From Saprospiraceae bacterium (lineage in GTDB: Bacteria > Bacteroidota > Bacteroidia > Chitinophagales > Saprospiraceae), in the NCBI GenBank assembly GCA_019187225.1, contig JABAQQ010000039.1, positions 91,580 through 155,579 of the forward strand: a stretch of 64,000 nt of DNA, written 5' to 3'. Shown piece after piece: positions 1 to 64,000 of this stretch. The notes under the pieces are model-generated. The model was given only the letters and a program-made list of their open reading frames with translations, was not told the origin of the DNA and ran no database searches. The translations under genes were made by a program, and so were the position numbers. The stretch's first letter is position 1. Each line of letters opens with the position of its first letter.

Positions 1-195
1 AAAAAGAATTGACCTGCCTTACAATACGGGAACAAGGCGATACTCGTGTTTGACAAAGTTGCAGGGGCGAACTGCCCACTCGCGGAGTGTATTTCCCGCA
101 GATTTACGCAGATTTTTTCCCGCAGATTTACGCAGATTTGTTTGTGTAAGTTTTTTGTCTGCGCCAATATGCGGGAAAAAATCTGTCGTCCGCTT
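1..195. other. Non-coding window edge downstream of nagA
   Basis: No convincing gene is visible between the window edge and the stop of nagA. The stretch holds a two-copy 24-bp direct repeat (93-139), described separately. Open frames that run through here continue antisense into nagA and look like chance frames. Confidence 0.5.
93..139. repeat. Two-copy 24-bp direct repeat 3' of nagA
   Basis: The 23-base unit beginning TTCCCGCAGATTTACGCAG occurs at 93-115 and again at 117-139 with identical sequence. Each unit also contains an internal doubling of CGCAGATTT. It lies about 55 bases past the nagA stop. Function is unknown. Confidence 0.8.
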
Positions 196-1314
196 TCAGA
201 AGCCGATGGTCTGTCGCAAATGCAATTCCTCGTCGAAGACCACAAAATGCGCTTCGTACCCCGGCGCGATTTTACCCAAACGGTCGTCTTCGCCGGCTAC
301 CTGCGCCGGGTAAGTACCCGCCATGCGCAAGGCTTCTTCCAAAGGAATTTCTGCGAATTGCACCGCGTTTTTTACTGCCTGCCACATGGTGAGGGCAGAG
401 CCGGCCAGTACGCCCGAATCGTCCACATAGCGGTCGCCGGAAAAACGGAAACGGTAGTCGCCCATGAGGCTTTCCGTCACGGCATCGGAGATCAGGAACA
501 ATTTATCGCGCAGCAATTCCTTGGCGATCTTCAGGCTGTTGTAATCGCAGTGGATGCCGTCCGCGATGATGCTTGTCCAGGGCTTGCGATCGAAAGTGGC
601 GCCCACGAGTCCGGGTTCGCGGCTTTGAAAGGCGCTCATGGCGTTGAACAAATGCGTCACCCGGCCAACTCCTTTGTCGAGCGCACGAACGGCCTGTTGA
701 AAAGTAGCGTTCGAGTGACCCAGCGAAAGCAGAATGTCGCTTTTCAAAAACAAATCCAGCGAAGCGTCGTCCATCATTTCTGGCGCGAAAGTCATGTAAC
801 GCACCACTCCTTTGCCACGCTCGATGAGTTCGGCCACTTCCGCATGGTCGGGCGTGCGGATGTGTTGCAATGGGTGCGCGCCGCGTTTATCGGGATTGAA
901 ATAGGGCCCTTCCAGGTGCAGGCCTAACAGACCCTGTCCGCCGCTGACCCAATATTCCCGGCAGGCATCCATCGCCCGCCACATCGTTTCCAGGGGCGAG
1001 CAGGACAGCGTGATCTGGAAATGCGAAGCCCCGCCCGCGCGCACGCTTTCCCATGTTTTCCGGATGGTTTCCGCCGTCGGTTCGTTGTTGAAAAGTTTGC
1101 CGTTGCCGCCGTACACCTGGAGGTCAATGAAGGCCGGGGCGATGGAAAGGCCTTGCAGATCAATGACTTCGGAAACATATTCAGGCGGTGACTTTGAGTC
1201 GCCACCTGAATTAATGACTTGTGCGATGCGCCCGTTCTCGACCGCGACGCTGCCGCGTTCGATGATCCGGTCGCCGGTGAAGATGCGGGCGTTGGTGTAG
1301 GTACAGGTGGACAT
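196..1314 (-). CDS. nagA: N-acetylglucosamine-6-phosphate deacetylase
   Basis: Cytosolic amidohydrolase-superfamily enzyme that removes acetate from GlcNAc-6-phosphate in amino-sugar and peptidoglycan recycling. The 372-residue product has the NagA motif set: HLEGPYFN with metal ligand E135, GHSNAT with H200, THLFNAMS with H221, DGIHCD at 252-257 and SDAVTES with catalytic D277. The usual amidohydrolase HxH near residue 65 is replaced by DLQVYG, which is normal in single-metal NagA enzymes. The start at 1314 is chosen because the family N-terminus (MSTCTYTNARIF) begins there; the frame stays open 47 codons upstream, but that part is proline/arginine-rich and runs into the neighbouring gene. 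A TACCTTCG box lies only 5 bases upstream, so the mRNA may be leaderless. No other nag gene is adjacent. Confidence 0.95.
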   Translation of the reverse strand: MSTCTYTNARIFTGDRIIERGSVAVENGRIAQVINSGGDSKSPPEYVSEVIDLQGLSIAPAFIDLQVYGGNGKLFNNEPTAETIRKTWESVRAGGASHFQITLSCSPLETMWRAMDACREYWVSGGQGLLGLHLEGPYFNPDKRGAHPLQHIRTPDHAEVAELIERGKGVVRYMTFAPEMMDDASLDLFLKSDILLSLGHSNATFQQAVRALDKGVGRVTHLFNAMSAFQSREPGLVGATFDRKPWTSIIADGIHCDYNSLKIAKELLRDKLFLISDAVTESLMGDYRFRFSGDRYVDDSGVLAGSALTMWQAVKNAVQFAEIPLEEALRMAGTYPAQVAGEDDRLGKIAPGYEAHFVVFDEELHLRQTIGF

Positions 1315-1319
1315 GGGGG

Positions 1320-1327
1320 CGAAGGTA
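1320..1327 (-). promoter_or_regulatory. -7-like promoter box of nagA
   Basis: TACCTTCG on the minus strand is one base off the Bacteroidota -7 consensus TAnnTTTG. It ends 5 bases before the nagA ATG, so transcription would start at or next to the start codon. No clear -33 TTG was found. Confidence 0.4.
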
Positions 1328-1370
1328 GGAAGCGGGAGCGGCCTGAGTAACGGTTTTCTCCTGTGCGCAC

Positions 1371-2531
1371 TTAAAACTCCGGCAGCGCCTGCCAATTCCG
1401 CACCTTCCCATTGGTCCTGTCCTGGTTTTCTGTGCCTTGGTACACCAGGTAACAATCGTCGGGCGCCGTTCCGCTCAGTTTTTGGAACAATTCAAGATTT
1501 TTGAAAAAATCGGGGCGCAGGGTGTCCGCCGATTTTATTTCAAGGGGATAGAGCCGCTGCCCTTGAGACACCAGGAGGTCAATTTCGTTGCCCGTGCTGT
1601 CCGCCCAAAAATACAGGTCGGGCCGAACGCCTTTGTTGAGCAGGTTTTTCATCACTTCGTTGATGATGAAGTTCTCGAACAAAGCGCCGCGCGCAAAATG
1701 CTGGTCGAGTTCAGCAGCCGAGCGGATACGGAGCAAGGAGCAGGCGAGGCCGGTGTCGTAGAAATACAGTTTGGGCGTTTTGGTGATCCGTTTGTTGAAA
1801 TTTTTGAAAAAAGGCGGCAACAGGTAGGTCACAAAGCCGGTTTGCAACACCGACATCCAGCGGGCGATGGTGGGCGCTGAAACGCCGGTTTCGTTGGCGA
1901 GGGCGCTTTGGTTGAATATCTGGCCGACACGCCCGGCACAGAGTTGCAGGAAGCGCTCGAAGGCCGCCAGGTCGCCGATGGATTGCACCTGCCGCACGTC
2001 TCGCTCCACATAAGTTTGGATGTAGGAGGGATAGAATACGTCCGGCGGTGCCTGCTGGTCGTAAATGCGCGGGAACAATCCCCGATAAATATAGGCGAAA
2101 GCGTCCTTTTGCTCGTAAGAAGTGCCGGCGAGTTCGCGTACTGAAAACGGGAGCAGGTTGAAAATCGCCACCCTGCCCGCCAGACTTTGCGTGATTTTTT
2201 CCATCAGCAAAAAATTCTGAGAGCCGGTCAGGATAATCTCTCCATTGCGGCGCGTGTTGTCCACGTGCACCTGAATGTATGAAAATAACTCCGGCAGGTG
2301 CTGGGCTTCATCAATGACAATGCCGCGCTCGCTTTGTTGCAAAAACCGGAAGGGATTGTCGCGGGCAAACTGACGGGTCAGCGGGTTTTCCAGGTTGGCG
2401 TATTCGTAATCCGGAAAAATCTGTTTCGCCAGGGTGGTTTTCCCCGACTGACGCGGGCCGGTAATGCTTACGACGGGCATTTTGCCCGCAATGTCGCGGA
2501 TTTTTTCTCCCAACTGCCTGTTTATCAGCAT
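1371..2531 (-). CDS. AAA-family ATPase with DUF4143 C-terminal domain
   Basis: Predicted P-loop ATPase of the AAA_14/DUF4143 type, about 386 residues, a widespread family of unknown cellular role often found next to mobile DNA. Walker A is GPRQSGKT (residues 25-32), Walker B is IVIDEAQ (71-77) and the sensor segment is LTGSQ. The C-terminal half carries the nuclease-like DUF4143 region, ending with an EIDLLV...YPLEIKSA segment that resembles a PD-(D/E)XK core (D, then ExK). The start at 2531 is preferred over the in-frame ATG at 2567 because a TACCTTTG promoter box occupies 2565-2572 and would overlap the longer start. It ends 56 bases before the nagA start; a shared operon is possible, although nagA has its own promoter-like box. 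Confidence 0.85.
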   Translation of the reverse strand: MLINRQLGEKIRDIAGKMPVVSITGPRQSGKTTLAKQIFPDYEYANLENPLTRQFARDNPFRFLQQSERGIVIDEAQHLPELFSYIQVHVDNTRRNGEIILTGSQNFLLMEKITQSLAGRVAIFNLLPFSVRELAGTSYEQKDAFAYIYRGLFPRIYDQQAPPDVFYPSYIQTYVERDVRQVQSIGDLAAFERFLQLCAGRVGQIFNQSALANETGVSAPTIARWMSVLQTGFVTYLLPPFFKNFNKRITKTPKLYFYDTGLACSLLRIRSAAELDQHFARGALFENFIINEVMKNLLNKGVRPDLYFWADSTGNEIDLLVSQGQRLYPLEIKSADTLRPDFFKNLELFQKLSGTAPDDCYLVYQGTENQDRTNGKVRNWQALPEF

Positions 2532-2564
2532 TGTTTGCAAATTTAATATCGGATGTTTAATTTG

Positions 2565-2572
2565 CAAAGGTA
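2565..2572 (-). promoter_or_regulatory. -7 promoter box (TACCTTTG) of the AAA/DUF4143 gene
   Basis: Exact match to the Bacteroidota -7 consensus TAnnTTTG on the minus strand, 33 bases before the ATG at 2531. It predicts a leader of roughly 25-30 bases and argues against the upstream start at 2567. A properly spaced -33 TTG was not found. Confidence 0.45.
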
Positions 2573-2691
2573 AAAAAAGCGCAAGAAAAAATGAGTGAGA
2601 AGGGCGGCAGGAAGTGGAGTACCTACAAACGAGACTACCAGGTTTTTTCCCTCCGAAAAATTAAGTCACTTGCCAGACAGCCTACTTCCTT

Positions 2692-3744
2692 TCACCCCAC
2701 CACCTCCCACACCGTCACCGGCTGCGCTTTATTCTTCATTTGTATCTCCCCGATCTTTTGGCACTGGAACAGCGCTTTCGCTTTTTCATACGTCGCTTCA
2801 TTGATAAGGATCTGCCCCGGTTTGGCGGCCGACTGCAGGCGCTGGGCGGTGTTGACCACATCGCCGATGACGGTAAAATCGAAGCGGCGGAGCGTGGCGG
2901 AGCCGATGTTCCCCGAAATGACTTCCCCGGTGTTGATGCCTGTGGATAATTTGGGTAAAAAAGTCTGTTCGCCGGAAAGGGGGTCTTCCATGGATTGGAT
3001 CTGCGTATTGACGGCCAGGGCGGTGCGGAGAGCCCTTGCGAGGTGGTCTTTGTCCTTGAAAACGGCCAGGACGGCGTCGCCCATGAATTTGTCCACGTTG
3101 CCGCCTTCGGCGATGATGGCCTTGACGATGATGTCGAAGTATTTGTTGAGCAGGCGCACCACCACATCGGGCGGCTCGCGTTCGGAAATGGCCGTGAAGC
3201 CGCAGATGTCTATAAAAGCAATGGTGGCTTCTATGGTCTCATTCTCCAGCAGGGAGGATTCAAATTCCTGACCGCACATGAAGCGCAGCACGCTGTCGTC
3301 CACGTACATTTTCAGGATGTTGTTCTCATGAACGGCCCGGACGGTATCTTTGAGTTGCTGACAATATTTCAGGGTTTTTTGCAGGGTGCGTTCAAAATCC
3401 TGAAAATCGAGGGGCTTTGTGATAAAATCGAAAGCGCCGCGGTTCATAGCGGTGCGGATATTGGCCATGTCGCCGTAGGCGGAAATGATGACGGTTTTGA
3501 GCAGGGGGCTCAGTTCTTCGAGTTTTTGGAGCAACGTCAGACCATCCATCACGGGCATATTGATGTCGGTGAACACCATTTCCGTTTCGGGATTGTCGCG
3601 GAGTTTGGATAAAGCTTCGGCGCCGTTTTGCGCGAAAACGAATTCGTACTCGTGTTCGCGTATTTCGCGCCGGAACTTCTGGCGGATAAGTTGCGCCACA
3701 TCGTCTTCGTCGTCCACGACTAATATTTTGTGTTTCGCATTCAT
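2692..3744 (-). CDS. Response regulator with class III adenylate cyclase output
   Basis: Two-domain signalling protein of 350 residues. The N-terminal receiver has acidic pocket D11/D12, phospho-acceptor D60 (FTDINMP) and K110 (TKPLDF). The C-terminal class III cyclase spans about 170-350, with metal-binding D179 (FIDICGFT) and D223 (FMGDAVLA), K219 in the substrate-selecting position, T291 in FTVIGD, and N298 and R302 in VVNTAQR. Lys plus Thr favours ATP over GTP, so the product is probably cAMP. A linker at about 125-165 joins the domains. The start overlaps the preceding receiver gene by 4 bases, so this is the last gene of a three-gene operon and its cyclase is presumably switched by the upstream histidine kinase. 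Confidence 0.93.
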
Positions 3745-4115
3745 GAAAGGCTGATCAGTTTTTGTTTCAGGGTGCTGAAATCCAACGGTTTGTGCAGGAA
3801 GTCATTGGCGCCGGAGCGCATGGCTTCATCGTAATTGGCGGCGTCGCCGTAGGCCGTTATCATCACGATGAACGGCGGCGGCGCAGGGGCGTTTTCCCGG
3901 ATGCGGCGCAACAGTTCGAGGCCGCTCATACCCGGCATGTTGATGTCGGAAAGGATGAGTATGGCTTCGGAGGGGTGTTCCCGCAGATAGGCGAGGGCTT
4001 CTTCGCCCGAAAAGCAAAAGGCGAAATCGAAAGTTGATTCCCGGATCTCGCGGCGGAAACGCTGCTCGAAGAGGGTTTTGATGTCTTGCTCGTCGTCGAC
4101 AACTAATATTTTCAT
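3741..4115 (-). CDS. Single-domain response regulator (CheY-like)
   Basis: A 124-residue stand-alone receiver with D8/D9, phospho-acceptor D57 ([12 protein letters not shown]), T87 (MITAYG) and K109 (HKPLDF). It has no output domain, so it either interacts directly with a partner or serves as phosphate carrier or sink. Its sequence resembles the receiver of the next gene (FRREIRE, DINMP, ITAYGD/ISAYGD, KPLDF), suggesting duplication within the operon. It overlaps both neighbours by 4 bases (ATGA), indicating translational coupling between the kinase gene and the cyclase gene. Confidence 0.93.
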
Positions 4116-5476
4116 GTGTATGTTTTTATCGGCAATTTTATCACGAAAGTAGTCCCTTCTCCTTCCTTGCTTTCCACCTCCAGAGTCCCCCCATGCCCTT
4201 TCGTCACGATGTCGTACGCCAGCGACAGTCCGAGTCCGGTACCTTGCCCGGTGGGTTTGGTGGTGAAAAACGGCTGGAAAATTTTGGCTTTTACGCCATC
4301 GGGCATGCCTGTGCCGTTGTCTTTGACTTTTATAACAATCTGACGGTTTGCTCTTTGGGTGGAAACTGCAACGGTGGGCTCGTAGGTGTCGGACTCCGCG
4401 AGCGACCGTTTCTTTTGATTCACGGCATAAAATGCGTTGTTGATCAGATTCAAAAGGACCCGACCCAAATCCTGCGGCACGACCTCGATCTTTCCGATGG
4501 CCGGGTCGAAGTCCGTCACCATTTTGGCGTTGAAACTTTTGTCTTTCGCGCGCAGGCCGTGGTACGCCAGGCGCAGGTACTCGTCGGCGAGGGCGTTGAG
4601 GTCGGTGGGTTCTTTGGCGCCGGTGCTGGTGCGGGCGTGCTGGAGCATGCCTGTCACGATGCTTGCCGCGCGTTTGCCGTGGTGGCTGATCTTTTCCTGG
4701 TTCTGGCTGAGGTCTTTCACCAGGTCCTTCACCAGGTCTTTGTCGGGTTCGGGTTTTTCGATCTCTTCCACCAGTTCGTGCGCCAGCTCGACGCTGAGTT
4801 CCGAGAAATTATTGACAAAATTCAGGGGGTTTTGTATCTCATGGGCGATGCCGGCGGTGAGTTCGCCGAGTGAAGCCATCTTTTCGGATTGCACCAGTTG
4901 GGCCTGGGCGGCCTTGAGATCGGAGAGGGTTTTTTCCAGTTCTTCTTTTTGGCGGGTCAGTTCGACGGTGCGTTCGGTTACCAGGTGCTCCAGTTCAGCT
5001 TTGCGGGTCTCCGCCTGGCGGATGCGCTCTTCCTCCTTGCGCCGTTGCTTTACTTCTTTGTTGTTCTGTACGAAGGCGTAAATGCCGAATCCCATGAGCC
5101 ACAGAAAAGCGAAATTTTGGGCGGAAACCAGAAGTCCGTGGTTCGCTTCAAATAAGGATGGCGCGATGAAAGCGACCAGGCTGTTGATACAATACACCAC
5201 CGCATACGGCAAAAGCGCCAGCGAATACAACCGGGCAGGGCGATAATCGCGCAACAGAAACACCGTTATCAACAGTATCGCGTAGATCACTTCGCCGTAC
5301 CATTCGCCGAGGAAACGGAGAAAGGGAATAAGCGTCAGCACAAACAACGCGATGGAACCTATCCATACTTTGGACAGCACTTTGTCCCATTCGGGTAGCC
5401 GCAGGGGTGTTTCCAGCGATTTGCGGATTCCGTAAATGGCGGGAATGGAGATCAGTATCAGTGGCGCCAGTTCCAT
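4112..5476 (-). CDS. Membrane sensor histidine kinase
   Basis: First gene of the operon, 454 residues. Residues 1-135 contain about five hydrophobic segments and no recognisable periplasmic sensor fold, so it may sense something in the membrane. A basic, highly charged coiled coil (about 140-200) leads to the H box GIAHEIQNPLNF with phospho-acceptor H212. The dimerisation helices contain a small in-frame duplication, DLVKDLVKDL. The ATPase half shows the N box (NLINNAFYAV), G1 (DNGTGMPDG) and G2 (GTGLGLSLAYD). Its partners are the two receivers encoded immediately downstream. Its 5' leader is part of a ~100-bp dispersed element (5487-5589). Confidence 0.93.
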   Translation of the reverse strand: MELAPLILISIPAIYGIRKSLETPLRLPEWDKVLSKVWIGSIALFVLTLIPFLRFLGEWYGEVIYAILLITVFLLRDYRPARLYSLALLPYAVVYCINSLVAFIAPSLFEANHGLLVSAQNFAFLWLMGFGIYAFVQNNKEVKQRRKEEERIRQAETRKAELEHLVTERTVELTRQKEELEKTLSDLKAAQAQLVQSEKMASLGELTAGIAHEIQNPLNFVNNFSELSVELAHELVEEIEKPEPDKDLVKDLVKDLSQNQEKISHHGKRAASIVTGMLQHARTSTGAKEPTDLNALADEYLRLAYHGLRAKDKSFNAKMVTDFDPAIGKIEVVPQDLGRVLLNLINNAFYAVNQKKRSLAESDTYEPTVAVSTQRANRQIVIKVKDNGTGMPDGVKAKIFQPFFTTKPTGQGTGLGLSLAYDIVTKGHGGTLEVESKEGEGTTFVIKLPIKTYT

Positions 5477-5486
5477 AGAGTGAATG

Positions 5487-5589
5487 ATAGTCGTTTGAAA
5501 GTGGTTTGAATGGTTTGAGTTGTTAGAAATTGTTGGTAGCCGATCTTTTAAAAGTGACTGTCGTTCAAAACCACTTTGCGCTGGCTATA
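5487..5589. repeat. ~100-bp dispersed palindromic element, copy 1
   Basis: Starts ATAGTCGTTTGAAAGTGG and ends CTATA. It aligns over its whole length, with few mismatches, to 12900-12998. The two ends are inverted relative to each other (AAAGTGGTTTGAA on the left, TTCAAAACCACTTT on the right), so it can fold back. It fills the gap between the kinase start and the M48/TPR stop. Half copies occur at 34750-34779 and 42104-42131. It has no coding capacity. Confidence 0.75.
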
Positions 5590-5590
5590 C

Positions 5591-7201
5591 TTATTTTTTA
5601 ATGGCTTTTTCTCTGCATTCCTTCGCCTGCCGGTTGTCGGGAGATTTGGCCAATACTTTGTCGAGCCAGACCAAGCCTTCTTTGGGCAAGCCGAATTCGA
5701 CCAGCAGGCAGCCGATTTTTACGGAAGAATTGCCGACCAATACCGTGTTTTCAAACACCTTTTCAAAATCCTTGTCGGCCTCCGCTTTTTGCCCCAATAC
5801 TTGCTTCGACACGCCGCGGTACAGGTAAGCGTCAGCATACGGCCCTTTTTTTTCCAGAAATTTATCAAAATCAGCAATGGCTTCGCGGTGCTTGCCCATA
5901 GATTGGTAACATTTTCCGCGATCCAGGTAACTGTCAAATTTTTCCGGATCGAGGGATTGGAGGCGGTTGTAATCTTCCACCGCTTCGGCAAAGCGGTTGG
6001 AAAATTGTTTGGCGGCAGCGCGCAGATCGAGGGCGTCGAAATAATCCGGATCGGCCTTCAGGGCCATGTCGAAATCGGCGATGGCTTTTTCGTATTCGCC
6101 GAAGCTGTACCGGATATTGCCGTGCCAGTAGTGCGCCTGCGCAAAGTCGGGTTTGACCTGCACGGCTTTGTCCAGGTCTTTGAGCGCGGCTTCGCTGTCG
6201 TCCATTTTCATTTTCACCCAGGCCCGGCCCAGGTAGGCGTCGGCGTATTTGGCGTCAAGGCGGATGGCGCGGTTATAATCGGCCAGGGCCAGCGAATCGC
6301 GGTCGAGTCGGCGGTAGGCGTAGCCGCGCTCGGCGAATGCGACCGGGTTTTTGGAGCGCATCGAGATATAGGTGGAGTAGTCTGAGATGGCGTCGTTGAA
6401 GTTGACACGGATCTCGTCCACGTTTTCGATGTCCACTTTGCGTTTGCCGCGTTCGAGATAGGCGTCGGCGTAATCTTCTTTGAGTTCTATGGCCTGGTCG
6501 AGCAGTTCGATGGCTTTGTAGGGGTCTTTTTCGGCAAGGGCGCGGTCGTAGAATTTCTTTTCGTCGGAATCGGCTGCTGCCGAGCCGCCCGTATTTTCTG
6601 CGGCGTCGGCGAGTTCCTGCGCTTGTTTCCAGCCCACGGCCAAGGCTTCCAGACGGGCGCGCTTGGGCGGGTGCGTTTTGGAGTCGGTTTCGAGGGAAAA
6701 AGTATTGATGCCTGCCTGCGCTTCTTCCAGCGTGGCACCGAGCCGGAACAAGATGCCGCCCGCGAACTTGTCGGCTTCGAGTTCGTATTGTTTCCGCACT
6801 TTCGGGTCGGTCGTTTCCAGGTCGTGGTTGCTCAGATGGTGCCCGATCTCGTGCGCCAGTACACACCAGGCCGCCCATTGGGTATTGGCTTCTTTTTTAA
6901 AATTTTCCAGAAATGCCGTGCTGTACAGGATGAAGCGCCGCTTCCCGATGGTCGTCGCCAGGGCGTTGTTGCAGTCTGCCGATTTGATGATAAAGTTCTG
7001 CGGCAACACGTTCACCTGCATGATGCGTTCCACGATCTGTTTCGCTTCCGACGAAGCTTCGTAGGTATAGACCTCAGGCAGTGTGTCGGCGGCGGCGAAG
7101 TTGCAGCTGTATTGGATGGTCATGGCCTCCTGTGCACAGATTGGCAGGGGGAATGCCCATACCCATACGAACCGCAATAGAACAATTTTAATGCTTTTCA
7201 T
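5591..7201 (-). CDS. Secreted M48-type metallopeptidase with TPR repeats
   Basis: The 536-residue product starts with a signal peptide (about 1-23, cleavage near ICAQ) and a peptidase domain with zinc motif HEIGHH (H117, E118, H121) and a downstream ELEADKFAG helix supplying E142, the layout of the M48/BepA group. From about residue 215 to the end there are some eight to nine TPR units (repeats of the AYLERGKAK/ADYNRAIRLDPKYADAY type), as in BepA-like outer-membrane quality-control proteases. Probably periplasmic. The next two upstream genes on the same strand are a membrane protein and another M48 protein. A MITE-like palindrome (7214-7377) lies directly upstream, within the presumed promoter region. 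Substrate unknown. Confidence 0.88.
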   Translation of the reverse strand: MKSIKIVLLRFVWVWAFPLPICAQEAMTIQYSCNFAAADTLPEVYTYEASSEAKQIVERIMQVNVLPQNFIIKSADCNNALATTIGKRRFILYSTAFLENFKKEANTQWAAWCVLAHEIGHHLSNHDLETTDPKVRKQYELEADKFAGGILFRLGATLEEAQAGINTFSLETDSKTHPPKRARLEALAVGWKQAQELADAAENTGGSAAADSDEKKFYDRALAEKDPYKAIELLDQAIELKEDYADAYLERGKRKVDIENVDEIRVNFNDAISDYSTYISMRSKNPVAFAERGYAYRRLDRDSLALADYNRAIRLDAKYADAYLGRAWVKMKMDDSEAALKDLDKAVQVKPDFAQAHYWHGNIRYSFGEYEKAIADFDMALKADPDYFDALDLRAAAKQFSNRFAEAVEDYNRLQSLDPEKFDSYLDRGKCYQSMGKHREAIADFDKFLEKKGPYADAYLYRGVSKQVLGQKAEADKDFEKVFENTVLVGNSSVKIGCLLVEFGLPKEGLVWLDKVLAKSPDNRQAKECREKAIKK

Positions 7202-7213
7202 AGCGTGTTTCTT

Positions 7214-7377
7214 ATTGAGGGTATCTCATAAGTAAATTTGAAATTTAGAACACCGAATTTTTATGAAACACATAGGCACATAGCGCACATAGATTTTATT
7301 ATATGTCCTATATGTCTATGTGTTGAAATTAAATTCTATCACGTTTTTCAAAATCTGACTTATGAGACAGCCTCAAT
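7214..7377. mobile_element. MITE-like palindromic element
   Basis: A 164-bp non-coding segment bounded by ATTGAGG at the left and CCTCAAT at the right. Reading inward from both ends, the strands match imperfectly over nearly the whole length: ATTGAGG..T.TCTCATAAGT at the tips, GAATTT further in, and AACACATAG.CA.ATAG near the centre. It is AT-richer than its surroundings. No transposase is encoded and no clear target duplication is visible beside the tips. It could be a miniature inverted-repeat element or simply a long intergenic hairpin. The tip resembles ends I associate with insertion sequences, but no parent is in the window. Confidence 0.55.
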
Positions 7378-7379
7378 GT

Positions 7380-8099
7380 TTACATTTTTTCAACAAATCC
7401 GATCGTCGCCATCGTCAATCTGTTCAATTCCCGCTGCAGCGCATCGGGTGGCAGCAGGTTGAGATCGCGTTGTTTTATCCATTCGTTGTGCTGGTTTTGC
7501 AGCACGACAATGGCGTTTCCTTCCGATTGAAGATGTCCGCGCAGGTGTTCCAGCGTCGCACCCAACCCATTGTCCCCAACGAGCAGTTGGAAGGCTTGTA
7601 CCTGGGCGACGTGGCCCGTTCGCTGCGCAAATTCGGCTTTTTTGGCGACATATTGCTGCATGATCGCTGGATTCGGACGAAAAAGCGATTCTTTCCTGAA
7701 ATATAACAACGAGAAAGCGGCCAGTAAAATGATCTGGAACGGTACCAACCACAGGTACGATTTCGCCAGATACTCCTCGATGCTCCAGTTGCCGGTTGCG
7801 ACCGGCAAGGCGAACAGGGTCACGGCTACAAGCAAAAGATACGTCAACGCTCCAAAATATACGAGCAGAAATGTAGCCCGCATCAGGACTTTCGAAGGGT
7901 TTTTATTCAGCAAAACGGCAAGGAACAGCAACAGTAAAGCAGGCAGCAATTGGACGAAAGCCCAGCCCCAGGCCTGTGCCTCGATGCCTTCATACTTGCC
8001 GGCCAGCGTTTGCACAAAAACAAGTAAAACAAGCACGGCAGTGAAGCCGAGCCAGAGCCAGAGGAGTTTTTTTCGGGTGTCGGCGAGGAGAATGAGCAT
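7380..8099 (-). CDS. Predicted inner-membrane protein of unknown function
   Basis: The 239-residue product has about five hydrophobic segments in its first 150 residues (the first from LWLWLGFTAVLVLLVF, later ones around LLPALLLLFLAVLL and IILLAAFSLLYF), followed by a charged, helical C-terminal cytosolic tail. No family recognised. The start at 8099 is chosen because the transmembrane protein begins there; upstream codons in frame read into a heptameric DNA repeat (8100-8128) and into the next gene. It lies between two genes for M48 peptidases on the same strand, so a shared envelope process is plausible but unproven. Confidence 0.75.
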   Translation of the reverse strand: MLILLADTRKKLLWLWLGFTAVLVLLVFVQTLAGKYEGIEAQAWGWAFVQLLPALLLLFLAVLLNKNPSKVLMRATFLLVYFGALTYLLLVAVTLFALPVATGNWSIEEYLAKSYLWLVPFQIILLAAFSLLYFRKESLFRPNPAIMQQYVAKKAEFAQRTGHVAQVQAFQLLVGDNGLGATLEHLRGHLQSEGNAIVVLQNQHNEWIKQRDLNLLPPDALQRELNRLTMATIGFVEKM

Positions 8100-8128
8100 G
8101 ACGGTGGACGGTGGATGGTAGACGGTAG
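8100..8128. repeat. Heptamer-type leader repeat before the 7380-8099 gene
   Basis: On the coding (minus) strand the bases just before the ATG are about four degenerate copies of a 7-bp unit, CCGTCTA/CCGTCCA/CCATCCA. The same unit forms the long array at 53713-53884. Confidence 0.75.
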
Positions 8129-8130
8129 AT

Positions 8131-9330
8131 TTAGAATCCGAGGCCGGCGGCGATGCCTGATTTTTGCAAATGCGTTTTGGCATCGAAAAGCGGCGCGGGG
8201 CATTTCTGGATGGGTTTGCGGTTGCTTTCGGGCACTTCAAATTCGTATACCAGCGCCGTCACGTCGTAGCCCGCCGAAAACGGCGCGGTAGCAAGACTGC
8301 GCGGCAGTTTGTTGAACCCCAGATTGAGCCAGGCGGCTGCCTGGTCTTTCGATACGCGCTGGGCGCTGCCGCCGAAAGGCTGATTGGTCGCGACAAAAAC
8401 GAAAAGCCGGAAGTAACCTTTTTGCGGCATCACGAAGGACTTCAGATAGTCGAGCACCCCTGCGAAATTGTCTTTCGCCGGATAGTCGAGCCAGCGGGTG
8501 CGGTCGTTGCGCGCGGTGCCGTCTTCCGCGTTGTATTGTTCAAGTTGGGTAACGATCGCGAAGCCATTGGGTACGGAGAAATAGCTGCGTTGGGCGTAGC
8601 CTTTGGCGTCGAGCGCAGTGCATATCTTACGTTCCACGTCGCCGAGCGTCCTGTAACCTGCGAAGGAGGATACCGGCACTGCGAAACGCGCGTTGCACGA
8701 CGGCGGCGGCCAGGGGAAACCCGGCAGGGTCAGTTCATCGAGCTGGGGATTGTTGTCGAAAGGCAGGCTGTTGATCTGCATGCTGCGCCCGGCTTTATCG
8801 AATCCTTCTCCGACAACCAGCCTGCGATCTTCAAAGGACAATTCATAGGACGAGGGCAATTTTTTCAGGAACGCCTCGATGTCTGGCATTGTAAAGCCCC
8901 TTTTTGACATCACATAACCCATGAACTGATCGGCTTCGAGTTCTTCGGTTTTTCGGCGTTCTGCGCTGAAATGATGTCCGTTTGCATGGTGCCCCACTTC
9001 ATGCGCCAGAGCGACCACCACTTCCAGTTCGGTGTTCTTTTCCACGAAATCGAGGCTGTATAAAAGATAGCGTTTTTCGCCGTCGAGCACGGCGGACACA
9101 TTTTCCACATTGGTTTGCACGACCTCGAAATTGATTTCCGTGTCGCCCAGTTCCGCGATCTCTTTTACCCAGGCGTTCACCCTGTCGCTTTCGGGAAAGC
9201 GATAGAGTTCTTCATCCATCAAGGCGCCGGTGTAGATGCAGCGCTGCGCGGCGTTCAGTTCGAGCAGTTCCTGCGCGTGGAGCGGCGGGCAGGCAAGCAG
9301 GGCAAGGAAAAGGAGCGGGTTGATTTTCAT
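8131..9330 (-). CDS. Secreted M48-family metallopeptidase
   Basis: The 399-residue product begins with a signal peptide (MKINPLLFLALLACPPLHAQ) and carries the zinc motif HEVGHH at 110-115 with a downstream ELEADQFMGY helix (E132), the same architecture as the first M48 gene but without TPRs. The C-terminal half (about 190-399) is an unrecognised domain with Cys residues. The start at 9330 fits the signal peptide. An ATG 16 codons further upstream (9378) is rejected because a TATCTTTG promoter box lies between the two (9357-9364). It is probably first in a set with the membrane protein and the M48/TPR gene. The stop is 31 bases from the next start. Confidence 0.87.
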   Translation of the reverse strand: MKINPLLFLALLACPPLHAQELLELNAAQRCIYTGALMDEELYRFPESDRVNAWVKEIAELGDTEINFEVVQTNVENVSAVLDGEKRYLLYSLDFVEKNTELEVVVALAHEVGHHANGHHFSAERRKTEELEADQFMGYVMSKRGFTMPDIEAFLKKLPSSYELSFEDRRLVVGEGFDKAGRSMQINSLPFDNNPQLDELTLPGFPWPPPSCNARFAVPVSSFAGYRTLGDVERKICTALDAKGYAQRSYFSVPNGFAIVTQLEQYNAEDGTARNDRTRWLDYPAKDNFAGVLDYLKSFVMPQKGYFRLFVFVATNQPFGGSAQRVSKDQAAAWLNLGFNKLPRSLATAPFSAGYDVTALVYEFEVPESNRKPIQKCPAPLFDAKTHLQKSGIAAGLGF

Positions 9331-9356
9331 GGTTTTGCGTTGGTGAAGTGAGGGGG

Positions 9357-9364
9357 CAAAGATA
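9357..9364 (-). promoter_or_regulatory. -7 promoter box of the M48 gene at 8131-9330
   Basis: TATCTTTG on the minus strand is an exact TAnnTTTG match 26 bases before the ATG. It sits back to back with the permease promoter box at 9385-9392. Confidence 0.45.
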
Positions 9365-9384
9365 AAAATCCGCTTCATCTTCCC

Positions 9385-9392
9385 TACGTTTG
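9385..9392 (+). promoter_or_regulatory. -7 promoter box of the amino-acid permease gene
   Basis: TACGTTTG matches TAnnTTTG and ends 7 bases before the ATG at 9400, predicting an almost leaderless transcript. It is divergent from the box at 9357-9364. Confidence 0.45.
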
Positions 9393-9399
9393 CCCCGTT

Positions 9400-10821
9400 A
9401 TGGAAAAACAACAAGGTCAACTCATCCGTAGCCTCACCCTCGGGGCAGCCACCATTCTCGTCGTCAGTTCGGTCATCGGATCGGGCGTGTACAAAAAAGT
9501 AGCGCCCATGTCGGCGGAATTGTTGTCGCCCGACCTGGTGTTGTGGGCCTGGTTCCTGGCAGGCATCATCAGTCTGTGCGGCGCGCTGAGCAATGCCGAG
9601 ATCGCGGGTATGCTGGCCGATTCGGGGGGCGAGTACGTGTATTTCAGGCGGATTTATGGCCGGTTCATGGCCTTTTTGTGGGGCTGGAGCACATTTGCCG
9701 TGATCAAAACGGCGGCGGTATCTTCCATAGCCTATGTGTTTTCGCAGTCGTTCAATGCCATCGTGCCGCTGCCGCACCTTCCGGATTCCATTGCGAACAT
9801 ACAATTCCTGGTGTTCAAGCCCTTCGAGAATGCGGGGGTGAAAGGACTGACCATTGCGCTGATCCTGGTGCTGACTTTTATCAACTCCCGCGGGCTGAGA
9901 GGCGCTGCGGCGCTCAGCACCTGGATCACGCGCTCGGTCATCGTGGGGCTTGCGTTGATCGTGATCTCGGGCCTGTTGTTCGGCAGCGGCAGCATCGCCA
10001 ATTTTCAGACGCCCGCCACCGGCTATGTGCAGCACAGCTGGACGGATGCCGCTTTTATCAAAGCCATGTTCACGGCGCTGCTGGCGGCTTTCTGGGCGTA
10101 TGAAGGCTGGAATACGCTGGGGTTTATCGGCGGCGAGATCAAAAACCCGCACCGCAACCTGCCTTTAGCGTTGTTTGCTGGCATGATGATCATCATCGGA
10201 GCATATGTGCTGGTTAATTTCACCTACCTCTACGTATTGCCGATTGATCAAATTGTAGATGTGCACAGAGCCCAGAATGAAATCGCTGCCGTGGCAGTCG
10301 TGCGGCATTTTGCAGGCGGGGTGGGCGCCACCGTGATCTCCCTCATCATCGCCATCACTACGCTGGGCTGCACCAACGCCACCATTCTGATGCCGCCGCG
10401 TGTGTATTATGCGATGGCGAAAGACGGGCTGTTTTTCCCCCGGGCCGCAGAAATCCACCCCCGCTACCACACTCCCAACCCGGCGCTGTGGATGCAGGGC
10501 GTGTGGGCCTGCCTGCTGGTGCTTTCGGGCAGTTTCGACCAGTTGACGGACATGCTGATTTTCGCCGCGTTCTTTTTCTACGGCGCTACGGCGTTCGGCG
10601 TGTTTATCATGCGCCGCCGGGAGCCGGATACCGAACGACCGTATAAAGTATGGGGCTATCCGGTTGTGCCGGGATTGTTCGTGCTGTTTTGCGCAGTGCT
10701 GATCGTCATCACGTGCTTTACTCACCCGCGGGAAGCGGGACTGGGTGTGGTACTGATGCTGACGGGTGTGCCTTTTTATTTTTACTGGCGCAGCAAACAG
10801 GTGAAGCATCCGCCTTTATAA
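9400..10821 (+). CDS. APC-superfamily amino-acid permease
   Basis: A 473-residue polytopic inner-membrane protein with about 12 hydrophobic segments. The first helix contains the superfamily's unwound substrate-binding motif GSGVYKKVAP (residues 27-36; GSGIF in most members), and helix 6 is preceded by AFWAYEGWNTLGFIGGEIKNP, the typical APC signature. The family exchanges or imports amino acids with protons or as antiport; LAT/SteT-like members are closest in style, but the substrate cannot be read. It is divergently transcribed from the M48 gene and convergent with the serine hydrolase gene, sharing a hairpin terminator at 10820-10866. Confidence 0.92.
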   Translation: MEKQQGQLIRSLTLGAATILVVSSVIGSGVYKKVAPMSAELLSPDLVLWAWFLAGIISLCGALSNAEIAGMLADSGGEYVYFRRIYGRFMAFLWGWSTFAVIKTAAVSSIAYVFSQSFNAIVPLPHLPDSIANIQFLVFKPFENAGVKGLTIALILVLTFINSRGLRGAAALSTWITRSVIVGLALIVISGLLFGSGSIANFQTPATGYVQHSWTDAAFIKAMFTALLAAFWAYEGWNTLGFIGGEIKNPHRNLPLALFAGMMIIIGAYVLVNFTYLYVLPIDQIVDVHRAQNEIAAVAVVRHFAGGVGATVISLIIAITTLGCTNATILMPPRVYYAMAKDGLFFPRAAEIHPRYHTPNPALWMQGVWACLLVLSGSFDQLTDMLIFAAFFFYGATAFGVFIMRRREPDTERPYKVWGYPVVPGLFVLFCAVLIVITCFTHPREAGLGVVLMLTGVPFYFYWRSKQVKHPPL

Positions 10822-10866
10822 GAAGTTGGACTGATGGACTTTAGGCAGTCCAATGTCTTACTTCTT
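10820..10866. terminator. Hairpin between convergent permease and serine hydrolase genes
   Basis: TTGGACTG (10826-10833) pairs perfectly with CAGTCCAA (10846-10853). An outer pair, AAGAAGT (10820-10826) with ACTTCTT (10860-10866), extends the stem into the stop region of the minus-strand gene. It is likely a shared terminator. Confidence 0.5.
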
Positions 10867-12081
10867 GTAATTCCCCCACCGCTCAAAAAATGCCGGTACG
10901 CACACCCGGCTCAATTCCGAGTGGGCGTTGAACAACACGCAGATGCCGATGTCGTCGCGGCGGTTGAAGGCGATTTCGCCTTTGAAACCGTTGACATAGC
11001 CGCCATGGTAAATGATGGTATCGGCGCCATCCTGCAATACGCGCCAGCCCATGGCGTAGGAGGCCGCATCGCGGTCGAGCCAGCGGGGAAAGATGCGGCG
11101 TTCCTTGTCGGTTTTTACAACGGGAGAAAATACTTTGTCGAGCGCAGTATTGGTTACGATGTCGGGCCGGTGGCCGAGCAGGAGTTTCAGCCATTCACCC
11201 ATATCGGCGATGCTGGCGTTCACGCCGCCCGCCGCTTTGGAGTTGTAATATTCCTGTGAAATGGTGCCCGCTCGCCAACCGCCGGTCGTTTTAAAATGCG
11301 GAAGGGCCTTATCGGGCGCATTGCAGATAGAACCGTAATCGCAGGAAGCCGAGCGCATACCTGCGGGATGGAAGATCATCTCCGATAAAAGTTCCTGGTA
11401 AGTTTTGCCTGTCGCGCCGCGCATGACTTCTTCGATGGCACAAAAGGCAGCGTTCTGATAGCTGAAAAACACGCCTTCTCTTCCACTGACAGAGGCTTTG
11501 GGGAAATATTCCGTGATGATCCGACGGATATCGAAACCACGCTCAATGAGGTTGGTATAAGCGTGATAAGGCAAGCCTGTCGTGTGCGACAGCAGGTGCC
11601 AGAGCTGAACGCGCCCGGCCTGCTGGCGGTCGCGCATGGTGAATTCGGGAAATCGTTTTTGCACTTTTTCATTCCAGTCGAGCAGGCTGTCCTGCACCAG
11701 CATTCCTGTGAGCACGCCCGCAAAACCTTTGGACAAAGAGCCGATCCGGAACACAGTATTGGCATCCACCGAGTCCTGCGTTCCGGCTGTTTTGACGCCG
11801 TAACCCCGCAGGAACACTACTTCGCCGTCTTTCACGATGACGACCGCCGCGCCGGGTGTTTGCGTCAGCGCCATCTCTGCAGCAAAAAAACGGTCGTAAT
11901 CGTCGAGGAAAGCCTGAAGTTGTGGATTGTGGATTGCAGATTGCGGATTGCGGATTGCGGATTGCAGATTGGGGATTGCGGATTGGGCGGGCGCATTGGC
12001 ACATGCCGGGACGAACAACGCCGCGATGAAGAGCACGGCTACGGTTCGGACGGTTGGAAAAATACGAAATGGCGTCTTCAT
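10858..12081 (-). CDS. Serine beta-lactamase-like hydrolase (class C/DD-peptidase fold), lipoprotein
   Basis: Predicted envelope serine hydrolase of 407 residues. The N-terminus has a hydrophobic helix ending in FVPAC (lipobox, C27). Catalytic motifs are SLSK (S115, K118), the YQN motif (Y208, N210) and HGG (359-361) in place of KTG, which is typical of the family-S12 esterase/D-aminopeptidase relatives rather than true antibiotic-degrading enzymes. Right after the lipobox, residues 34-54 are encoded by a DNA tandem repeat (NLQSAIRNPQSAIHNPQ), an in-frame low-complexity tether. The start at 12081 is preferred over 12102 because a TATTTTTG promoter box occupies 12090-12097. Confidence 0.88.
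   Translation of the reverse strand: MKTPFRIFPTVRTVAVLFIAALFVPACANAPAQSAIPNLQSAIRNPQSAIHNPQLQAFLDDYDRFFAAEMALTQTPGAAVVIVKDGEVVFLRGYGVKTAGTQDSVDANTVFRIGSLSKGFAGVLTGMLVQDSLLDWNEKVQKRFPEFTMRDRQQAGRVQLWHLLSHTTGLPYHAYTNLIERGFDIRRIITEYFPKASVSGREGVFFSYQNAAFCAIEEVMRGATGKTYQELLSEMIFHPAGMRSASCDYGSICNAPDKALPHFKTTGGWRAGTISQEYYNSKAAGGVNASIADMGEWLKLLLGHRPDIVTNTALDKVFSPVVKTDKERRIFPRWLDRDAASYAMGWRVLQDGADTIIYHGGYVNGFKGEIAFNRRDDIGICVLFNAHSELSRVCVPAFFERWGNYKK
11918..11990. repeat. In-frame 7-bp tandem repeat within the serine hydrolase gene
   Basis: About nine degenerate copies of a 7-bp unit (GGATTGC and variants AGATTGC, GGATTGT, GGATTGG) run without gaps. Because 7 is not a multiple of 3, the translated repeat has a 7-residue period of the QSAIRNP type. 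It codes for the linker just after the lipid-attached cysteine. Confidence 0.85.
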
Positions 12082-12089
12082 GAATGGCG

Positions 12090-12097
12090 CAAAAATA
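12090..12097 (-). promoter_or_regulatory. -7 promoter box of the serine hydrolase gene
   Basis: TATTTTTG on the minus strand, 8 bases before the ATG at 12081, matches TAnnTTTG and predicts a very short or absent leader. Confidence 0.4.
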
Positions 12098-12124
12098 GTC
12101 ACCTTAACGACAATCAGCCGGTAT

Positions 12125-12190
12125 GTATTTCACAAATACCGGGATCGGTGTGTCCGTCAGTGACAAAAGCGGAGTTCTCCGGACACACCG
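12125..12190. promoter_or_regulatory. Two inverted repeats in a divergent intergenic region
   Basis: GTATTTcacAAATAC (12125-12139) is a perfect 6+3+6 palindrome. Seven bases on, CGGTGTGTCCG (12146-12156) pairs perfectly with CGGACACACCG (12180-12190) around a 23-base loop. The region separates the divergent serine hydrolase and ankyrin genes. These could be operator sites or an RNA hairpin; nothing in the window identifies a binding protein. Confidence 0.4.
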
Positions 12191-12367
12191 GTGTTTGCTG
12201 ACACAAATGCAAAGGAGCGATCATATTGCGCCACCCAAATAATACGAAACGGCAATATTGACAATCCGTGAGGCTCCGAAAGGCCGCTTTTGTAGAAAAA
12301 GCGGGAAGTATTTGCATCGGTTTACGCACTTTTCGCAATAAGTATTTCTAACAAAATCTGACTTACG

Positions 12368-12868
12368 ATGCAAAAACAACTTTCCCGCAAACGCTTTCTC
12401 GCACTCGCTACCACCGCGGCAGCCACGCCATCACTTTTACTGTTTGCCCAATCGGGCGGCGCCAAAAAGCCCAAAGGCGACCCGCTCGCTCACGAACTTG
12501 TGAAAGAATGGGTCGGCAAAGCCCATTCCGACCTGGCGCGGGTGAAAGAATTGTTTGCCCTGGAGCCGCGCCTGCTCAACGCTTCTTTTGACCATGGCGG
12601 CGGCGATTTTGAGAGCGCGCTCGAAGCGGCAGGGCACGTCGGCAACCGCGACATCGCCGAATTCCTGCTGGCCAACGGCGCGCGCATGAACATCTTTTGC
12701 GCCGCCATGCTCGGCCGGCTCGATATTGTGAAAGCCACGCTCGACGCTTTTCCCGACCTGAAAAATTCCGCCGGGCCGCACGGCTTGAAATTGAAACACC
12801 ACGCTATGAAAGGCGGCGAGCAGGCGAAGGCTGTGCTGGAGTATTTGGAGGGTATTCAGGCGGGATGA
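12368..12868 (+). CDS. Exported ankyrin-repeat protein
   Basis: The 166-residue product has a basic N-terminus (KQLSRKRFLALATT...) followed by an Ala/Thr/Leu-rich hydrophobic stretch ending at about residue 28 (LLFAQ), consistent with a signal peptide. It lacks the paired arginines of a classical Tat motif. The rest contains ankyrin-type helices (ALEAAGHVGNRDIAEFLLANGARMNIFCAAMLGRLDIVKATLDAFP), about two to three repeats, a protein-protein interaction module. Bacteroidota encode many such exported single-domain ankyrin proteins of unknown role. It stands alone, divergent from the serine hydrolase gene. Confidence 0.8.
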   Translation: MQKQLSRKRFLALATTAAATPSLLLFAQSGGAKKPKGDPLAHELVKEWVGKAHSDLARVKELFALEPRLLNASFDHGGGDFESALEAAGHVGNRDIAEFLLANGARMNIFCAAMLGRLDIVKATLDAFPDLKNSAGPHGLKLKHHAMKGGEQAKAVLEYLEGIQAG

Positions 12869-12899
12869 AGAGCACACCGCGAAATGAACAGGTGGTTTT

Positions 12900-12998
12900 A
12901 TAGTCGTTTAAAAGTGATTTGAATGGTTTGAGTTGTTAAAATTGTTGGTACCTAATAGTTTAAAAGTCACTGCCGTTCAAAACCACCTTGCCACTATA
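12900..12998. repeat. ~100-bp dispersed palindromic element, copy 2
   Basis: Near-identical in layout to 5487-5589, in the same orientation: it starts ATAGTCGTTTAAAAGTG, shares GAATGGTTTGAGTTGTTA and the CGTTCAAAACCAC right end, and finishes CACTATA. It sits between the ankyrin gene and the next plus-strand gene. It is shorter than copy 1 by a few single-base gaps. Confidence 0.75.
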
Positions 12999-13043
12999 GG
13001 AGGTTTTTCTGAAACTTTCCGACGGAAAAACCCGACCCTCCCT

Positions 13044-13613
13044 ATGCGCAAACTCGACGATCAACTTAAAGCCGCCATCACCCGGATGCCTGTCAAAGAA
13101 AAGGACAAACTGCTGCTCCGCCTCGTGGCAAAAGACGAAAAGCTGGTGCGGCGGCTGGTGTTCGAACTGCTCGAAGGTGGCGCTACCCGCGACGAACGCG
13201 CTACCGAACTTCGCGAGCAGATCATCCGGCACCTCCCGAAAACGGGGGACAGGGACCTCTCGCCCGGTTACCTGCTGCTCGATCTGCGCCACTGGAACGC
13301 CCGCATCGGCGAACACGTGCAGGCCACGAAGGACAAATCAGGCGAGGTCAGCCTTGTCCTTTTTATGCTGGCCGAAGCCTTCCGCCGGCATTGGGAAATG
13401 CTCAACAGGGCCCCTGCCCGCCGCAGCGACACCCTCGCCCCCTACGTCGTGAAACGCACGGCGGCCATTTTGAAAAAAGCAGAAAAACTGCACGAAGATT
13501 ACTTCATCGAGTTTCGCCGCGACCTGAACGAACTCCTGCATTTTATTTGGGAATTCAAACCCACCGCTGTTTTGGCGAAGGACGAAGGACTTCCGCGAAA
13601 ATGGGAATGGTAA
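13044..13613 (+). CDS. Conserved hypothetical helical protein
   Basis: I do not recognise a family. The 189-residue product is cytosolic (no signal or membrane segment), charged and mostly helical, with a heat-repeat-like start (RMPVKEKDKLLLRLVAKDEKL) and a C-terminal segment rich in Lys and aromatic residues (LHEDYFIEFRRDLNELLHFIWEFKP). The ATG at 13044 is the only ATG near the start of the conserved-looking part; the frame is open upstream into the dispersed repeat. An AGGAGG lies 40 bases upstream, too far to serve this start. Confidence 0.7.
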   Translation: MRKLDDQLKAAITRMPVKEKDKLLLRLVAKDEKLVRRLVFELLEGGATRDERATELREQIIRHLPKTGDRDLSPGYLLLDLRHWNARIGEHVQATKDKSGEVSLVLFMLAEAFRRHWEMLNRAPARRSDTLAPYVVKRTAAILKKAEKLHEDYFIEFRRDLNELLHFIWEFKPTAVLAKDEGLPRKWEW

Positions 13614-13764
13614 GGTCATTCCCCTTTTTTCGTCATATTTTTGCGGCCTTGTTTGTTGGAAAAATCTTTTCCGCCATCCTTGCGTTTTTTGTTTCCCTTT
13701 CATGCAACCCCGATGCCCCTTACGGGCTCAATGACAATAATAACGCATTTCAAACATCCGCACT

Positions 13765-15051
13765 ATGCGCAAAATATTCATCGCCGCCGCTTTATTCGCA
13801 TGCTGCCTGACCCAACTCCGCGCTGCCTTCATCCTGCTGCCCATGGACGAAACCAACCAGCGCAACCACCTGAAAGCCTACGGCATCACTTTTTGGGTGC
13901 TGAACCAGGGCGTGGAAGCGTATTGGCTGCTCAATTACAAGGGCGGGAGTTTTGCCTTCGCCTACACAACGGCATTTGAAAAAGAATGTAAAACCCGTGA
14001 CGTAAGTTATGAGATCCTCGCCGATGGGCAGTTTGCCAATATCCAGAACGATATTCTCAACCCGGAGGTCAACCAGGATGTGATCAAACTCGAAAAAGCG
14101 CCGAAAGTTGCCGTGTATACGCCCGATAAAAACGAAAAAGGCGAGGTCGTACAGCCTTGGGACGACGCCGTGACGATGGTGCTCACCTACGCCGAAATCC
14201 CGTACGATATAGTGTACGATACCGAGGTGCTGAACGGCAAATTGGCCGAGTACGACTGGCTGCACCTGCACCACGAAGATTTTACGGGTATGTTCGGGAA
14301 ATTTTATTCGAGCAACAGCAGCCAACCCTGGTACCGCGAGCACGTGCGCCTGATGGAAAGCCTCGCCCGGGAAAACGGCTTCAGCAAGGTGAGCAAACTC
14401 AAACTCGCCGTAGCCAAAAAGATCGCCGAATACGTCAGCGGCGGCGGCTTCATGTTCGCCATGTGCTCCGCTACCGACACGTACGACATCGCACTGGCAG
14501 CCGAAGGCACCGACATCTGCGCTTCGGTGTTCGACGGCGACCCCATTGACCCCGACTGCAACAACAAACTGGATTATTCCAAAACCTTCGCTTTCACGAA
14601 TTTCAAGGTGTATACCGAGCCGGGATTGTACGAACATTCCACCATTGACAATGGCGAAGTGACGGGCCGCCGGGTGGTACCGGAACAGGACTATTTCACG
14701 CTGTTCGACTTTTCGGCCAAATGGGACCCCGTGCCTACCATGCTCACCCAATGCCACACCCGCACAGTGAAGGGATTTATGGGCCAGGCAACGGCCTTCC
14801 TAAAAACCTGCATCAAACCGCAGGTGCTCATCATGGGCGAAAACAAACCCGCCAATGAAGCCCGCTACATCCACGGCACCTACGGCTACGGCTTCTGGAC
14901 TTTCTATGGCGGCCACGACCCCGAAGACTACCGCCACTACGTCGGCGACCCGCCCACCGACCTGGCATTACACCCCAACTCACCGGGATACCGACTGATA
15001 CTCAATAACATATTGTTCCCAGCAGCGAAAAAGAAGCATCAGAAGACGTAG
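13765..15051 (+). CDS. Secreted protein of the Bacteroidota 'asparagine synthetase B' type (glutamine amidotransferase-like fold)
   Basis: The 428-residue product has a signal peptide (MRKIFIAAALFACCLTQLRA) followed by FILLPMDETNQRNHLKAYGITFWVL, the start of a Bacteroidota family usually labelled asparagine synthetase B in databases. It does not show the N-terminal Cys of class II amidotransferases or a PP-loop motif, so the label is doubtful. The middle contains YVSGGGFMFAMCSATDTYD, which resembles the nucleophile elbow of class I amidotransferase/DJ-1 folds, and the C-terminus has TYGYGFWTFYGGHDPEDY. It is exported, which does not fit amino-acid synthesis. A strong terminator follows at 15071. 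Confidence 0.7.
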   Translation: MRKIFIAAALFACCLTQLRAAFILLPMDETNQRNHLKAYGITFWVLNQGVEAYWLLNYKGGSFAFAYTTAFEKECKTRDVSYEILADGQFANIQNDILNPEVNQDVIKLEKAPKVAVYTPDKNEKGEVVQPWDDAVTMVLTYAEIPYDIVYDTEVLNGKLAEYDWLHLHHEDFTGMFGKFYSSNSSQPWYREHVRLMESLARENGFSKVSKLKLAVAKKIAEYVSGGGFMFAMCSATDTYDIALAAEGTDICASVFDGDPIDPDCNNKLDYSKTFAFTNFKVYTEPGLYEHSTIDNGEVTGRRVVPEQDYFTLFDFSAKWDPVPTMLTQCHTRTVKGFMGQATAFLKTCIKPQVLIMGENKPANEARYIHGTYGYGFWTFYGGHDPEDYRHYVGDPPTDLALHPNSPGYRLILNNILFPAAKKKHQKT

Positions 15052-15070
15052 GTTGGTTGTTGGTTGTTAG

Positions 15071-15108
15071 CACCCCGGAGGCTTTGCATAGGCTGCCGGG
15101 GTGTTTTT
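15071..15108 (+). terminator. Rho-independent terminator
   Basis: CACCCCGG (15071-15078) pairs perfectly with CCGGGGTG (15096-15103) and is followed by a run of five T. It lies 20 bases after the stop of the preceding gene. Confidence 0.85.
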
Positions 15109-15164
15109 GTTGTTAGAAAGTGTTTTATTTGCTGCAAAAAAGAAAACTCAATTCTTTCACTTCT

Positions 15165-16214
15165 ATGGCTAACTCCGAACACTTAAGTATACTTGAAAAG
15201 GGAGTGGACGTTTGGAATGAATGGAGGCAAAATAACTCTCACATCAACCCGGACCTGAGCAATTCTAATTTGAAGGGTAAAACACTCGTCGGGGCCAATT
15301 TTTTGAATGCAGGTTTTGAAAATTCCAATTTATCCTTAACTGACCTGAGTATGGCCAACCTAACGGGCGCTCAGTTTCTCAAGGCCGATCTATCGCATTC
15401 TATCTTCAAGAATGCCATTATCTCCGATACATCCTTCTCCTATGCTGATTTATCATTTGCCAACTGCGCTGAATGTGTACTATTTAAAACCGATTTTATC
15501 CGGGCGAATTTATCCAGTACAGACTTCTCAAATGCTCAGTTGCTTGATTGCGGCATGGAGGGCGCACTCCTGATACAAACCAACCTGTATAAAACTACCA
15601 TCAAAAGGGCCCGGATTTACGGAGTGTCTGCATGGGATGTTATAGGAGATGAATGTACTCAGGAAGATTTGATTGTGACCCCTCCCGGAGCAACAGAACT
15701 TTTCGTCGAGGATATCGAAGTAGCCCAGTTTATTTATCTGATGCTGAATAACCAAAAGGTTAAAAATGTCATTGAAGCGATTACTTCCAAGGCTGTTCTC
15801 ATTTTGGGGCGTTTCACCCCGGAGCGCAAGATCGTTCTGGACAAACTTCGCGATGAATTGCGAAGACGGGACTATCTCCCCATAGTGTTCGATTTTGAAA
15901 AACCGTCTACCCGCAGCATTGATCAAACCGTAAATCTCCTGGCGCGAATGTGCAAATTTGTGATTGCGGACATTACTGATGCCAAATCCATCCCGCAGGA
16001 ACTGAAAGGATTTGTTGAAAGCAACCCTACTATACCTATCAGACCCATAATTCTTAAAGGTCAGTTTGAATACAGTATGTTCGAGCATTTCAAAAATTAC
16101 AAATGGGTGCTGACGCCTTACAAATACCTGTCGTATGAAAAACTACTGGTGAAAATAGTTCCCGCTATTATTGAACCGGTAGAGCGAAAATTGCTGAAAT
16201 TGCGACCTAAATAA
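15165..16214 (+). CDS. Pentapeptide-repeat protein with TIR-like C-terminal domain
   Basis: The 349-residue cytosolic protein has residues 30-155 made of A(D/N)LxX pentapeptide units (LSNSNLKGKTLVGANFLNAG and following), which form a right-handed quadrilateral beta-helix. Residues 205-345 are a Rossmann/flavodoxin-like domain beginning AVLILGRFTPERK and continuing FVIADITDAKSIPQEL; the S275...E279 spacing and strand order recall TIR and nucleoside-hydrolase-like folds. In other bacteria the repeat is also paired with this domain. The DNA is AT-richer than the neighbours and uses different codons, a sign of transfer. The start at 15165 is chosen because the upstream 15 codons include terminator sequence. 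A role in nucleotide signalling or defence is inference. Confidence 0.75.
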   Translation: MANSEHLSILEKGVDVWNEWRQNNSHINPDLSNSNLKGKTLVGANFLNAGFENSNLSLTDLSMANLTGAQFLKADLSHSIFKNAIISDTSFSYADLSFANCAECVLFKTDFIRANLSSTDFSNAQLLDCGMEGALLIQTNLYKTTIKRARIYGVSAWDVIGDECTQEDLIVTPPGATELFVEDIEVAQFIYLMLNNQKVKNVIEAITSKAVLILGRFTPERKIVLDKLRDELRRRDYLPIVFDFEKPSTRSIDQTVNLLARMCKFVIADITDAKSIPQELKGFVESNPTIPIRPIILKGQFEYSMFEHFKNYKWVLTPYKYLSYEKLLVKIVPAIIEPVERKLLKLRPK

Positions 16215-16240
16215 GAATTTTGTCGCTCAAAAAGACATCC

Positions 16241-18541
16241 ATGCGCCGACTTCTGCCCGTCTTGTTTCTTTTCCCATCTTTCCTCTTCGCCCAAACGCCC
16301 GAAATCACGCTCACCCAAGGTCTGGTCATCAATAAATCCTGCCGCGTCAAGCCCGGACCCTACGCACTTTCCGGCGACACGGCCGATGTGTTTTTCCCGT
16401 CAACCCGCCAACCCGCCAACCCGTTGACCTTCCGTCCCGTGGTCACCATTTCCGGCGATAACCTGACCGTTGATTTTCAAACCGCGGAATTGCGCGGTTC
16501 GGGCGACAAGGCATTACCCAGCGAATTTTATGGCGTCGCCATTTTGGTAAAAGGCAAAAACATCACGCTCAGGAATGCCCGCGCCCGCGGCTATAAAATA
16601 GCCCTGTTGGCTGAAGGTGCAGAGGGGCTGACGCTCGAAAATTGCGATTTCTCCTACAACTACCGCCCGCGCCTGCGCTCCATCCGCGAGCGTGAGGATT
16701 TCTCCGACTGGCTCAGTTACCACCACAACGAACAAGATGAATGGCTGCGTTACGGAGCGGGTATCTACCTAAAAAATTGTGTCGAACCTATCATACGTGG
16801 CTGTCGCATCACCGGCAACCAAAACGCACTCCTCATGACAGGCTGTACAGGCGGTCTGGTCTACAACAATACCTTCCATTTCAATTCCGGACTGGGCATC
16901 GGCCTCTATCGCAGCAGCCACAACCGCGTGATGCACAACCGCTTGGACTGGAATGTGCGCGGCTACTCGCACGGCTTCTACCAGCGCGGACAGGATTCGG
17001 CAGGTATCCTGGTCTACGAACAAAGCAGCAACAACCTCATCGCCTTCAACTCCGCCACCCACTCCGGCGACGGTCTCTTTCTCTGGGCCGGCCAGACCAC
17101 GATGGACACCGGCGAAGGCGGTTGCAACGACAATTGGATCTATGGTAACGATTTCAGTTTTGCCCCTACTAATGGCGTCGAGGTCACTTTTTCGCGCAAC
17201 CGCATCCAGGGCAATTATATCAGGGACTGCACCTACGGCATCTGGGGCGGCTACAGCTACGAATCGGTAATCTTTGCCAATATGATCGTCGGCTGCAAAA
17301 CCGCCATCGCCATTGAACACGGCCAGAAGGATACCATCAAACAGAATATTTTTCAGGACGACTCGACAGGGATTTATTTATGGGCACGCGAAACCCAGCC
17401 TTCCGACTGGGGTTACGCTCAGAAACGCGACACCCGCAGCCGCGACAACCTGATTGACCGGAATGTTTTTCTCAATACCCGCAGGCCCCTGAAGATCAGC
17501 GCCTCTCAGAATATTGCAGTCAATGGCGAAAACCTCTTCCAGGGTTTTGAAAAACTCATCGAAACACCCAAACCGAACGAAAAACTGATCTTCTGGCGCA
17601 ACGAAATTTACGGTACCAACGAAGCGATCGCCGAAGTGTGGAAAGACCCTGCCATCGCCGCTTCCAAAAGCCTCAACTTCTCCTACGCCCGCGATCCGGA
17701 AAACCCCTACGCGCCGCTCAACGTCGCATACGGCGAGCTGGCCGAGCCCGATAGCCTGCCCGATGGCATGATGGCGGGTTTGATGCCCGGATTCCCCCGC
17801 GGCCGCCAGTTCATCCTCGTTGACGAGTGGGGCCCCTTCGATTTTCGACGGCCATACCCTGCGCTCGATACCATAACAAAAGACGCCAATGGCCGCGACG
17901 TATACACCCTGACGCTGATCGGCCCTGCTGGCGACTGGCAGATCACCGAAATGCAGGGTGTGATCTCCGTAAGCGAAACGCAGGGCATCGTTCCGGCGAC
18001 GATCTCGATCGTGCGCGACCCGAACAGCCCGCTGGTACGCGTCGAATTCGGATACGCCGGCCCGGAAGTCGTCACGACAGTTTTTGGAGAAAAAATCCCG
18101 CCCGGCCAACCGTATAAATTTGAATTTCAGCGTTTTGAAAAAAAACTGGATTGGCAGGTAAAGTTTTTCAACTACGCATCGGACCATCCTCCTACCCCCG
18201 ATGCGGCGATCACCGCATCGAAACCCGCCTCCGAAATGGTCAGCAGCGACCTTGCATTTGCATGGTGGGGAATCCCAACCGAAGGGGTAGATGCAGACAA
18301 ATTTGCCACCGTCAGCACGAGCGAATTCGACATTGTACCCGGCCAATACGTCATCGAACTGACTTCCGACGACGGCGCGCGGCTTTACCTTGATGGTAAG
18401 CGCCTGATAGACAACTGGGATATACACGAACCCGAGACCGACGAAATTACCGTGACGCTCGGCGGACGCCACCGCATCACCATCGAACATTTCGATGCGG
18501 GCGGTTTTGCGACGCTGGATTTCCGGTTAAGGCCGAAATGA
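16241..18541 (+). CDS. Secreted parallel beta-helix protein with C-terminal PA14-like domain
   Basis: The 766-residue product has a signal peptide (MRRLLPVLFLFPSFLFAQ). Residues about 60-480 form a right-handed parallel beta-helix typical of polysaccharide lyases and mannuronan epimerases (NosD/pectate-lyase type), with repeated short strands such as NITLRNARARGYKIALLAEG and NNLIAFNSATHSGDGLFLW. Residues about 640-766 resemble a PA14 carbohydrate-binding module (FDIVPGQYVIELTSDDGARLYLDGK then HRITIEHFDAGG). It probably acts on or binds a surface or dissolved polysaccharide. No sorting domain is visible. A TTG 7 codons upstream is in frame, but the ATG at 16241 begins the signal peptide. A small 9-bp tandem repeat encodes NPPTRQPANP-like residues near 16403-16434. 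Confidence 0.88.
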   Translation: MRRLLPVLFLFPSFLFAQTPEITLTQGLVINKSCRVKPGPYALSGDTADVFFPSTRQPANPLTFRPVVTISGDNLTVDFQTAELRGSGDKALPSEFYGVAILVKGKNITLRNARARGYKIALLAEGAEGLTLENCDFSYNYRPRLRSIREREDFSDWLSYHHNEQDEWLRYGAGIYLKNCVEPIIRGCRITGNQNALLMTGCTGGLVYNNTFHFNSGLGIGLYRSSHNRVMHNRLDWNVRGYSHGFYQRGQDSAGILVYEQSSNNLIAFNSATHSGDGLFLWAGQTTMDTGEGGCNDNWIYGNDFSFAPTNGVEVTFSRNRIQGNYIRDCTYGIWGGYSYESVIFANMIVGCKTAIAIEHGQKDTIKQNIFQDDSTGIYLWARETQPSDWGYAQKRDTRSRDNLIDRNVFLNTRRPLKISASQNIAVNGENLFQGFEKLIETPKPNEKLIFWRNEIYGTNEAIAEVWKDPAIAASKSLNFSYARDPENPYAPLNVAYGELAEPDSLPDGMMAGLMPGFPRGRQFILVDEWGPFDFRRPYPALDTITKDANGRDVYTLTLIGPAGDWQITEMQGVISVSETQGIVPATISIVRDPNSPLVRVEFGYAGPEVVTTVFGEKIPPGQPYKFEFQRFEKKLDWQVKFFNYASDHPPTPDAAITASKPASEMVSSDLAFAWWGIPTEGVDADKFATVSTSEFDIVPGQYVIELTSDDGARLYLDGKRLIDNWDIHEPETDEITVTLGGRHRITIEHFDAGGFATLDFRLRPK

Positions 18542-18568
18542 CCTTAATGACTTTAACAACGAAAACCA

Positions 18569-18576
18569 TACTTTTG
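18569..18576 (+). promoter_or_regulatory. -7 promoter box of the GT2 gene
   Basis: TACTTTTG matches TAnnTTTG exactly, 27 bases before the TTG start at 18604. Confidence 0.4.
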
Positions 18577-18603
18577 CCCGCCGAAAAAAGTTAACCACCC
18601 GTT

Positions 18604-19320
18604 TTGCAGACACAATTCGTACGCCTCAATGTCATCGTGCCCTGTTACAATCCACCGGAGGGTTGGGCGGAAGCATTGGCCAGGCGGTTTTCGGAATTCA
18701 AGGCAGTAGTGGCCGGCACAGCCGGAGAAACCGGCTTAGTGGTAGTGAACGATGGGTCCAACAGCGACGCTTCCGAACTGATCTTCAAACGTTTATCAGA
18801 GGTATTGCCCGAAGTAAAGATCGTCAGTTATGCCGCCAATCGCGGCAAAGGTTACGCGTTGCGGCAAGGGGTCGCCGCTTCGGATGCGGATTTGCACCTG
18901 GTGACCGACGCGGATTTTCCCTATACCATCGGGAGCATGCGCCGGATCGTCTCCACGCTGATCGAGCAAGGCGGCATTGCTGCGGGCAACCGCGACACGG
19001 CTTATTACGACCGGGTGCCGCTTTTTCGCCGCTGGCTTTCCCAGGGATTGCGTTGGTTGCTGCGCAATGTATTGCGGCAACCCATCGGCGATTCCCAATG
19101 CGGGCTGAAAGGTTTTGACAACGCCGGGAAAAAAGTTTTTTTGGAAACCACGATTGATCGCTTTCTCTTCGACCTCGAATTTCTCATGCTCGCCAACGGG
19201 CGGGTAAAGGTGACGCCTGTGCCGGTAGAATTGCGCGAGGGAGTCACCTTCAGCAAGGTCGGCTGGAAAATCCTCGCTACCGAAGGGCGCAATTTTTTGT
19301 GGTTGTTGCTGAGAAAGTAG
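18604..19320 (+). CDS. GT2-family glycosyltransferase (dolichol-phosphate-mannose-synthase-like)
   Basis: Soluble or membrane-associated GT-A glycosyltransferase of 238 residues. It has the nucleotide-binding start LNVIVPCYNPPEGW, NDGS at 49-52, the metal-binding DADF (102-105), and DSQCGLKGF typical of the polyprenyl-phosphate glycosyltransferase branch. No C-terminal membrane helices. The start must be a TTG: an in-frame TAA lies four codons upstream and no ATG precedes the conserved N-terminus. It is followed after 118 bases by a large membrane protein that resembles a glycan-handling integral protein, so the two may work together, this enzyme making a lipid-linked sugar donor. Confidence 0.88.
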   Translation: MQTQFVRLNVIVPCYNPPEGWAEALARRFSEFKAVVAGTAGETGLVVVNDGSNSDASELIFKRLSEVLPEVKIVSYAANRGKGYALRQGVAASDADLHLVTDADFPYTIGSMRRIVSTLIEQGGIAAGNRDTAYYDRVPLFRRWLSQGLRWLLRNVLRQPIGDSQCGLKGFDNAGKKVFLETTIDRFLFDLEFLMLANGRVKVTPVPVELREGVTFSKVGWKILATEGRNFLWLLLRK

Positions 19321-19438
19321 GTTGACACAGTTGGTAAAGGTTTATAAGGTTGAGAAGGGTTTATATGATTGATAATAACCGCAATAGCACCTCTGATCCA
19401 TTCTTGTAAACCTTCATCTGCCTTCATCCATAAAGAAA

Positions 19439-21868
19439 ATGAAAGGAGTAGATCAAATAGAACATACCCTCTACGACCTCACACACCCGAAGAGGTCCAA
19501 CACATTTTGGGGGTTGCTGGCAGTACTGGCGCTTGCCGCGCTGCTGGTTTGGGTACGGCACGGCAACTGGTTGCGCGCAGCCAACGATTACATGCTGACC
19601 GAATCGCCCGACGGTCTGAAAAACTACATGACGGCAGCCTGGCACGTGGCGCACGATTCGAGCTATGTGCACTACGGCGGCATGGGATACCCTTACGGGG
19701 AGCATGTTCTGTTTACCGACAACCAGCCGGTCATCAGCGCGACCATGCAATGGTGGAGCCGCCACATATCCGACCTGGACGGTCGCGTAGTGGGCATCAT
19801 CAATGGGATTATGGCGGTTTCCCTGTTGCTGGGCGCCGGGGTGATCTTCCTTTTGTTGCGCAAACTCCACTTGCCGGTGTGGTATGCCGGTTTGACGGCG
19901 GTGGCCATGTTGTTCCTGGCGCCGCAGAACTATCGCATTGATGGGCACTTCGCTTTGGCACACACCTGGATACTTCCACTGTTGTTGCTTTTGTTATGCC
20001 GGTATGAAGAACGGCACAGCCGGCGATACCAGAGCCTTCAGATCGGGATACTCGTGTGGCTGGCGGCGCAGATACATTTTTACTATTTCGGGATATCCGC
20101 CTTGTTTCTGGGGCTTTACACTTTAGTGCAATTGTTTTTTGACCCCTCCGCACGCAATTTCAGGGTTCGGCTCAGTCATTTGGTGGTCATGGTGTTGCTG
20201 CCCTTCGTATTATTGAACATTTGGGTTCATTGGTCGGATTACGCTACTGACCGGCCTGCCAGCCCTTATGGTTTTACCTCTTATATCGGCTATTGGGAGG
20301 GAGTGTTTTTGCCGCACCCGGAATTCCCCTTCTACCAGTGGATTGACAAGCATATTATCCCCATCCGGCAGATAGATTTGGAGGCAAGGTCGTATGTAGG
20401 TACGGCCGGGTTTGCGCTCACGCTCTGGCTGATTTTTTTCCGCCGTTTCCGCTTGTTCAAACCTTCGTGGGATGAAGCGGCTTATCACCGCGTGCACAAA
20501 CGCTATCTTTCAGGCATCTTCATCACTTCATTTATCCTGCTTCTTTTTTCGTGTGGCTTTCCATTTGCCATCTCCGGTCTTGAATGGATCGCCGATTATT
20601 TCGGGCCATTTCGCCAGTTTCGCGGTTTGGGGCGTTTCAACTGGATGTTCTTCTATGTGATCAACACCCTGTTGTTCTATATGGTGTGGAACTACAGTAT
20701 TCGGTTCAGAGGTTTTTCGCTCCGATCAAAGTTACTGAACGACGGCGCCCAGGCGGCATCGCCTGCACCTGTTTCCAGATTCCGCTGGGTCCGGTGGGTC
20801 ATTGCACTGGCACCCCTGGTGTTGTTGTCTTACGAAGCCTATGTCTTCCAGAAAAACAGAGTGATACCGCTCAAGCCGAATATGGCGCAGCGTAGCGTGG
20901 CCGTTGCCGCTTACCCCTGGATTGAAAAAGTGGACTATTCGCCATTCCAGGCCTTGATGCCCCTCCCCTATTATCACATCGGTTCGGAGAACATCTGGCT
21001 CGATCTCGATTGGCTGCATTACCCAAGGATGCAGGCTACCGCCTTCCATACCGGAGTACCCGATATCGGGGTGAATATGAGCCGGACTTCTATCGGGAAT
21101 ATGCTGAAATCCGTTCAATTTGCCCTCGGCCCGTTTGAGATACCGGAATTTTTGGACGATCTGCCCGACAACCGCCCCATTGCCCTGATGATCAATCCTT
21201 CGAAATGGGATGAGGTGCAAAAAAAATATCCGCACCTGCTGGAGCCTGCGACACTGGTGCTCGATCATCCCGATATGAAAATTATGTCGCTCATACCGGA
21301 CAGCGTGCGCGCCTGGTCGAAAAAGCAATCCATCGCGATATCCTCCGAAGCAGACAACGCGGCGGTAGTTGCGGCAGGAGAAACCTGGAAATGCGACCGG
21401 GAGCCGGGATGGTTCCTATACCATTCTTACGATTCACTGACATCGGCGGGACATATTTTTCAGGGCAAAGGCGCTTTCCAGGGCAATATGGGCGACAGCG
21501 TCTGGGTTTGGAACAAGCCCCTCCCCCAGGGAGAATACAACATCAGCCTGTGGATTTACGTGAAACAGGACATGGGCATGACGCACGAAATGAAAATTTA
21601 TGAATACAGTCCCACCGACGGCCGGGAAATTATGTACCGGCACGAAGGCCTCCGGTTTTATCTGAAAAGCATCGTGGATGGCTGGGCCTTGTTCGATATG
21701 GAATTCAGTGTGCCGGAAAACAACGCCAATGTGCGTATCTTCCTGCAAAAAAGAGGAATATACGAGCCATTCTTTATGGATGAAATGTTGATCCGGAAAA
21801 GAGATGTGAATTTTTACCGCCGGTCGCCGGGATGGGTATCGCGGAACAATTACTGGTACAAATTTTAA
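19439..21868 (+). CDS. Large integral membrane protein, probably glycosyltransferase-like
   Basis: The 809-residue product has about 11-12 hydrophobic segments in residues 18-470, including a long periplasmic loop after the first helix containing the acidic stretch LTESPDGLKNYMTAAWH (GT-C enzymes carry a catalytic acid at this place). The C-terminal third (about 500-809) is soluble, with a beta-sandwich-like end (GEYNISLWIYVKQDMG... RIFLQKRGIYEPFFMDEMLIRK). It looks like a GT-C-type transferase using lipid-linked sugars, which would fit the preceding GT2 gene, but no family can be named with certainty. Its stop is 5 bases before the dihydroorotase-like start. Confidence 0.7.
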   Translation: MKGVDQIEHTLYDLTHPKRSNTFWGLLAVLALAALLVWVRHGNWLRAANDYMLTESPDGLKNYMTAAWHVAHDSSYVHYGGMGYPYGEHVLFTDNQPVISATMQWWSRHISDLDGRVVGIINGIMAVSLLLGAGVIFLLLRKLHLPVWYAGLTAVAMLFLAPQNYRIDGHFALAHTWILPLLLLLLCRYEERHSRRYQSLQIGILVWLAAQIHFYYFGISALFLGLYTLVQLFFDPSARNFRVRLSHLVVMVLLPFVLLNIWVHWSDYATDRPASPYGFTSYIGYWEGVFLPHPEFPFYQWIDKHIIPIRQIDLEARSYVGTAGFALTLWLIFFRRFRLFKPSWDEAAYHRVHKRYLSGIFITSFILLLFSCGFPFAISGLEWIADYFGPFRQFRGLGRFNWMFFYVINTLLFYMVWNYSIRFRGFSLRSKLLNDGAQAASPAPVSRFRWVRWVIALAPLVLLSYEAYVFQKNRVIPLKPNMAQRSVAVAAYPWIEKVDYSPFQALMPLPYYHIGSENIWLDLDWLHYPRMQATAFHTGVPDIGVNMSRTSIGNMLKSVQFALGPFEIPEFLDDLPDNRPIALMINPSKWDEVQKKYPHLLEPATLVLDHPDMKIMSLIPDSVRAWSKKQSIAISSEADNAAVVAAGETWKCDREPGWFLYHSYDSLTSAGHIFQGKGAFQGNMGDSVWVWNKPLPQGEYNISLWIYVKQDMGMTHEMKIYEYSPTDGREIMYRHEGLRFYLKSIVDGWALFDMEFSVPENNANVRIFLQKRGIYEPFFMDEMLIRKRDVNFYRRSPGWVSRNNYWYKF

Positions 21869-21873
21869 AAACC

Positions 21874-23139
21874 ATGCTGCTTCTGCTTAAAAATGTTCGC
21901 ATTATCACTGAAAAAAGTGAAGGCCGCCCGCAGGACATTTTCATTCGCGACGGAATGATCGAAGCCATCGGCGACGAGCTCCGGTTGGAAAAAAATGCGG
22001 ACATCTGGGAATGGCCGGGCGCCTGCGTTTCGGCAGGTTGGTTCGATGCGGGCGTTCAGGCCTGCGACCCCGGTTATGAGCACCGCGAGGACTTGCACTC
22101 TGCCGCCCGCGCAGCTGCTGCCGGCGGTTTTACAGCGGTGGCTTCTTTTCCCAATACCAATCCGGCGATCCAGTCGAAGTCGGAAGTACTTTATGTAAAA
22201 AACAAAACGGCAGACAGCCCGGTAACCTTTTACCCCATCGGGGCGGTATCGCAAGGCTGCGAGGGCAAAGACCTGGCGGAGTTGTTCGACATGCACTCGG
22301 CAGGCGCCGTCGCCTTCAGCGACGGTCGCAAGGCGGTGCAGGATGCCGGTCTGCTGCTTCGGGCCTTGCAATACGCCAAAGCATTCAATGGCCTGATCCT
22401 CAACGAGCCACACCACAAAACCATCGCCGCAGGAGGCCAGATGCACGAAGGTGTCGTCAGCACCTCGCTGGGCATGAAGGGAGTGCCTGCACTGGCTGAA
22501 GAAATTATGGTACAGCGCGACCTCAGCCTGCTCGAATACGTGCAGGGCCGTCTCCACCTGCACCTGCTTTCCACCGCTAAAAGTGTGGCGCTCGTCCGCG
22601 CCGCCAAAAAATCCGGATTGCCCGTGACGGCCTCCGTCGCCGTCGCTAACCTGTGCTTTACCGACGAAAAACTCGCTTCTTTCGACTCGAACTGGAAGGT
22701 GCTCCCTCCTTTGCGCAGCCAGTCCGATGTCAACGCCCTCCTGGAAGGACTCGCCGACGGCACAATTGATTTCATTTGCTCCAACCACACCCCCTGGGAT
22801 GAAGAGGCGAAAAACCTCGAATTCCCCTATGCCGAATTCGGGATGACGGGCCTGGAGACAGCCTTCGCGTTGTGCCGCACCTATTTAAGCAAACAACTCT
22901 CTGTCAGAGATTTAATAGAAAAAACAGCCGTTGCACCCCGTCGCGTTTTTGGTTTACCCCAACCGGAAATAAAAACCGGTGTCCGCGCTGAACTCACGGT
23001 ATTCCATCCCGATGCGGAGTGGGTTTTTCAGGAAAAAGACATTCGGTCAAAGTCGCACAATACACCGTTCGCCGGCCAGCCATTCATTGGGAAAGTGCTC
23101 GGTATCATCAATAATGGGCAGGCAGTAAAGCACTCGTGA
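21874..23139 (+). CDS. Dihydroorotase homologue lacking metal ligands (pseudo-dihydroorotase)
   Basis: Amidohydrolase-fold protein of 421 residues clearly related to dihydroorotase (pyrimidine synthesis): AAAAGGFTAVASFPNTNP, the GAVAFSDG segment and a C-terminal GVRAELTVFHPD. The canonical metal/substrate motif DxHxHxR(D/E)PG reads DAGVQACDPG (58-67), so both metal His are G60 and Q62 and the substrate Arg is C64. The late catalytic DHAPH motif reads NHTPW, with Asp replaced by Asn. It is therefore unlikely to be catalytic. In Pseudomonas an inactive dihydroorotase scaffolds aspartate transcarbamoylase; a similar role here is inference. The start at 21874 gives a normal N-terminus; five bases separate it from the membrane protein gene. 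Confidence 0.85.
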   Translation: MLLLLKNVRIITEKSEGRPQDIFIRDGMIEAIGDELRLEKNADIWEWPGACVSAGWFDAGVQACDPGYEHREDLHSAARAAAAGGFTAVASFPNTNPAIQSKSEVLYVKNKTADSPVTFYPIGAVSQGCEGKDLAELFDMHSAGAVAFSDGRKAVQDAGLLLRALQYAKAFNGLILNEPHHKTIAAGGQMHEGVVSTSLGMKGVPALAEEIMVQRDLSLLEYVQGRLHLHLLSTAKSVALVRAAKKSGLPVTASVAVANLCFTDEKLASFDSNWKVLPPLRSQSDVNALLEGLADGTIDFICSNHTPWDEEAKNLEFPYAEFGMTGLETAFALCRTYLSKQLSVRDLIEKTAVAPRRVFGLPQPEIKTGVRAELTVFHPDAEWVFQEKDIRSKSHNTPFAGQPFIGKVLGIINNGQAVKHS

Positions 23140-23241
23140 CAGCTGTTCATTCTGTTTTGATCACCCTGCTTTGCGATTTCACAGCTTTGTAACCCGTAAC
23201 TTTGTAATCCGGCAGTCCCGCAACCCTGAAACCATCCGAAT

Positions 23242-24555
23242 ATGTACCTGACCAACCGTTTTTTCTGGTTTTTTGGCATCACGGCGGCTTTGTTCGCCCT
23301 GGCGTACCCCTTCGGGTTGCTGTTCCCGATGGCGCAAACGGTTTTTGTAGCGGCCTCGGCCCTGGTGCTGACCGATGTGGCGCTGCTTTTCTGGAGGAAA
23401 CCCAAAGTCAGCTGCGAGCGGCAAACCAACCCCGTTTTTTCCCTGAGCGATCCCAATCCGGTGTGGTTAAACATTGAAAATCAGGGCGCCTGGCGCCTGA
23501 ATGCGACAATTATGGACGAACTGCCGGTGCAGTTCCAGCGGCGCGATTTTGAAATCAAACTGGCGCTCCAGCCCGGTTCGCCGCGTACGGTCGAATATAA
23601 ATTGACCCCGCTGACACGCGGCGTCTATTCGTTTGGAAATATCAATGTATTCGTGTCTACCCGCCTTGGACTGGTGGAACGCCGCCTTGCGCTCGGGCAG
23701 CTACAGGATGTGAACGTATATCCCTCCATCATCCAGATGAAACGCTACGAACTACGCGCCATGCGCCACATCGCCCACGAAACGGGCATCAAAAAAATGC
23801 GCCGTATCGGACACTCCTACGAGTTCGAGCAGATCAAGAACTACGTTCCGGGGGATGATTACCGCAGTATCAACTGGAAAGCGGCGAGCCGCCGCGCCGC
23901 CCTCATGGTCAATCAATATGAGGATGAGCGCAGCCAGCAGGTGTATTGCATCGTGGATAAAAGCCGGGCAATGAAGATGCCCTTCGAAGGTTTGAGTTTG
24001 ATGGATTACGCCATCAACACTGCACTGGCCATCAGCAACATCATCCTGAAAAAACAGGACAAGGCCGGGTTGCTCACTTTTTCCGATGTCATCGGCGCCA
24101 CGCTGAAAGCCGAACGCGACACGGGCCAACTGACGCGTATCCTCGATGCCCTCTACCGTGAAAAAGAACGCCCCGGAGAATCGAATTACGAACTGCTCTA
24201 CGAAGCCGTGCGGCGGCTCATCGGCGCGCGGTCGCTGTTGCTGCTTTTCACCAATTTTGAAAGCAGTTATGCCCTCGAACGCGCCCTGCCCACCCTGCGC
24301 CGCCTCAACCGCTTCCACCTGCTGGTGGTCGTGTTTTTTGAAAATACCGAAATCCGCCGGCTTGCCTCAGAAGATGTGCAAAAGACCGCCGACATTTACC
24401 GCCAAACAGTGGCGCGGCAATTTTTACAGGAAAAAAAGGAAATGGTGCAGGTACTTCGGCAATACGGCATCCAGGCGATTCTGACCAAGCCGCAGGACTT
24501 GACGTTGAATACGATCAATAAGTATCTGGAGTTGAAGTCAAGGGGGTTGATCTGA
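23242..24555 (+). CDS. DUF58-domain protein
   Basis: The 437-residue product has two N-terminal membrane helices (about 8-50), a beta-rich region (70-160) and the DUF58 core with GHSYEFEQIKNYVPGDDYRSINWKAASR, followed by a von Willebrand A-like fold (YCIVDKSRAMKMP, DxSxx-type metal site altered to DKSRA). DUF58 proteins usually pair with MoxR AAA ATPases in chaperone-like envelope systems. Here the only MoxR gene visible is 18 kb away at 41117. The leader at 23160-23241 contains degenerate GTAAC/TTTGTAA repeats. Confidence 0.88.
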   Translation: MYLTNRFFWFFGITAALFALAYPFGLLFPMAQTVFVAASALVLTDVALLFWRKPKVSCERQTNPVFSLSDPNPVWLNIENQGAWRLNATIMDELPVQFQRRDFEIKLALQPGSPRTVEYKLTPLTRGVYSFGNINVFVSTRLGLVERRLALGQLQDVNVYPSIIQMKRYELRAMRHIAHETGIKKMRRIGHSYEFEQIKNYVPGDDYRSINWKAASRRAALMVNQYEDERSQQVYCIVDKSRAMKMPFEGLSLMDYAINTALAISNIILKKQDKAGLLTFSDVIGATLKAERDTGQLTRILDALYREKERPGESNYELLYEAVRRLIGARSLLLLFTNFESSYALERALPTLRRLNRFHLLVVVFFENTEIRRLASEDVQKTADIYRQTVARQFLQEKKEMVQVLRQYGIQAILTKPQDLTLNTINKYLELKSRGLI

Positions 24556-24562
24556 TTATTTT

Positions 24563-25741
24563 TCAAATGGTTTCCACTGCCGTCACCATCGGCACATACA
24601 ACTCCCCGTTCAGCACATTCCTCGAAATGACGATACGCTGCACTTCGGATGTACCCTCGTATATCTGCGTGATCTTGGCGTCGCGCATCAGGCGCTCGAC
24701 GTGGTATTCTTTCACGAAGCCGTAACCGCCGTGGATCTGTACGGCTTCGGTGGTCTGGCGCATAGCGACTTCGGAAGCGAATACTTTGGCCATGGCTGCC
24801 GCCTGGTCGTAGTTCATGTTCTGGTCTTTCATCATAGCGGCACGGTATACCAGCAGGCGGGCGGCTTCCACCTGAGTCGCCATATCGGCAATTTTAAAGG
24901 CGATCGCCTGGTGCTGGCTGATGGGTTTTCCGAAGGCGCTGCGTTCTTTGGAATAGGCAACGGCAAGTTCATAGGCGCCAGCCGCGATGCCCAGAGCTTG
25001 GGAAGCGATGCCGATCCGCCCGCCGGAGAGGGTTTTCATGGCGAATTTGAACCCGAAACCGTCCTCCCCGATACGGTTGGCTTTCGGCACTTTCACGTCG
25101 TTGTACATGATCGAGGTCGTGTCCGAGGAGCGGATGCCGAGTTTGTCCTCCTTCGCGCCGATGGTCACACCCGGGGAATCGGCTTCCACGATGAGACAGT
25201 TGATGCCGCGGTGCCCTTTGTCCGGGTAGGTTTGCGCCATTACGAGGTGGAGTTTGGACGTAGCGCCATTGGTGATCCAGTTTTTCGTACCGTTCAGCAG
25301 ATAGTGGTCGCCCATGTCCACAGCGGTGGTGCGCTGGCTGGTCGCGTCACTGCCCGCTTCGGGTTCGGAGAGACAGAACGAGCCGATCCATTCACCCGTG
25401 ACGAGTTTGGGCAGGTATTTTTGCTTTTGTTCTTCTGTGCCATACTTTTCGACTCCCCAACAAACCAGCGAATTGTTGACGGACATGATGACCGAGCAGG
25501 AGTTATCCACTTTACTGATCTCTTCCATCGCCAACACATAGGAAAGCGTATCCATACCTCCACCGCCGTATTCAGGCGACACCATCATGCCGAGGAAGCC
25601 GAGTTCGCCCATTTTTTTGACTTGTTCATAGGGATAAATCCCCTTGGAATCGCGCTCGATGACGCCGGGTTTCAGTTCGTTTTGGGCAAAATCACGTGCC
25701 GCTTGCTGTACGGCGAGATGTTCTTCGGTCAGGTGAAACAT
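24563..25741 (-). CDS. Acyl-CoA dehydrogenase (short-chain/butyryl type)
   Basis: FAD-dependent enzyme of 392 residues that introduces the alpha-beta double bond in beta-oxidation. It has the FAD/substrate signature CLSEPEAGSDATSQRT, WITNG, and the C-terminal MRDAKITQIYEGTSEVQR with catalytic Glu in IYEGT, as in the short/medium-chain branch. The length is standard. The start at 25741 is set by the family N-terminus MFHLTEEHLAVQQAARDF; the frame is open upstream through repeat DNA, which is not part of the protein. It is convergent with the DUF58 gene (7-base gap). No electron-transfer flavoprotein gene is adjacent. Confidence 0.95.
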   Translation of the reverse strand: MFHLTEEHLAVQQAARDFAQNELKPGVIERDSKGIYPYEQVKKMGELGFLGMMVSPEYGGGGMDTLSYVLAMEEISKVDNSCSVIMSVNNSLVCWGVEKYGTEEQKQKYLPKLVTGEWIGSFCLSEPEAGSDATSQRTTAVDMGDHYLLNGTKNWITNGATSKLHLVMAQTYPDKGHRGINCLIVEADSPGVTIGAKEDKLGIRSSDTTSIMYNDVKVPKANRIGEDGFGFKFAMKTLSGGRIGIASQALGIAAGAYELAVAYSKERSAFGKPISQHQAIAFKIADMATQVEAARLLVYRAAMMKDQNMNYDQAAAMAKVFASEVAMRQTTEAVQIHGGYGFVKEYHVERLMRDAKITQIYEGTSEVQRIVISRNVLNGELYVPMVTAVETI

Positions 25742-25785
25742 TTTTCTGACGGTTGACGGTGAATGGTTGACGGTTGACGGCTTTT
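25742..25785. repeat. Short-period leader repeat before the acyl-CoA dehydrogenase gene
   Basis: On the coding (minus) strand, four copies of CCGTCAA/CCATTCA units with 7-bp spacing end about 6 bases before the ATG. Confidence 0.75.
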
Positions 25786-25879
25786 TACTGTGGTGAAGCC
25801 GTTTTTCAGCGACAAAAGTACATGATTTCGCCATTTCCTTTGGAACACGTCCTTCTAAGTATGTGGACAAAATAAATTG

Positions 25880-25945
25880 ACGTTGGACGTTGGACGTTTG
25901 ACCGTGACAACCAATCATTTAGTCCAATGTCCAATGTCAAAAATC
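25880..25945. repeat. Short-period repeats (GACGTTG and CCAATGT units)
   Basis: Three copies of a GACGTTG-type 7-bp unit (25880-25901) are followed, after a spacer, by AGTCCAATGTCCAATGTC (25920-25937). They lie between the divergent acyl-CoA dehydrogenase and M29 peptidase genes. The CCAATGT unit recurs at 29095-29152. Confidence 0.75.
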
Positions 25946-26034
25946 CAAAGGCCGCCTGTTTAAAACCGCCATTTTCAGAAAGTTTAGCATGCTTCAAACT
26001 TAAAAATTTCGGTTGCGACCATTTTCTTTGCCTG

Positions 26035-27135
26035 ATGCAAACCATTTTGAACAAATACGCCCATCTGCTCACCCATTATTGCATGCAGGTAAAACCCGGC
26101 GACAAAGTTTTTATTTCCAGTACCATATTGGCCGAACCATTGGTGCGCGAGGTCTTCCGGGAGGCTTACGCCGCAGGCGCTGCGCTCGTCGAGTACGACC
26201 TTGCCTTCCGCGAGCGCGAGCGGGTTTTTATGGAAAACGCCGGCGATGCAGCGTTACAAACGCTGCCTGCATTGACCCGGCTGGCGATGGAAACCTTCGA
26301 TTGCTACCTCAACATCCGGGCGCCCTACAACCTGCGCGAAACCTCCGGGGCTACCCCCGAACGCGCTAAAATGCGCACCGATGCCCTCGCCCCCATCAAC
26401 AAAGCCTATTTTGAACGCACGGCCGACCGTCGCCTCAAACGCAACCTTTGCCAATACCCGACCGATGCGGCGGCGCAGGAAGCGGGTATGGGCCTGAGTG
26501 AATACGAAACCTTCGTCTTTGGCGCCTGCAAACTTTTTGCCGATGATCCGGGAGCCGAATGGCTCAAGGTCCGCGCCAACCAACAACGCATCGTTGACCA
26601 CCTGAACCGCTGCTCGATCGTCCGTTACATCGCCGAAGGCACTGATATCACTTTTTCCACCCAGGGCCGTACCTGGATGAATTCCGATGGCCAGACGAAT
26701 ATGCCTTCAGGTGAAGTCTATACCAGCCCCGTGGAAGATGCAGTGAACGGCACGGTACATTTTTCCTATCCCTGCATCTACCAGGGCAATGAAGTGGAAG
26801 GCGTAACCCTTTGGGTGAAAGACGGCCTGATCGAAAAATGGGAAGCCCGGCGCGGACAGGATTTTCTGGATAAAATATTCGACATGCCCGGCACGCGGCG
26901 TTTCGGCGAAGCGGCCATCGGCACCAACTACGACATCCAACGCATGACGAAAAACATCCTGTTCGACGAAAAGATCGGCGGCACGATCCATATGGCCATC
27001 GGACAGAGTTACCTCCAAACCGGCGGCAAGAACGAATCGCCGGTGCACTGGGACATGATCTCAGACATGACGAAAGAGGGAGAAATATGGGCAGACGGAG
27101 AGAAGATATATGAGAAGGGAAAGTTTTTGATTTGA
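26035..27135 (+). CDS. M29-family aminopeptidase
   Basis: Cytosolic two-metal aminopeptidase of the AmpS/PepS family, 366 residues (family about 370-410). Predicted metal ligands are in order E227 (NMPSGEVYTSP), E292 (RFGEAAIGTN), H319 (THMAIGQSY), H338 and D340 (PVHWDMI). The start at 26035 (MQTILNKYAHLLTHYCMQVKPG) begins at the family N-terminus; an upstream in-frame ATG at 25927 would add 36 residues encoded by repeat DNA and is rejected. A CTTTG-containing box ends about 4 bases before the ATG, so the transcript may be leaderless. No operon partner. Confidence 0.92.
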   Translation: MQTILNKYAHLLTHYCMQVKPGDKVFISSTILAEPLVREVFREAYAAGAALVEYDLAFRERERVFMENAGDAALQTLPALTRLAMETFDCYLNIRAPYNLRETSGATPERAKMRTDALAPINKAYFERTADRRLKRNLCQYPTDAAAQEAGMGLSEYETFVFGACKLFADDPGAEWLKVRANQQRIVDHLNRCSIVRYIAEGTDITFSTQGRTWMNSDGQTNMPSGEVYTSPVEDAVNGTVHFSYPCIYQGNEVEGVTLWVKDGLIEKWEARRGQDFLDKIFDMPGTRRFGEAAIGTNYDIQRMTKNILFDEKIGGTIHMAIGQSYLQTGGKNESPVHWDMISDMTKEGEIWADGEKIYEKGKFLI

Positions 27136-27140
27136 AATCA

Positions 27141-27167
27141 AAAAACCCCACACATCGCTGTGCGGGG
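27141..27167 (-). terminator. Rho-independent terminator of the 27199-27924 lipoprotein gene
   Basis: On the minus strand, CCCCGCACAG pairs with the CTGTGTGGGG-like arm (27146-27167, one mismatch) and is followed by six T (27141-27145 and onward). It lies about 30 bases after the minus-strand stop. Confidence 0.7.
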
Positions 27168-27198
27168 CCATGTCGGTAAACTCCCAGAAAAAACTGAT

Positions 27199-27924
27199 TT
27201 AAATCTGAAACGTGTGCGAATGCCCGTTCACCACCACCGTCACCGTGCCGTCACCGTTGAAAGTCAGTGTGCCGTCGAGGGTACGGGTATTGCCCTGGCC
27301 GTTCGTGCCACTCACCTGTACCGTGCCCGTGCCGCCGGTGATCTCATAAGTATCTTTGGAAATGACGAGATCGGCGATGGCGATGGTCGTCGTACAATCG
27401 AAGGTCGGGTCTATGCGCCGCAGATCGCCGGTGAGATCGCCCGTGAGCGTATAGGCGCCATTGACCAGATAAGCCGGTTCCTGAGGGCTGAGGCCGGTGA
27501 AAGCCAGGGAGCCGCTCGCCTGGTCGTTGCCCGACCAACGGGTCGTCGAAAACGACCCATTGCCGCTCACTTCCACGCTTGCATCCAACGGAATACCGAG
27601 GTCGTTGCAGTGGATCAGCCATTCCAGCCCAAAGGTGTAATTATATGAGGCGAATGCGTTTGAGTTGCTTTTTTGCAGCGTCGTGTCGCCCGGTACGCCG
27701 CAGTTTTCCAGGTAGTTGCCGAGCATTTGCGCCATTTCCACCGTCGGCATCGCCATGCCGGCAGTTCGGTCGGACACAGCGGTTTCTACGATTTCGGCGG
27801 CTTCGCTTTCGCTGATGAGCGCGGCGATGTCTTCTGCGGATTTGCGGCAGGAACTGAGGAAAGCAAGGGCCGAAGCAAGGAGTACAAGAGTGGGAAGGAT
27901 TTGATTTTTACGATCGCTTTTCAT
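27199..27924 (-). CDS. Predicted lipoprotein, unknown function
   Basis: The 241-residue product has a signal peptide ending in the lipobox FLSSC (C26). A short helical segment follows (SAEDIAALISESEAAEIVETA), then a Gly/Thr/Ser-rich beta-structured region (about 110-241) with many ST and GN turns (SGSLAFTG, TGDLTGDLRR, TGGTGTVQVSGTNGQG). No known domain recognised. It is probably surface-exposed or periplasmic. On its coding strand the leader (27925-27965) contains repeated TTCAAC units. A terminator follows it. Confidence 0.75.
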   Translation of the reverse strand: MKSDRKNQILPTLVLLASALAFLSSCRKSAEDIAALISESEAAEIVETAVSDRTAGMAMPTVEMAQMLGNYLENCGVPGDTTLQKSNSNAFASYNYTFGLEWLIHCNDLGIPLDASVEVSGNGSFSTTRWSGNDQASGSLAFTGLSPQEPAYLVNGAYTLTGDLTGDLRRIDPTFDCTTTIAIADLVISKDTYEITGGTGTVQVSGTNGQGNTRTLDGTLTFNGDGTVTVVVNGHSHTFQI

Positions 27925-27965
27925 AGACGAATGGTTGAATTTGTTGAATGAGTTGAAATGGTTTT
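27925..27965. repeat. TTCAAC-type leader repeat
   Basis: On the minus strand CATTTCAACTCATTCAAC is followed by AAATTCAACCATTCG and ends close to the ATG at 27924: four degenerate units with 7-10 bp spacing. Confidence 0.65.
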
Positions 27966-28149
27966 TTCTGCGGTTGACAAGGCAAAAGTGGGCTTGCCTT
28001 CCAAACCTGAAAAAACGCTTCAACCACCGGCTATATCCCTTCAACCAGTCCCCCTGGCGCTTCCCGTTCATTGAAAAAATCCGGCCATTCGTTGAACGAC
28101 CCTGGCGCAACGCCTTCCGGGTAGAATACATTTGTATCAACACTGCATC

Positions 28150-28190
28150 CGGTTGTTTTACACTTTACCCTCGACCCTCTACCCTCCACC
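28150..28190. repeat. CCCTCNA-type leader repeat
   Basis: ACCCTCGACCCTCTACCCTCCACC ends directly at the ATG of the next gene: a 7-8 bp unit ACCCTCN repeated about three and a half times, preceded by TTTACACTTT. Confidence 0.75.
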
Positions 28191-29030
28191 ATGTTCGACC
28201 TCACTCATTTTTCCCCGGCCCAATGGTTTTTTGTACCCGCCATCATTTTCGGGCGCTATGTTCTGTATTGCGCGTTGCCATTCCTTTTCTTTTACGCCTG
28301 GAAACGCCGCGAACAGTTGTACCGAAAAATCCAGCAGCATTTCCCTAAACCTTCTGATTATCAACGCGAAACCCTGTATTCGGCGCTGACGTCAGTTATT
28401 TTCGCCGTTGTCACCTGGTGTTGTCTCGGAACGCCGCTGCGCGCATACACCTTGTTCTATACTGATGCGAACCAGTATGGATGGTGGTGGCTGGCGCTCA
28501 GTGTTCCGCTCACGCTGCTCCTCCACGACGCGTATTTTTACTGGATGCACCGCCTGATGCACCATCCCAGGCTTTACCGGCGCATTCACCTGCTGCACCA
28601 CAAATCGGTGAACCCTTCGCCCTGGGCGGCCTACGCTTTTCACCCGGCAGAAGCGGTACTGGAAGCGGGTATCGTGCCTTTGTTGTTGTTTACCCTGCCG
28701 CTCCATCCCTTGTCGTTCTGGGCTTTCGTCACACTGATGCTGATCTTCAACGTATACGGCCACCTTGGTTACGAACTTTTTCCCAAAAAAATGTACACCC
28801 ATCCCTTGGGGCGCTGGCTCAATTCGTCGGTGCATCACAACCTGCACCACGAAAAATTCCACGGGAATTACGGCCTTTATTTCACCATCTGGGACCGCTT
28901 GTACGGGACGCTGCGCGACGACAGCATGAAAAAAGTGGAGGAGATGCACAGCAGGATACATGCGCAAAAGGGCAGCATTTCGCAAACCGGTGCAGAAAGA
29001 TCAAAGGCTGGTTCGCAATTGACTTTTTAA
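28191..29030 (+). CDS. Fatty-acid hydroxylase/sterol desaturase-family membrane enzyme
   Basis: Di-iron integral membrane oxygenase of 279 residues with four hydrophobic segments and the full histidine set: HDAYFYWMHRLMHH (H112-H125), RIHLLHHKS (H133-H137), NPSPWAAYAFHPAE (H151), and SSVHHNLHH (H215-H220). The family hydroxylates or desaturates fatty acids, sterols, carotenoids or ether lipids. The substrate cannot be read; bacterial members often modify lipid head or sphingolipid chains. Stand-alone, with a repeat-type leader touching the ATG. Confidence 0.9.
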   Translation: MFDLTHFSPAQWFFVPAIIFGRYVLYCALPFLFFYAWKRREQLYRKIQQHFPKPSDYQRETLYSALTSVIFAVVTWCCLGTPLRAYTLFYTDANQYGWWWLALSVPLTLLLHDAYFYWMHRLMHHPRLYRRIHLLHHKSVNPSPWAAYAFHPAEAVLEAGIVPLLLFTLPLHPLSFWAFVTLMLIFNVYGHLGYELFPKKMYTHPLGRWLNSSVHHNLHHEKFHGNYGLYFTIWDRLYGTLRDDSMKKVEEMHSRIHAQKGSISQTGAERSKAGSQLTF

Positions 29031-29089
29031 GGAGCGGCTGACTCAGCAATCGGTTTTATTTGGGCGTTCCAACTTTAAACCCCGGCACT

Positions 29090-29165
29090 CAGTCCAACGT
29101 CCAATGTCAAAAAGTCCAATGTCAAAAAGTCCAATGTCCAATGTCCAAAAATCCAATATCCTGAT
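29090..29165. repeat. CCAATGT-type repeat before the haem/copper protein gene
   Basis: AGTCCAACGTCCAATGTC, then AAAAAGTCCAATGTC twice, then CCAATGTCCAAAAATCC. The 7-bp CCAATGT unit and a 15-bp higher-order unit are both visible. In frame it would read MSKSPMSKSPMSN, but no signal peptide follows unless translation begins at 29185. Confidence 0.8.
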
Positions 29166-29184
29166 TTCTAATTTTCAAATACTT

Positions 29185-30771
29185 ATGAAATTCAAACACT
29201 TCCTGTGCCTCTGCCTGCCTGCGTTTTTTTCAGCAACTACCGGCGCCCAAGCCACCGTGAACTGGGCTACCGACATTGCGCCCATCCTGTATGAAAATTG
29301 CGTCAAATGCCATCGCGACGGCGGCATCGGCCACTTTTCGCTCATCGGCTATGGCAATGCTGCTGCCAATAGCTTTGCCGTTATGAACGCCACCCGGACC
29401 CGCAAAATGCCGCCGTGGAAGCCTGACCCCTCCTACCGCCGCTTTGCCCACGAGCGCCGCCTGACCGACGAACAAATCCAGACGATCCAGGATTGGGTAT
29501 TTGCAGGCTCTCCTGCCGGCGACCTGAACCAGGCCCCGCCCGACCCGGTGTTCGTGCCCGGCTCCAACGTCGGCACGCCCGATCACGTGCTCACCACACC
29601 CCTTTACACGGTGACGGCAACAGAGGACGAATACCGCTGCTTTGTCATCCCCAACGGCTTGAATCAGGCAGCGTACCTGCGCGGACTGGAGGCCATTCCC
29701 GGAAACCACGAAGTAGTGCACCACATTCTGATCTACGAGGACACGACCGGACAGGCGCAGGTGCTCGACAGTCAGACTCCCGAACCGGGATACGTCAACT
29801 TTGGCGGTACCGGCGTGAACGGTTCGAGGCTCATCGGGGCCTGGGTTCCCGGCTCGACGACCATACTCACCCCTCCTTTTATGGGCATGAAACTGACCCC
29901 CGGCGCCGACCTCATCGTACAAATGCACTATCCCAAAGGCGTGACCGGAATGAGCGATATGACGACACTCAATTTTTTCTTTACACCCGCCAATCAGAAC
30001 ATTCGCGAAATCCGGCTTGCTCCGCTCATCAACCACACGCCGCTTTCACTCGAAAACTGGCCGCTTTTCATACCCGCCAACCAAGTTAAAACGTATCATG
30101 CAAAGTTTCAGGTGCCGATAGACGGGGCGGTGCTAAGTGTGGCGCCGCACATGCACCTCATTGGCAGGAGCATGGTGTGCTTTGCAGTAACCCCGCAAAA
30201 TGACACCATCCCGCTCATTCGCATCAACGACTGGGATTTTCACTGGCAAGGCGGTTACTTTTTCCAAAAAATCCAAAAAGTGCCCGCCAATTCGACTGTC
30301 CATGCTTACGCTGCCTACGACAATACGACGAACAACCCTTTCCAGCCCAGCGACCCGCCGCAACTGGTAACGCAGGGCGAAGCCACTACCGACGAAATGA
30401 TGCTCGTTTATTTCGCTTTCCTCGAATACCAGCCGGGCGACGAGGATATTGTACTCGACAGCACTTTGCTGAGTACTGCCGTGCCGTTCGTGCCCGATGG
30501 CGGCGGGGAAATTGCGTTCAGCGTTTTTCCGAACCCTGTGAGCGGACGGGCTGTCGTTGAATTTGAAATCTCAGAAACTGCCGATATCCAGGCAAGTATT
30601 TTGGACCTGAACGGACGCTCACTGAAAACCTTTGCTGAAAAACGAGACCTCGCACCGGGCATCTACCGCGAAACCGCCGATCTGAGTGATTTGCCGCCCG
30701 GCGTTTATGTCGCCAGAATACATACCTCGAACGGGAAGTGCGGCGTGGTGAAAGTCGTTAAAGATCAATAA
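29185..30771 (+). CDS. Secreted c-type haem / copper monooxygenase-like protein with T9SS sorting domain
   Basis: The 528-residue product has a signal peptide (MKFKHFLCLCLPAFFSATTGAQ); a cytochrome-c-like domain (25-110) with haem motif CVKCH (C39, C42, H43) and a candidate axial Met in RTRKMPPWKP (M75); a two-part domain like peptidylglycine alpha-hydroxylating/dopamine beta-monooxygenases (about 140-430) with copper ligands H179/H180 (VVHHILIYED), H248 (VQMHYPKG) and H322/H324 (PHMHLIGR); and a type A T9SS C-terminal domain (VFPNPVSGRAVVEFEIS ... PPGVYVARIHTSNGKCG). Probably secreted across the outer membrane and surface-attached. Activity on peptides or small molecules is inference. The 27 codons of repeat DNA before 29185 are not considered coding. 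Confidence 0.85.
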   Translation: MKFKHFLCLCLPAFFSATTGAQATVNWATDIAPILYENCVKCHRDGGIGHFSLIGYGNAAANSFAVMNATRTRKMPPWKPDPSYRRFAHERRLTDEQIQTIQDWVFAGSPAGDLNQAPPDPVFVPGSNVGTPDHVLTTPLYTVTATEDEYRCFVIPNGLNQAAYLRGLEAIPGNHEVVHHILIYEDTTGQAQVLDSQTPEPGYVNFGGTGVNGSRLIGAWVPGSTTILTPPFMGMKLTPGADLIVQMHYPKGVTGMSDMTTLNFFFTPANQNIREIRLAPLINHTPLSLENWPLFIPANQVKTYHAKFQVPIDGAVLSVAPHMHLIGRSMVCFAVTPQNDTIPLIRINDWDFHWQGGYFFQKIQKVPANSTVHAYAAYDNTTNNPFQPSDPPQLVTQGEATTDEMMLVYFAFLEYQPGDEDIVLDSTLLSTAVPFVPDGGGEIAFSVFPNPVSGRAVVEFEISETADIQASILDLNGRSLKTFAEKRDLAPGIYRETADLSDLPPGVYVARIHTSNGKCGVVKVVKDQ

Positions 30772-30789
30772 AATAGCGTTCTTAAGCCT

Positions 30790-31806
30790 ATGCTCAACGC
30801 ACTCCTTTCCGGCCGCGGTCGCCTCATCGCGCACTCGACAGGCTGGGCACTTACTTTTTTTGTCTTTTTTTACCTCTTCAGCGGATTGCGGGGCGTGCAG
30901 GAGGGTTTTGCGCGCACCTGTCTGAATGTGGGTTTCCTGCTTGTCGTTTTTTACGGCAACGCGAAAGTATTAATCAACCGCTTTTTTGAGACAGGGCGTT
31001 ACCGGGAGTGGCTGGCACTGAGCATCCTTTTTTGGATCGGCATGGCGGCGCTGCGCGCAAAATCGGAACTTTGGATATTCGGGGGCAATATCTTCACAGG
31101 CGACAAAACACCGGCACAGGGTGGTTTGCGGATGTTCGTACTCTACGTCCTTTCCTACCTGATGTTGATGATCTTTAGCTCGGTGTATCAATTGCTGGAA
31201 AACCGCCGCGAACTGGAAGCGCGGCACACCGAAGCGCAACTGAACTATCTGAAAGCCCAGATCAATCCCCATTTCCTGTTCAACACGCTCAACAACATTT
31301 ACGCCGCCGCCACGCTCCGGCACCCCCGTACGGCGGATATGGTATTGCGACTGAGCGATTTGTTGCGCTACGTGACCTACGACGCGAAGAATAACCGCGT
31401 ATCGCTGGATAAAGAAATCGGGCAAATTCGCGCCTATCTCGAATTATTTCAATTAAAATCGGAAGAGCCGCTACCTATCCGGTTCGATATTATAGGTGAA
31501 ACAGAAGATCACCTGATCGAACCCTTGCTCCTGTTGCCCTTGGTGGAAAACGCCTTAAAACACGGCGACCTGGAGAACAATCCCGACGCTTTCGTCCGCA
31601 TCTTGTTGCGCAGCGACCCTTCCGGCCTGTTTTTTCAGGTGGAAAACTCTTTCGACACCGCCAACCGGCAAAAAGATGCGATGGGCGGCGTAGGGCTGGA
31701 AAACATCCGCCGGCGACTGGAACTCCATTACCGGGGCCGTTATCATTTTCAAATCAATGCGCAGGACAATATATTTTCGGCAAATTTGCAATTGAAAACA
31801 ATATGA
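30790..31806 (+). CDS. LytS/YehU-type membrane sensor histidine kinase
   Basis: The 338-residue product has four membrane helices (about 15-135) and a His_kinase (PF06580-type) core beginning LKAQINPHFLFNTLNNI with phospho-acceptor H161, plus a compact ATPase with LLPLVENALKHG and GVGLENIRRRLELHY. It lacks a distinct sensor domain, like most Bacteroidota members, which work with a LytTR regulator. It overlaps the next gene by 4 bases (ATGA), so the pair is translationally coupled. Confidence 0.93.
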   Translation: MLNALLSGRGRLIAHSTGWALTFFVFFYLFSGLRGVQEGFARTCLNVGFLLVVFYGNAKVLINRFFETGRYREWLALSILFWIGMAALRAKSELWIFGGNIFTGDKTPAQGGLRMFVLYVLSYLMLMIFSSVYQLLENRRELEARHTEAQLNYLKAQINPHFLFNTLNNIYAAATLRHPRTADMVLRLSDLLRYVTYDAKNNRVSLDKEIGQIRAYLELFQLKSEEPLPIRFDIIGETEDHLIEPLLLLPLVENALKHGDLENNPDAFVRILLRSDPSGLFFQVENSFDTANRQKDAMGGVGLENIRRRLELHYRGRYHFQINAQDNIFSANLQLKTI

Positions 31807-32519
31807 ACAGACAACCTCCTTACCGTTGCCTCCTGGTGGACGACGAGCACTTTGCGCTCGCTTTGCTCGAAAAGTTCATAGCCGACACGCCCGGACTGGA
31901 GATCATCGCCACCTGCCGAAGCCCCATACGCGCCGTCGAGATCCTGCAAAACGAGCCAGTGGACCTGCTTTTTCTCGATATTCAGATGCCGGTGTTGAGC
32001 GGCACCCATCTGCTGCGTTCGGTATCCCGCAAACCGGTTGCGATTTTTACCACTGCCTACGCGCAACATGCTGCGGAAGCGTTCGACCTCGATGCGGTGG
32101 ACTATCTGCTGAAACCTTACTCTTTCGAACGATTCACCCGGGCAGTGAATAAGGCAAAAGACGCACTGGGCCGCAGGGATGCGCCGGGCATTGGGGGATG
32201 CCTGACCGTAAAAGCCGACCGGCAGTGGGTGAAAATCCCTTTCGACGATATTCGCTACATCGAAGGGTGGAAGGAATACGTAAAAATTTTCACCGGCTCC
32301 GGTAAAGTCGTCACGCTCGAAAGTCTGAATAACTTAGAACAAACCCTGCCGGCCGGTCATTTCCTGCGGGTGCATAAATCGTTTATCGTTGCCAAAGGAC
32401 AGGTAGAACGCTTGGATGGGGAAGCGTTGGTACTGACCGGCAGCGAGGCGCGTATCCCTGTGGCAAGGGCACGGAAAAAAGAGGTGATCGGGATGTTATT
32501 TAAAAGTGATAACGATTAA
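31803..32519 (+). CDS. LytTR-family response regulator
   Basis: The 238-residue product has a receiver with DDE at 13-15, phospho-acceptor D59 (LLFLDIQMP) and K104 (LLKPYS), then a LytTR DNA-binding domain (about 135-238) with IPFDDIRYIEGWKEYVKIF and HFLRVHKSFIVAKGQVE. It is the cognate regulator of the preceding kinase. No obvious target gene is adjacent downstream; recG is on the other strand. Confidence 0.93.
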   Translation: MNRQPPYRCLLVDDEHFALALLEKFIADTPGLEIIATCRSPIRAVEILQNEPVDLLFLDIQMPVLSGTHLLRSVSRKPVAIFTTAYAQHAAEAFDLDAVDYLLKPYSFERFTRAVNKAKDALGRRDAPGIGGCLTVKADRQWVKIPFDDIRYIEGWKEYVKIFTGSGKVVTLESLNNLEQTLPAGHFLRVHKSFIVAKGQVERLDGEALVLTGSEARIPVARARKKEVIGMLFKSDND

Positions 32520-32532
32520 TGCGTTGTACTCC

Positions 32533-34638
32533 TTACGAAATTCTGCTCCATACCCTCGCCTCCTTTCCTTCCGACGCCAGGTGTTGCCGCAATCGTTCGT
32601 GTTCGGGCGCTGCCAGCGACGGGTCGTTTTCCAAAATGCGCATGGCGATCTCCCGCGCTGCCGTCAGTATCTGGCCGTCGCGGGCAAGATCGGCCAAAAG
32701 AAAACGCAGCATGCCGCTTTGTTGCGTGCCTTCGATGTTGCCGGGGCCGCGCAGTCGCAGGTCAGCCTCCGCGATGACAAAACCATCGTTGGTCTGGCAC
32801 ATCGTCTGGATGCGCTCGCGGCCTTCAGCGGAGAGTTTGAAGGACGTCATCAGAATGCAAAACGACTGCTCGGCGCCGCGTCCCACCCGCCCGCGCAACT
32901 GGTGGAGTTGGGAAAGTCCGAAACGCTCGGCGTTTTCGATCACCATAACGGAAGCGTTCGGCACGTTCACGCCCACCTCGATCACGGTGGTAGCGACCAT
33001 GATATGCGTTTCGCCGCGCACAAAACGCTGCATTTCAAAGTCTTTGTCGGCGGCTTTCATTTTGCCGTGCACGATCGAGATGTGGTATTGCGGCGGCGGA
33101 AAGTCGCGGCTCAGCGCCTCATAACCCGACATCAGGTTCTGCAAATCCATCGTTTCCGTCTCTTCGATCATCGGATACACCACATATACCTGGCGGCCTT
33201 TGGCGATCTCATCGCGCATAAAACCCTGCACCCGCAGGCGGTGATGCTCGTTTTTGTGCATGGTCGTGATGGGTTTGCGACCGGGCGGCAGTTCGTCAAT
33301 CACCGACACGTCGAGGTCGCCGTATAGGGTCATGGCAAGGGTACGGGGAATGGGCGTGGCGGTCATCACCAGCACGTGCGGCGGACCGGCGGGATTTTTC
33401 TTCCACAGGGCAGCGCGTTGCTCCACACCGAAGCGATGCTGCTCGTCTATAATGCTGATCCCCAGATTTTTGAATTGTACCCAATCCTCGATCAGGGCGT
33501 GGGTTCCGATGACGATGTGCATCTCGCCGGAGGCCAGTTGACCGAGGATGGCTTCGCGCTTTTTGCCTTTCACCGTGCCGGACAGGAAGCCGACGTTTAC
33601 ACCCAGTTCGCCCACGAATTCGGTAATGTTGGCAAAATGCTGCTGGGCGAGTATCTCGGTAGGCGCCATGAGCGTCGCCTGGAAGCCGTTGTCCAGCGCC
33701 ATGAGCATGGTCATCAGGGCCACCACCGTTTTGCCGGAGCCAACGTCGCCCTGTACCAGGCGGTTCATCTGTTTGCCGGCGGCGAGGTCGGCACGGATTT
33801 CTTTCAGTACCCGTTTTTGCGCGCCGGTGAGTTGGAAAGGCAGTTTTTCCTGGTAAAAACGGTTGAAAAAATCGCCTATTTTTTCAAAAATAAAGCCCCG
33901 TATCGTGTCCTTTCGGCGGGTACGTATCTGTAAGAGGCGGAGTTGGAGAAAGAACAATTCCTCGAATTTCAGCCGCCGCGTGGCAAGGTCGAGTTCGTTC
34001 TGGGTTTCGGGAAAATGAATTTTGGACAAGGCTTCCCAGCGGGAGGTCAGTTTGTATTGCCGGGTCAAATAATCGGGTAAGGTTTCCGGGAACTCCGCTG
34101 CCGAAAGTCCGTCGAGCAAGGTGCGCATCAGTTTGCGCAAACCCCTGGCATCCAGACCCTTCTGTGTCAGTTTATCGGTACTGGGATACACCGGGTCGAA
34201 AGTGCGGGCTTTTTGGGTGTTGTCGGGCGTGGCTTCTTCCATCTCCGGGTGGGTGATGTTGAAGCGCCCATTGAATTCACTGATACGTCCGAACACGATG
34301 TATTCCTTGCCGACCGACAGGCTTTTCTCCAGCCATTGAATGCTTTGGAACCATACCAGGTCCATGGCGCCCGTCTCGTCGCGCACCGTGCCGACGAGTC
34401 GCCGGGCCCGGCCCTCGCCGAGGGTTTCGAGGCGGCGGAGTGTGCCGCGGATTTGCACCAGCTCACCCTCGTTGTGGATGTCGCGGATCTGGTGGAATTT
34501 GGTGCGGTCAATGTAGCGGAACGGAAAATGGAACAGCAGGTCGCGACACGTGAAGATGCCCAATTCTTTTTTCAGCACCTCGGCCCGTTGCGGGCCGACG
34601 CCTTTGAGATATTCGATGTTGGAGTCGAGGGTGGGCAT
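32533..34638 (-). CDS. recG: ATP-dependent DNA helicase RecG
   Basis: A 701-residue RecG that remodels stalled forks and Holliday junctions. The N-terminal wedge/OB domain begins VGPQRAEVLKKELGI. The helicase core has Walker A GDVGSGKT (about 298), DEQH box (ISIIDEQHRFG), motif III VLVMTATPIPRTL, and the C-terminal QLHQLRGRVGRG (motif VI). Full length for the family. The start at 34638 is the family N-terminus; the frame is open a further 56 codons through repeat DNA and is not believed. It is convergent with the LytTR gene. Confidence 0.97.
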   Translation of the reverse strand: MPTLDSNIEYLKGVGPQRAEVLKKELGIFTCRDLLFHFPFRYIDRTKFHQIRDIHNEGELVQIRGTLRRLETLGEGRARRLVGTVRDETGAMDLVWFQSIQWLEKSLSVGKEYIVFGRISEFNGRFNITHPEMEEATPDNTQKARTFDPVYPSTDKLTQKGLDARGLRKLMRTLLDGLSAAEFPETLPDYLTRQYKLTSRWEALSKIHFPETQNELDLATRRLKFEELFFLQLRLLQIRTRRKDTIRGFIFEKIGDFFNRFYQEKLPFQLTGAQKRVLKEIRADLAAGKQMNRLVQGDVGSGKTVVALMTMLMALDNGFQATLMAPTEILAQQHFANITEFVGELGVNVGFLSGTVKGKKREAILGQLASGEMHIVIGTHALIEDWVQFKNLGISIIDEQHRFGVEQRAALWKKNPAGPPHVLVMTATPIPRTLAMTLYGDLDVSVIDELPPGRKPITTMHKNEHHRLRVQGFMRDEIAKGRQVYVVYPMIEETETMDLQNLMSGYEALSRDFPPPQYHISIVHGKMKAADKDFEMQRFVRGETHIMVATTVIEVGVNVPNASVMVIENAERFGLSQLHQLRGRVGRGAEQSFCILMTSFKLSAEGRERIQTMCQTNDGFVIAEADLRLRGPGNIEGTQQSGMLRFLLADLARDGQILTAAREIAMRILENDPSLAAPEHERLRQHLASEGKEARVWSRIS

Positions 34639-34690
34639 TTGATGGTGATTTGTTGATTTGGGGATTTGTTGATTCGGGCATTCGGTTATT
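34639..34690. repeat. Leader repeat before recG
   Basis: On the coding (minus) strand, AATCAACAAATC occurs twice (AATCAACAAATCCCC then AATCAACAAATCACC), ending a few bases before the ATG, preceded by ATGCCCGAATC. Confidence 0.7.
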
Positions 34691-34749
34691 TGCCTGTGTG
34701 GGCTTGGATTTGCACAATGGCTTCGCGGACGAATATTTTGGAGAAGTTG

Positions 34750-34779
34750 GTCGTTCAAAACCACTGTGCGCCGACTGTA
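34750..34779. repeat. Half copy of the ~100-bp dispersed element
   Basis: GTCGTTCAAAACCACTGTGC followed by GCCGACTGTA aligns with the right end of copy 1 (about 5560-5589) with a few differences. Confidence 0.6.
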
Positions 34780-34892
34780 AAAATCGGGAGGAAGTAATTT
34801 TTTCACCGTTCTGCGCGGTTTAAAAATTCGGGCAAATATAAATTTTTTGTTTTAAACGTTAATCTTTCGATTATTTTATATCAGAGGCACTG

Positions 34893-36311
34893 TTAATTTT
34901 CCAGCATATCCAGCAACCATTCCCTCTCCGTCAAAACTTCCTCTTTTTCAATCTGTTCGCGCAAAGCCGCCACGGCTTTCGCATTGTTGAAATTCAGCGA
35001 CATCAACTGACGGGTATAGTGCACGATCCGGCTGTAATTCGTCCGGTGGTACCCGATGGACGTGTGCCGGCGGATGAAATTGTGCATGCTCGACAAATGG
35101 CTTTCCAGCAAGGCGTATTCCGCCGTTTCGTAGTAAATTTTCAATTGCAGGGTTTTGGCGATCAGGTTGTTAATAAGGTCTTTGTAATCGGAGCGCTGCA
35201 GGTTCAGTAGAGCGGTCTTGTAGTCGCGGCGGGCATAGGCTACGCGGGCGAGATTGAGCACGGCGGTGGCTTCGCGCCATTGGCGTTCGAGGCGGGGTTT
35301 ATATTGGTGGATGAACTGTTCCGTCCAGTCCACTTCTCCCGTGCGCAGCGCAATGGCTGCGATGTTGTTGAAAGCGAAACGCGAGAGCAGGCCGTTTTCC
35401 AGCAGCAGGTCCCGTTCGAGCGCATTTTTGTACAGATCGAGCGTGGTCCGGAGCCAGCCTTCGGCCGATTCATTGATCTTTTTGACGCCGAAATTGATAG
35501 CCAGCAGGTAAAACGACCGCAATTCTTCAGGCGGGAAAAGCCCGGCATGGGCAAACAACATGGCCCGGAATTTTTCAAAATGCGCATCCGGCGCCGGGGC
35601 GGTCAGAAACCGGTAACAATGAAAATAAAGGCCGATAGCCGGGATTTCGGTCAGTTGTTCCGCTTCAGCATGCGTGAGAATGGCGTCCAGCAAACCGATG
35701 CGGTATTCGGTTTTGAACACGGCTTTGTGCGACAGGCTGGCGCAAGCCAGACGCAATTTCCGGCAGATAAAAGCCACGTCCATCAGATCGGACATGGATT
35801 GAATGTTGAGCGATTCGGTGCGCTTGGCCGATGTATCGTATTGATATTGTTCCCATTCCAGCAAATTCAGGTCGTGGTAATAATCAGCGTGCCGCCAGGG
35901 CAGGCGTTCGCGCGATGCGCGGGCCTCGCGCAGCGTAATGTGGAAATGTTTGCTCAATCCCCGTTTACGGTAGGCAGCGGCAAGGCGGATTTTGGCGCGG
36001 TCGGCATCTTCGAATTTTTCCCGGTACATCCAGTATTTTTCGAGTAAGGCGAGCAGGGCGGAGCTTGCAAGGCGCAACCCCACCCCTGGCACCTTTCCCT
36101 TGGCAGAGGTGTCGGGAAAAGGCTGGATCGCTGCCCACGCCTCCGACGCATCCGGCATTTCCTCTTTGTCGCGACAACGCACCATATATTCATACAGCGC
36201 CATAGGTTGCGGCTTGGTATTGAAAAAAGGCGAGCGCACGAATTTGCCAAATTCGCGCAATTCGGAAGCTGTGAGGGTGGAGAATGCCTCGTAAAGGAGG
36301 GTTTTTTCCAT
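34893..36311 (-). CDS. Conserved hypothetical all-helical protein
   Basis: I do not recognise a family. The 472-residue protein has no signal peptide or membrane helix and is almost entirely alpha-helical with many Leu/Ala/Arg, starting MEKTLLYEAFSTLTASELREFGKFVRSPFFN, which looks like a small adapter-like N-terminal domain. Helical-pair patterns (about 130-440) suggest TPR- or HEAT-like repeats. The long gap to the next gene (36312-36570) holds no gene. A stand-alone gene divergent from the T9SS protein. Confidence 0.65.
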   Translation of the reverse strand: MEKTLLYEAFSTLTASELREFGKFVRSPFFNTKPQPMALYEYMVRCRDKEEMPDASEAWAAIQPFPDTSAKGKVPGVGLRLASSALLALLEKYWMYREKFEDADRAKIRLAAAYRKRGLSKHFHITLREARASRERLPWRHADYYHDLNLLEWEQYQYDTSAKRTESLNIQSMSDLMDVAFICRKLRLACASLSHKAVFKTEYRIGLLDAILTHAEAEQLTEIPAIGLYFHCYRFLTAPAPDAHFEKFRAMLFAHAGLFPPEELRSFYLLAINFGVKKINESAEGWLRTTLDLYKNALERDLLLENGLLSRFAFNNIAAIALRTGEVDWTEQFIHQYKPRLERQWREATAVLNLARVAYARRDYKTALLNLQRSDYKDLINNLIAKTLQLKIYYETAEYALLESHLSSMHNFIRRHTSIGYHRTNYSRIVHYTRQLMSLNFNNAKAVAALREQIEKEEVLTEREWLLDMLEN

Positions 36312-36570
36312 ACTACATCAAACAAGGTATGTTACTTTTATTTTTTAAAACATTGAATATCAATATTGCCGAAATTTTCACTCAAAAATAAGAAATACAA
36401 TTGGAAAAAATTGTCTTTGCACAACCGGGCAGCATCCCGAATTTTTGCAGCATCAAAGTCTGCGCATTGGTTACCGGTTGCCGGTTATTGGTTATCCGTA
36501 GTCGAAATGCAATCATTTTCAAGTTGTTCACCGATAGTTCTTCTCCTGAATCTTAAATACAACAAATCTT
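36312..36570. other. Divergent intergenic region
   Basis: AT-rich leader between two divergent genes. GGTTACCGG/GGTTGCCGG/GGTTATTGG/GGTTATCCG units (36468-36502) form a short tandem repeat of about 9 bp. A TTGTCTTTGC element (36411-36420) resembles a -7 box but is not a clean match. No gene seen. Confidence 0.5.
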
Positions 36571-39500
36571 ATGATCCTCATCCGCTACTCTTTTTGCACC
36601 CTGCTGTTGTGCCTGCTCATCGCCGTCCAAACCGTTCGGGCACAATGTACCACCGAAGCAGGTACGCTGAACACCACCCCGCAAATACTGTGTGAAGGGG
36701 CATCACTTTCAGTCGCTCACAACAACGATCAGACGCTGGACGGCGACGATATCCTGATCTTCGTCGCCTACACCGGCTCCGCACCGAATGCAACGACCGT
36801 GTTCGCCACTTCGACGGACGGGAATTTCCCATATCAGGGCAGTTTTCTCGCCAATTCGCCTTTCAAAGTGGCAGCAGTGGCGGGCAACGATGCGGGCGGT
36901 GCGATGGATTGGGACGATCCCTGCCTCTCGGTATCCAATGCCGTCAATGTGACATATATGCCTCCACCGCAGATCACTGTTTCGGGCGGTTTACTGACAT
37001 GCTTCAACTCCTTTGTTGTGGTGAACACAACCGTTAATCAACCCGACTGTTTTTTTCAATGGAGCAACGGCAATACGACACCCGTGATAACCATCCAGCA
37101 ACCGGGCACCTATTGCATTACAGTGACAAACCAGGCGGGTTGTACGGCGACGGAATGCGTAACGATTTTGGCAGATGCCACTATTCCTGTGGCAGATGCC
37201 GGCCCGGATGTAACGACCGGATGTGTTGCGGGCAGTATAACACTGGATGGCAGCGGCTCTTCGCAGGGGCCTGAATTTGTTTACGAATGGATTGGCCCCA
37301 ACGGGTTTAATGCCAATCAGTTAAGCCTGGTTTTCAATTTCGGTTCCCCGCCTGCCGGAACATTTATCCTGACGGTTACAAATATTGTTAACGGTTGCAC
37401 CGCCACCGATGCTACCCAGGTGCTGTTAACGGACCCTCCATCGGCAAACGCCGGCCCCGATTCGGGCATACCCTGCGGTGGCGGCACGACGACGCTTACC
37501 GCGAGCGGGGGGCCCGGATCGGTTACCTATGCCTGGACCGGGCCGGGGAATTTTAATTCAATCCTGCAAAATCCGATTGTAAGCACTCCTGGTACCTATA
37601 CAATAATCGTAACGGACGTCAACACGGGATGCACCGCCACCGACCAGGTGACCGTATTCCCGGGACCGGCCATACCGCAGCAGGATTTTGAAGTGACCGA
37701 TGCAACGTGCCAGGGGCTCAACGATGGAAGCATCAACCTCAGCATGTCGCTCGGGCAGTCTCCTTACGAATTTGAGTGGACAGGCCCTGCCTCGTTTACC
37801 GCGAACACGGAAGATATCGACAACCTCGCTCCGGCTCAGTACAGCATCGTTGTCACAGACGATACGGGATGTAGCTATTACGCGAATGTGACAGTGGAAG
37901 CAGTAACGACCCTGATCATATCCGCCAATGTTGGCCCCCTCAATTGTATTGGAAACAACGGCTCCATTGCCTTGGCTGTGACAGGCGGTACGCCTCCCTA
38001 CCTGTATCAATGGAATACCGGGGCAACCGGCCAGGGAATACAGGGACTTGGGCCGGGAACATATACGGCTACCGTGACCGATGTGAACGGCTGCACAGCC
38101 GTCACGCCGCCCATTACAATTGTTCAACCGTCGCAATTGGTGGTCACAGTCGGGCCTGTTAATTGCGGGGACAACACTGCTCAGATATTCGTATCAGGAG
38201 GCACAGCACCCTATACCTACCAATGGAGCAACGGCGCGAATGGCCCGATCGTGTCGAATCTCCCTCCCGGCACTTATACCGTGACCGTGACAGACGCGAA
38301 CGGCTGTATGGGATTTGCCACCATTACCATCGGCCCGGTTGGCAATCCTTATTGCGGATTCATTACGGGGCAGGTATGGAGGGATTCAATAGACAATTGC
38401 CTCTCGGACCCCGGCGAACAGGGCATACAGAACTGGATCGTGCGCGCCGATGCCAGCAGCGGAGCTACTTATTACGGCGTGACGGATGCCTCAGGTGTTT
38501 ACAATATAGGTGTGGAAGAAGGCGATTACACTTTGACTCTGATCCCACCGAACGCCTTGTGGGAGCCATGCGTCCTTACCCAACCGCTCGGCGCCGTCAC
38601 TGCGAACGATACGGTGGAAGCTGACGATTTCTTTGTTCAGGCAGTTGCCTTCTGCCCCGCTCTGTCGGTTTCTATCGGCACCAGCCTGTTGAGGCGTTGT
38701 TTTTCAAACAACTTATACTTTGTCGATTATTGTAACGACGGAACGGCGCCGGCTGAAGACGCATACGTCATCGTTACGCTCGATCCCCTCTTGTCACCTG
38801 TTTCGTCGTCTTTGCCTTATACCAATCTGGGGAACAACGAGTTGCAGTTCAATGTGGGCGACCTGAATGTCGGCGAATGCGGTTTGTTCAGTATCCAGGT
38901 TCAAGTCAGTTGCGACGCCGCGCTCGGCCAGACACACTGCACCGAAGCGCATATTTATCCTGATTCCTCCTGCCTGCCAAACGACCCGCTGTGGTCGGGT
39001 GCAAGCCTGCAGGTGAACAGCCGGTGCGATGCCGATTCCGTGCGGTTTATCATCAAAAACATCGGGGCAGCCGATATGGTCAACTCCGTGGAATACGTTA
39101 TCATCGAGGATGCGGTGATGCTCATGGCAGCGCCCCTGCAGCCCCTCGGCGCAGGCGACTCCGTCATCCTTTCTTTCCCGGCCAACGGCAGTACCTGGCA
39201 CCTCGAAGTAGATCAGGTCGAATACCACCCCGGTAATTCGCAGCCTTCGCTTTCCGTAGAGGGGTGCAGTTCAACCCCCTCGTTCTCAACGGGTTTTGTG
39301 GCACAGTTCTCCGTCAACGACGCCGATCCGTGGATTGACATAGATTGCACCGCCAACATTGGCTCTTTCGACCCGAACGACAAGCAGGGTTTCCCGGTAG
39401 GCTACGGTTCGGAACATTACATCCGTCCCGGCACCGAACTCGAATACCTGATCCGCTTTCAAAATACCGGTACCGATACGGCCTTCACTGTGCGCGTATT

Positions 39501-40068
39501 GGATACGCTTTCCGCCTGGCTCGATCCGGCTACCATCCGCCCCGGCGCGAGCAGCCACCAGTACCAGTTCAACCTGACCGGACCAGGTATCGTCGAATTC
39601 TTGTTTGAAGACATCCTGTTGCCCGACAGCAACGTGAACGAACCCGCTTCCAACGGTTTCGTCAAGTTCAGCATTCTGCCACGCACCGGCGCACCGCTGG
39701 AGACGGTTATCGAAAACGATGCGGCCATCTATTTCGACTTCAACGAACCGGTCATTACCAACACCACCTTCCACCGCCTGGGTGAGAATTTTGTGGTGCG
39801 CGCATGGCAGCCGTTCGTGCCCGGTGCCGATGTGACGGTAGCGCCCAATCCTTTCAGCGATGAAGCCCTTTTAACCGTAAAAGGATTGCGCAACAACGCG
39901 CCACTCCGGTTGAGGGTATTCGATCTGCAAGGACAGGTCGTAAATGAAACGGAAACCACAGGTACCGTCTTCCATTTGAGAAAAGGAGACTGGCCCGCAG
40001 GGGTTTATCTGTTCCAAATATCACAAAACGGCGCCGTGATCGGAAGTGGAAAGTTGGCGGTGAAGTAG
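36571..40068 (+). CDS. Giant secreted SprB-repeat protein with T9SS sorting domain
   Basis: The 1165-residue product has a signal peptide (about 1-24); PKD/Ig-like domains (25-370); SprB-type repeats (about 375-590) with the signature GTPPYLYQWNTGATGQGIQGLGPGTYTATVTD and its copies; a segment resembling an SD-repeat/prealbumin fold (590-660, ITGQVWRDSIDNCLSDPGEQG); a DUF11/DUF7619-like region (about 930-1080) starting GSFDPNDKQGFPVGYG; and a T9SS C-terminal domain (VAPNPFSDEALLTVKG ... PAGVYLFQISQNG). SprB-type repeats occur in gliding adhesins. Probably secreted and surface-anchored; an adhesin role is inference. A hairpin terminator follows at 40110. Confidence 0.9.
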   Translation: MILIRYSFCTLLLCLLIAVQTVRAQCTTEAGTLNTTPQILCEGASLSVAHNNDQTLDGDDILIFVAYTGSAPNATTVFATSTDGNFPYQGSFLANSPFKVAAVAGNDAGGAMDWDDPCLSVSNAVNVTYMPPPQITVSGGLLTCFNSFVVVNTTVNQPDCFFQWSNGNTTPVITIQQPGTYCITVTNQAGCTATECVTILADATIPVADAGPDVTTGCVAGSITLDGSGSSQGPEFVYEWIGPNGFNANQLSLVFNFGSPPAGTFILTVTNIVNGCTATDATQVLLTDPPSANAGPDSGIPCGGGTTTLTASGGPGSVTYAWTGPGNFNSILQNPIVSTPGTYTIIVTDVNTGCTATDQVTVFPGPAIPQQDFEVTDATCQGLNDGSINLSMSLGQSPYEFEWTGPASFTANTEDIDNLAPAQYSIVVTDDTGCSYYANVTVEAVTTLIISANVGPLNCIGNNGSIALAVTGGTPPYLYQWNTGATGQGIQGLGPGTYTATVTDVNGCTAVTPPITIVQPSQLVVTVGPVNCGDNTAQIFVSGGTAPYTYQWSNGANGPIVSNLPPGTYTVTVTDANGCMGFATITIGPVGNPYCGFITGQVWRDSIDNCLSDPGEQGIQNWIVRADASSGATYYGVTDASGVYNIGVEEGDYTLTLIPPNALWEPCVLTQPLGAVTANDTVEADDFFVQAVAFCPALSVSIGTSLLRRCFSNNLYFVDYCNDGTAPAEDAYVIVTLDPLLSPVSSSLPYTNLGNNELQFNVGDLNVGECGLFSIQVQVSCDAALGQTHCTEAHIYPDSSCLPNDPLWSGASLQVNSRCDADSVRFIIKNIGAADMVNSVEYVIIEDAVMLMAAPLQPLGAGDSVILSFPANGSTWHLEVDQVEYHPGNSQPSLSVEGCSSTPSFSTGFVAQFSVNDADPWIDIDCTANIGSFDPNDKQGFPVGYGSEHYIRPGTELEYLIRFQNTGTDTAFTVRVLDTLSAWLDPATIRPGASSHQYQFNLTGPGIVEFLFEDILLPDSNVNEPASNGFVKFSILPRTGAPLETVIENDAAIYFDFNEPVITNTTFHRLGENFVVRAWQPFVPGADVTVAPNPFSDEALLTVKGLRNNAPLRLRVFDLQGQVVNETETTGTVFHLRKGDWPAGVYLFQISQNGAVIGSGKLAVK

Positions 40069-40109
40069 ATGGGCTGGTCAAAATGACATAGTTCGATGAA
40101 TAGACTGAA

Positions 40110-40152
40110 AGGAACCGCCCGCCGGCATTTGTTGTGTTGCCGGGCGGTTCCT
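40110..40152 (+). terminator. Hairpin terminator of the SprB-repeat gene
   Basis: AGGAACCGCCCG (40110-40121) pairs perfectly with CGGGCGGTTCCT (40141-40152). There is no long T run. It lies 41 bases past the stop codon. Confidence 0.7.
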
Positions 40153-40159
40153 ATCTTTA
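40152..40159 (+). promoter_or_regulatory. -7-like box of the VOC gene
   Basis: TATCTTTA, one base off TAnnTTTG, ends 4 bases before the ATG at 40164. It partly overlaps the terminator hairpin. Confidence 0.3.
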
Positions 40160-40163
40160 TGCC

Positions 40164-40817
40164 ATGAAAATCCACAGCATCCAGATCGAAACACCCGCAC
40201 TCGAACGGATCATTGAATTTTATCATGTCCGCCTGGGCATCCCGTATGTAGCAGATGGTCGCGTTGCGTATTTTCAAACGAGCGATTCGCAGCTCATTTT
40301 TTCAGAAAATCCTTCTTTTACGGGTATTTATCATTTCGCCTTCAACATCCCCTGCAATCAGATCCGGGAGGGCATGGCCTGGCTCGAACGGGCGGGCATA
40401 GTGCTGATCGCCAATGAAAAAGGTGAAAATCAGATTGATTTTTCCAGTTGGAACGCCGAAGCGACCTATTTCCTGGACCCGTCGGGCAATATCGTGGAAC
40501 TCATCGCGCGGCATGATCTGCAAAATGAAAGCGAATACCCGTTCGGGCCCGAATCGTTGTCAGAGATCAGCGAGATCGGCATCGTGACCGACGACGTCCC
40601 GGCCTGGAATGCCCGCGCCGAACGCGAATTCGGTATCCTGCCATTCGACAAACAAAAACCCTCTTCCGATTTTTCAGCGCTGGGCACGGACATGGGCCTG
40701 TTTATCGTCGTTTCGGAAGGCCGCAAATGGTTTTTGACCGATATCCCCGCACAAAAAGGACCGCTAAAGGTGCATTTTGAAAATGACAAGGGAGAAATGT
40801 TCGATTTGCAATGTTGA
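40164..40817 (+). CDS. VOC-superfamily (glyoxalase-fold) protein
   Basis: The 217-residue cytosolic protein has two beta-alpha-beta-beta-beta modules: the first (about 1-115) MKIHSIQIETPALERIIEFYHV ... IYHFAFNIP ... FLDPSGNIVELIAR, the second (about 130-217) starting SEISEIGIVTDDVPAWNARAE. Candidate metal ligands are H4 (or Q7), H61 and E110. The superfamily includes glyoxalase, dioxygenases and resistance proteins; the reaction cannot be assigned. Stand-alone, with a box 4 bases before the ATG. Confidence 0.85.
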   Translation: MKIHSIQIETPALERIIEFYHVRLGIPYVADGRVAYFQTSDSQLIFSENPSFTGIYHFAFNIPCNQIREGMAWLERAGIVLIANEKGENQIDFSSWNAEATYFLDPSGNIVELIARHDLQNESEYPFGPESLSEISEIGIVTDDVPAWNARAEREFGILPFDKQKPSSDFSALGTDMGLFIVVSEGRKWFLTDIPAQKGPLKVHFENDKGEMFDLQC

Positions 40818-41116
40818 AAACAACTTCGGAAGGGAGTTCCATTTCTGCTTTGATTGTACAAAAACCTTTTGACATTTCGCTTTCTGCCGACAAAACCCCA
40901 CCCTTCGCGGTGCATTTTCCGCCAAACCCTTTCGTTAATTTTTTGATTCACTACTTTTGCCGCTCTTTTGGCAAAACAAACCCGCATACGCGGCGTTTAA
41001 GCCCCCTTGTGCGGTTGTTGGTTGTTGGTTATTGACTGGTTTAACCAACAACCAACAACAAACAACCAATAACCAACAACCAATAAACCAATCACCAATT
41101 CAACTAACACAACAGA
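40818..41116. other. Intergenic region with inverted GTTG/CAAC repeats
   Basis: No convincing gene. From about 41011 the sequence is GGTTGTTGGTTGTTGGTTATTG, then after a short spacer many CCAACAA, CCAATAA and CCAATCA units up to the moxR ATG. GGTTGTTGGTTATTG (left) is an exact inverted copy of CAATAACCAACAACC (right), so the leader can fold. Open frames crossing 40818-41035 look like noise. Confidence 0.65.
41014..41105. repeat. CCAACAA/CCAATAA leader repeat before moxR
   Basis: About ten degenerate 7-8 bp units, first as GTTGTTG on the plus strand and then as CAACAAC, ending about 10 bases before the start codon. Confidence 0.8.
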
Positions 41117-42082
41117 ATGGCACAATTCAAATCGGATGTAGAAGCAGTAGATACGCTGGCGCAGGCGTACAAAGACCTTTCGTCAGAAGTCGGCAAAGTC
41201 ATTGTCGGTCAGGACGACGTGGTGCGGGCCGTCATCATCACCCTTTTTTCCAACGGCCATGCCTTGCTCGTTGGGGTGCCGGGATTGGCGAAGACCCTCC
41301 TGGTCAGCACGATAGCGGAGGTATTGGAACTCGATTTCAAGCGCATCCAGTTCACCCCCGACCTGATGCCCTCGGACATTACCGGTTCTGAAATTCTCGA
41401 CGAAGACCGCCATTTTCGGTTTATGCGGGGGCCCGTATTCGCGAACATCGTTTTAGCGGACGAGATCAACCGGACGCCGCCCAAAACGCAGGCTGCCCTG
41501 CTCGAAGCGATGCAGGAAAGGTCGGTCACAGTGAGCGGCTCCCGGCACGCCCTGCCGTCGCCATTTTTTGTGTTGGCGACCCAAAACCCCATCGAACAGG
41601 AAGGCACCTACCCGTTGCCGGAAGCCCAATTGGACCGTTTTATGTTCAACATTCCGCTGACTTACCCCACCTATGAACAGGAAGTGGAAGTGGTAAAAAA
41701 CACGACCTCGTCTTTCAAGCCGGCGCTTCGCCACATCCTGAGCAGCGATCAAATCCTTGAATATCAACAGTTGATCCGAAAAATACCTGTAAGCGACAAC
41801 GTTTTGGAATACGCCGTCGGCCTGGCTGCGAAAACCCGCCCCGGCACCGAACGCGCCACAAAGGAGGCCAACAATTACCTCGGTTGGGGGGCAGGGCCAC
41901 GCGCCAGCCAATTCCTGGTGTTGGGCGCTAAATGCCACGCAGCGATCCGCGGCAAATATTCTCCCGACATCGAAGACGTGCAGGCCATTGCCAACCTCGT
42001 GTTGCGCCACCGCATTGTACGCAACTACAAAGCGGAAGCCGAGGGTGTGACGGAGGATAATATCATCGAGGCGCTGCTTTGA
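41117..42082 (+). CDS. MoxR-family AAA ATPase
   Basis: The 321-residue product is of the MoxR/RavA-like group, chaperone-type ATPases that act with DUF58/von Willebrand A proteins on envelope or enzyme-maturation targets. Walker A is GVPGLAKT (53-60); Walker B is VLADEINRTPPKTQAALLEAMQE, the family signature; the sensor region is FFVLATQNPIEQEGTYPLPEAQLDRF. Full length. No DUF58 or vWA gene is next to it, although a DUF58 gene lies at 23242. Confidence 0.95.
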   Translation: MAQFKSDVEAVDTLAQAYKDLSSEVGKVIVGQDDVVRAVIITLFSNGHALLVGVPGLAKTLLVSTIAEVLELDFKRIQFTPDLMPSDITGSEILDEDRHFRFMRGPVFANIVLADEINRTPPKTQAALLEAMQERSVTVSGSRHALPSPFFVLATQNPIEQEGTYPLPEAQLDRFMFNIPLTYPTYEQEVEVVKNTTSSFKPALRHILSSDQILEYQQLIRKIPVSDNVLEYAVGLAAKTRPGTERATKEANNYLGWGAGPRASQFLVLGAKCHAAIRGKYSPDIEDVQAIANLVLRHRIVRNYKAEAEGVTEDNIIEALL

Positions 42083-42103
42083 GGGAGATGTTGAGATATT
42101 GGG

Positions 42104-42131
42104 ATTCAAACCACCTTCAAACGGCTATCAT
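42104..42131. repeat. Half copy of the ~100-bp dispersed element
   Basis: ATTCAAACCACCTTCAAACG followed by GCTATCAT is the inverted form of the left end of copy 1 (5483-5510) with two differences. Confidence 0.65.
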
Positions 42132-42155
42132 TGCGAGATCCCTGCTGCACAATAT

Positions 42156-43622
42156 TTAATATGCTCTCGCAAATAACACCCTATGGGCACTGGGCTTGCC
42201 GGTCAGCACACAATTGCCCGCTTCATCCGGCCAACCGAGCGGGATACAGCGGATCGTGGCTTTGGTGCGCTCCTTGATCTCCAGTTCCGTTTCGGTGGTG
42301 CCGTCCCAATGTGCGAGGACAAAGCCGCCTTTGTTTTCCAGAATATCTTCCATTTCGGCCAGAGAATCCGCTTTGGTGATGTGCGCATCGCGATAGGCTT
42401 TGGCGCGTTCGAATAGATTTTGCTGTATCTCTTCGAGCAGGTTGGCAATGTAATCGCCAAGGCCTTCGAGCGGAACGTTGGTTTTTTCCTTCGTGTCGCG
42501 GCGGGCCACTTCCACCTGTCCGGCGGCGAGGTCGCGCTGGCCGAGGCCGAGGCGGATGGGGATACCGATCATTTCATATTCGGCGAATTTGAAGCCCGGG
42601 CGGTTCTGATCGTCGTTGTCCACCGTGACGCGGATACCCTTGGCGCGAAGATCGGCGACAATTTTGGAAGCGGCTGCCGTCAGTTCGGGCGAGGGCTTGG
42701 GAATGGGCACGATCACTACCTGAGTGGGCGCCAGTTTGGGTGGGATCACCAAACCGTCGTCGTCGGAATGCGTCATGATGAGGCCGCCAATAAGCCTGGT
42801 ACTCACCCCCCAGGAAGTTGCCCACACGTGTTCCTGCTGGTTGTCTTTGTTCAGGAACAGCACATCGAACGCTTTGGCAAAGTTCTGGCCCAGAAAGTGC
42901 GACGTACCTGCCTGCAACGCCTTTCCATCCTGCATGAGTGCTTCGATGCAAAACGTCTCGTCGGCGCCGGCGAAGCGTTCGTTGGGCGTTTTGACGCCTT
43001 TGATCACGGGCATAGCCATCCATTCTTCAGCAAAGCGGGCATACACGTCGAGGATCATGAGAGTTTCCTGCATGGCCTCTTCCGAACTGGCGTGGGCAGT
43101 GTGGCCTTCCTGCCAAAGGAATTCCGCCGTGCGCAGGAAAGGCCGGGTGCGCATTTCCCAGCGCACTACATTGGCCCACTGGTTGATAAGGATGGGCAGG
43201 TCGCGGTAACTCTGGATCCAGTCGCGGTAAGTGTTCCAGATAATTGTTTCCGACGTCGGACGCACGATGAGTTCTTCTTCGAGCTTCGCTTCCGGGTCCA
43301 CTACGACGCCCCCGCCATTGGGATCGTTTTTCAGGCGGTAATGTGTGACCACAGCGCATTCTTTCGCGAAGCCTTCCACGTGCGCGGCTTCTTTGCTCAA
43401 AAAACTTTTCGGGATAAAAAGCGGGAAATAGGCATTGACATGACCTGTCTCCTTGAACATGGCATCCAAAGCGTCGCGCATCCGCTCCCAGATGCCGAAT
43501 CCATGCGGTTTGATCACCATGCAGCCGCGCACCGGTGAATTGTCGGCGAGACGGGCTTTGCGCACAATATCGAGATACCATTGCGAGTAGTCTTCCGAAC
43601 GGGGTGTTATTTCTTTTGCCAT
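42156..43622 (-). CDS. proS: Prolyl-tRNA synthetase (ProS type 3, archaeal/eukaryotic-like)
   Basis: Class II aminoacyl-tRNA synthetase of 488 residues that charges tRNA-Pro. It has motif 2 [20 protein letters not shown] and motif 3 [19 protein letters not shown], the start [22 protein letters not shown] typical of the short ProRS without the editing insertion, and a C-terminal domain ending in a hydroxyl-Tyr (ARAY). This form is normal in Bacteroidota. Its leader on the coding strand is a CAAC-rich repeat (43623-43663). Confidence 0.97.
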
Positions 43623-43663
43623 TCTATATTTGTTGTTAGTTGTTAGTTGTTGGTTGTTGGGGT
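43623..43663. repeat. CAACAAC leader repeat before proS
   Basis: On the coding (minus) strand CCAACAACCAACAACTAAC is followed by AACTAACAACAAATATAG and then the ATG: five to six 7-bp CAACAAC/CTAACAA units. Confidence 0.8.
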
Positions 43664-43730
43664 GGATATGGTTAGGTCTGCAAGAAGCATTATTGTCTGT
43701 TTGACAGCGCGCAATTCGATTGCATTATTT

Positions 43731-44414
43731 TTATTTTTTCTTTGCCGTAACCGTCAGCGAAAGCGGCACAATGTCTTCAATGATCTTGTTTTTCACCGTG
43801 CCCAGCATCCCGGACTGAAAATTGATGCCCCACTTGGTGCGGTTGATGACAAAATTGGCCGATTCGGCGGTAAGTTCGTCTTCAGTGATGGTCATTTTTA
43901 CGGGTATATTTACTTGTTCTGTTTTGCCTTTCAGGGTGAGTTTACCGCTGATGATCCAATTGAATTCGGGCGTATTACTGGGCAATACTTCTTCGAAAGC
44001 AAATTCACCGTTTGGGTATGTTTTCACATCAAAAAAATCGGAGTCTTTGAGGTGTGACTCGAGGTCAGCTTTCGCACCGGGGTCTTTCATGTTTTCGACT
44101 GCTATAGAATTCATATCGAGGGTGACTTTGCCACTCAGTAAGCGGCCCTGATTGACTTTAAGTTCCCCGCCCGCTACCTTTATCGTACCTGTGTGTCGGT
44201 TGCCGATGGTTCGTTTACCAAGCCAGTTGACCACGCCTTCGGTGACGATAAAAGTGGAGGCGCCCTCTGCTGGTACGGGTTTCAATCGGACCGTGTCGGG
44301 TCTGGAGACCGGTGTTACCAAGGGTTCAGGAGCAGGTTTTTGATCATCCTTGCATGACGAAAGGGCAAAAAGGCTGAAAAAAAGGGGAGTAATCAGTTTT
44401 AAAACGCGCGGCAT
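43731..44414 (-). CDS. YceI-family lipoprotein
   Basis: The 227-residue product has a lipobox (LFALSSC, C21), a Pro-rich spacer, then a YceI-like lipocalin-fold domain (about 55-227: GVVNWLGKRTIGNRHTGTIKVAGGELKVN ... NSIAVENMKDPGAKADLESHLKDSDFFDVKTYP ... INFQSGMLGTVKNKIIEDIVPLSLTV). The family binds polyisoprenoids or other lipids in the periplasm. The start at 44414 begins the signal peptide; the frame is open 17 codons upstream. A TACCTTTG promoter box lies at 44463-44470. Confidence 0.88.
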   Translation of the reverse strand: MPRVLKLITPLFFSLFALSSCKDDQKPAPEPLVTPVSRPDTVRLKPVPAEGASTFIVTEGVVNWLGKRTIGNRHTGTIKVAGGELKVNQGRLLSGKVTLDMNSIAVENMKDPGAKADLESHLKDSDFFDVKTYPNGEFAFEEVLPSNTPEFNWIISGKLTLKGKTEQVNIPVKMTITEDELTAESANFVINRTKWGINFQSGMLGTVKNKIIEDIVPLSLTVTAKKK

Positions 44415-44462
44415 GGTATGTTGTGAATTGCAGGTTGAAAACCTTTTTCGGAAAAAATCGTG

Positions 44463-44470
44463 CAAAGGTA
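44463..44470 (-). promoter_or_regulatory. -7 promoter box of the YceI gene
   Basis: TACCTTTG on the minus strand, an exact TAnnTTTG match, predicts a leader of about 45 bases for the gene starting at 44414. Confidence 0.4.
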
Positions 44471-44573
44471 CAGGTTGCTTTATTTGGCAGTAACTTCGAC
44501 AAAAAATTTCACACGGTTGGCAGCAATTGTTGCGGCGCTGCGTTTTGATATCGGTTTTTTAAATCAATCGCTA

Positions 44574-45371
44574 ATGAGCAAATTTCGACACTTACCCGGG
44601 TTGATACTCCTGACGTTAACGGCGCTGGCATTCACTTGTTGCAAGGTCAACGATGAAGAGGAGTTGGTCGTAACGGCGCCACCCGAATACGAAGTGGACT
44701 TGTTTGAATACCGCGCTCCTGCCGACGGAATGCCCACCTTTGGTCTGTGGATAGAAAGCGTGGAAAAATACGAATGTCCGGGATACAACATTGATGCACA
44801 GATAACGGTACAAAACGGAAGTATAAAAGTGAACATTCCAGGCGTTACTGCGCCAACGCCATGCACGGGCGACTCCGCCCGTGCGAGACAATTTCTCCCC
44901 ATCGGAAATCTGGCGGACGGGACGTACGAATTTTTCTTTTCGCTTCGCAATTTGATCGTGAACGAAGGTACGCTCGAAGTATCAAATGGCCGTTACATCC
45001 TCTCATTACCCGATGCAAAAGGCATCGTTGTCGAAAACTTCGTGCTGGAGTCATTACCCGACGGGATGGTTTGGGGTTATGCCGCCACACCCGACGAAGC
45101 ATCGCAACCCGTAGCCGACAATTTTCTCGCCGACCTGAAAACAGTGACGGCTGAAAACGGCCTCGCACCGGGTTTTTACAGTTACTTCACCGTGTCCGGT
45201 ACCGGCAACGTGACGCTTCACAAAAGCATTGCGAATGGAGGTCCTGCCAAACCGTTTGTGCGCCTGCTCACCGCTACACCCGGCGAATTAAAAGGAATTC
45301 TGCAAACCTATCGCAACGCGGCGCAACAACCGCTGGACATCAGGTGCTGGACGACGGAAGGGGAATATTAG
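44574..45371 (+). CDS. Predicted lipoprotein, unknown function
   Basis: The 265-residue product has a hydrophobic leader (SKFRHLPGLILLTLTALAFTCC) ending in Cys pairs at 22-23, so probably a lipoprotein although the lipobox residue before C22 is unusual (T). The mature part is beta-rich, repeating TYEFFFSLRNLIVNEGTLEVSNGRYIL-like strands. No domain recognised. The start at 44574 is chosen because the leader begins there; an alternative start upstream at 44460 adds 38 non-signal residues. Divergent from the YceI gene. Confidence 0.7.
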   Translation: MSKFRHLPGLILLTLTALAFTCCKVNDEEELVVTAPPEYEVDLFEYRAPADGMPTFGLWIESVEKYECPGYNIDAQITVQNGSIKVNIPGVTAPTPCTGDSARARQFLPIGNLADGTYEFFFSLRNLIVNEGTLEVSNGRYILSLPDAKGIVVENFVLESLPDGMVWGYAATPDEASQPVADNFLADLKTVTAENGLAPGFYSYFTVSGTGNVTLHKSIANGGPAKPFVRLLTATPGELKGILQTYRNAAQQPLDIRCWTTEGEY

Positions 45372-45400
45372 AGTCATTGTCGTCATTATTGTCACTGTGG

Positions 45401-46132
45401 TCATTTGCACGGCTTGGCGGCGATTAGCGCTTTGGGCAAAAAAACCGACAGTTCCGTCATCTCCAACCCCTGCATAAACTCCTCATCCACTGGGGCCAGG
45501 ATGCGAATGGTCTTGCCGGAGAAGGGATGACGGAATTCCAGTTCGGAGGCGTGTAATAGCATTCTTTTCATGCCGAATACTTCGCGGAAATAGGTGTTCT
45601 GTTTCACATCGCCGTGGCGCTTGTCGCCGATGACAGGGTGATTGAGGTGCGCGAAATGTTTCCTGATCTGATGCCTGCGGCCCGTCTCCAGACGGGCTTC
45701 CACGAGCGAAAAGCGGGCGGTTTTGTAACGCAAGCCGATAGGAGCATCTATTTCCGAAGTGCCGAGGCGGGTAAAATGTGTGATTGCCGGCAGGCGGCCT
45801 TTGCCGCTGTCGGGGTCGTCGAGGGCATAGTCAATCGTTCCGCTTTCAGGCGTCCAGCCGCGCACGACGACGAGGTATTTTTTCTCCACCGTTTTGTCCA
45901 TGACCTGCTCGCCCAAAAGGCCCGCCGCTTCGGGCGTTTTTCCGAAAATCAGCGCCCCCGATGTCGCCCTGTCGAGCCGGTGCACCGGATAAACGCGCTG
46001 CCCCAACTGGTCGCGCAAGAGCTGCACAACGAAGACCGTATCCTCGCTGATGCGCGTGCGGTGCATGAGGATGCCGGGCGGTTTGTTGATGGCGATGAAA
46101 TGATCGTCCGTAAAAAGAATGGAGAAGAGCAT
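45401..46132 (-). CDS. RNA pseudouridine synthase (RluA/TruC family)
   Basis: Isomerises specific uridines in tRNA or rRNA. The 243-residue product contains YPVHRLDRATSG with catalytic D54, VHNDPGILMHRTR-type start (AINKPPGILMHR), and GRRHQIRKHFAHLNHPVIGDKRHGD in the C-terminal half. It has no S4 domain, so it is closer to TruC (tRNA U65) than to RluC/D. The start at 46132 is chosen because a TACCTTCG box lies 4 bases upstream (46137-46144) and the longer start at 46159 overlaps the next gene. Confidence 0.92.
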   Translation of the reverse strand: MLFSILFTDDHFIAINKPPGILMHRTRISEDTVFVVQLLRDQLGQRVYPVHRLDRATSGALIFGKTPEAAGLLGEQVMDKTVEKKYLVVVRGWTPESGTIDYALDDPDSGKGRLPAITHFTRLGTSEIDAPIGLRYKTARFSLVEARLETGRRHQIRKHFAHLNHPVIGDKRHGDVKQNTYFREVFGMKRMLLHASELEFRHPFSGKTIRILAPVDEEFMQGLEMTELSVFLPKALIAAKPCK

Positions 46133-46136
46133 GGTG

Positions 46137-46144
46137 CGAAGGTA
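46137..46144 (-). promoter_or_regulatory. -7-like box of the pseudouridine synthase gene
   Basis: TACCTTCG on the minus strand ends 4 bases before the ATG at 46132, the same box and spacing pattern as at nagA, predicting a leaderless mRNA. Confidence 0.4.
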
Positions 46145-46152
46145 CGGAGGCA

Positions 46153-49100
46153 TTACCAACCGCCCCGCCTGCCGCGGTCGCCGCGGGAAAATTCGATGGT
46201 TTCTTTGATCTTATTTGCTACCGATTTCCAAATCTGACTGCGGTTGGGATGGCGCTCTACTGGTAAAGCGTCTTTCGGCACAATCTGAATGTCGCGCAGA
46301 GGCGTTTCCTCAAACATACAATCGCTCACCAATACGCCTATCAGCATCATTTCGCCCCGGCGGTGGCGTTCCACTGCGCGCCGCATTTCTTCGTCATAGA
46401 TGTAGTCGGAGGCAAAAAACGCTGGTGTGAGCAACAGTACAGCAACATGCGCTTCTTCCAGATGGCGCAAGATCTCCCGGTTCCAATTGTCGCCTGGAAG
46501 CAGCCAGCGGTCGTCCCAGACGTTCCATTTACCGCTTTTTTCCATCGGCGCCACCATTTCGCGGAATTCGTCTTTGAAGGCTTCGTTTTTGTGGGCATAA
46601 GAGATAAAAATACGCGGTTGGCCTGAGATCATCTGGCCGTAAGCGTCGCGATTGATTTTTTCGGCTGTGAAATAATCGCCCAATAGCCGGACAATACTTA
46701 ATTCCTCAAAACTGACTTGGCATTCTGTATCTTTTTTACCTGCCTGCAAACGACGTTTTAGAATTTCATAATCATACAGATAGGGCTTTTCTCGCCCCAC
46801 ACAAACCGAACACCGGCAAGGGATTTTTTTCTCCGCCACCAAGCCGGAGAACTGCTCGCGGATAGCGTCGAATTGTTCTACGATGCGGTCGAGTAAAGGT
46901 TGTTTTTGATTGCCACGCACCCGCACGGAGATTTTGTTTTCGCTGTAAACCTCTTCCACCCAAGCCTCTGCACCCTCGCGCTTGAAGAGCGCTCCTGTGT
47001 CCCAGGCTAATGTACGGGCATCTGCGAGGAAACGGTGCATCTCAACCATGAATTGATGGAACACACCTTTGGGCAGGAAGCGATAATCGAGCAGTAGGCG
47101 CACTTCGTCGCGGTCGTCCCAAATGAAAGCTTCCGGCTGACCGCGCAAGTGTTGTGGAATCACATAGCGATCTTTGGTGCCGTCAAGCGGGAAACATATT
47201 TTGAACTCCGACATCAATGCCAGCAACTCGTCATGTACTTCATCGTAGCGTTCACCCTGCCAAAGTGCTGAGGCATCGGCTTTGCTGAAAAAACCGTTTT
47301 GTTCCTGAATCTCACGGCAGTCCACCACCCGATAAACTGCGGCTGTGGCCCAAGGCGGCGAGAGAAACATATAGCGGCGCAGCAAGGCATTGTCCTGAAA
47401 ATGAAGCAATACGCCGAGATCGTGCAGCAAAGTTGCCCAAGTCCTCGCTTCCGTACGGTCGGTGATTTCGTGTTTCCGGCAGAGTTCGTAGTAATCGCGC
47501 TCTTCGATAAAAGGCGTGTAGTCACCCGGAGATTCGGTTTCTGACTTTGCCATTTGCTCCAGTTCATTGCGCACATCCACCCATTCCTTGCGGAGCGTCA
47601 TTCCGACAAAGGGTAGGTTTTCCAAGTGGTATTCAATGGCTTGTTTAACCTGAGGAAGACCGCGATTGTCGAGAAGATTGCATGGCAACATTTCTTTTAT
47701 ATTGCTAAAGCGGCCTTTCATACCCAACTCGTCTAAATCTTTTTTACGGTTATCGCGCTCATTTTGAATAATAAGCAGCGGGCTGTTTTCAGAAAGGATT
47801 TCGATGATATTGAGCCAGTAATTGAAGTTCTCTGACTCGCGGCGGTTGTCAGTCAGCAGGGCATATACCGATCGTTTGGTTAAAAAAAATCGGTGTGTGG
47901 CGCTGTAAATCTCCTGACCGGCAAAGTCCCAGATATTGATTTTGAACATATTGCCGTCTTTTGTTTTGAAGGTATGGTGCTCTACTGCGATGCCTCGTGT
48001 TGTGGCTTCAGGAGCAGGCATAGGAGCCAGAGGATCCTGAACTTTTTTTGCAAGTGTAGTTTTACCTGCGCCAGGTTCGCCTACAATGAGGAGCTTGGCT
48101 TCATAGAGGCGTAGGGTCTCGCTATTTTCCTGAGCGGCAAAATAGGCACGGACGGCATTCATGCCTTTTTTTAGCACTTCAGGTGGCACATCGGAAATAG
48201 GATTTCCAAAAAGGCTGATATTTTGATAACCATAATTGGCGTCTTTGTCGTCGAACCCAATAGTTTTTATATTTGGGTTGTTCAATATACTGCGCGGAAA
48301 AAATTGAAAGCAGTTGTGGCTAGCTCTGATTCTATTTAATTTGATCAACTCTGAAAAAGTATCCGGAAATGTACTAATTTGATTCTGCGAAATATTCAAT
48401 TCTATAAGTTTTTCTAACTCGCCAATACTTTCTATCAATGCAGTTATTTGATTATCGGAGATATTCAATATAAGTAGTTTTTTTAGCAGGTTAAGGTTTT
48501 CCGGCAAAGAATTAATTTGATTGGATGAAACGTCTAGCTCCGTCATTTCTTTCAATTCTCCGATACCTTTTGGCAGCGAACTTAGATAATTACTATGAAC
48601 GTCTAACTGTATCAGGCTCTTCAAATTTTTGATGCTTTCAGGCAGTACTCTGAGCTTATTGCGGGAGATATTTAATTTCTTTAAATTTTCTAATTCGCCG
48701 ATACTTTCCGGTAGAAAGATTAGTTGATTTGCAGCAATATTTAACTCTCTTAGTTGTTTTAACGCGCCAATGCTCTCTGGCAGTACACTAAATTGGTTGT
48801 CAGCAAGGTCTAACCTTATCAGGTCTTTTAGATGCCCAACACTATCTGGCAGTATAGTGATTTTATTTTTGAAAACTTCGAGATTTATTAATTTCATCAG
48901 ATTGCCAATATTATTTGGTAATGAGCAAATCTGATTATTGCGAACATCCAATCTCGTCAGGTTTTTTAACTCACTAATGCTATCTGGTAATGCAACGAGT
49001 TGGTTTTTACGGGCATGAAACTCTGTTAAGTTTTTTAATTCGCCGATACTTTCAGGTATTGTGTCAAGGTTTAAATCAGATAAATTTAATACAGTTTTCT

Positions 49101-49251
49101 GATCTTTCTTCACCTGTTCAATTCTTTTCAATGCCTCCTCATAACCTTTTTTCTGCATTTCTATTTCTGAAGATATTATCTTAGATTTTGTTGCCGGTTG
49201 AGGTCGATCTTCTTGATTCGGCTTTTTTTTTAAAAAATTGAACAGTTCCAT
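46153..49251 (-). CDS. LRR-Roc-COR protein with C-terminal TIR domain (Roco family)
   Basis: The 1032-residue product has: a basic/coiled-coil start (1-52); twelve to thirteen bacterial LRRs (about 53-345, unit LPESIGELxxLxxLxIxxN); a Roc GTPase (385-545) with P-loop GEPGAGKT (391-398), switch II WDFAGQE (441-447) and an N(E)RD-type base motif (N497-D500); a COR region (about 545-800); a short Cys cluster C812, C814, C817; and a TIR domain (879-1020) starting RIFISYAHKNE with predicted NADase Glu E954 in SDYIYDEEM. The LRR-coding DNA (48200-49251) is visibly AT-richer than the Roc-COR-TIR part. The pairing of a GTPase switch with a TIR effector suggests a regulated NAD-depleting or signalling protein, possibly immune. 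The coding part stops 20 bases from the pseudouridine synthase start. Confidence 0.9.
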   Translation of the reverse strand: MELFNFLKKKPNQEDRPQPATKSKIISSEIEMQKKGYEEALKRIEQVKKDQKTVLNLSDLNLDTIPESIGELKNLTEFHARKNQLVALPDSISELKNLTRLDVRNNQICSLPNNIGNLMKLINLEVFKNKITILPDSVGHLKDLIRLDLADNQFSVLPESIGALKQLRELNIAANQLIFLPESIGELENLKKLNISRNKLRVLPESIKNLKSLIQLDVHSNYLSSLPKGIGELKEMTELDVSSNQINSLPENLNLLKKLLILNISDNQITALIESIGELEKLIELNISQNQISTFPDTFSELIKLNRIRASHNCFQFFPRSILNNPNIKTIGFDDKDANYGYQNISLFGNPISDVPPEVLKKGMNAVRAYFAAQENSETLRLYEAKLLIVGEPGAGKTTLAKKVQDPLAPMPAPEATTRGIAVEHHTFKTKDGNMFKINIWDFAGQEIYSATHRFFLTKRSVYALLTDNRRESENFNYWLNIIEILSENSPLLIIQNERDNRKKDLDELGMKGRFSNIKEMLPCNLLDNRGLPQVKQAIEYHLENLPFVGMTLRKEWVDVRNELEQMAKSETESPGDYTPFIEERDYYELCRKHEITDRTEARTWATLLHDLGVLLHFQDNALLRRYMFLSPPWATAAVYRVVDCREIQEQNGFFSKADASALWQGERYDEVHDELLALMSEFKICFPLDGTKDRYVIPQHLRGQPEAFIWDDRDEVRLLLDYRFLPKGVFHQFMVEMHRFLADARTLAWDTGALFKREGAEAWVEEVYSENKISVRVRGNQKQPLLDRIVEQFDAIREQFSGLVAEKKIPCRCSVCVGREKPYLYDYEILKRRLQAGKKDTECQVSFEELSIVRLLGDYFTAEKINRDAYGQMISGQPRIFISYAHKNEAFKDEFREMVAPMEKSGKWNVWDDRWLLPGDNWNREILRHLEEAHVAVLLLTPAFFASDYIYDEEMRRAVERHRRGEMMLIGVLVSDCMFEETPLRDIQIVPKDALPVERHPNRSQIWKSVANKIKETIEFSRGDRGRRGGW

Positions 49252-49332
49252 AGTTGAAGAAATTCTTTGGTTAATGCCATACCAGGAAGGCGGGGTTGAG
49301 CGAATGAGTGAAAAAGGTCAGGTCAAAAGAGG

Positions 49333-49743
49333 TTATTCAAGGCCTAATCGCTTTTTGAATTCTTCAATTCCGATCACTTCTATTTTTGGAAACTCTACCT
49401 GCTGTAATATCCGGAAGTGCCGGTCTTCGGACACGATGAAATCGGCATTGGCTGCGATAGCGCAATCCACAAACTTGTCGTCGTCCGGATCAGGGACAAT
49501 TAAATTCCATCGGTAGTAACGGACAATACGTTGCAGCAAAGGGTGATTCACAATTGCATTCATTGTACGCTGCATTGTGAGATGTCCCATTTCTTCCTCC
49601 AGTACTTCGGCGTATTCATCCAGAATATCGGTGGTGACGCAGAGCAGAAAGTCACCGCGTTCCAAAGCCCGCCAAACCCAATGATATTGCGAGGTAGAAG
49701 ACACGCTCACGAAGACGATATTAGTGTCGAGCACCACTCTCAT
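49333..49743 (-). CDS. PIN-domain toxin (VapC-like RNase)
   Basis: The 136-residue PIN-fold nuclease has acidic residues D6 (VVLDTN), E44 (LDEYAEV) and D87/D93 (DPDDDKFVDCAIAANADFIVSED). It belongs to the group with the 'putative toxin-antitoxin system toxin component, PIN family' signature. Typically cleaves RNA when free of antitoxin. The start overlaps the upstream antitoxin gene by 4 bases (ATGA), the normal toxin-antitoxin arrangement. Confidence 0.88.
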   Translation of the reverse strand: MRVVLDTNIVFVSVSSTSQYHWVWRALERGDFLLCVTTDILDEYAEVLEEEMGHLTMQRTMNAIVNHPLLQRIVRYYRWNLIVPDPDDDKFVDCAIAANADFIVSEDRHFRILQQVEFPKIEVIGIEEFKKRLGLE

Positions 49744-50006
49744 TCAGCAGGTTTGGAGCTTGATTCTTTATATGGTTTCCGGACGTGTTTATGCAACATC
49801 CTGTCAAAATCTTCTTCCGTCCAACCCTTTTCCCGGGCGACCTCGTCGGCAGCTTCAGTAGCAAGTTTAAATCGGTATGACGAGAGCATTTTTTTGATCT
49901 CTAGCAAATCTTCTTCCGGCACATCTTCGGTAAACAGTTCTAACAGTGCCAGCTGAACGTTGCTGAACCGTTTTTGTGGAAATTGTTTCAAGTCAAGCGT
50001 ACTCAT
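49740..50006 (-). CDS. Putative antitoxin of the PIN toxin
   Basis: An 88-residue acidic/helical protein (MSTLDLKQFPQKRFSNVQLALLELFTEDVPEEDLLEIKKMLSSYRF ...) with a basic C-terminus (HKHVRKPYKES). No DNA-binding fold can be assigned, but its position directly upstream with a 4-base overlap, and its size, make it the presumed antitoxin. The start at 50006 is preferred to 50027, which would add seven hydrophobic residues. Confidence 0.7.
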   Translation of the reverse strand: MSTLDLKQFPQKRFSNVQLALLELFTEDVPEEDLLEIKKMLSSYRFKLATEAADEVAREKGWTEEDFDRMLHKHVRKPYKESSSKPAE

Positions 50007-50051
50007 CAGAATAATAATTTGACACAAAACTACATAAAAATTTCATCATAC

Positions 50052-53000
50052 TCAAACATCATCCAACCCCTCTTCCACTCCCCGCTCCAACGCTACCGGC
50101 ATCGCCCGTTCCCGGTGCATCCGGCACCAGGCACAGTCCTCTTTGCCGCAGCCCGTGGCAAATTCCCTGTTCTGTATCCTGGAATAAACCTCCCGGATCA
50201 GATGTTCCACCAAGCGGACCTCTTCTCCTGAAAAATGGATCTCGACAATGGGGAACGCGCCGCGCCGGTCGGGTTCGAGCCAGGAAATGGCGGTTTTGCC
50301 GACGGGTTCGGGGTAAATACGGGCGTTTTCCAGCAGGATTTTATAAAAAGCCAGTTGTCGCCAGTAGTCGCCGCCATGGGGTTGTTTTTCGTCGGGCGGA
50401 GCGGTCTTCTTCGGGTCGGGCTGGCCGGTTTTGTAATCCACGATGCGGAGTGTGCCGTTATCGAGCCATTCGATTTTGTCCAGCACACCGGTGAGTGGCA
50501 CACCGTCGAGTTCCACGCGGTCCACCCGGCGTTCGGCGATGGCGCGTTTGCGCCAGAAGGGCATCTGCTCCAGATGGATGCGGCGCAGATATTCCTTGCC
50601 GAGGGCAAGGCGTTGAGTAAAACCATGTTCGGAGAACCAGCCATGCTGCCGTTCCATTTCCTGGGCGAACAACCGCTGGAGTTGTTCCGGGGAGGGCCAC
50701 TCCATTTTTTTTTGGTTTTTCATTTTCAGCAAAAACTGCTGCAGGGCGCCATGCATGGCATTGCCGAAAGCGGCGGCTTCGCTCGTAGTACCGGGTATTT
50801 TCAACAAGTCTTCATAATAAAATGCCAGCGGACAACGCAGATAGCGGTTGAGACCGGTGACGCTGAGGCTGAAATCCGACAACAGTTCGTCCAGCAGTGC
50901 CGGTTCGGGTAAAGTGATGACGGGTTGGGCGGGTTCGAGCAGGAGCAGAGCCTGCGCCTCCAGTAAAATGCTTTGGGGAACTGCAATTTCGGTCTGGGGC
51001 CAACCCGTTTCATCCACGAAGCGCGCCTGTGTGAGCGATTTGCCGTCGTCGCCGGTGCGGGCAAAAGAAATATGCAAATGGCGCTTTGCCCGCGTCATGG
51101 CGACGTAAAACAAGCGGCGGCGGGCCTCGAGTTGGTCTTCTTCGCCGGAAAGCGTGAGGGTGGGAGGCAAGGCGAATCTCCCGTGATTGCCGCTGCCGTT
51201 TTTTTCCCAGGTATCTCCGGTGCAATCGAGCAGGAAGACGTGATCGAATTCGAGGCCTTTGGCCGAGTGGACGGTAAGGAGTTGCACGCCCGGGGCCGTC
51301 TGCACGGGTTGGCGCAGGGGAAGGGCGATTTTGTTGTCGTCCATGCTGTCGAGCAGGTCCAGCAAGCGGTCCATGGAGAAACGCGGGTTGCGGGCGGATT
51401 CAGATTGCACAAAATCCATGAAGGTATTCAGCACTTGCAGGTGCAGCACCTTGTCGGGTTGATTCAGCGCCCAGGCGAGCAAACCGGTTTGATTAAAGAG
51501 GCGTTCGGTGAAGTGGGGAAGTGCACTATTGCGGAGCGCTGCGATCAGTGTTTCAATACATTGAGAGGCCCGGCTAAATGATTCAGGATGTGTAAGTTGA
51601 AGGGAGTGCAAAAAAGCGGCGGATGAAATCGCCTCACGCCAGTACGCTTCTTTTTCTGTTATTTTTCCTGCGCGTTCGTAAAGACGGCCCTCCGGTTCTT
51701 CCTTGCGTCCCGGATGGCACGCCGCAGCAATTTTGGCCAGGTCAAGCGGTTCCAAACCGAACCACGCCGCATGCAGCAAACGGAATAGCCGGTGCTCGCC
51801 TGAAAACGGCCGCGCAGATTCTTCGTACAGGTATTTCAACAACTCTCTTAACTGTCCGACGACCGGCAAATCGAGGATATTGACCGGACGTTTGGTCTGG
51901 CAGGGGATGCCCTTTTTTTCCAGCAGACTTAGCAGGCGGTTGGCTTGCCGGTGGCGGGCATAAAGGATGGCGATCTCTGAAGGAGGGGCGCCGGATTTAA
52001 TCAGGTTCTCGATTTGAAAAGCAATGTGGGCAGTTTCGTGGAGGCGGTTCTCATAGATCCACACACCGGCGTCCTTACCTACAAGGGAGGAGCCGGGAGT
52101 GGGACCATATGCCCGCAATTTCTTCTCCAAGGCTCTTTCCAGCAAATTCAACGCCCGCAATTGATTGTTTCCGATGACCAACGCTGCAGCGTCGAGGATT
52201 TTCTGTGCGGAGCGGTAATTATCTTCCAGTACAATGACTTCCAGACCGTTGCGGTATTTTTGATAAAACTCCCGGAGGTTTTCCAGGCGTGCTCCCTGGA
52301 ACTCGTAAATGCTTTGATCGTCGTCGCCTACAATGAAAATATTGGGCACATCCCAGAAGTCGAGCAAGAGGTTGAGCAAGTGGAATTGTGCGCCGTTGGT
52401 GTCCTGGAATTCATCCACCAGCACGTATTGGTAGCGTTCCTGGTAGGTGCGGAGCAGGGCTTCGTTTTTCTCGAACGCCTTTGTGACCCACAAGATCATA
52501 TCTTCGTATTCGTAGCGCCCGGCGCGTTCCATGGCCCGTACGTATTTCGGGAAAAGGTCTGCGGCAGATTTGAGGCGGTTCAGTTTGTCGGTAACCTCCT
52601 GAACCTGCGCGGTTTTAGGGTCGCCTTTCCTGAAATTTTTGCTATTTTTCTGATAAAGAAAATCGGGATTGGAAGGAAGTCCGGTTAAGAACTCGTCGGT
52701 TTTCTTCAATACGTGTCCCGGCGTCCAACCCTCCTTTTTCATGAGAGAAAACAAGTCGCGCAGTTGCTCCTCGTATTGAAAAACATCTTTTTTGCCCTCG
52801 CGAAGAGGATGTTCGGGTGGCAATTGCCCGAGCAGATGGCGAACGATCCCGATGCGCTCCAGTTCGGTCACCGGCTCCAGGTTTCCCTTGCCAAAATGCT
52901 CCAGATTTTCCTGAATGACGCGGTTACAGAAAGCGTGAAATGTAAAAATGGGAACCCGGTGCGCTTCGGGCCCGATGCGTTCGAGCAGGCGGCGGCGCAT

Positions 53001-53234
53001 GGCATTGGCGCCCGCTTCGGTGAAAGTCAGGCACAATACATTTTGCGCCCGTGCGTCGGTGGTCAGCAGGATATTGCCGATGCGGGCGGTCAGGATGTGC
53101 GTTTTTCCGGTGCCCGGTCCGGCGACGACCAACACCGGACCTTCCGTCGCATCCACGGCCCGGCGCTGAGCGGGATTGAGGGTGGCGAGGAAGGCGCGGA
53201 AAGCGTCGTTGTATTGCTGGAGAGCGTCGGTCAT
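50052..53234 (-). CDS. UvrD/Rep-type helicase fused to RecB-like nuclease with Fe-S cluster
   Basis: The 1060-residue superfamily 1A helicase has Walker A AGPGTGKTHIL (about 38-48), DEFQDTN (about 273), GDDDQSIYEFQGA (motif III/IV region), LLTVHSAKGLEFDHVFLLDC (motif V) and ATRAKRHL (motif VI). The C-terminal third holds a PD-(D/E)XK nuclease (VLDKIEWLDNGTLRIVDYKTG, about 910-935) and an Fe-S cluster: one Cys at about 801 (YLRCPLAFYYED) and three at about 1026-1034 (GCGKEDCAWC), the AddB/RecB arrangement. Probably a single-chain DNA end-processing or defence nuclease. It lies directly upstream of the PIN toxin-antitoxin genes on the same strand. No Chi or RecC-like partner visible. Confidence 0.92.
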   Translation of the reverse strand: MTDALQQYNDAFRAFLATLNPAQRRAVDATEGPVLVVAGPGTGKTHILTARIGNILLTTDARAQNVLCLTFTEAGANAMRRRLLERIGPEAHRVPIFTFHAFCNRVIQENLEHFGKGNLEPVTELERIGIVRHLLGQLPPEHPLREGKKDVFQYEEQLRDLFSLMKKEGWTPGHVLKKTDEFLTGLPSNPDFLYQKNSKNFRKGDPKTAQVQEVTDKLNRLKSAADLFPKYVRAMERAGRYEYEDMILWVTKAFEKNEALLRTYQERYQYVLVDEFQDTNGAQFHLLNLLLDFWDVPNIFIVGDDDQSIYEFQGARLENLREFYQKYRNGLEVIVLEDNYRSAQKILDAAALVIGNNQLRALNLLERALEKKLRAYGPTPGSSLVGKDAGVWIYENRLHETAHIAFQIENLIKSGAPPSEIAILYARHRQANRLLSLLEKKGIPCQTKRPVNILDLPVVGQLRELLKYLYEESARPFSGEHRLFRLLHAAWFGLEPLDLAKIAAACHPGRKEEPEGRLYERAGKITEKEAYWREAISSAAFLHSLQLTHPESFSRASQCIETLIAALRNSALPHFTERLFNQTGLLAWALNQPDKVLHLQVLNTFMDFVQSESARNPRFSMDRLLDLLDSMDDNKIALPLRQPVQTAPGVQLLTVHSAKGLEFDHVFLLDCTGDTWEKNGSGNHGRFALPPTLTLSGEEDQLEARRRLFYVAMTRAKRHLHISFARTGDDGKSLTQARFVDETGWPQTEIAVPQSILLEAQALLLLEPAQPVITLPEPALLDELLSDFSLSVTGLNRYLRCPLAFYYEDLLKIPGTTSEAAAFGNAMHGALQQFLLKMKNQKKMEWPSPEQLQRLFAQEMERQHGWFSEHGFTQRLALGKEYLRRIHLEQMPFWRKRAIAERRVDRVELDGVPLTGVLDKIEWLDNGTLRIVDYKTGQPDPKKTAPPDEKQPHGGDYWRQLAFYKILLENARIYPEPVGKTAISWLEPDRRGAFPIVEIHFSGEEVRLVEHLIREVYSRIQNREFATGCGKEDCAWCRMHRERAMPVALERGVEEGLDDV

Positions 53235-53292
53235 GTAGCTGTTTTTCCGGAGAGCAGCCACAAATTTTCACAGAAAAACAGAATTGAAGGCA

Positions 53293-53712
53293 TTATTCTG
53301 TAACCGATTGAGCAGGAATGGTCTGACAAAGTTCCACCAGGACTCCATTGGCCGATTTCGGATGTAAAAACGCCACCCACTTGTTGTCGGCGCCGCGTTT
53401 GGGTTCGCGGTTGAGCGCAATAAAACCTTCGTTTTCGAGGCGGTTGATCTCAGCGCGGATATCAGCCACTTCAAAGGCAATGTGGTGAATGCCTTCGCCG
53501 CGTTTTTCGATGAATTTTGCAATTGGGCTTTCCGGATCGGAAGCTTCCAGCAATTCGATCTTACTCTCACCGATATGAAAAAAAGAAGTCGCTACTTTTT
53601 CACTTTCCACGGTCTCCACCTTGTAATGGGCTTCGGCGAGAAGTTTGCGAAATAATTCATTGCTCTCCGCCATGTTCCGGACGGCAATTCCGATGTGGTC
53701 AATTTTTAGCAT
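53293..53712 (-). CDS. mce: Methylmalonyl-CoA epimerase
   Basis: The 139-residue VOC-fold enzyme that interconverts the (R) and (S) forms of methylmalonyl-CoA in propionate metabolism. Metal ligands: H6 (IDHIGIAV), H77 (GIHHIAFEV) and E127 (GVLVELCQ); family signature ESPIAKFIEKRGEGIHH. The start at 53712 is set by MLKIDHIGIAV; the frame is open upstream only through the heptamer array. The mutase genes are not in the window. Confidence 0.93.
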   Translation of the reverse strand: MLKIDHIGIAVRNMAESNELFRKLLAEAHYKVETVESEKVATSFFHIGESKIELLEASDPESPIAKFIEKRGEGIHHIAFEVADIRAEINRLENEGFIALNREPKRGADNKWVAFLHPKSANGVLVELCQTIPAQSVTE

Positions 53713-53884
53713 GGTGGACGCGGTGGACGGTGGACGCGGTGGACGGTGGACGCGGTGGACGGTGGACGGTAGACGGTGGACGGTGGACGGTAGACGGTAG
53801 ACGGTAGACGGTAGACGGTGGACGGTGGACAATAAAGTCAATTAACCTTTTTACCGTCCACCGTCCACCGTCTACCGTCTACCC
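53713..53884. repeat. Large GGTGGAC/GGTAGAC heptamer array with 27-bp perfect inverted repeat
   Basis: A 7-bp unit (GGTGGAC, GGTAGAC, or with CGC inserted, CGCGGTGGAC) fills 53712-53830. After a 25-base non-repeat loop, the last 27 bases of the array (53804-53830) recur exactly as their reverse complement at 53856-53882, directly against the upstream gene's stop. A very stable hairpin is predicted. This occupies the whole gap between mce and the HU/SPOR gene. Confidence 0.9.
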
Positions 53885-55021
53885 TTATTTCTTTTTAATC
53901 CAGATTTCCTTTTCGCCCGTCAGGTTTTGCAGCGTTTTTATTTTTTCCTGCACTTCGCTGATCTTTGTGTAGTAAAAGCGGATGCCTACCTGGTAGCCGT
54001 TTTTTTGCAAAAAATATACGTCGAAACCTTCTTCGCTGAGCATCTGTTCAAGGCGGTCGGCGTTGGCTTTTTCGCGAAGCGTAGCGACAACAAGAATACA
54101 CTCGCGGGCGCCCTTGGGTGTTGTTTTCACATTCGATACTTCTTCTCTGGCAGCCTGCGTTCTTTCCGCAACAGCTTCCTCCACTTTTTTATCTAATTTG
54201 GCTTCTTCACTTTCGGCGGCTTTTGTTTCGGGTTCGGTCAGCACCGGTTTTTCGGCTTTTTTAGGCGATTCATTTGTTTTGCCAGAGCCCGGCAGGGGAT
54301 TGGCCGTGCGCTCCGTTTTTTCGGTCTCAGCCTCGGCGAGTTTGTTTTTCTGGTGTTTCCAGAGCCAGTAACCTCCCGATAAAGCACAGAACAACAAAAA
54401 GATACCCAAGGCCGTAGCCCAACCTGCTCCTCCTGAGCGCGAAGCCTGCGGCGTGTAAGGCTCAGGAGTGGGTGGCGGCGATGCAGGTGTTTTGACAGTT
54501 GACGCGGGCGGCGGCGGCGGTGCGGTTGTTGTCCGGATGGTGGAGCCTGCAGCCGGTACGGGTGGAGGCGTTTCCTGATTTTTTTCTACCTCACGGGACC
54601 GCCCGATGGGTGAAAACTGGAGCGGCGGCAGGCCGAACGACTCAGGACTAAAGTTGGTGGTGTCCGGTAAAAACTGTATTTTCTGAACGTAATTTTTATA
54701 CAACCTTCCCACGGACGGCAGAGTGACGATCTCGCGCTGGCTGAGTTGAGCTTGCATTTTTTCAACAAAATCTGCAATGATTTGACGAGACTCTTCGGTG
54801 GAAATACCATGGGTAATGGAGACGTCGTTGACCAAAACCCCGTCGTCAGTTGTGACGTTCTCACTGAAAGTCAATGACTTGGAAGGAGGAGACACGGTTC
54901 CGCCGGCATAGTCGGCAGTAGCGGATACTTTGGTTGCAGTAAAGGTGCCGAAACCGGGGATCGTCAGCGTATCGTGAAGAAAAAGCAATTTTTCGATGTG
55001 GGCAGGTATATCAATTTGCAT
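53885..55021 (-). CDS. Cell-envelope protein with HU-like and SPOR domains
   Basis: The 378-residue product has two N-terminal HU/CCDC81-like modules (about 1-140; LTIPGFGTFTATKVSA ... IVTLPSVGRLYKNY), which may bind DNA or form a filament-like scaffold; a Pro/Thr-rich linker (about 150-200); one membrane helix (ATALGIFLLFCALSGGYWLW, about 205-225); an acidic, Lys/Glu-rich periplasmic stretch; and a C-terminal SPOR domain (300-378: RECILVVATLREKANADRLEQMLSEEGFDVYFLQKNGYQVGIRFYY) that binds denuded peptidoglycan at septa. The family is specific to Bacteroidota and related phyla. It may link nucleoid and divisome; that is inference. Confidence 0.88.
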   Translation of the reverse strand: MQIDIPAHIEKLLFLHDTLTIPGFGTFTATKVSATADYAGGTVSPPSKSLTFSENVTTDDGVLVNDVSITHGISTEESRQIIADFVEKMQAQLSQREIVTLPSVGRLYKNYVQKIQFLPDTTNFSPESFGLPPLQFSPIGRSREVEKNQETPPPVPAAGSTIRTTTAPPPPPASTVKTPASPPPTPEPYTPQASRSGGAGWATALGIFLLFCALSGGYWLWKHQKNKLAEAETEKTERTANPLPGSGKTNESPKKAEKPVLTEPETKAAESEEAKLDKKVEEAVAERTQAAREEVSNVKTTPKGARECILVVATLREKANADRLEQMLSEEGFDVYFLQKNGYQVGIRFYYTKISEVQEKIKTLQNLTGEKEIWIKKK

Positions 55022-55255
55022 GGCTTGGATGGTTGAGCAGGAAAATCGGGTTAAGAGATTATTGAAATCAAACAATTATTCTGCCAAAATATACGCAAAA
55101 GTAGGTCTTTTTATTTCTCCAACCTTTGAAACACAGCACCATAAACGATAAAATCAGCCGGTACAGTATCCCGGTAAAAAAAGCATGGGGAGGGTTTGGT
55201 GTAGAAAAAACAATAAGTGCGTATTTTTGGCACGACTATAAGCAGCCATAAAAAT
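55022..55255. other. Divergent intergenic region
   Basis: 234 bases separate the divergent HU/SPOR and NUDIX genes. Apart from the promoter box at 55222-55229 no gene, hairpin or repeat was recognised. Confidence 0.5.
55222..55229 (+). promoter_or_regulatory. Promoter of the NUDIX gene (TTTG and TATTTTTG boxes)
   Basis: TATTTTTG matches TAnnTTTG; a TTTG at 55195-55198, 23 bases upstream, could be the -33 element. Predicted leader about 22 bases for the ATG at 55256. Confidence 0.45.
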
Positions 55256-55951
55256 ATGAGTGAAGTTGAGAGCTTCTTTAAATCCGCATTCTCTGTTGAC
55301 AATGTTATTTTCGGGTTTGACGGCGGCGATCTGAAAATCCTGCTCATCCAGCGCGGCGCAGCGCCATACAAGGGCAAATGGGCACTTCCAGGCGACCTGG
55401 TTTATCCCAACGAAGACCTGGATACTGCCGCCGAACGGGTACTCGAGCAGCTTACCGGACTTCGGGATGTCTATCTGGAACAGGTACGGGCATTCGGCGC
55501 GGTGGATCGCCACCCCTTGGGCCGGGTGATCACAATCGCCTATTTTTCATTGATCAAGATCAGTGATTATACCGTTACGCCGGCTTCGTTCGCACAATCG
55601 GCCATGTGGCACTCTGTGAACAAAGTAGGAGACCTGGCATTCGATCACAAAGAGATCCTCGACAGTTGCCTGAAACGCTTGAAACGCAAGGTACGCATGG
55701 CGCCCATAGGATTCGAATTGTTGCCGCCCAAATTCACGCTGACGGAGTTGCAGCAATTGTATGAATCCATTCTCGCGCCCCCGAAAGGCATTGACAAGCG
55801 GAATTTCCGCAAAAAAATCCTTTCCACCAACTTGCTGAACGACCTCAACCAGGTGCAGGAAGGCGTGTCGCACCGTCCGGCGAAATTGTATGAATTCGAC
55901 AAGGATAAATACGAACAGCTGGTGGCGGAGGGTTATAGTTTTGATATTTGA
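55256..55951 (+). CDS. NUDIX-winged-helix transcription regulator (NrtR-like)
   Basis: The 231-residue product has an N-terminal NUDIX fold (about 10-145; DNVIFGFDGGDLKILLIQRGAAPYKGKWALPGDLVYPNED) whose NUDIX box is degenerate (GDLVYPNEDLDTAAERVLEQL instead of GX5EX7REUXEE), so it likely senses a nucleotide-sugar or ADP-ribose ligand without hydrolysing it, and a C-terminal winged helix (about 155-231; KFTLTELQQLYESIL ... NFRKKILSTNLLNDL). NrtR-type proteins regulate NAD or sugar-utilisation genes. The adjacent genes give no obvious target. Confidence 0.85.
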   Translation: MSEVESFFKSAFSVDNVIFGFDGGDLKILLIQRGAAPYKGKWALPGDLVYPNEDLDTAAERVLEQLTGLRDVYLEQVRAFGAVDRHPLGRVITIAYFSLIKISDYTVTPASFAQSAMWHSVNKVGDLAFDHKEILDSCLKRLKRKVRMAPIGFELLPPKFTLTELQQLYESILAPPKGIDKRNFRKKILSTNLLNDLNQVQEGVSHRPAKLYEFDKDKYEQLVAEGYSFDI

Positions 55952-55970
55952 TTTTTAAAAAATTTACATC

Positions 55971-57026
55971 GTGAAGCATCTTTTCTTTCTGCTCTTTTTT
56001 GCCTTTTTCTCCGCTCCTTTCGCTTGTAACGCCCAAACTCCCACGCGTTTGATCATTCTTGGCCCCGGCCACGTTGCCTTGCTGCTCGACAGTGCGGACG
56101 CCGCCAAAGCCATTACAACCGACCGCTACGACAAATTCTTTGAACGGGTGACCGCCTCCGAAATGTCTATTCAAATGAAGCAACCGCTCGCCGCAGGTCA
56201 AACCAGTGAAGCCCTGTTGCCTGCATATACGGATTTTTTGAAAGCCGATGTGGAAAGTTTTAGTGCCGGCGATATCGAGTTTATAGAAAAAGTGCTGAAA
56301 AAAATGTTCAAAACTGTCGGTGAAGTCAATGCGAAAATTTTTCCCGACACCATTAAATTGATCGTCACTAAAAGCAAACACTACGGCGCAGGGGTGTGGT
56401 ATACCCGCGACAATTGTATTGTCATCCCCAAAGGCGAATTGGAAGCTAAAAAGACCAATGCCTTTACCAACACAATGTACCATGAGCTCTTTCACATCTA
56501 TTCCCGGCTCAATCCGGCCAAACGCGCCAAACTGTATCACTTGATCGGTTTTGAACACATTGGTTTTGATAAACTGATGCTTCCACCGGCGCTTGCCGAA
56601 CGCATACTGTTCAATCCCGACGGCGTGGATTTTGCGCAAAAGATCGAACTGGCATTGGCCGATAATACAATGATACAGGCAATACCAGTTATTTATGCCA
56701 ATCATGTGGGCGCCAAGGCTGGGCGAAACGAATTCTTCGGTTACCTGGAATTCAACCTGTTTCAAATCCAGCCCAACGGCGAAGGTGCCTGGAAAGTCAT
56801 CACAAAAGAGGACGGCTTCAGCAGTACACTTAAGATCAATGAATTGCCTGATTTCTATCGTCAAATCAAGGACAACACGGGTTACATCATCCACCCCGAC
56901 GAAGTACTGGCCGACAATTTTTCCTTTATTATGGTGGAGAAGAACAGTCCGCAATACACCTCGAAATTTTCGGCAGAAGGGAAAAAACTGCTAAAAGACG
57001 TGGAAGCCATTCTAAAGGAGCGGTAG
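55971..57026 (+). CDS. Secreted HExxH-motif protein, putative zinc peptidase
   Basis: The 351-residue product has a signal peptide (MKHLFFLLFFAFFSAPFACNAQ) and a zinc-peptidase-like motif HELFH at 171-175 preceded by TFTNTMY and followed by a Tyr/Arg-rich helix. No third ligand or family can be fixed. The start codon is GTG at 55971, the only start that gives the signal peptide. Its stop region overlaps, by 15 bases and head to head, the 3' end of the next gene on the other strand. Confidence 0.75.
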   Translation: MKHLFFLLFFAFFSAPFACNAQTPTRLIILGPGHVALLLDSADAAKAITTDRYDKFFERVTASEMSIQMKQPLAAGQTSEALLPAYTDFLKADVESFSAGDIEFIEKVLKKMFKTVGEVNAKIFPDTIKLIVTKSKHYGAGVWYTRDNCIVIPKGELEAKKTNAFTNTMYHELFHIYSRLNPAKRAKLYHLIGFEHIGFDKLMLPPALAERILFNPDGVDFAQKIELALADNTMIQAIPVIYANHVGAKAGRNEFFGYLEFNLFQIQPNGEGAWKVITKEDGFSSTLKINELPDFYRQIKDNTGYIIHPDEVLADNFSFIMVEKNSPQYTSKFSAEGKKLLKDVEAILKER

Positions 57027-58421
57027 ACCGAACAATCCCTTTTGCTTTACCAGCCGCGCCACATTTTCCGGCACCATTTGCTCCCATCCGGATGTTCCTT
57101 TTTGGATCATCTGCAACACTTCTTTGTGGTAAACGCCCAATATGGAAGGGTCAAATCCCTGGATATCAACAACATTCCGGTTTTCCAACAAGTGATCGTA
57201 CAGGAAGTGAATAACCCGGGGAATAGGAAGATTTTGAGCCGTGACGAGGGAAGTGGCGCCGCCACTTCCGAGCGCCGGATACACATAAAAACGGACATTT
57301 CTTGGAAACAACTCTCCGAATGCTCCGAGCAGGTTGTCGGGGTTGGCGTCGCAGGTTTCCTGTAAAATATTCTGGAGTTTGCGGACACCCATAGCAAGAC
57401 CGATATGCTGTATCTTATAGTCGGCGAAATAAGCGATAAGGCGTTGGTGTTGCAGGCAGTTGGAAATGATGACCGTTTGGCCAAGAGCACATAGAATATC
57501 GGCGCGGTCGAGGAAATCGCGCTCGTCGAGGTCGCCGCCAGAACGGAGATTGTCGAGCGTGATCTCGGTGAGGAAGAAGGTCTTGCCCGGGTCCACATCG
57601 GGTTCCGCGCGGAATTGTTCGTAAGCGCAGCGGACCATGTCCTGCTGCACCAGAGTCGGCGGGCGGTAACTGCCCCGGGCGATGAGGATGGATTTTTTAT
57701 AGAGGAATTCGCCGGCGTGCAGGCTGTTGCCGTCGGGGCCGAAGATGGCAACCTCGCTCAGGCCGTTCTTGACGACCCACAGACACACCAGACGATTGTC
57801 CACATTTTGAAAATCGGGACCCTGCAGCCGCACCATATCAATTTTGACCCGCCCCCGCAGATTGTCCATCAACGATTGGAGCAACGTTTCCGGGTCGTGG
57901 TAATAACGAAAGCAGCCATAGATCAGGTTGACGCCGAGGATGCCGACAGCCTGTTGCTGAAGGCGGTTGTCCTGGTCGAGCAACCGGACATGAAGGACGA
58001 GATCGTTGGGTTTGGAGGAAGGGTGCAATTGGAACCGCAGGCCGAGCCATCCGTCACCCTTGATGGTTTTCTGATAATTGATGGCTGCTACTGTATCTGC
58101 AAAAGCGAAAAAATTTTGCTGCGGCCGTTCTTCGCGCAGGCGGCCTTCCATAAGTTGGTATTCATGGTCAAGCATGCGGTAGAGGCGCGGTTCGCAAACG
58201 TAACGGCCTTTGCCTTTGGCCTCCGTACCGTAGATCTCGTCGCTTACCGTCTTGTCATAGGCGCTCATCGTTTTGGCTATCGTGCCTGCCGCCGCACCCA
58301 CCTGGAAAAAATGCCGTGCTACTTCCTGCCCCGCGCCGATCTCGGCAAAGGCGCCATAGATCCGTTCATCGAGATTGATCTCCAATGCTTTTTGTTCCGT
58401 TTCGAGAATGCGGCGCGTCAT
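57012..58421 (-). CDS. Conserved cytosolic protein of unknown function
   Basis: I recognise the sequence style (MTRRILETEQKALEINLDERIYGAFAEIGAGQEVARHFFQVGAAAGTIAKTMSAYDKTVSDEIYG) as a conserved bacterial family, also in cyanobacteria, whose database labels (such as nicotinate-nucleotide adenylyltransferase) are not supported by any motif seen here. The 469 residues contain no signal or membrane helix; notable conserved-looking segments are EIGAGQEV, GAAAGTIAK, YVCEPRLYRMLDHEY, and YPALGSGGATSLVT. The leader on its strand holds repeated TCAATGAC units. Convergent overlap of 15 bases with the preceding gene. Confidence 0.7.
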   Translation of the reverse strand: MTRRILETEQKALEINLDERIYGAFAEIGAGQEVARHFFQVGAAAGTIAKTMSAYDKTVSDEIYGTEAKGKGRYVCEPRLYRMLDHEYQLMEGRLREERPQQNFFAFADTVAAINYQKTIKGDGWLGLRFQLHPSSKPNDLVLHVRLLDQDNRLQQQAVGILGVNLIYGCFRYYHDPETLLQSLMDNLRGRVKIDMVRLQGPDFQNVDNRLVCLWVVKNGLSEVAIFGPDGNSLHAGEFLYKKSILIARGSYRPPTLVQQDMVRCAYEQFRAEPDVDPGKTFFLTEITLDNLRSGGDLDERDFLDRADILCALGQTVIISNCLQHQRLIAYFADYKIQHIGLAMGVRKLQNILQETCDANPDNLLGAFGELFPRNVRFYVYPALGSGGATSLVTAQNLPIPRVIHFLYDHLLENRNVVDIQGFDPSILGVYHKEVLQMIQKGTSGWEQMVPENVARLVKQKGLFGLPLL

Positions 58422-58470
58422 GGTGTTAAGTCATTGAGCATCATTAGAGGTCATTGAACGTCATTAAATA
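58422..58470. repeat. TCAATGAC-type leader repeat
   Basis: On the coding (minus) strand TTAATGACGTTCAATGACC, TAATGATGCTCAATGACTTA: four units of a 7-10 bp TCAATGA/TAATGA motif end five bases before the ATG. Similar words recur at 58541-58572. Confidence 0.7.
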
Positions 58471-58576
58471 TGTTTTTTGCTTGTTTTTCCGGATTTGCAA
58501 AAGTACAAGATGTGTTCCAACTCATGGTTTTACATAATAATGTCCAATGACTTCAATGACCCTTCATGACCTCCAC

Positions 58577-59851
58577 CTACCTCGGCTTATACCCCAACGC
58601 GGCGTAGTACAAAATATACAAATAACACGGCAGCATGCAGATCAGAAATGCCAACTGATGCCCCAAAGATTTATCGAGCAGACCGTAGAGTTGCGGGATC
58701 AGAGCGCCGCCGGCTATGCCCATGACCAGAATTGCCGATCCGATCTGTGTGAATTTGCCCAGGCCATTGATGGCCAGCGGGAAAATGGCCGGCCACATGA
58801 CGGCGTTGGCGAGACCGAGCAGGGCGACACACATCACGGCGGTTGAGCCCGTTGCGACATAGGTCAGCAGCGTCAGCACGATGCCGAGCATGGCCGAATA
58901 TTTCAAAAAATTCTGCTGCGAAACGTATTTGGGGATCAGGGCGATACTCAGCACGTAACCGAGCAGCATGGATGCAAGGGTGAACGTAGTGAAATATTTC
59001 GTTTGGTCGAGGCTGAAACCCAACGACTTGCCGTATATACCGATGACATCGCCCGCCATTACCTCTGCGCCGACATAGACAAATATGGCTACGGCGCCCA
59101 ACACCAAATGTGGAAATTGCCAAACGCTGGTACGTCCCGCAGCCAGGCCCGAAACCGCTCCCTCGGCTGATGATTCGGCAGCCGTGTCAATTTCAGGCAA
59201 AGAAGAGCGGCGGATCATCATGGCCAGGGCCGCCAACACAATGGCCATAATAATGTACGGCATGACAACCCGTCCGGCCAATTGATCGAGCAGGCCCGTT
59301 TTCACCGCTGCATCGGTGGCTTCGTTGATCTGCGCTTCGATGGCGTTGGCATTTTTCAACACGATGCTGCTCAGGATCAAAGGGCTGAGGATTCCGGCAA
59401 CTTTATTGCAAATGCCCATGATGCTGATGCGTTGCGCTGCACTTTCGATGGGGCCGATGATGCTGATGTACGGATTGGAAGCCGTTTGTAACAACGCAAG
59501 TCCCATTCCCTGAACAAAAAGACCGGTGAGGAACAATGGAAATGCCCGCATATTGGCCGCCGGGATGAAAATGAGACAACCTACTGCCATCACCAACAAG
59601 CCAAGTGCCATGCCGTTCTTGAATCCCGTGTTTTTCAAAATCTGCGAAGATGGGATAGCGAGGAAGAAATAACTGATGTAGAAAGCAAAAGTAACAAACA
59701 GCGCCTGCAGGGTATCCAGTTCGCAGGCCAGTTTCAAAAAGGGTATCAGCGTACCGTTGAGCCAGGTGACAAACCCGAAAATAAAAAACAGCAAGCCAAT
59801 GATGCTGATCTGGTACAGGTAGTTGGAGTTGCGGGCAGTAGAATTCTGCAT
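58577..59851 (-). CDS. Sugar MFS transporter (FucP/GluP-like)
   Basis: The 424-residue major facilitator has 12 hydrophobic segments, with the first half FGFVTWLNGTLIPFLKLACELDTLQALFVTFAFYISYFF and GMALGLLVMAVGCLIFIPAA typical of the FucP/GluP/NagP sugar:proton symporter branch, which also contains Bacteroidota N-acetylglucosamine and glucose carriers. The substrate cannot be read. A short palindrome (59920-59935) lies upstream. Confidence 0.9.
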   Translation of the reverse strand: MQNSTARNSNYLYQISIIGLLFFIFGFVTWLNGTLIPFLKLACELDTLQALFVTFAFYISYFFLAIPSSQILKNTGFKNGMALGLLVMAVGCLIFIPAANMRAFPLFLTGLFVQGMGLALLQTASNPYISIIGPIESAAQRISIMGICNKVAGILSPLILSSIVLKNANAIEAQINEATDAAVKTGLLDQLAGRVVMPYIIMAIVLAALAMMIRRSSLPEIDTAAESSAEGAVSGLAAGRTSVWQFPHLVLGAVAIFVYVGAEVMAGDVIGIYGKSLGFSLDQTKYFTTFTLASMLLGYVLSIALIPKYVSQQNFLKYSAMLGIVLTLLTYVATGSTAVMCVALLGLANAVMWPAIFPLAINGLGKFTQIGSAILVMGIAGGALIPQLYGLLDKSLGHQLAFLICMLPCYLYILYYAALGYKPR

Positions 59852-59919
59852 ACTTTTGCGACTTTAGGTGCGAAGGGAATGAATTTTTGAGATGCGCAAA
59901 CATCCAAATAATTTTTGTC

Positions 59920-59935
59920 CTGTGTGCGTACACAG
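59920..59935. promoter_or_regulatory. Small palindrome upstream of the sugar transporter
   Basis: CTGTGTgcgtACACAG is a 6+4+6 inverted repeat about 70 bases before the transporter's ATG. It may be an operator; no regulator can be named. Confidence 0.3.
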
Positions 59936-60085
59936 CCGTAAAAAAGGTTGGGAATAATTGAGACAGATGCAGAAAAGTCTGAACAACGGAAAGGCTGCTG
60001 AACTAACCGACTCTTTTATGGTCTTTTTCAGGAACGTTCTTTGCTGTGCTGCGCATCGCAATGCTGCATAAAATCATTTCAACAC

Positions 60086-60091
60086 AAGGAG
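60086..60091 (+). promoter_or_regulatory. Shine-Dalgarno-like AAGGAG before the nucleotidyltransferase gene
   Basis: AAGGAG precedes the ATG at 60096 by 4 bases. This is the only clear Shine-Dalgarno sequence noticed at a start codon in the window, in contrast to the other genes. Confidence 0.5.
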
Positions 60092-60095
60092 ATCA

Positions 60096-61013
60096 ATGGA
60101 ACAACCTACACTTTTGATTTTGGCCGCCGGCATCGGCAGCCGTTACGGCGGACTAAAACAAGCGGACGGAATGGGGCCTGGCGGCGAGACGATCTTGGAA
60201 TATTCAGTTTTCGATGCGATCCGGGCCGGCTTCGGCAAGGTCGTGTTCGTCATCCGGCGCGACATCGAAGACGCTTTCCGGGAAGTCGTCGGGTGCAAAG
60301 TGGAGCCGCACATTCATACGGAGTATGCCTTCCAGGAAATAACAACGGGACTCGACTGGCTCGCCGAACCGCCTGTCCGCCAAAAGCCGTGGGGTACCGG
60401 CCATGCCATTCTTTCAGCCAGAGATCACATTCGTGAACCCTTTGTCGCCATCAATGCCGACGATTTTTACGGCGCCGACGCTTTTCAGGCCATCGGCCAA
60501 TTCCTCCGCAACGATTGCTCTCCTTCACAATACGGTATGGTGGCTTACCGGTTGAGCAACACGCTCTCGGAAAACGGCGCCGTATCGCGCGGTGTTTGCT
60601 CCGTCAATTCCGGAGGCTTTCTGACCGATGTGGTGGAGCGCACCAAAATCGAGCGTTACCCCGACGGCATCTTTTTTACCGATGAAACGGGCCGCCATTT
60701 TCTGGCCGACGACACGCCGGTATCCATGAATTTCTGGGGTTTCCACCCGGCTGTTTTCGAGGAGATCGAAAGCCAGTTCCGCGATTTCGTTTTGCAAAAC
60801 AAAGACAATCCGAAGGCTGAATTTTACATCCCGAAAGTGGTGAATACCCTCATCGAGGCGGACAAAGTGCGGGTGAAAGTGCTCAGCAGCGACAGCCAAT
60901 GGTACGGCGTAACTTACCCGGAGGACAAGGAGACGGTGCAGGCGGCGTTGACTGAAATGGTTACGGAGAAAATATACCGGAAGAAGTTGTGGGAAAATAA
61001 AATGCTTGTTTAG
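60096..61013 (+). CDS. Sugar-nucleotidyltransferase-like protein
   Basis: The 305-residue GT-A fold nucleotidyltransferase starts LILAAGIGSRYGGLKQADGMGPGGETILEYSVFDAI, with the GxGxRxGGxK phosphate-binding motif and DDFYGADAFQAIGQFL as the metal-binding region. It resembles cytosolic sugar-1-phosphate uridylyl/guanylyltransferases. Substrate sugar unknown. It has a clear Shine-Dalgarno sequence and a hairpin terminator (61035-61080) shared with the convergent metzincin gene. Confidence 0.85.
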   Translation: MEQPTLLILAAGIGSRYGGLKQADGMGPGGETILEYSVFDAIRAGFGKVVFVIRRDIEDAFREVVGCKVEPHIHTEYAFQEITTGLDWLAEPPVRQKPWGTGHAILSARDHIREPFVAINADDFYGADAFQAIGQFLRNDCSPSQYGMVAYRLSNTLSENGAVSRGVCSVNSGGFLTDVVERTKIERYPDGIFFTDETGRHFLADDTPVSMNFWGFHPAVFEEIESQFRDFVLQNKDNPKAEFYIPKVVNTLIEADKVRVKVLSSDSQWYGVTYPEDKETVQAALTEMVTEKIYRKKLWENKMLV

Positions 61014-61034
61014 CCATTTCTAGCCATTTCGGTC

Positions 61035-61080
61035 ATACAGGAAGCGCCAGCCTCATCAGGAGGAACGGCGCTTCCTGTAT
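61035..61080. terminator. Bidirectional hairpin terminator
   Basis: ATACAGGAAGCGCC (61035-61048) pairs perfectly over 14 bases with GGCGCTTCCTGTAT (61067-61080). Lies between two convergent genes. No T run; may act as a stem-loop in either direction. Confidence 0.75.
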
Positions 61081-61099
61081 TTCAGATTTACACCGGGTG

Positions 61100-62266
61100 T
61101 TACAGCGAAATGGTCTTTTGATTAGAGAAAGGACCGGAAAAGTCTAATTTATAGTTTTTACCTCGCATTCTCAGTTGATAGACACCTCTTTTGTTGGTTA
61201 AATGGTAGTATGTATACGTGCCTTCCCTCGCACCCTGTTTTTGTGCAGACTCCACTACCAATCCCCCACTAAGCAATTGGAATTCCAAAATATACTCAGG
61301 CTTTGGCAAGGTGAAATTTATGGTAATTGTTTTTAATCCACCCAGCCCTGAAGGTTCGACAAGAGCCCAATTGATTACCGGTGCACAACAGTCGTCCGGA
61401 TATAAAGTAACAGCCGTACGAATATCGTCCGCACTGAAATCGGACATTAAGAGCGGGTACGTATCTTTGTCGAAGACCGAATTGGGATCGCTTGTTGAGG
61501 TCGTATGCAGGTGCACCAAACCCGTTTGAGAATTATTGCAGTCGTCAATGAAATTTGCACTTTCATTGTGAAGCGGCGCATCAGTATGCATGATACCCAA
61601 TGTATGACCGATTTCGTGTCTGATGATATTGCGTCTGAAAAGCGCAGGGTCCGCCGTTCCATTGATTTGATTATTCCAGTATTCCGAGTTGTTGATTGCG
61701 CAAAATCTGCCGGGATTCCCGTTGGTTGGATAGCAAGCCGCAGCGGGCGCTGTGAGACTATTGAATCCTGATGGATTGGGCAGTTCCGCGTCGCCTTTAT
61801 TGAAAAAACTGATGTCGGCCGCCCCATGAGAAAATACACGGTTAAAAGAAACGCGGCATCTTGAAATGTTTGTCCAGTCTGCGGTAGCGGCTGTAATCGC
61901 TGTTGCCCATGCAGACGTGACCGAGCTTCCGATAAAATAATCTATATTAACCGTGTTACCGATCGAGACTACATTGCTTGACGTTATTACATATTGGCGA
62001 TCCTCTGCGCCGCCTGCAATATTTTCATTGCTTGCTTCTTCCTCCATCCATTGATGCAGTGTATTGAGAGGAAGGATAATGTCTCTTTCGAGGAGGATAT
62101 CCTGATCAACCAATGCGTCCGGGCAGGGATGTAATCCCTGTGAAATTAAAAAGTCAATCTCATTTTGTTCAAGCCTTCTGAGATCGGATGGCTCGTTTGC
62201 CTCTTTACAAGTAAAGAAAGAGAAACAAAGTGCGAGCAGAATGACTGGGTTTTTCAAAAATTTCAT
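61100..62266 (-). CDS. Metzincin metalloprotease lipoprotein (HEIGH family)
   Basis: The 388-residue product has a lipobox (FSFFTC, C20) and a zinc motif of the metzincin clan, HEIGHTLGIMH (H217, E218, H221, H227), with a Met-turn candidate in YPLLMSDFSADD. Residues 91-215 form the N-terminal half of the protease; the C-terminus (about 300-388) is a beta-sandwich-like region (INWALVEPSGLGGLKTITINFTLPKPE ...). It is probably tethered to the outer membrane and cleaves extracellular protein. Its DNA is AT-richer than neighbouring genes. The mature enzyme has paired Cys (C137, C178, C189) possibly forming disulfides. Confidence 0.85.
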   Translation of the reverse strand: MKFLKNPVILLALCFSFFTCKEANEPSDLRRLEQNEIDFLISQGLHPCPDALVDQDILLERDIILPLNTLHQWMEEEASNENIAGGAEDRQYVITSSNVVSIGNTVNIDYFIGSSVTSAWATAITAATADWTNISRCRVSFNRVFSHGAADISFFNKGDAELPNPSGFNSLTAPAAACYPTNGNPGRFCAINNSEYWNNQINGTADPALFRRNIIRHEIGHTLGIMHTDAPLHNESANFIDDCNNSQTGLVHLHTTSTSDPNSVFDKDTYPLLMSDFSADDIRTAVTLYPDDCCAPVINWALVEPSGLGGLKTITINFTLPKPEYILEFQLLSGGLVVESAQKQGAREGTYTYYHLTNKRGVYQLRMRGKNYKLDFSGPFSNQKTISL

Positions 62267-62587
62267 ATCGAATGTGTTTAAAAGTGAAGGTTTGTTATTT
62301 TTGAAAAATTTGGGCGCTCAGGATATCTACCGCGCTCAACGCCCTGTTGCTACAAACTAACAATATTTTTCATATTTCTTGCAAGAATAAATATATAACC
62401 CTGTAATATGGGGCGATAACTCTGCAGGAATAGCCTCATTGCCTAATCTTCGGATTCTCCATAATTTGAGGCTCCGGAAACCAGCATGATAAAAGCCATC
62501 CTTAGCAACTTTATAAAAATGAATGAGCCATCCCCGAACATTCGGGAATGGCTCAAATCTTTCAGGTTTTAATTGCGAATCAATAGC
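62267..62587. other. Intergenic region between the metzincin and SusD-like genes
   Basis: AT-rich gap of 321 bases. It contains the metzincin promoter region (no clean box found) and the SusD terminator at 62525-62554. No gene or repeat recognised. Confidence 0.5.
62525..62554 (-). terminator. Rho-independent terminator of the SusD-like gene
   Basis: GAGCCAT/ATGGCTC and CCCGA/TCGGG form a 13-bp stem with one mismatch; on the minus strand it is followed by CATTCATTTTTA. It lies 34 bases past the stop. Confidence 0.75.
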
Positions 62588-63859
62588 CTATTGCTCCAAA
62601 ACCGGCCGCGGGAATTGAACGTGCACCACGTCGCCCGGGCGGTCTGCCGGAATTTCGTTGAGCCGGTCGTAACGGCGCATATCAATCCAGCGGTGACCTT
62701 CGCCAAAGAGCGAATAGCGGCGCTCGTGCAACAATTGAGTGACGAGCGACGCATCGTCCGTAGGTCCTGAGTAACCATCCAGGCCGGCAGCTGCACGCAC
62801 CTTGTTGATCGCAGTCACGGCGGCATCGTTGTCCGAGCCGATATTCGCCTCAGCCCACATCAGCACCAGTTCTTCGTTGCGGATGATCGGGAAAGGCGAA
62901 GTATTGGAAGCGAAAAGCGTCGCCTGCACATCGCCGGAAAGGTCGTCTGACGAGAAGGGGGCCGCCAGTTGGGTTGTTTTGCTCGAAAAACGGGTATCCC
63001 CCGGTTCTGCATCCGCTACGAAGTCCGGATGAGCTACGAACTTCGTTTGGTTGGGTACGACGAAGAGCGGATTGAGGATGTTGTTGCCGCCCGCTCCGAA
63101 AATGTGATACACGCCATCGTTCATATCGCCGTCGGGGTCCATCCATGTTTGCTGGAGAAAGGTTCTCATGTTCGCTTTGTCGTTGCCTTTGTACATGGCC
63201 ACCCGGGCTGCCAGGGCGCGGTTGAACTGTTTCACCCTTGCTACATCTCCCAGGGAAGAGTTGAAGGCAAAGCCTGCGCCGGCGCCAGCCAATTCTGTAT
63301 TGGCGGCATCGAGAATATCGCCGATGGCGCGCAAGGCATCGGGATAACTCTGGAATGCGCCCCGGTTGTCGGGGTCTTCCACGTCCACGCGAATGCCGTT
63401 CTCATATTGGCGGTTGACTTCCTGCAACAGGGCAAAAGCGAGCAAGGTGCGGGCGTGACCGATGAAGCCGTTCCGCTGTTCGGGTGTCAGCGCGGCTGCG
63501 GTGTTTTCCGTGGCATGGATCACCACCCAGGCGTTACGGGCAATGCGGTAATGCCGGGCATATGCACGGGTGGTCAGGAAGCCGTTGTTGTCGAGCGGAG
63601 AACCATTGCGTCCGAGCAATTCGCCGGTATAACGCGGGTCGGTAGCACGCAGGTCCCAATATTCGCGGCCTACGATATTGAGCGTCCACATATGTTGCTC
63701 GATGTCGACACGCATTACCGATTCGAGGCCGACGGCCAGGAGGCGAAGGTCGTTGAGGGTGGCGCCGCCGTTTTCGAGGGCGGTTTGATCGGGAGCGTTG
63801 GGGTTTTCGATTTCATCGAGTTCGCAGGCCGGCATACCCAAAAACAAGGCCGGCAGCAA
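62588..63859 (-). CDS. RagB/SusD-family outer-membrane glycan-binding lipoprotein, start uncertain
   Basis: At least 423 residues. SusD-like lipoproteins sit on the outer membrane and feed glycans or peptides to a SusC TonB-dependent channel. Visible features: ACELDEIENPNAPDQ after a lipobox-like GMPAC, NNGFLTTRAYARHYRIARNAW, and the C-terminal ITAINKVRAAAGL...LLHERRYSLFGEGHRWIDMRRY, the SusD/RagB C-terminal signature. No ATG opens the frame: reading upstream gives VFTKFILILLPALFLGMPAC and then TAA (63884-63886). The usable starts are TTG at 63859 or CTG/ATT a few codons before. A SusC partner would be upstream, outside the window. Either a rare start codon, a lost start, or a sequence error. 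Confidence 0.8.
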   Translation of the reverse strand: MLPALFLGMPACELDEIENPNAPDQTALENGGATLNDLRLLAVGLESVMRVDIEQHMWTLNIVGREYWDLRATDPRYTGELLGRNGSPLDNNGFLTTRAYARHYRIARNAWVVIHATENTAAALTPEQRNGFIGHARTLLAFALLQEVNRQYENGIRVDVEDPDNRGAFQSYPDALRAIGDILDAANTELAGAGAGFAFNSSLGDVARVKQFNRALAARVAMYKGNDKANMRTFLQQTWMDPDGDMNDGVYHIFGAGGNNILNPLFVVPNQTKFVAHPDFVADAEPGDTRFSSKTTQLAAPFSSDDLSGDVQATLFASNTSPFPIIRNEELVLMWAEANIGSDNDAAVTAINKVRAAAGLDGYSGPTDDASLVTQLLHERRYSLFGEGHRWIDMRRYDRLNEIPADRPGDVVHVQFPRPVLEQ

Positions 63860-63862
63860 GAT

Positions 63863-64000
63863 CAGAATGAATTTTGTAAAAACTTAACCAGCCTGAAAAA
63901 CGATAGGTTTTCTATCAAAAGCGTTAATCAGGTTCTGGAAAACGTTCATTGAATGTTTGCGAAGTGTTGACGTAAAAGATTGGACGCGTGCATAGTGCTG
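63863..64000. other. Window end upstream of the SusD-like gene
   Basis: The minus strand here should hold the 5' end of the SusD-like gene and the end of its upstream neighbour. An ATG at 63949 opens a 21-codon frame in the same phase but is closed by TAA at 63884. Nothing else recognised. Confidence 0.4.

Follow-up and report, generated by a model that had tools for sequence, protein, structure and literature searches.

Polarity and inverted pairing of tandem-repeat arrays at gene borders in a Saprospiraceae genome

Many gaps between genes in the Saprospiraceae genome described here contain short tandem arrays that are placed and oriented by a common rule. At the left edge of a gap the arrays are G-rich on the forward strand and at the right edge they are C-rich, independent of the directions of the adjoining genes. 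In addition to this border polarity, complementary arrays occur in inverted pairs, and orthologous gaps in related genomes carry different units or none. These features may reflect a set of fast-evolving array hairpins at gene borders, with paired arrays serving as 3'-end hairpins that stop or bound transcription. We favor this interpretation tentatively and give it something short of an even chance of being correct.

Arrays and their polarity at gene borders

The source genome is a 7.18-Mb draft in 73 contigs. Arrays were scanned by a simple period-match score in the window (the whole stretch of DNA under analysis, 64 kb) and 40 other stretches, which amount to 864 kb or 12% of the genome. 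Tandem rows in the window were obtained with TRF at a minimum score of 30 (Table 1). Genes were called with two codon-usage scripts of our own and no standard gene finder, so that start positions can be wrong.

An initial annotation of the window had listed repeats of similar period before twelve genes. TRF finds a tandem repeat before 11 of the 12, the gene at 23242 being the one where none was found, with a period of 7 in most cases and of 8-11 or more in a few. The array of nine TTGCGGA copies at 11920-11985 lies inside the called 5' end of a minus-strand ORF (10858-12081), whose real start may be downstream of the array. The window also encodes, at 36571-40068, a large protein with a T9SS type A sorting domain.

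Table 1. Tandem arrays located by TRF in the window
Array	Position	Strand	Setting
Period-11 array	5485-5518	-	Before 4112-5476
C/A-rich GTCYACC array	about 8100-8130	-	Between two minus-strand genes; in a 31-bp gap, upstream, only with the later of two start calls, otherwise inside an ORF
G-rich GTTGGTT array	15052-15068	+	Immediately 3' of the stop of 13765-15051
TGACGGT array on + (C-rich sense)	25747-25780	-	Precedes the ATG of 24563-25741, an acyl-CoA-dehydrogenase-like gene
GACGTTG and GTCCAAT arrays	25879-25938		Divergent gap shared with the array at 25747-25780
Period-9 array	27929-27957	-	Before 27199-27924
C/A-rich ACCCTCN array	about 28157-28190	+	Touches the ATG of 28191
GTCCAAT array	29092-29161	+	Overlaps the called 5' end of 29134-30771, for which the real start may be further downstream
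TGATTTGT/TGGGGATTTGTTGATT array on + (C/A-rich sense)	34643-34682	-	Before recG (32533)
G-rich arm GGTTGTT	41013-41034	+	Faces 41042-41099; G-first pair with 10-nt loop
C/A-rich arm TAACCAA/AACCAAC	41042-41099	+	Upstream of 41117-42082 (moxR in the initial annotation)
C/A-rich single array, sense CCAACAACTAACAAC	about 43630-43660	-	Before proS
C/A-rich arm, sense CCGTCYACC..., period 7	53713-53830	-	Runs up to the ATG of the gene for methylmalonyl-CoA epimerase
G-rich arm, sense GGTRGAC x4	53853-53883	-	1 nt past the stop of 53885-55021
Period-10 array GTCATTAAAC on +	58430-58468	-	Before 57012-58421

The window and 20 of the stretches (464 kb) contain 66 intergenic arrays, 47 of period 7. Order-3 Markov sequence of five times this length yields 11 arrays, with zero of period 7, and the intergenic arrays are therefore not products of chance. 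Called ORFs in the same 464 kb hold 40 arrays, 16 of them of period 7. Over the full 864 kb there are 134 intergenic arrays, of which 86 have period 7, 19 period 8 and 14 period 10, and 70 arrays inside called ORFs (23 of period 7). Several of the period-7 arrays within ORFs are C-rich on the sense strand, and some of these may represent fused or miscalled genes. A dominant unit length of 7 (86 of 134 intergenic arrays), multiple copies and a mainly intergenic location fit the description of bacterial heptad SSR arrays.

A pattern search for the main unit, GGTRGAC, gives 1009 matches in the source genome, compared to 0 for the reversed control. The unit is present in 14 of 42 genomes of the genus and in 2 of 394 other genomes of the phylum sample. 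A search with this one motif outside the source genome returned at least 113 stretches, several of them from the same genomes, with titles that include Gemmatimonadetes, Chloroflexi, Planctomycetes, Thermoanaerobaculia and others. The unit is thus amplified in unrelated phyla (loci L125-L237), many of the stretches coming from Gemmatimonadetes MAGs. Its occurrence there implies either that it is favored by some process or that it travels between lineages.

The border rule is obeyed by 106 of 122 arrays of period 6-10 in the 864 kb: 64 of 76 in co-directional gaps, 29 of 32 in convergent gaps and 13 of 14 in divergent gaps. This count sets aside seven arrays with little G-C difference and, by subtraction, three without a gene on one side. 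Relative to the genes, the sense strand is G-poor at starts and G-rich at stops, which makes gaps read G-rich and then C-rich on both strands. Within 20 nt of a start, 32 arrays are C-rich on the sense strand, one is G-rich and two are ambiguous. This agrees with the G-poor sense strand that the initial annotation had described before starts; equal use of both orientations relative to the downstream gene, which it had named as contrary evidence, did not occur, and orientation at starts is strongly biased. Within 20 nt of a stop the sense strand is G-rich in 39 arrays, C-rich in 12 and unclear in two; the 12 include some from gaps short enough for a start to adjoin. Most of these stop-side rows (33 of 53) begin at most 3 nt past the stop codon or overlap it.

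The two kinds of border can be separated by considering arrays at least 60 nt from a border of the other kind. In four genomes, such arrays number 62 G-rich to 4 C-rich at stop edges and 1 to 29 at start edges. The stop-edge bias is present in unpaired arrays (17 G to 3 C) as well as in paired ones (45 to 1). One of the relatives, G007, obeys the rule in 12 of 15 cases with longer periods. Two others are poor in arrays: G026 has three intergenic arrays in 100 kb and G031 has zero in 100 kb.

Outside the Saprospiraceae, 84 of 96 arrays located within 100 nt of a gene (69 of the at least 113 stretches) obey the rule, with 20 edge, 42 in-ORF, 8 far and 6 ambiguous arrays excluded. Agreement is 60:9 in co-directional, 11:2 in divergent and 13:1 in convergent gaps. 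By groups assigned by hand from record titles, with locus L201 left out, the ratios are 43:4 for Gemmatimonadota, 13:2 for Chloroflexota, 10:1 for Planctomycetota, 10:2 for other Bacteroidota and 4:0 for Lentisphaerota and the like, so that over half of the agreeing arrays come from Gemmatimonadota. Acidobacteriota (1:1) and a mixed set of Pseudomonadota, Actinomycetota, Spirochaetota and Myxococcota (3:2) offer too few arrays to judge. Among the 43 stretches assigned to the Saprospiraceae group, the ratio is 66:12.

Inverted pairs and orthologous gaps

Complementary partners were sought within 600 nt in the wider scans, or inside the gap only. In the source genome, 31 of 92 array gaps contain a complementary partner in the same gap, compared to about 1.6 expected from other gaps, and the G-rich arm is on the left in all 31. 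Complementary arms occur in 68 of 148 array-bearing gaps of four genomes, the other 80 having no partner at the pair threshold; a search for weak partners gives a best score of at least 9 in 84 of the 148, with about 8 expected. The 71 pairs found in gaps of these genomes comprise 66 G-first, 4 C-first and 1 tie. All four C-first pairs are in G021, where three overlap in one region. Every pair in a convergent gap is G-first (21 of 21, none from G007). A further 7 G-first pairs and 1 tie in the four genomes lie within ORFs or at the ends of stretches, and the at least 113 foreign or related stretches give 64 G-first, 3 C-first and 1 tie, although these pairs are not independent and derive partly from G021 and G022.

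Pairs are distributed unevenly among gap types. In four genomes they occupy 20 of the 98 convergent gaps, compared to 44 of 484 co-directional ones and 4 of 147 divergent ones (convergent versus divergent, p = 8.5e-6). Single arrays show no such difference (7 of 98 convergent, 12 of 147 divergent). G007 carries arrays and has a pair in 0 of its 14 convergent gaps. According to a simple terminator finder, an ordinary terminator is present in 2 of 20 paired convergent gaps, in 3 of 7 with a single array and in 32 of 71 that are array-free, and the rarity in paired compared to array-free gaps is significant (p = 0.004). Paired and array-free co-directional gaps contain ordinary terminators equally often (8 of 44 and 62 of 379). 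Because pairs are enriched in convergent gaps and rarely accompany ordinary terminators there, they probably act as 3'-end hairpins, at least between convergent genes.

The gap upstream of mce illustrates both pairing and turnover. Positions 53713-53884 form the entire 172-bp gap between two minus-strand genes, which encode methylmalonyl-CoA epimerase (mce, 53293-53712) and an HU-CCDC81-domain protein (53885-55021). It holds two facing arrays instead of one (53713-53830 and 53853-53883) that are partly complementary. With 30-nt flanks, the gap has a predicted RNA fold of -85.1 kcal/mol (z = -5.9 versus 100 mononucleotide shuffles). Thirty orthologous loci were recovered from 41 matching genomes, and 21 of them are array-free at the threshold used. 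Four loci have a G-first pair, each built from a different unit, and five have a single C-rich array at most 7 nt from the ATG. In some relatives (for example, L100 and L122) the upstream stop is, as judged by eye, separated from the mce ATG by only a few bases. Upstream of proS the unit of the source genome was not seen by eye in 20 relatives, only two of which keep the same upstream gene; one locus (L033) has a different array-like hairpin there, again by eye.

A convergent gap that follows a Crp-like gene provides an instance in which a terminator-like hairpin is apparently lost. Thirty loci were obtained from 42 matching genomes, with neighbors identified by their domains and with hairpins and T-runs judged by eye. 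The source genome has a GGTRGAC pair and a convergent RNase-Z-like neighbor. Five relatives with the matched RNase-Z-like neighbor have instead the motif GCAAGTTTGA, followed by a hairpin and a T-run. The terminator-like hairpin of relatives with the same neighbors is therefore missing in the source genome. Five other loci, L263-L267, carry array pairs of the units AGTGTTTT, GATGAAC, GTGAGTA, AGTGTTT and GAGTTAT, of which AGTGTTTT and AGTGTTT are alike. These pairs fill the space up to a convergent ORF that ends 82-131 nt past the Crp-like stop. The convergent ORFs are at least 1365 nt long and end at the arm, the right arm reaching the ORF stop. Since L263-L267 share one neighbor and may belong to one clade, the gains of these arrays need not be independent.

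The motif GCAAGTTTGA occurs at 0 of the 6 array loci and at 14 of the 24 others. For a segment of the stop and up to 150 nt downstream, predicted minimum free energies range from -51 to -114 kcal/mol at the six array loci and from -18 to -56 kcal/mol at the other 24. The array loci thus have the stable 3'-end hairpin of an intrinsic terminator, as far as predicted energies indicate. A U-tract directly after the stem is the other trait of intrinsic terminators, and inspection by eye revealed no consistent T-run after the arms at the array loci of this gap.

Mostly in the form GCTGCAAGTTTGA, the motif precedes a hairpin and T-run in 14 of the 30 genus loci (L259-L262, L268-L273, L277, L278, L283 and L284). 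It may constitute an independent 3'-UTR element.

Explanations of polarity and pairing

The following sequence of events would account for these observations. Tandem arrays, mostly with 7-bp units, would arise in or enter gene gaps and settle at gene borders with the G-rich strand running 5' to 3' from the gene into the gap. Arrays might grow by replication slippage, and pairs could form by strand-switching between arms. In RNA, paired arrays would become long 3'-end hairpins, bidirectional between convergent genes, which may stop or bound transcription and can perhaps take over from an intrinsic terminator. The C/A-rich arm next to an ATG would be tolerated because it makes a G-poor, unstructured leader of the kind that these bacteria use anyway. 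If pairs do terminate transcription, slippage repeats are the material from which these genomes rebuild their terminators, sister species have different ones, and finders that seek a GC stem and U-tract would miss them.

A broader formulation is that one rule, independent of sequence and direction, operates across phyla: the G-strand points outward from genes, and facing arrays yield G-first hairpins able to replace terminators. We consider this generalization unlikely as a whole. If it is true, bacteria renew transcription boundaries by polar repeat generation, such that the sequence changes by species and the architecture stays.

Several sources of the G-richness at stops can be examined separately. 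Ambient composition accounts for the starts, but on the stop side, with arrays masked, the sense skew is -0.13 to +0.19 in the first 20 nt. The highest values, +0.13 and +0.19, are reached over the initial 10 nt of convergent gaps in the two array-bearing genomes tested, and composition may make a small contribution to the polarity at stops. The G-strand carries more stop codons than the C-strand. At stop edges of the source genome there is no excess of stop codons over shuffles (0.045 versus 0.057), and the excess in G021, G005 and G007 is found at start edges too. This cause is consequently not specific to stops and is set aside, though it is not disproved.

Ordinary hairpins in convergent gaps have no G-first order (5 G, 7 C and 5 ties in the source genome; 2, 6 and 1 in G007), so the polarity is no general demand of terminators. 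In co-directional gaps ordinary hairpins are mildly G-first (39, 27 and 7 in the source genome). Recent fold-back copying would produce arms with mirrored variants, and the variant order is unmirrored between arms in 14 GGTNGAC pairings, some of which are from the same stretch. L267 is a near-perfect palindrome by eye. The G-richness at stops is thus not clearly derived from composition, stop-codon content, terminator habit or, for GGTNGAC pairs, recent inverted copying.

Arrays might also be a by-product without function, generated by polar growth of slippage-prone repeats and kept where they are harmless. G-rich nascent strands would expand and their complements contract, and the G-strand would come to point outward from sequence that cannot be invaded. 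This reading, which we regard as doubtful yet a serious contender, fits a rule that is indifferent to gene orientation and pairing and that recurs in several unrelated phyla. It also fits the different units found among species at one gap and the loops, which share no sequence beyond the units except for one 14-nt match. However, paired arrays and not single ones are enriched in convergent gaps, depleted in divergent gaps and scarce beside ordinary terminators in the former. Simple tolerance would predict the same enrichment for single arrays, and this counts against a by-product and is in keeping with the 3'-end hairpins proposed above.

The initial annotation had suggested unstructured leaders that promote translation without a Shine-Dalgarno sequence. 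The arrays do coincide with lower predicted structure. Mean minimum free energy of the -60 to +30 region is -7.2 kcal/mol for 35 genes with an adjacent array and -13.3 kcal/mol for 507 others, a difference widened by the inclusion among the 507 of some genes for which part of the 60 nt upstream is coding sequence. The start-side sense strand is G-poor, and a precedent exists in the same phylum, where translation in Flavobacterium johnsoniae is described as lacking Shine-Dalgarno sequences and depending on leader structure (PMC6847099). A role specific to arrays in promoting translation does not follow. Array-masked leaders in four genomes have an equally G-poor G-C skew of -0.11 to -0.47 in the first 20 nt, which makes such a role unnecessary to explain the avoidance of G at starts, and at mce 21 of the 30 orthologues are array-free.

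The arrays also do not belong to starts, as the leader model had assumed. For gaps of at least 30 bp, 47 of the 424 stop borders in the source genome have an array within 20 nt, compared to 33 of the 478 start borders (p = 0.03); the corresponding counts for four genomes are 82 of 699 at stops and 51 of 795 at starts (p = 0.0004). Stops, including those between convergent genes, carry arrays no less often than starts do, and this is one of the outcomes that the annotation itself had set against its proposal. A model confined to leaders is rejected on these grounds, and we judge a leader role in translation improbable.

Two further schemes appear very improbable. In the first, repeats are added at broken ends, either by a reverse transcriptase acting on a template like telomerase or DRT10 or by a repair-linked activity, and head-to-head pairs resemble fused telomeres. 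Addition to both 3' ends would yield the G-first facing order; a bacterial reverse transcriptase that makes tandem-repeat DNA has been reported (DRT10, PMC12632851), and the source genome has three RVT_1 matches. Such matches occur in 26 of 42 genus genomes. Against this, RVT_1 gives no match in G005, an array-rich genome that is 98% complete, although PF00078 may miss divergent reverse transcriptases; Ku is absent in eight of eight genomes, and many unrelated units exist side by side in one genome. The absence of Ku and of an RVT_1 match in G005 means that a telomerase-like source is not needed.

The second scheme, which has just as slim a chance, involves miniature mobile elements of the REP or MITE type moved by a Y1 transposase. 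Seven of eight genomes have Y1_Tnp matches, the exception being G031 with its 0 intergenic arrays in 100 kb. The tags GTAG and CGTC described for published REP families (PMC3733652) occur in GGTAGACG and its complement, but many units have neither tag, and G026 has Y1_Tnp matches with only 3 intergenic arrays in 100 kb. Copies of a mobile element should have conserved sequence in common. The 31 loops compared are not homologous and have no likeness beyond array units except for the one 14-nt match, so a mobile element with a shared loop is rejected.

Relation to published repeats

The initial annotation knew of no description of such repeats as a system. In fact, both polarity and inverted pairs are already published for one motif, and the case here is a variant of that kind. 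Rehm et al. (2015) described heptads, GGGAATC or GGGGA(C/T)T, that are mainly intergenic in Xanthomonas and Nostoc (PMC4692102). These are G-rich on the non-coding strand near starts and on the coding strand near stops, a rule that the present arrays also follow, and they are under-represented between divergent ORFs (PMC4692102). Close pairs in convergent orientation number 70 and 75 in two Xanthomonas genomes, with only a few in Nostoc; that report identified no role in gene regulation and discussed the repeats through G-quadruplexes (PMC4692102). In the Saprospiraceae genome, GG recurs every 7 nt in some units only.

The arrays studied here resemble the Xanthomonas and Nostoc heptads in their intergenic location, start and stop polarity and convergent pairs (PMC4692102). 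Unlike that single type of motif, they comprise many units per genome, several of them without GG tracts, under one rule. Orthologous gaps with other units or none, and one with a lost terminator-like hairpin, are further differences. The polarity, reported for a single motif type in 2015 and extended here to numerous motifs from several phyla, places a sharp constraint on any model of how bacterial repeats grow.

A second published system consists of TAACTGA direct repeats, described by MacGregor (2015) in Beggiatoaceae, Cyanobacteria and some Bacteroidetes (PMC4679880). The largest class ends 1 nt before starts, so that arrays immediately before starts were also on record, and they are interpreted as sites where binding might control translation (PMC4679880). 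In F. litoralis they precede starts, and one set right past a stop is reversed, as the border rule predicts. A Microcystis sample is mixed, with 6 forward and 8 reverse to a start and 8 between stops, and does not fit the rule. The examples given in that paper include hardly any inverted pairing, one case being in BOGUAY (PMC4679880), in contrast to its frequency here. Both systems use heptads, and G005 carries TCAGTTA, the reverse complement of the Beggiatoaceae TAACTGA, as the left arms of pairs at L248, L252 and L253. The main unit GGTRGAC differs from both published motifs compared, GGGNATC and TAACTGA.

REP palindromes are described as hairpin-forming elements downstream of genes, between co-directional and convergent ORFs (PMC3733652). 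The present arrays are alike in their location downstream of genes, their hairpins and their occurrence in co-directional and convergent gaps. They differ from REP palindromes as described (PMC3733652) in having no conserved palindrome: the arms are tandem units and the loops are unrelated. Among the top matches in the open-access literature, no description of array pairs as terminators was found. What is new here is the presence of many units in one genome, the larger number of phyla, the turnover of units and the apparent replacement of a terminator.

Cyanobacteria have STRR heptanucleotide repeats, short tandem heptads dispersed between genes. The Saprospiraceae arrays are similar in being short, tandem, intergenic heptads.

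The variable base of several units (GGTRGAC, GTGAGTRG and GTTTTRG) is a transition in the context TRG, as seen by eye. On the C-rich strand this context reads CCA or CTA, both in arrays of the source genome and at L263-L266.
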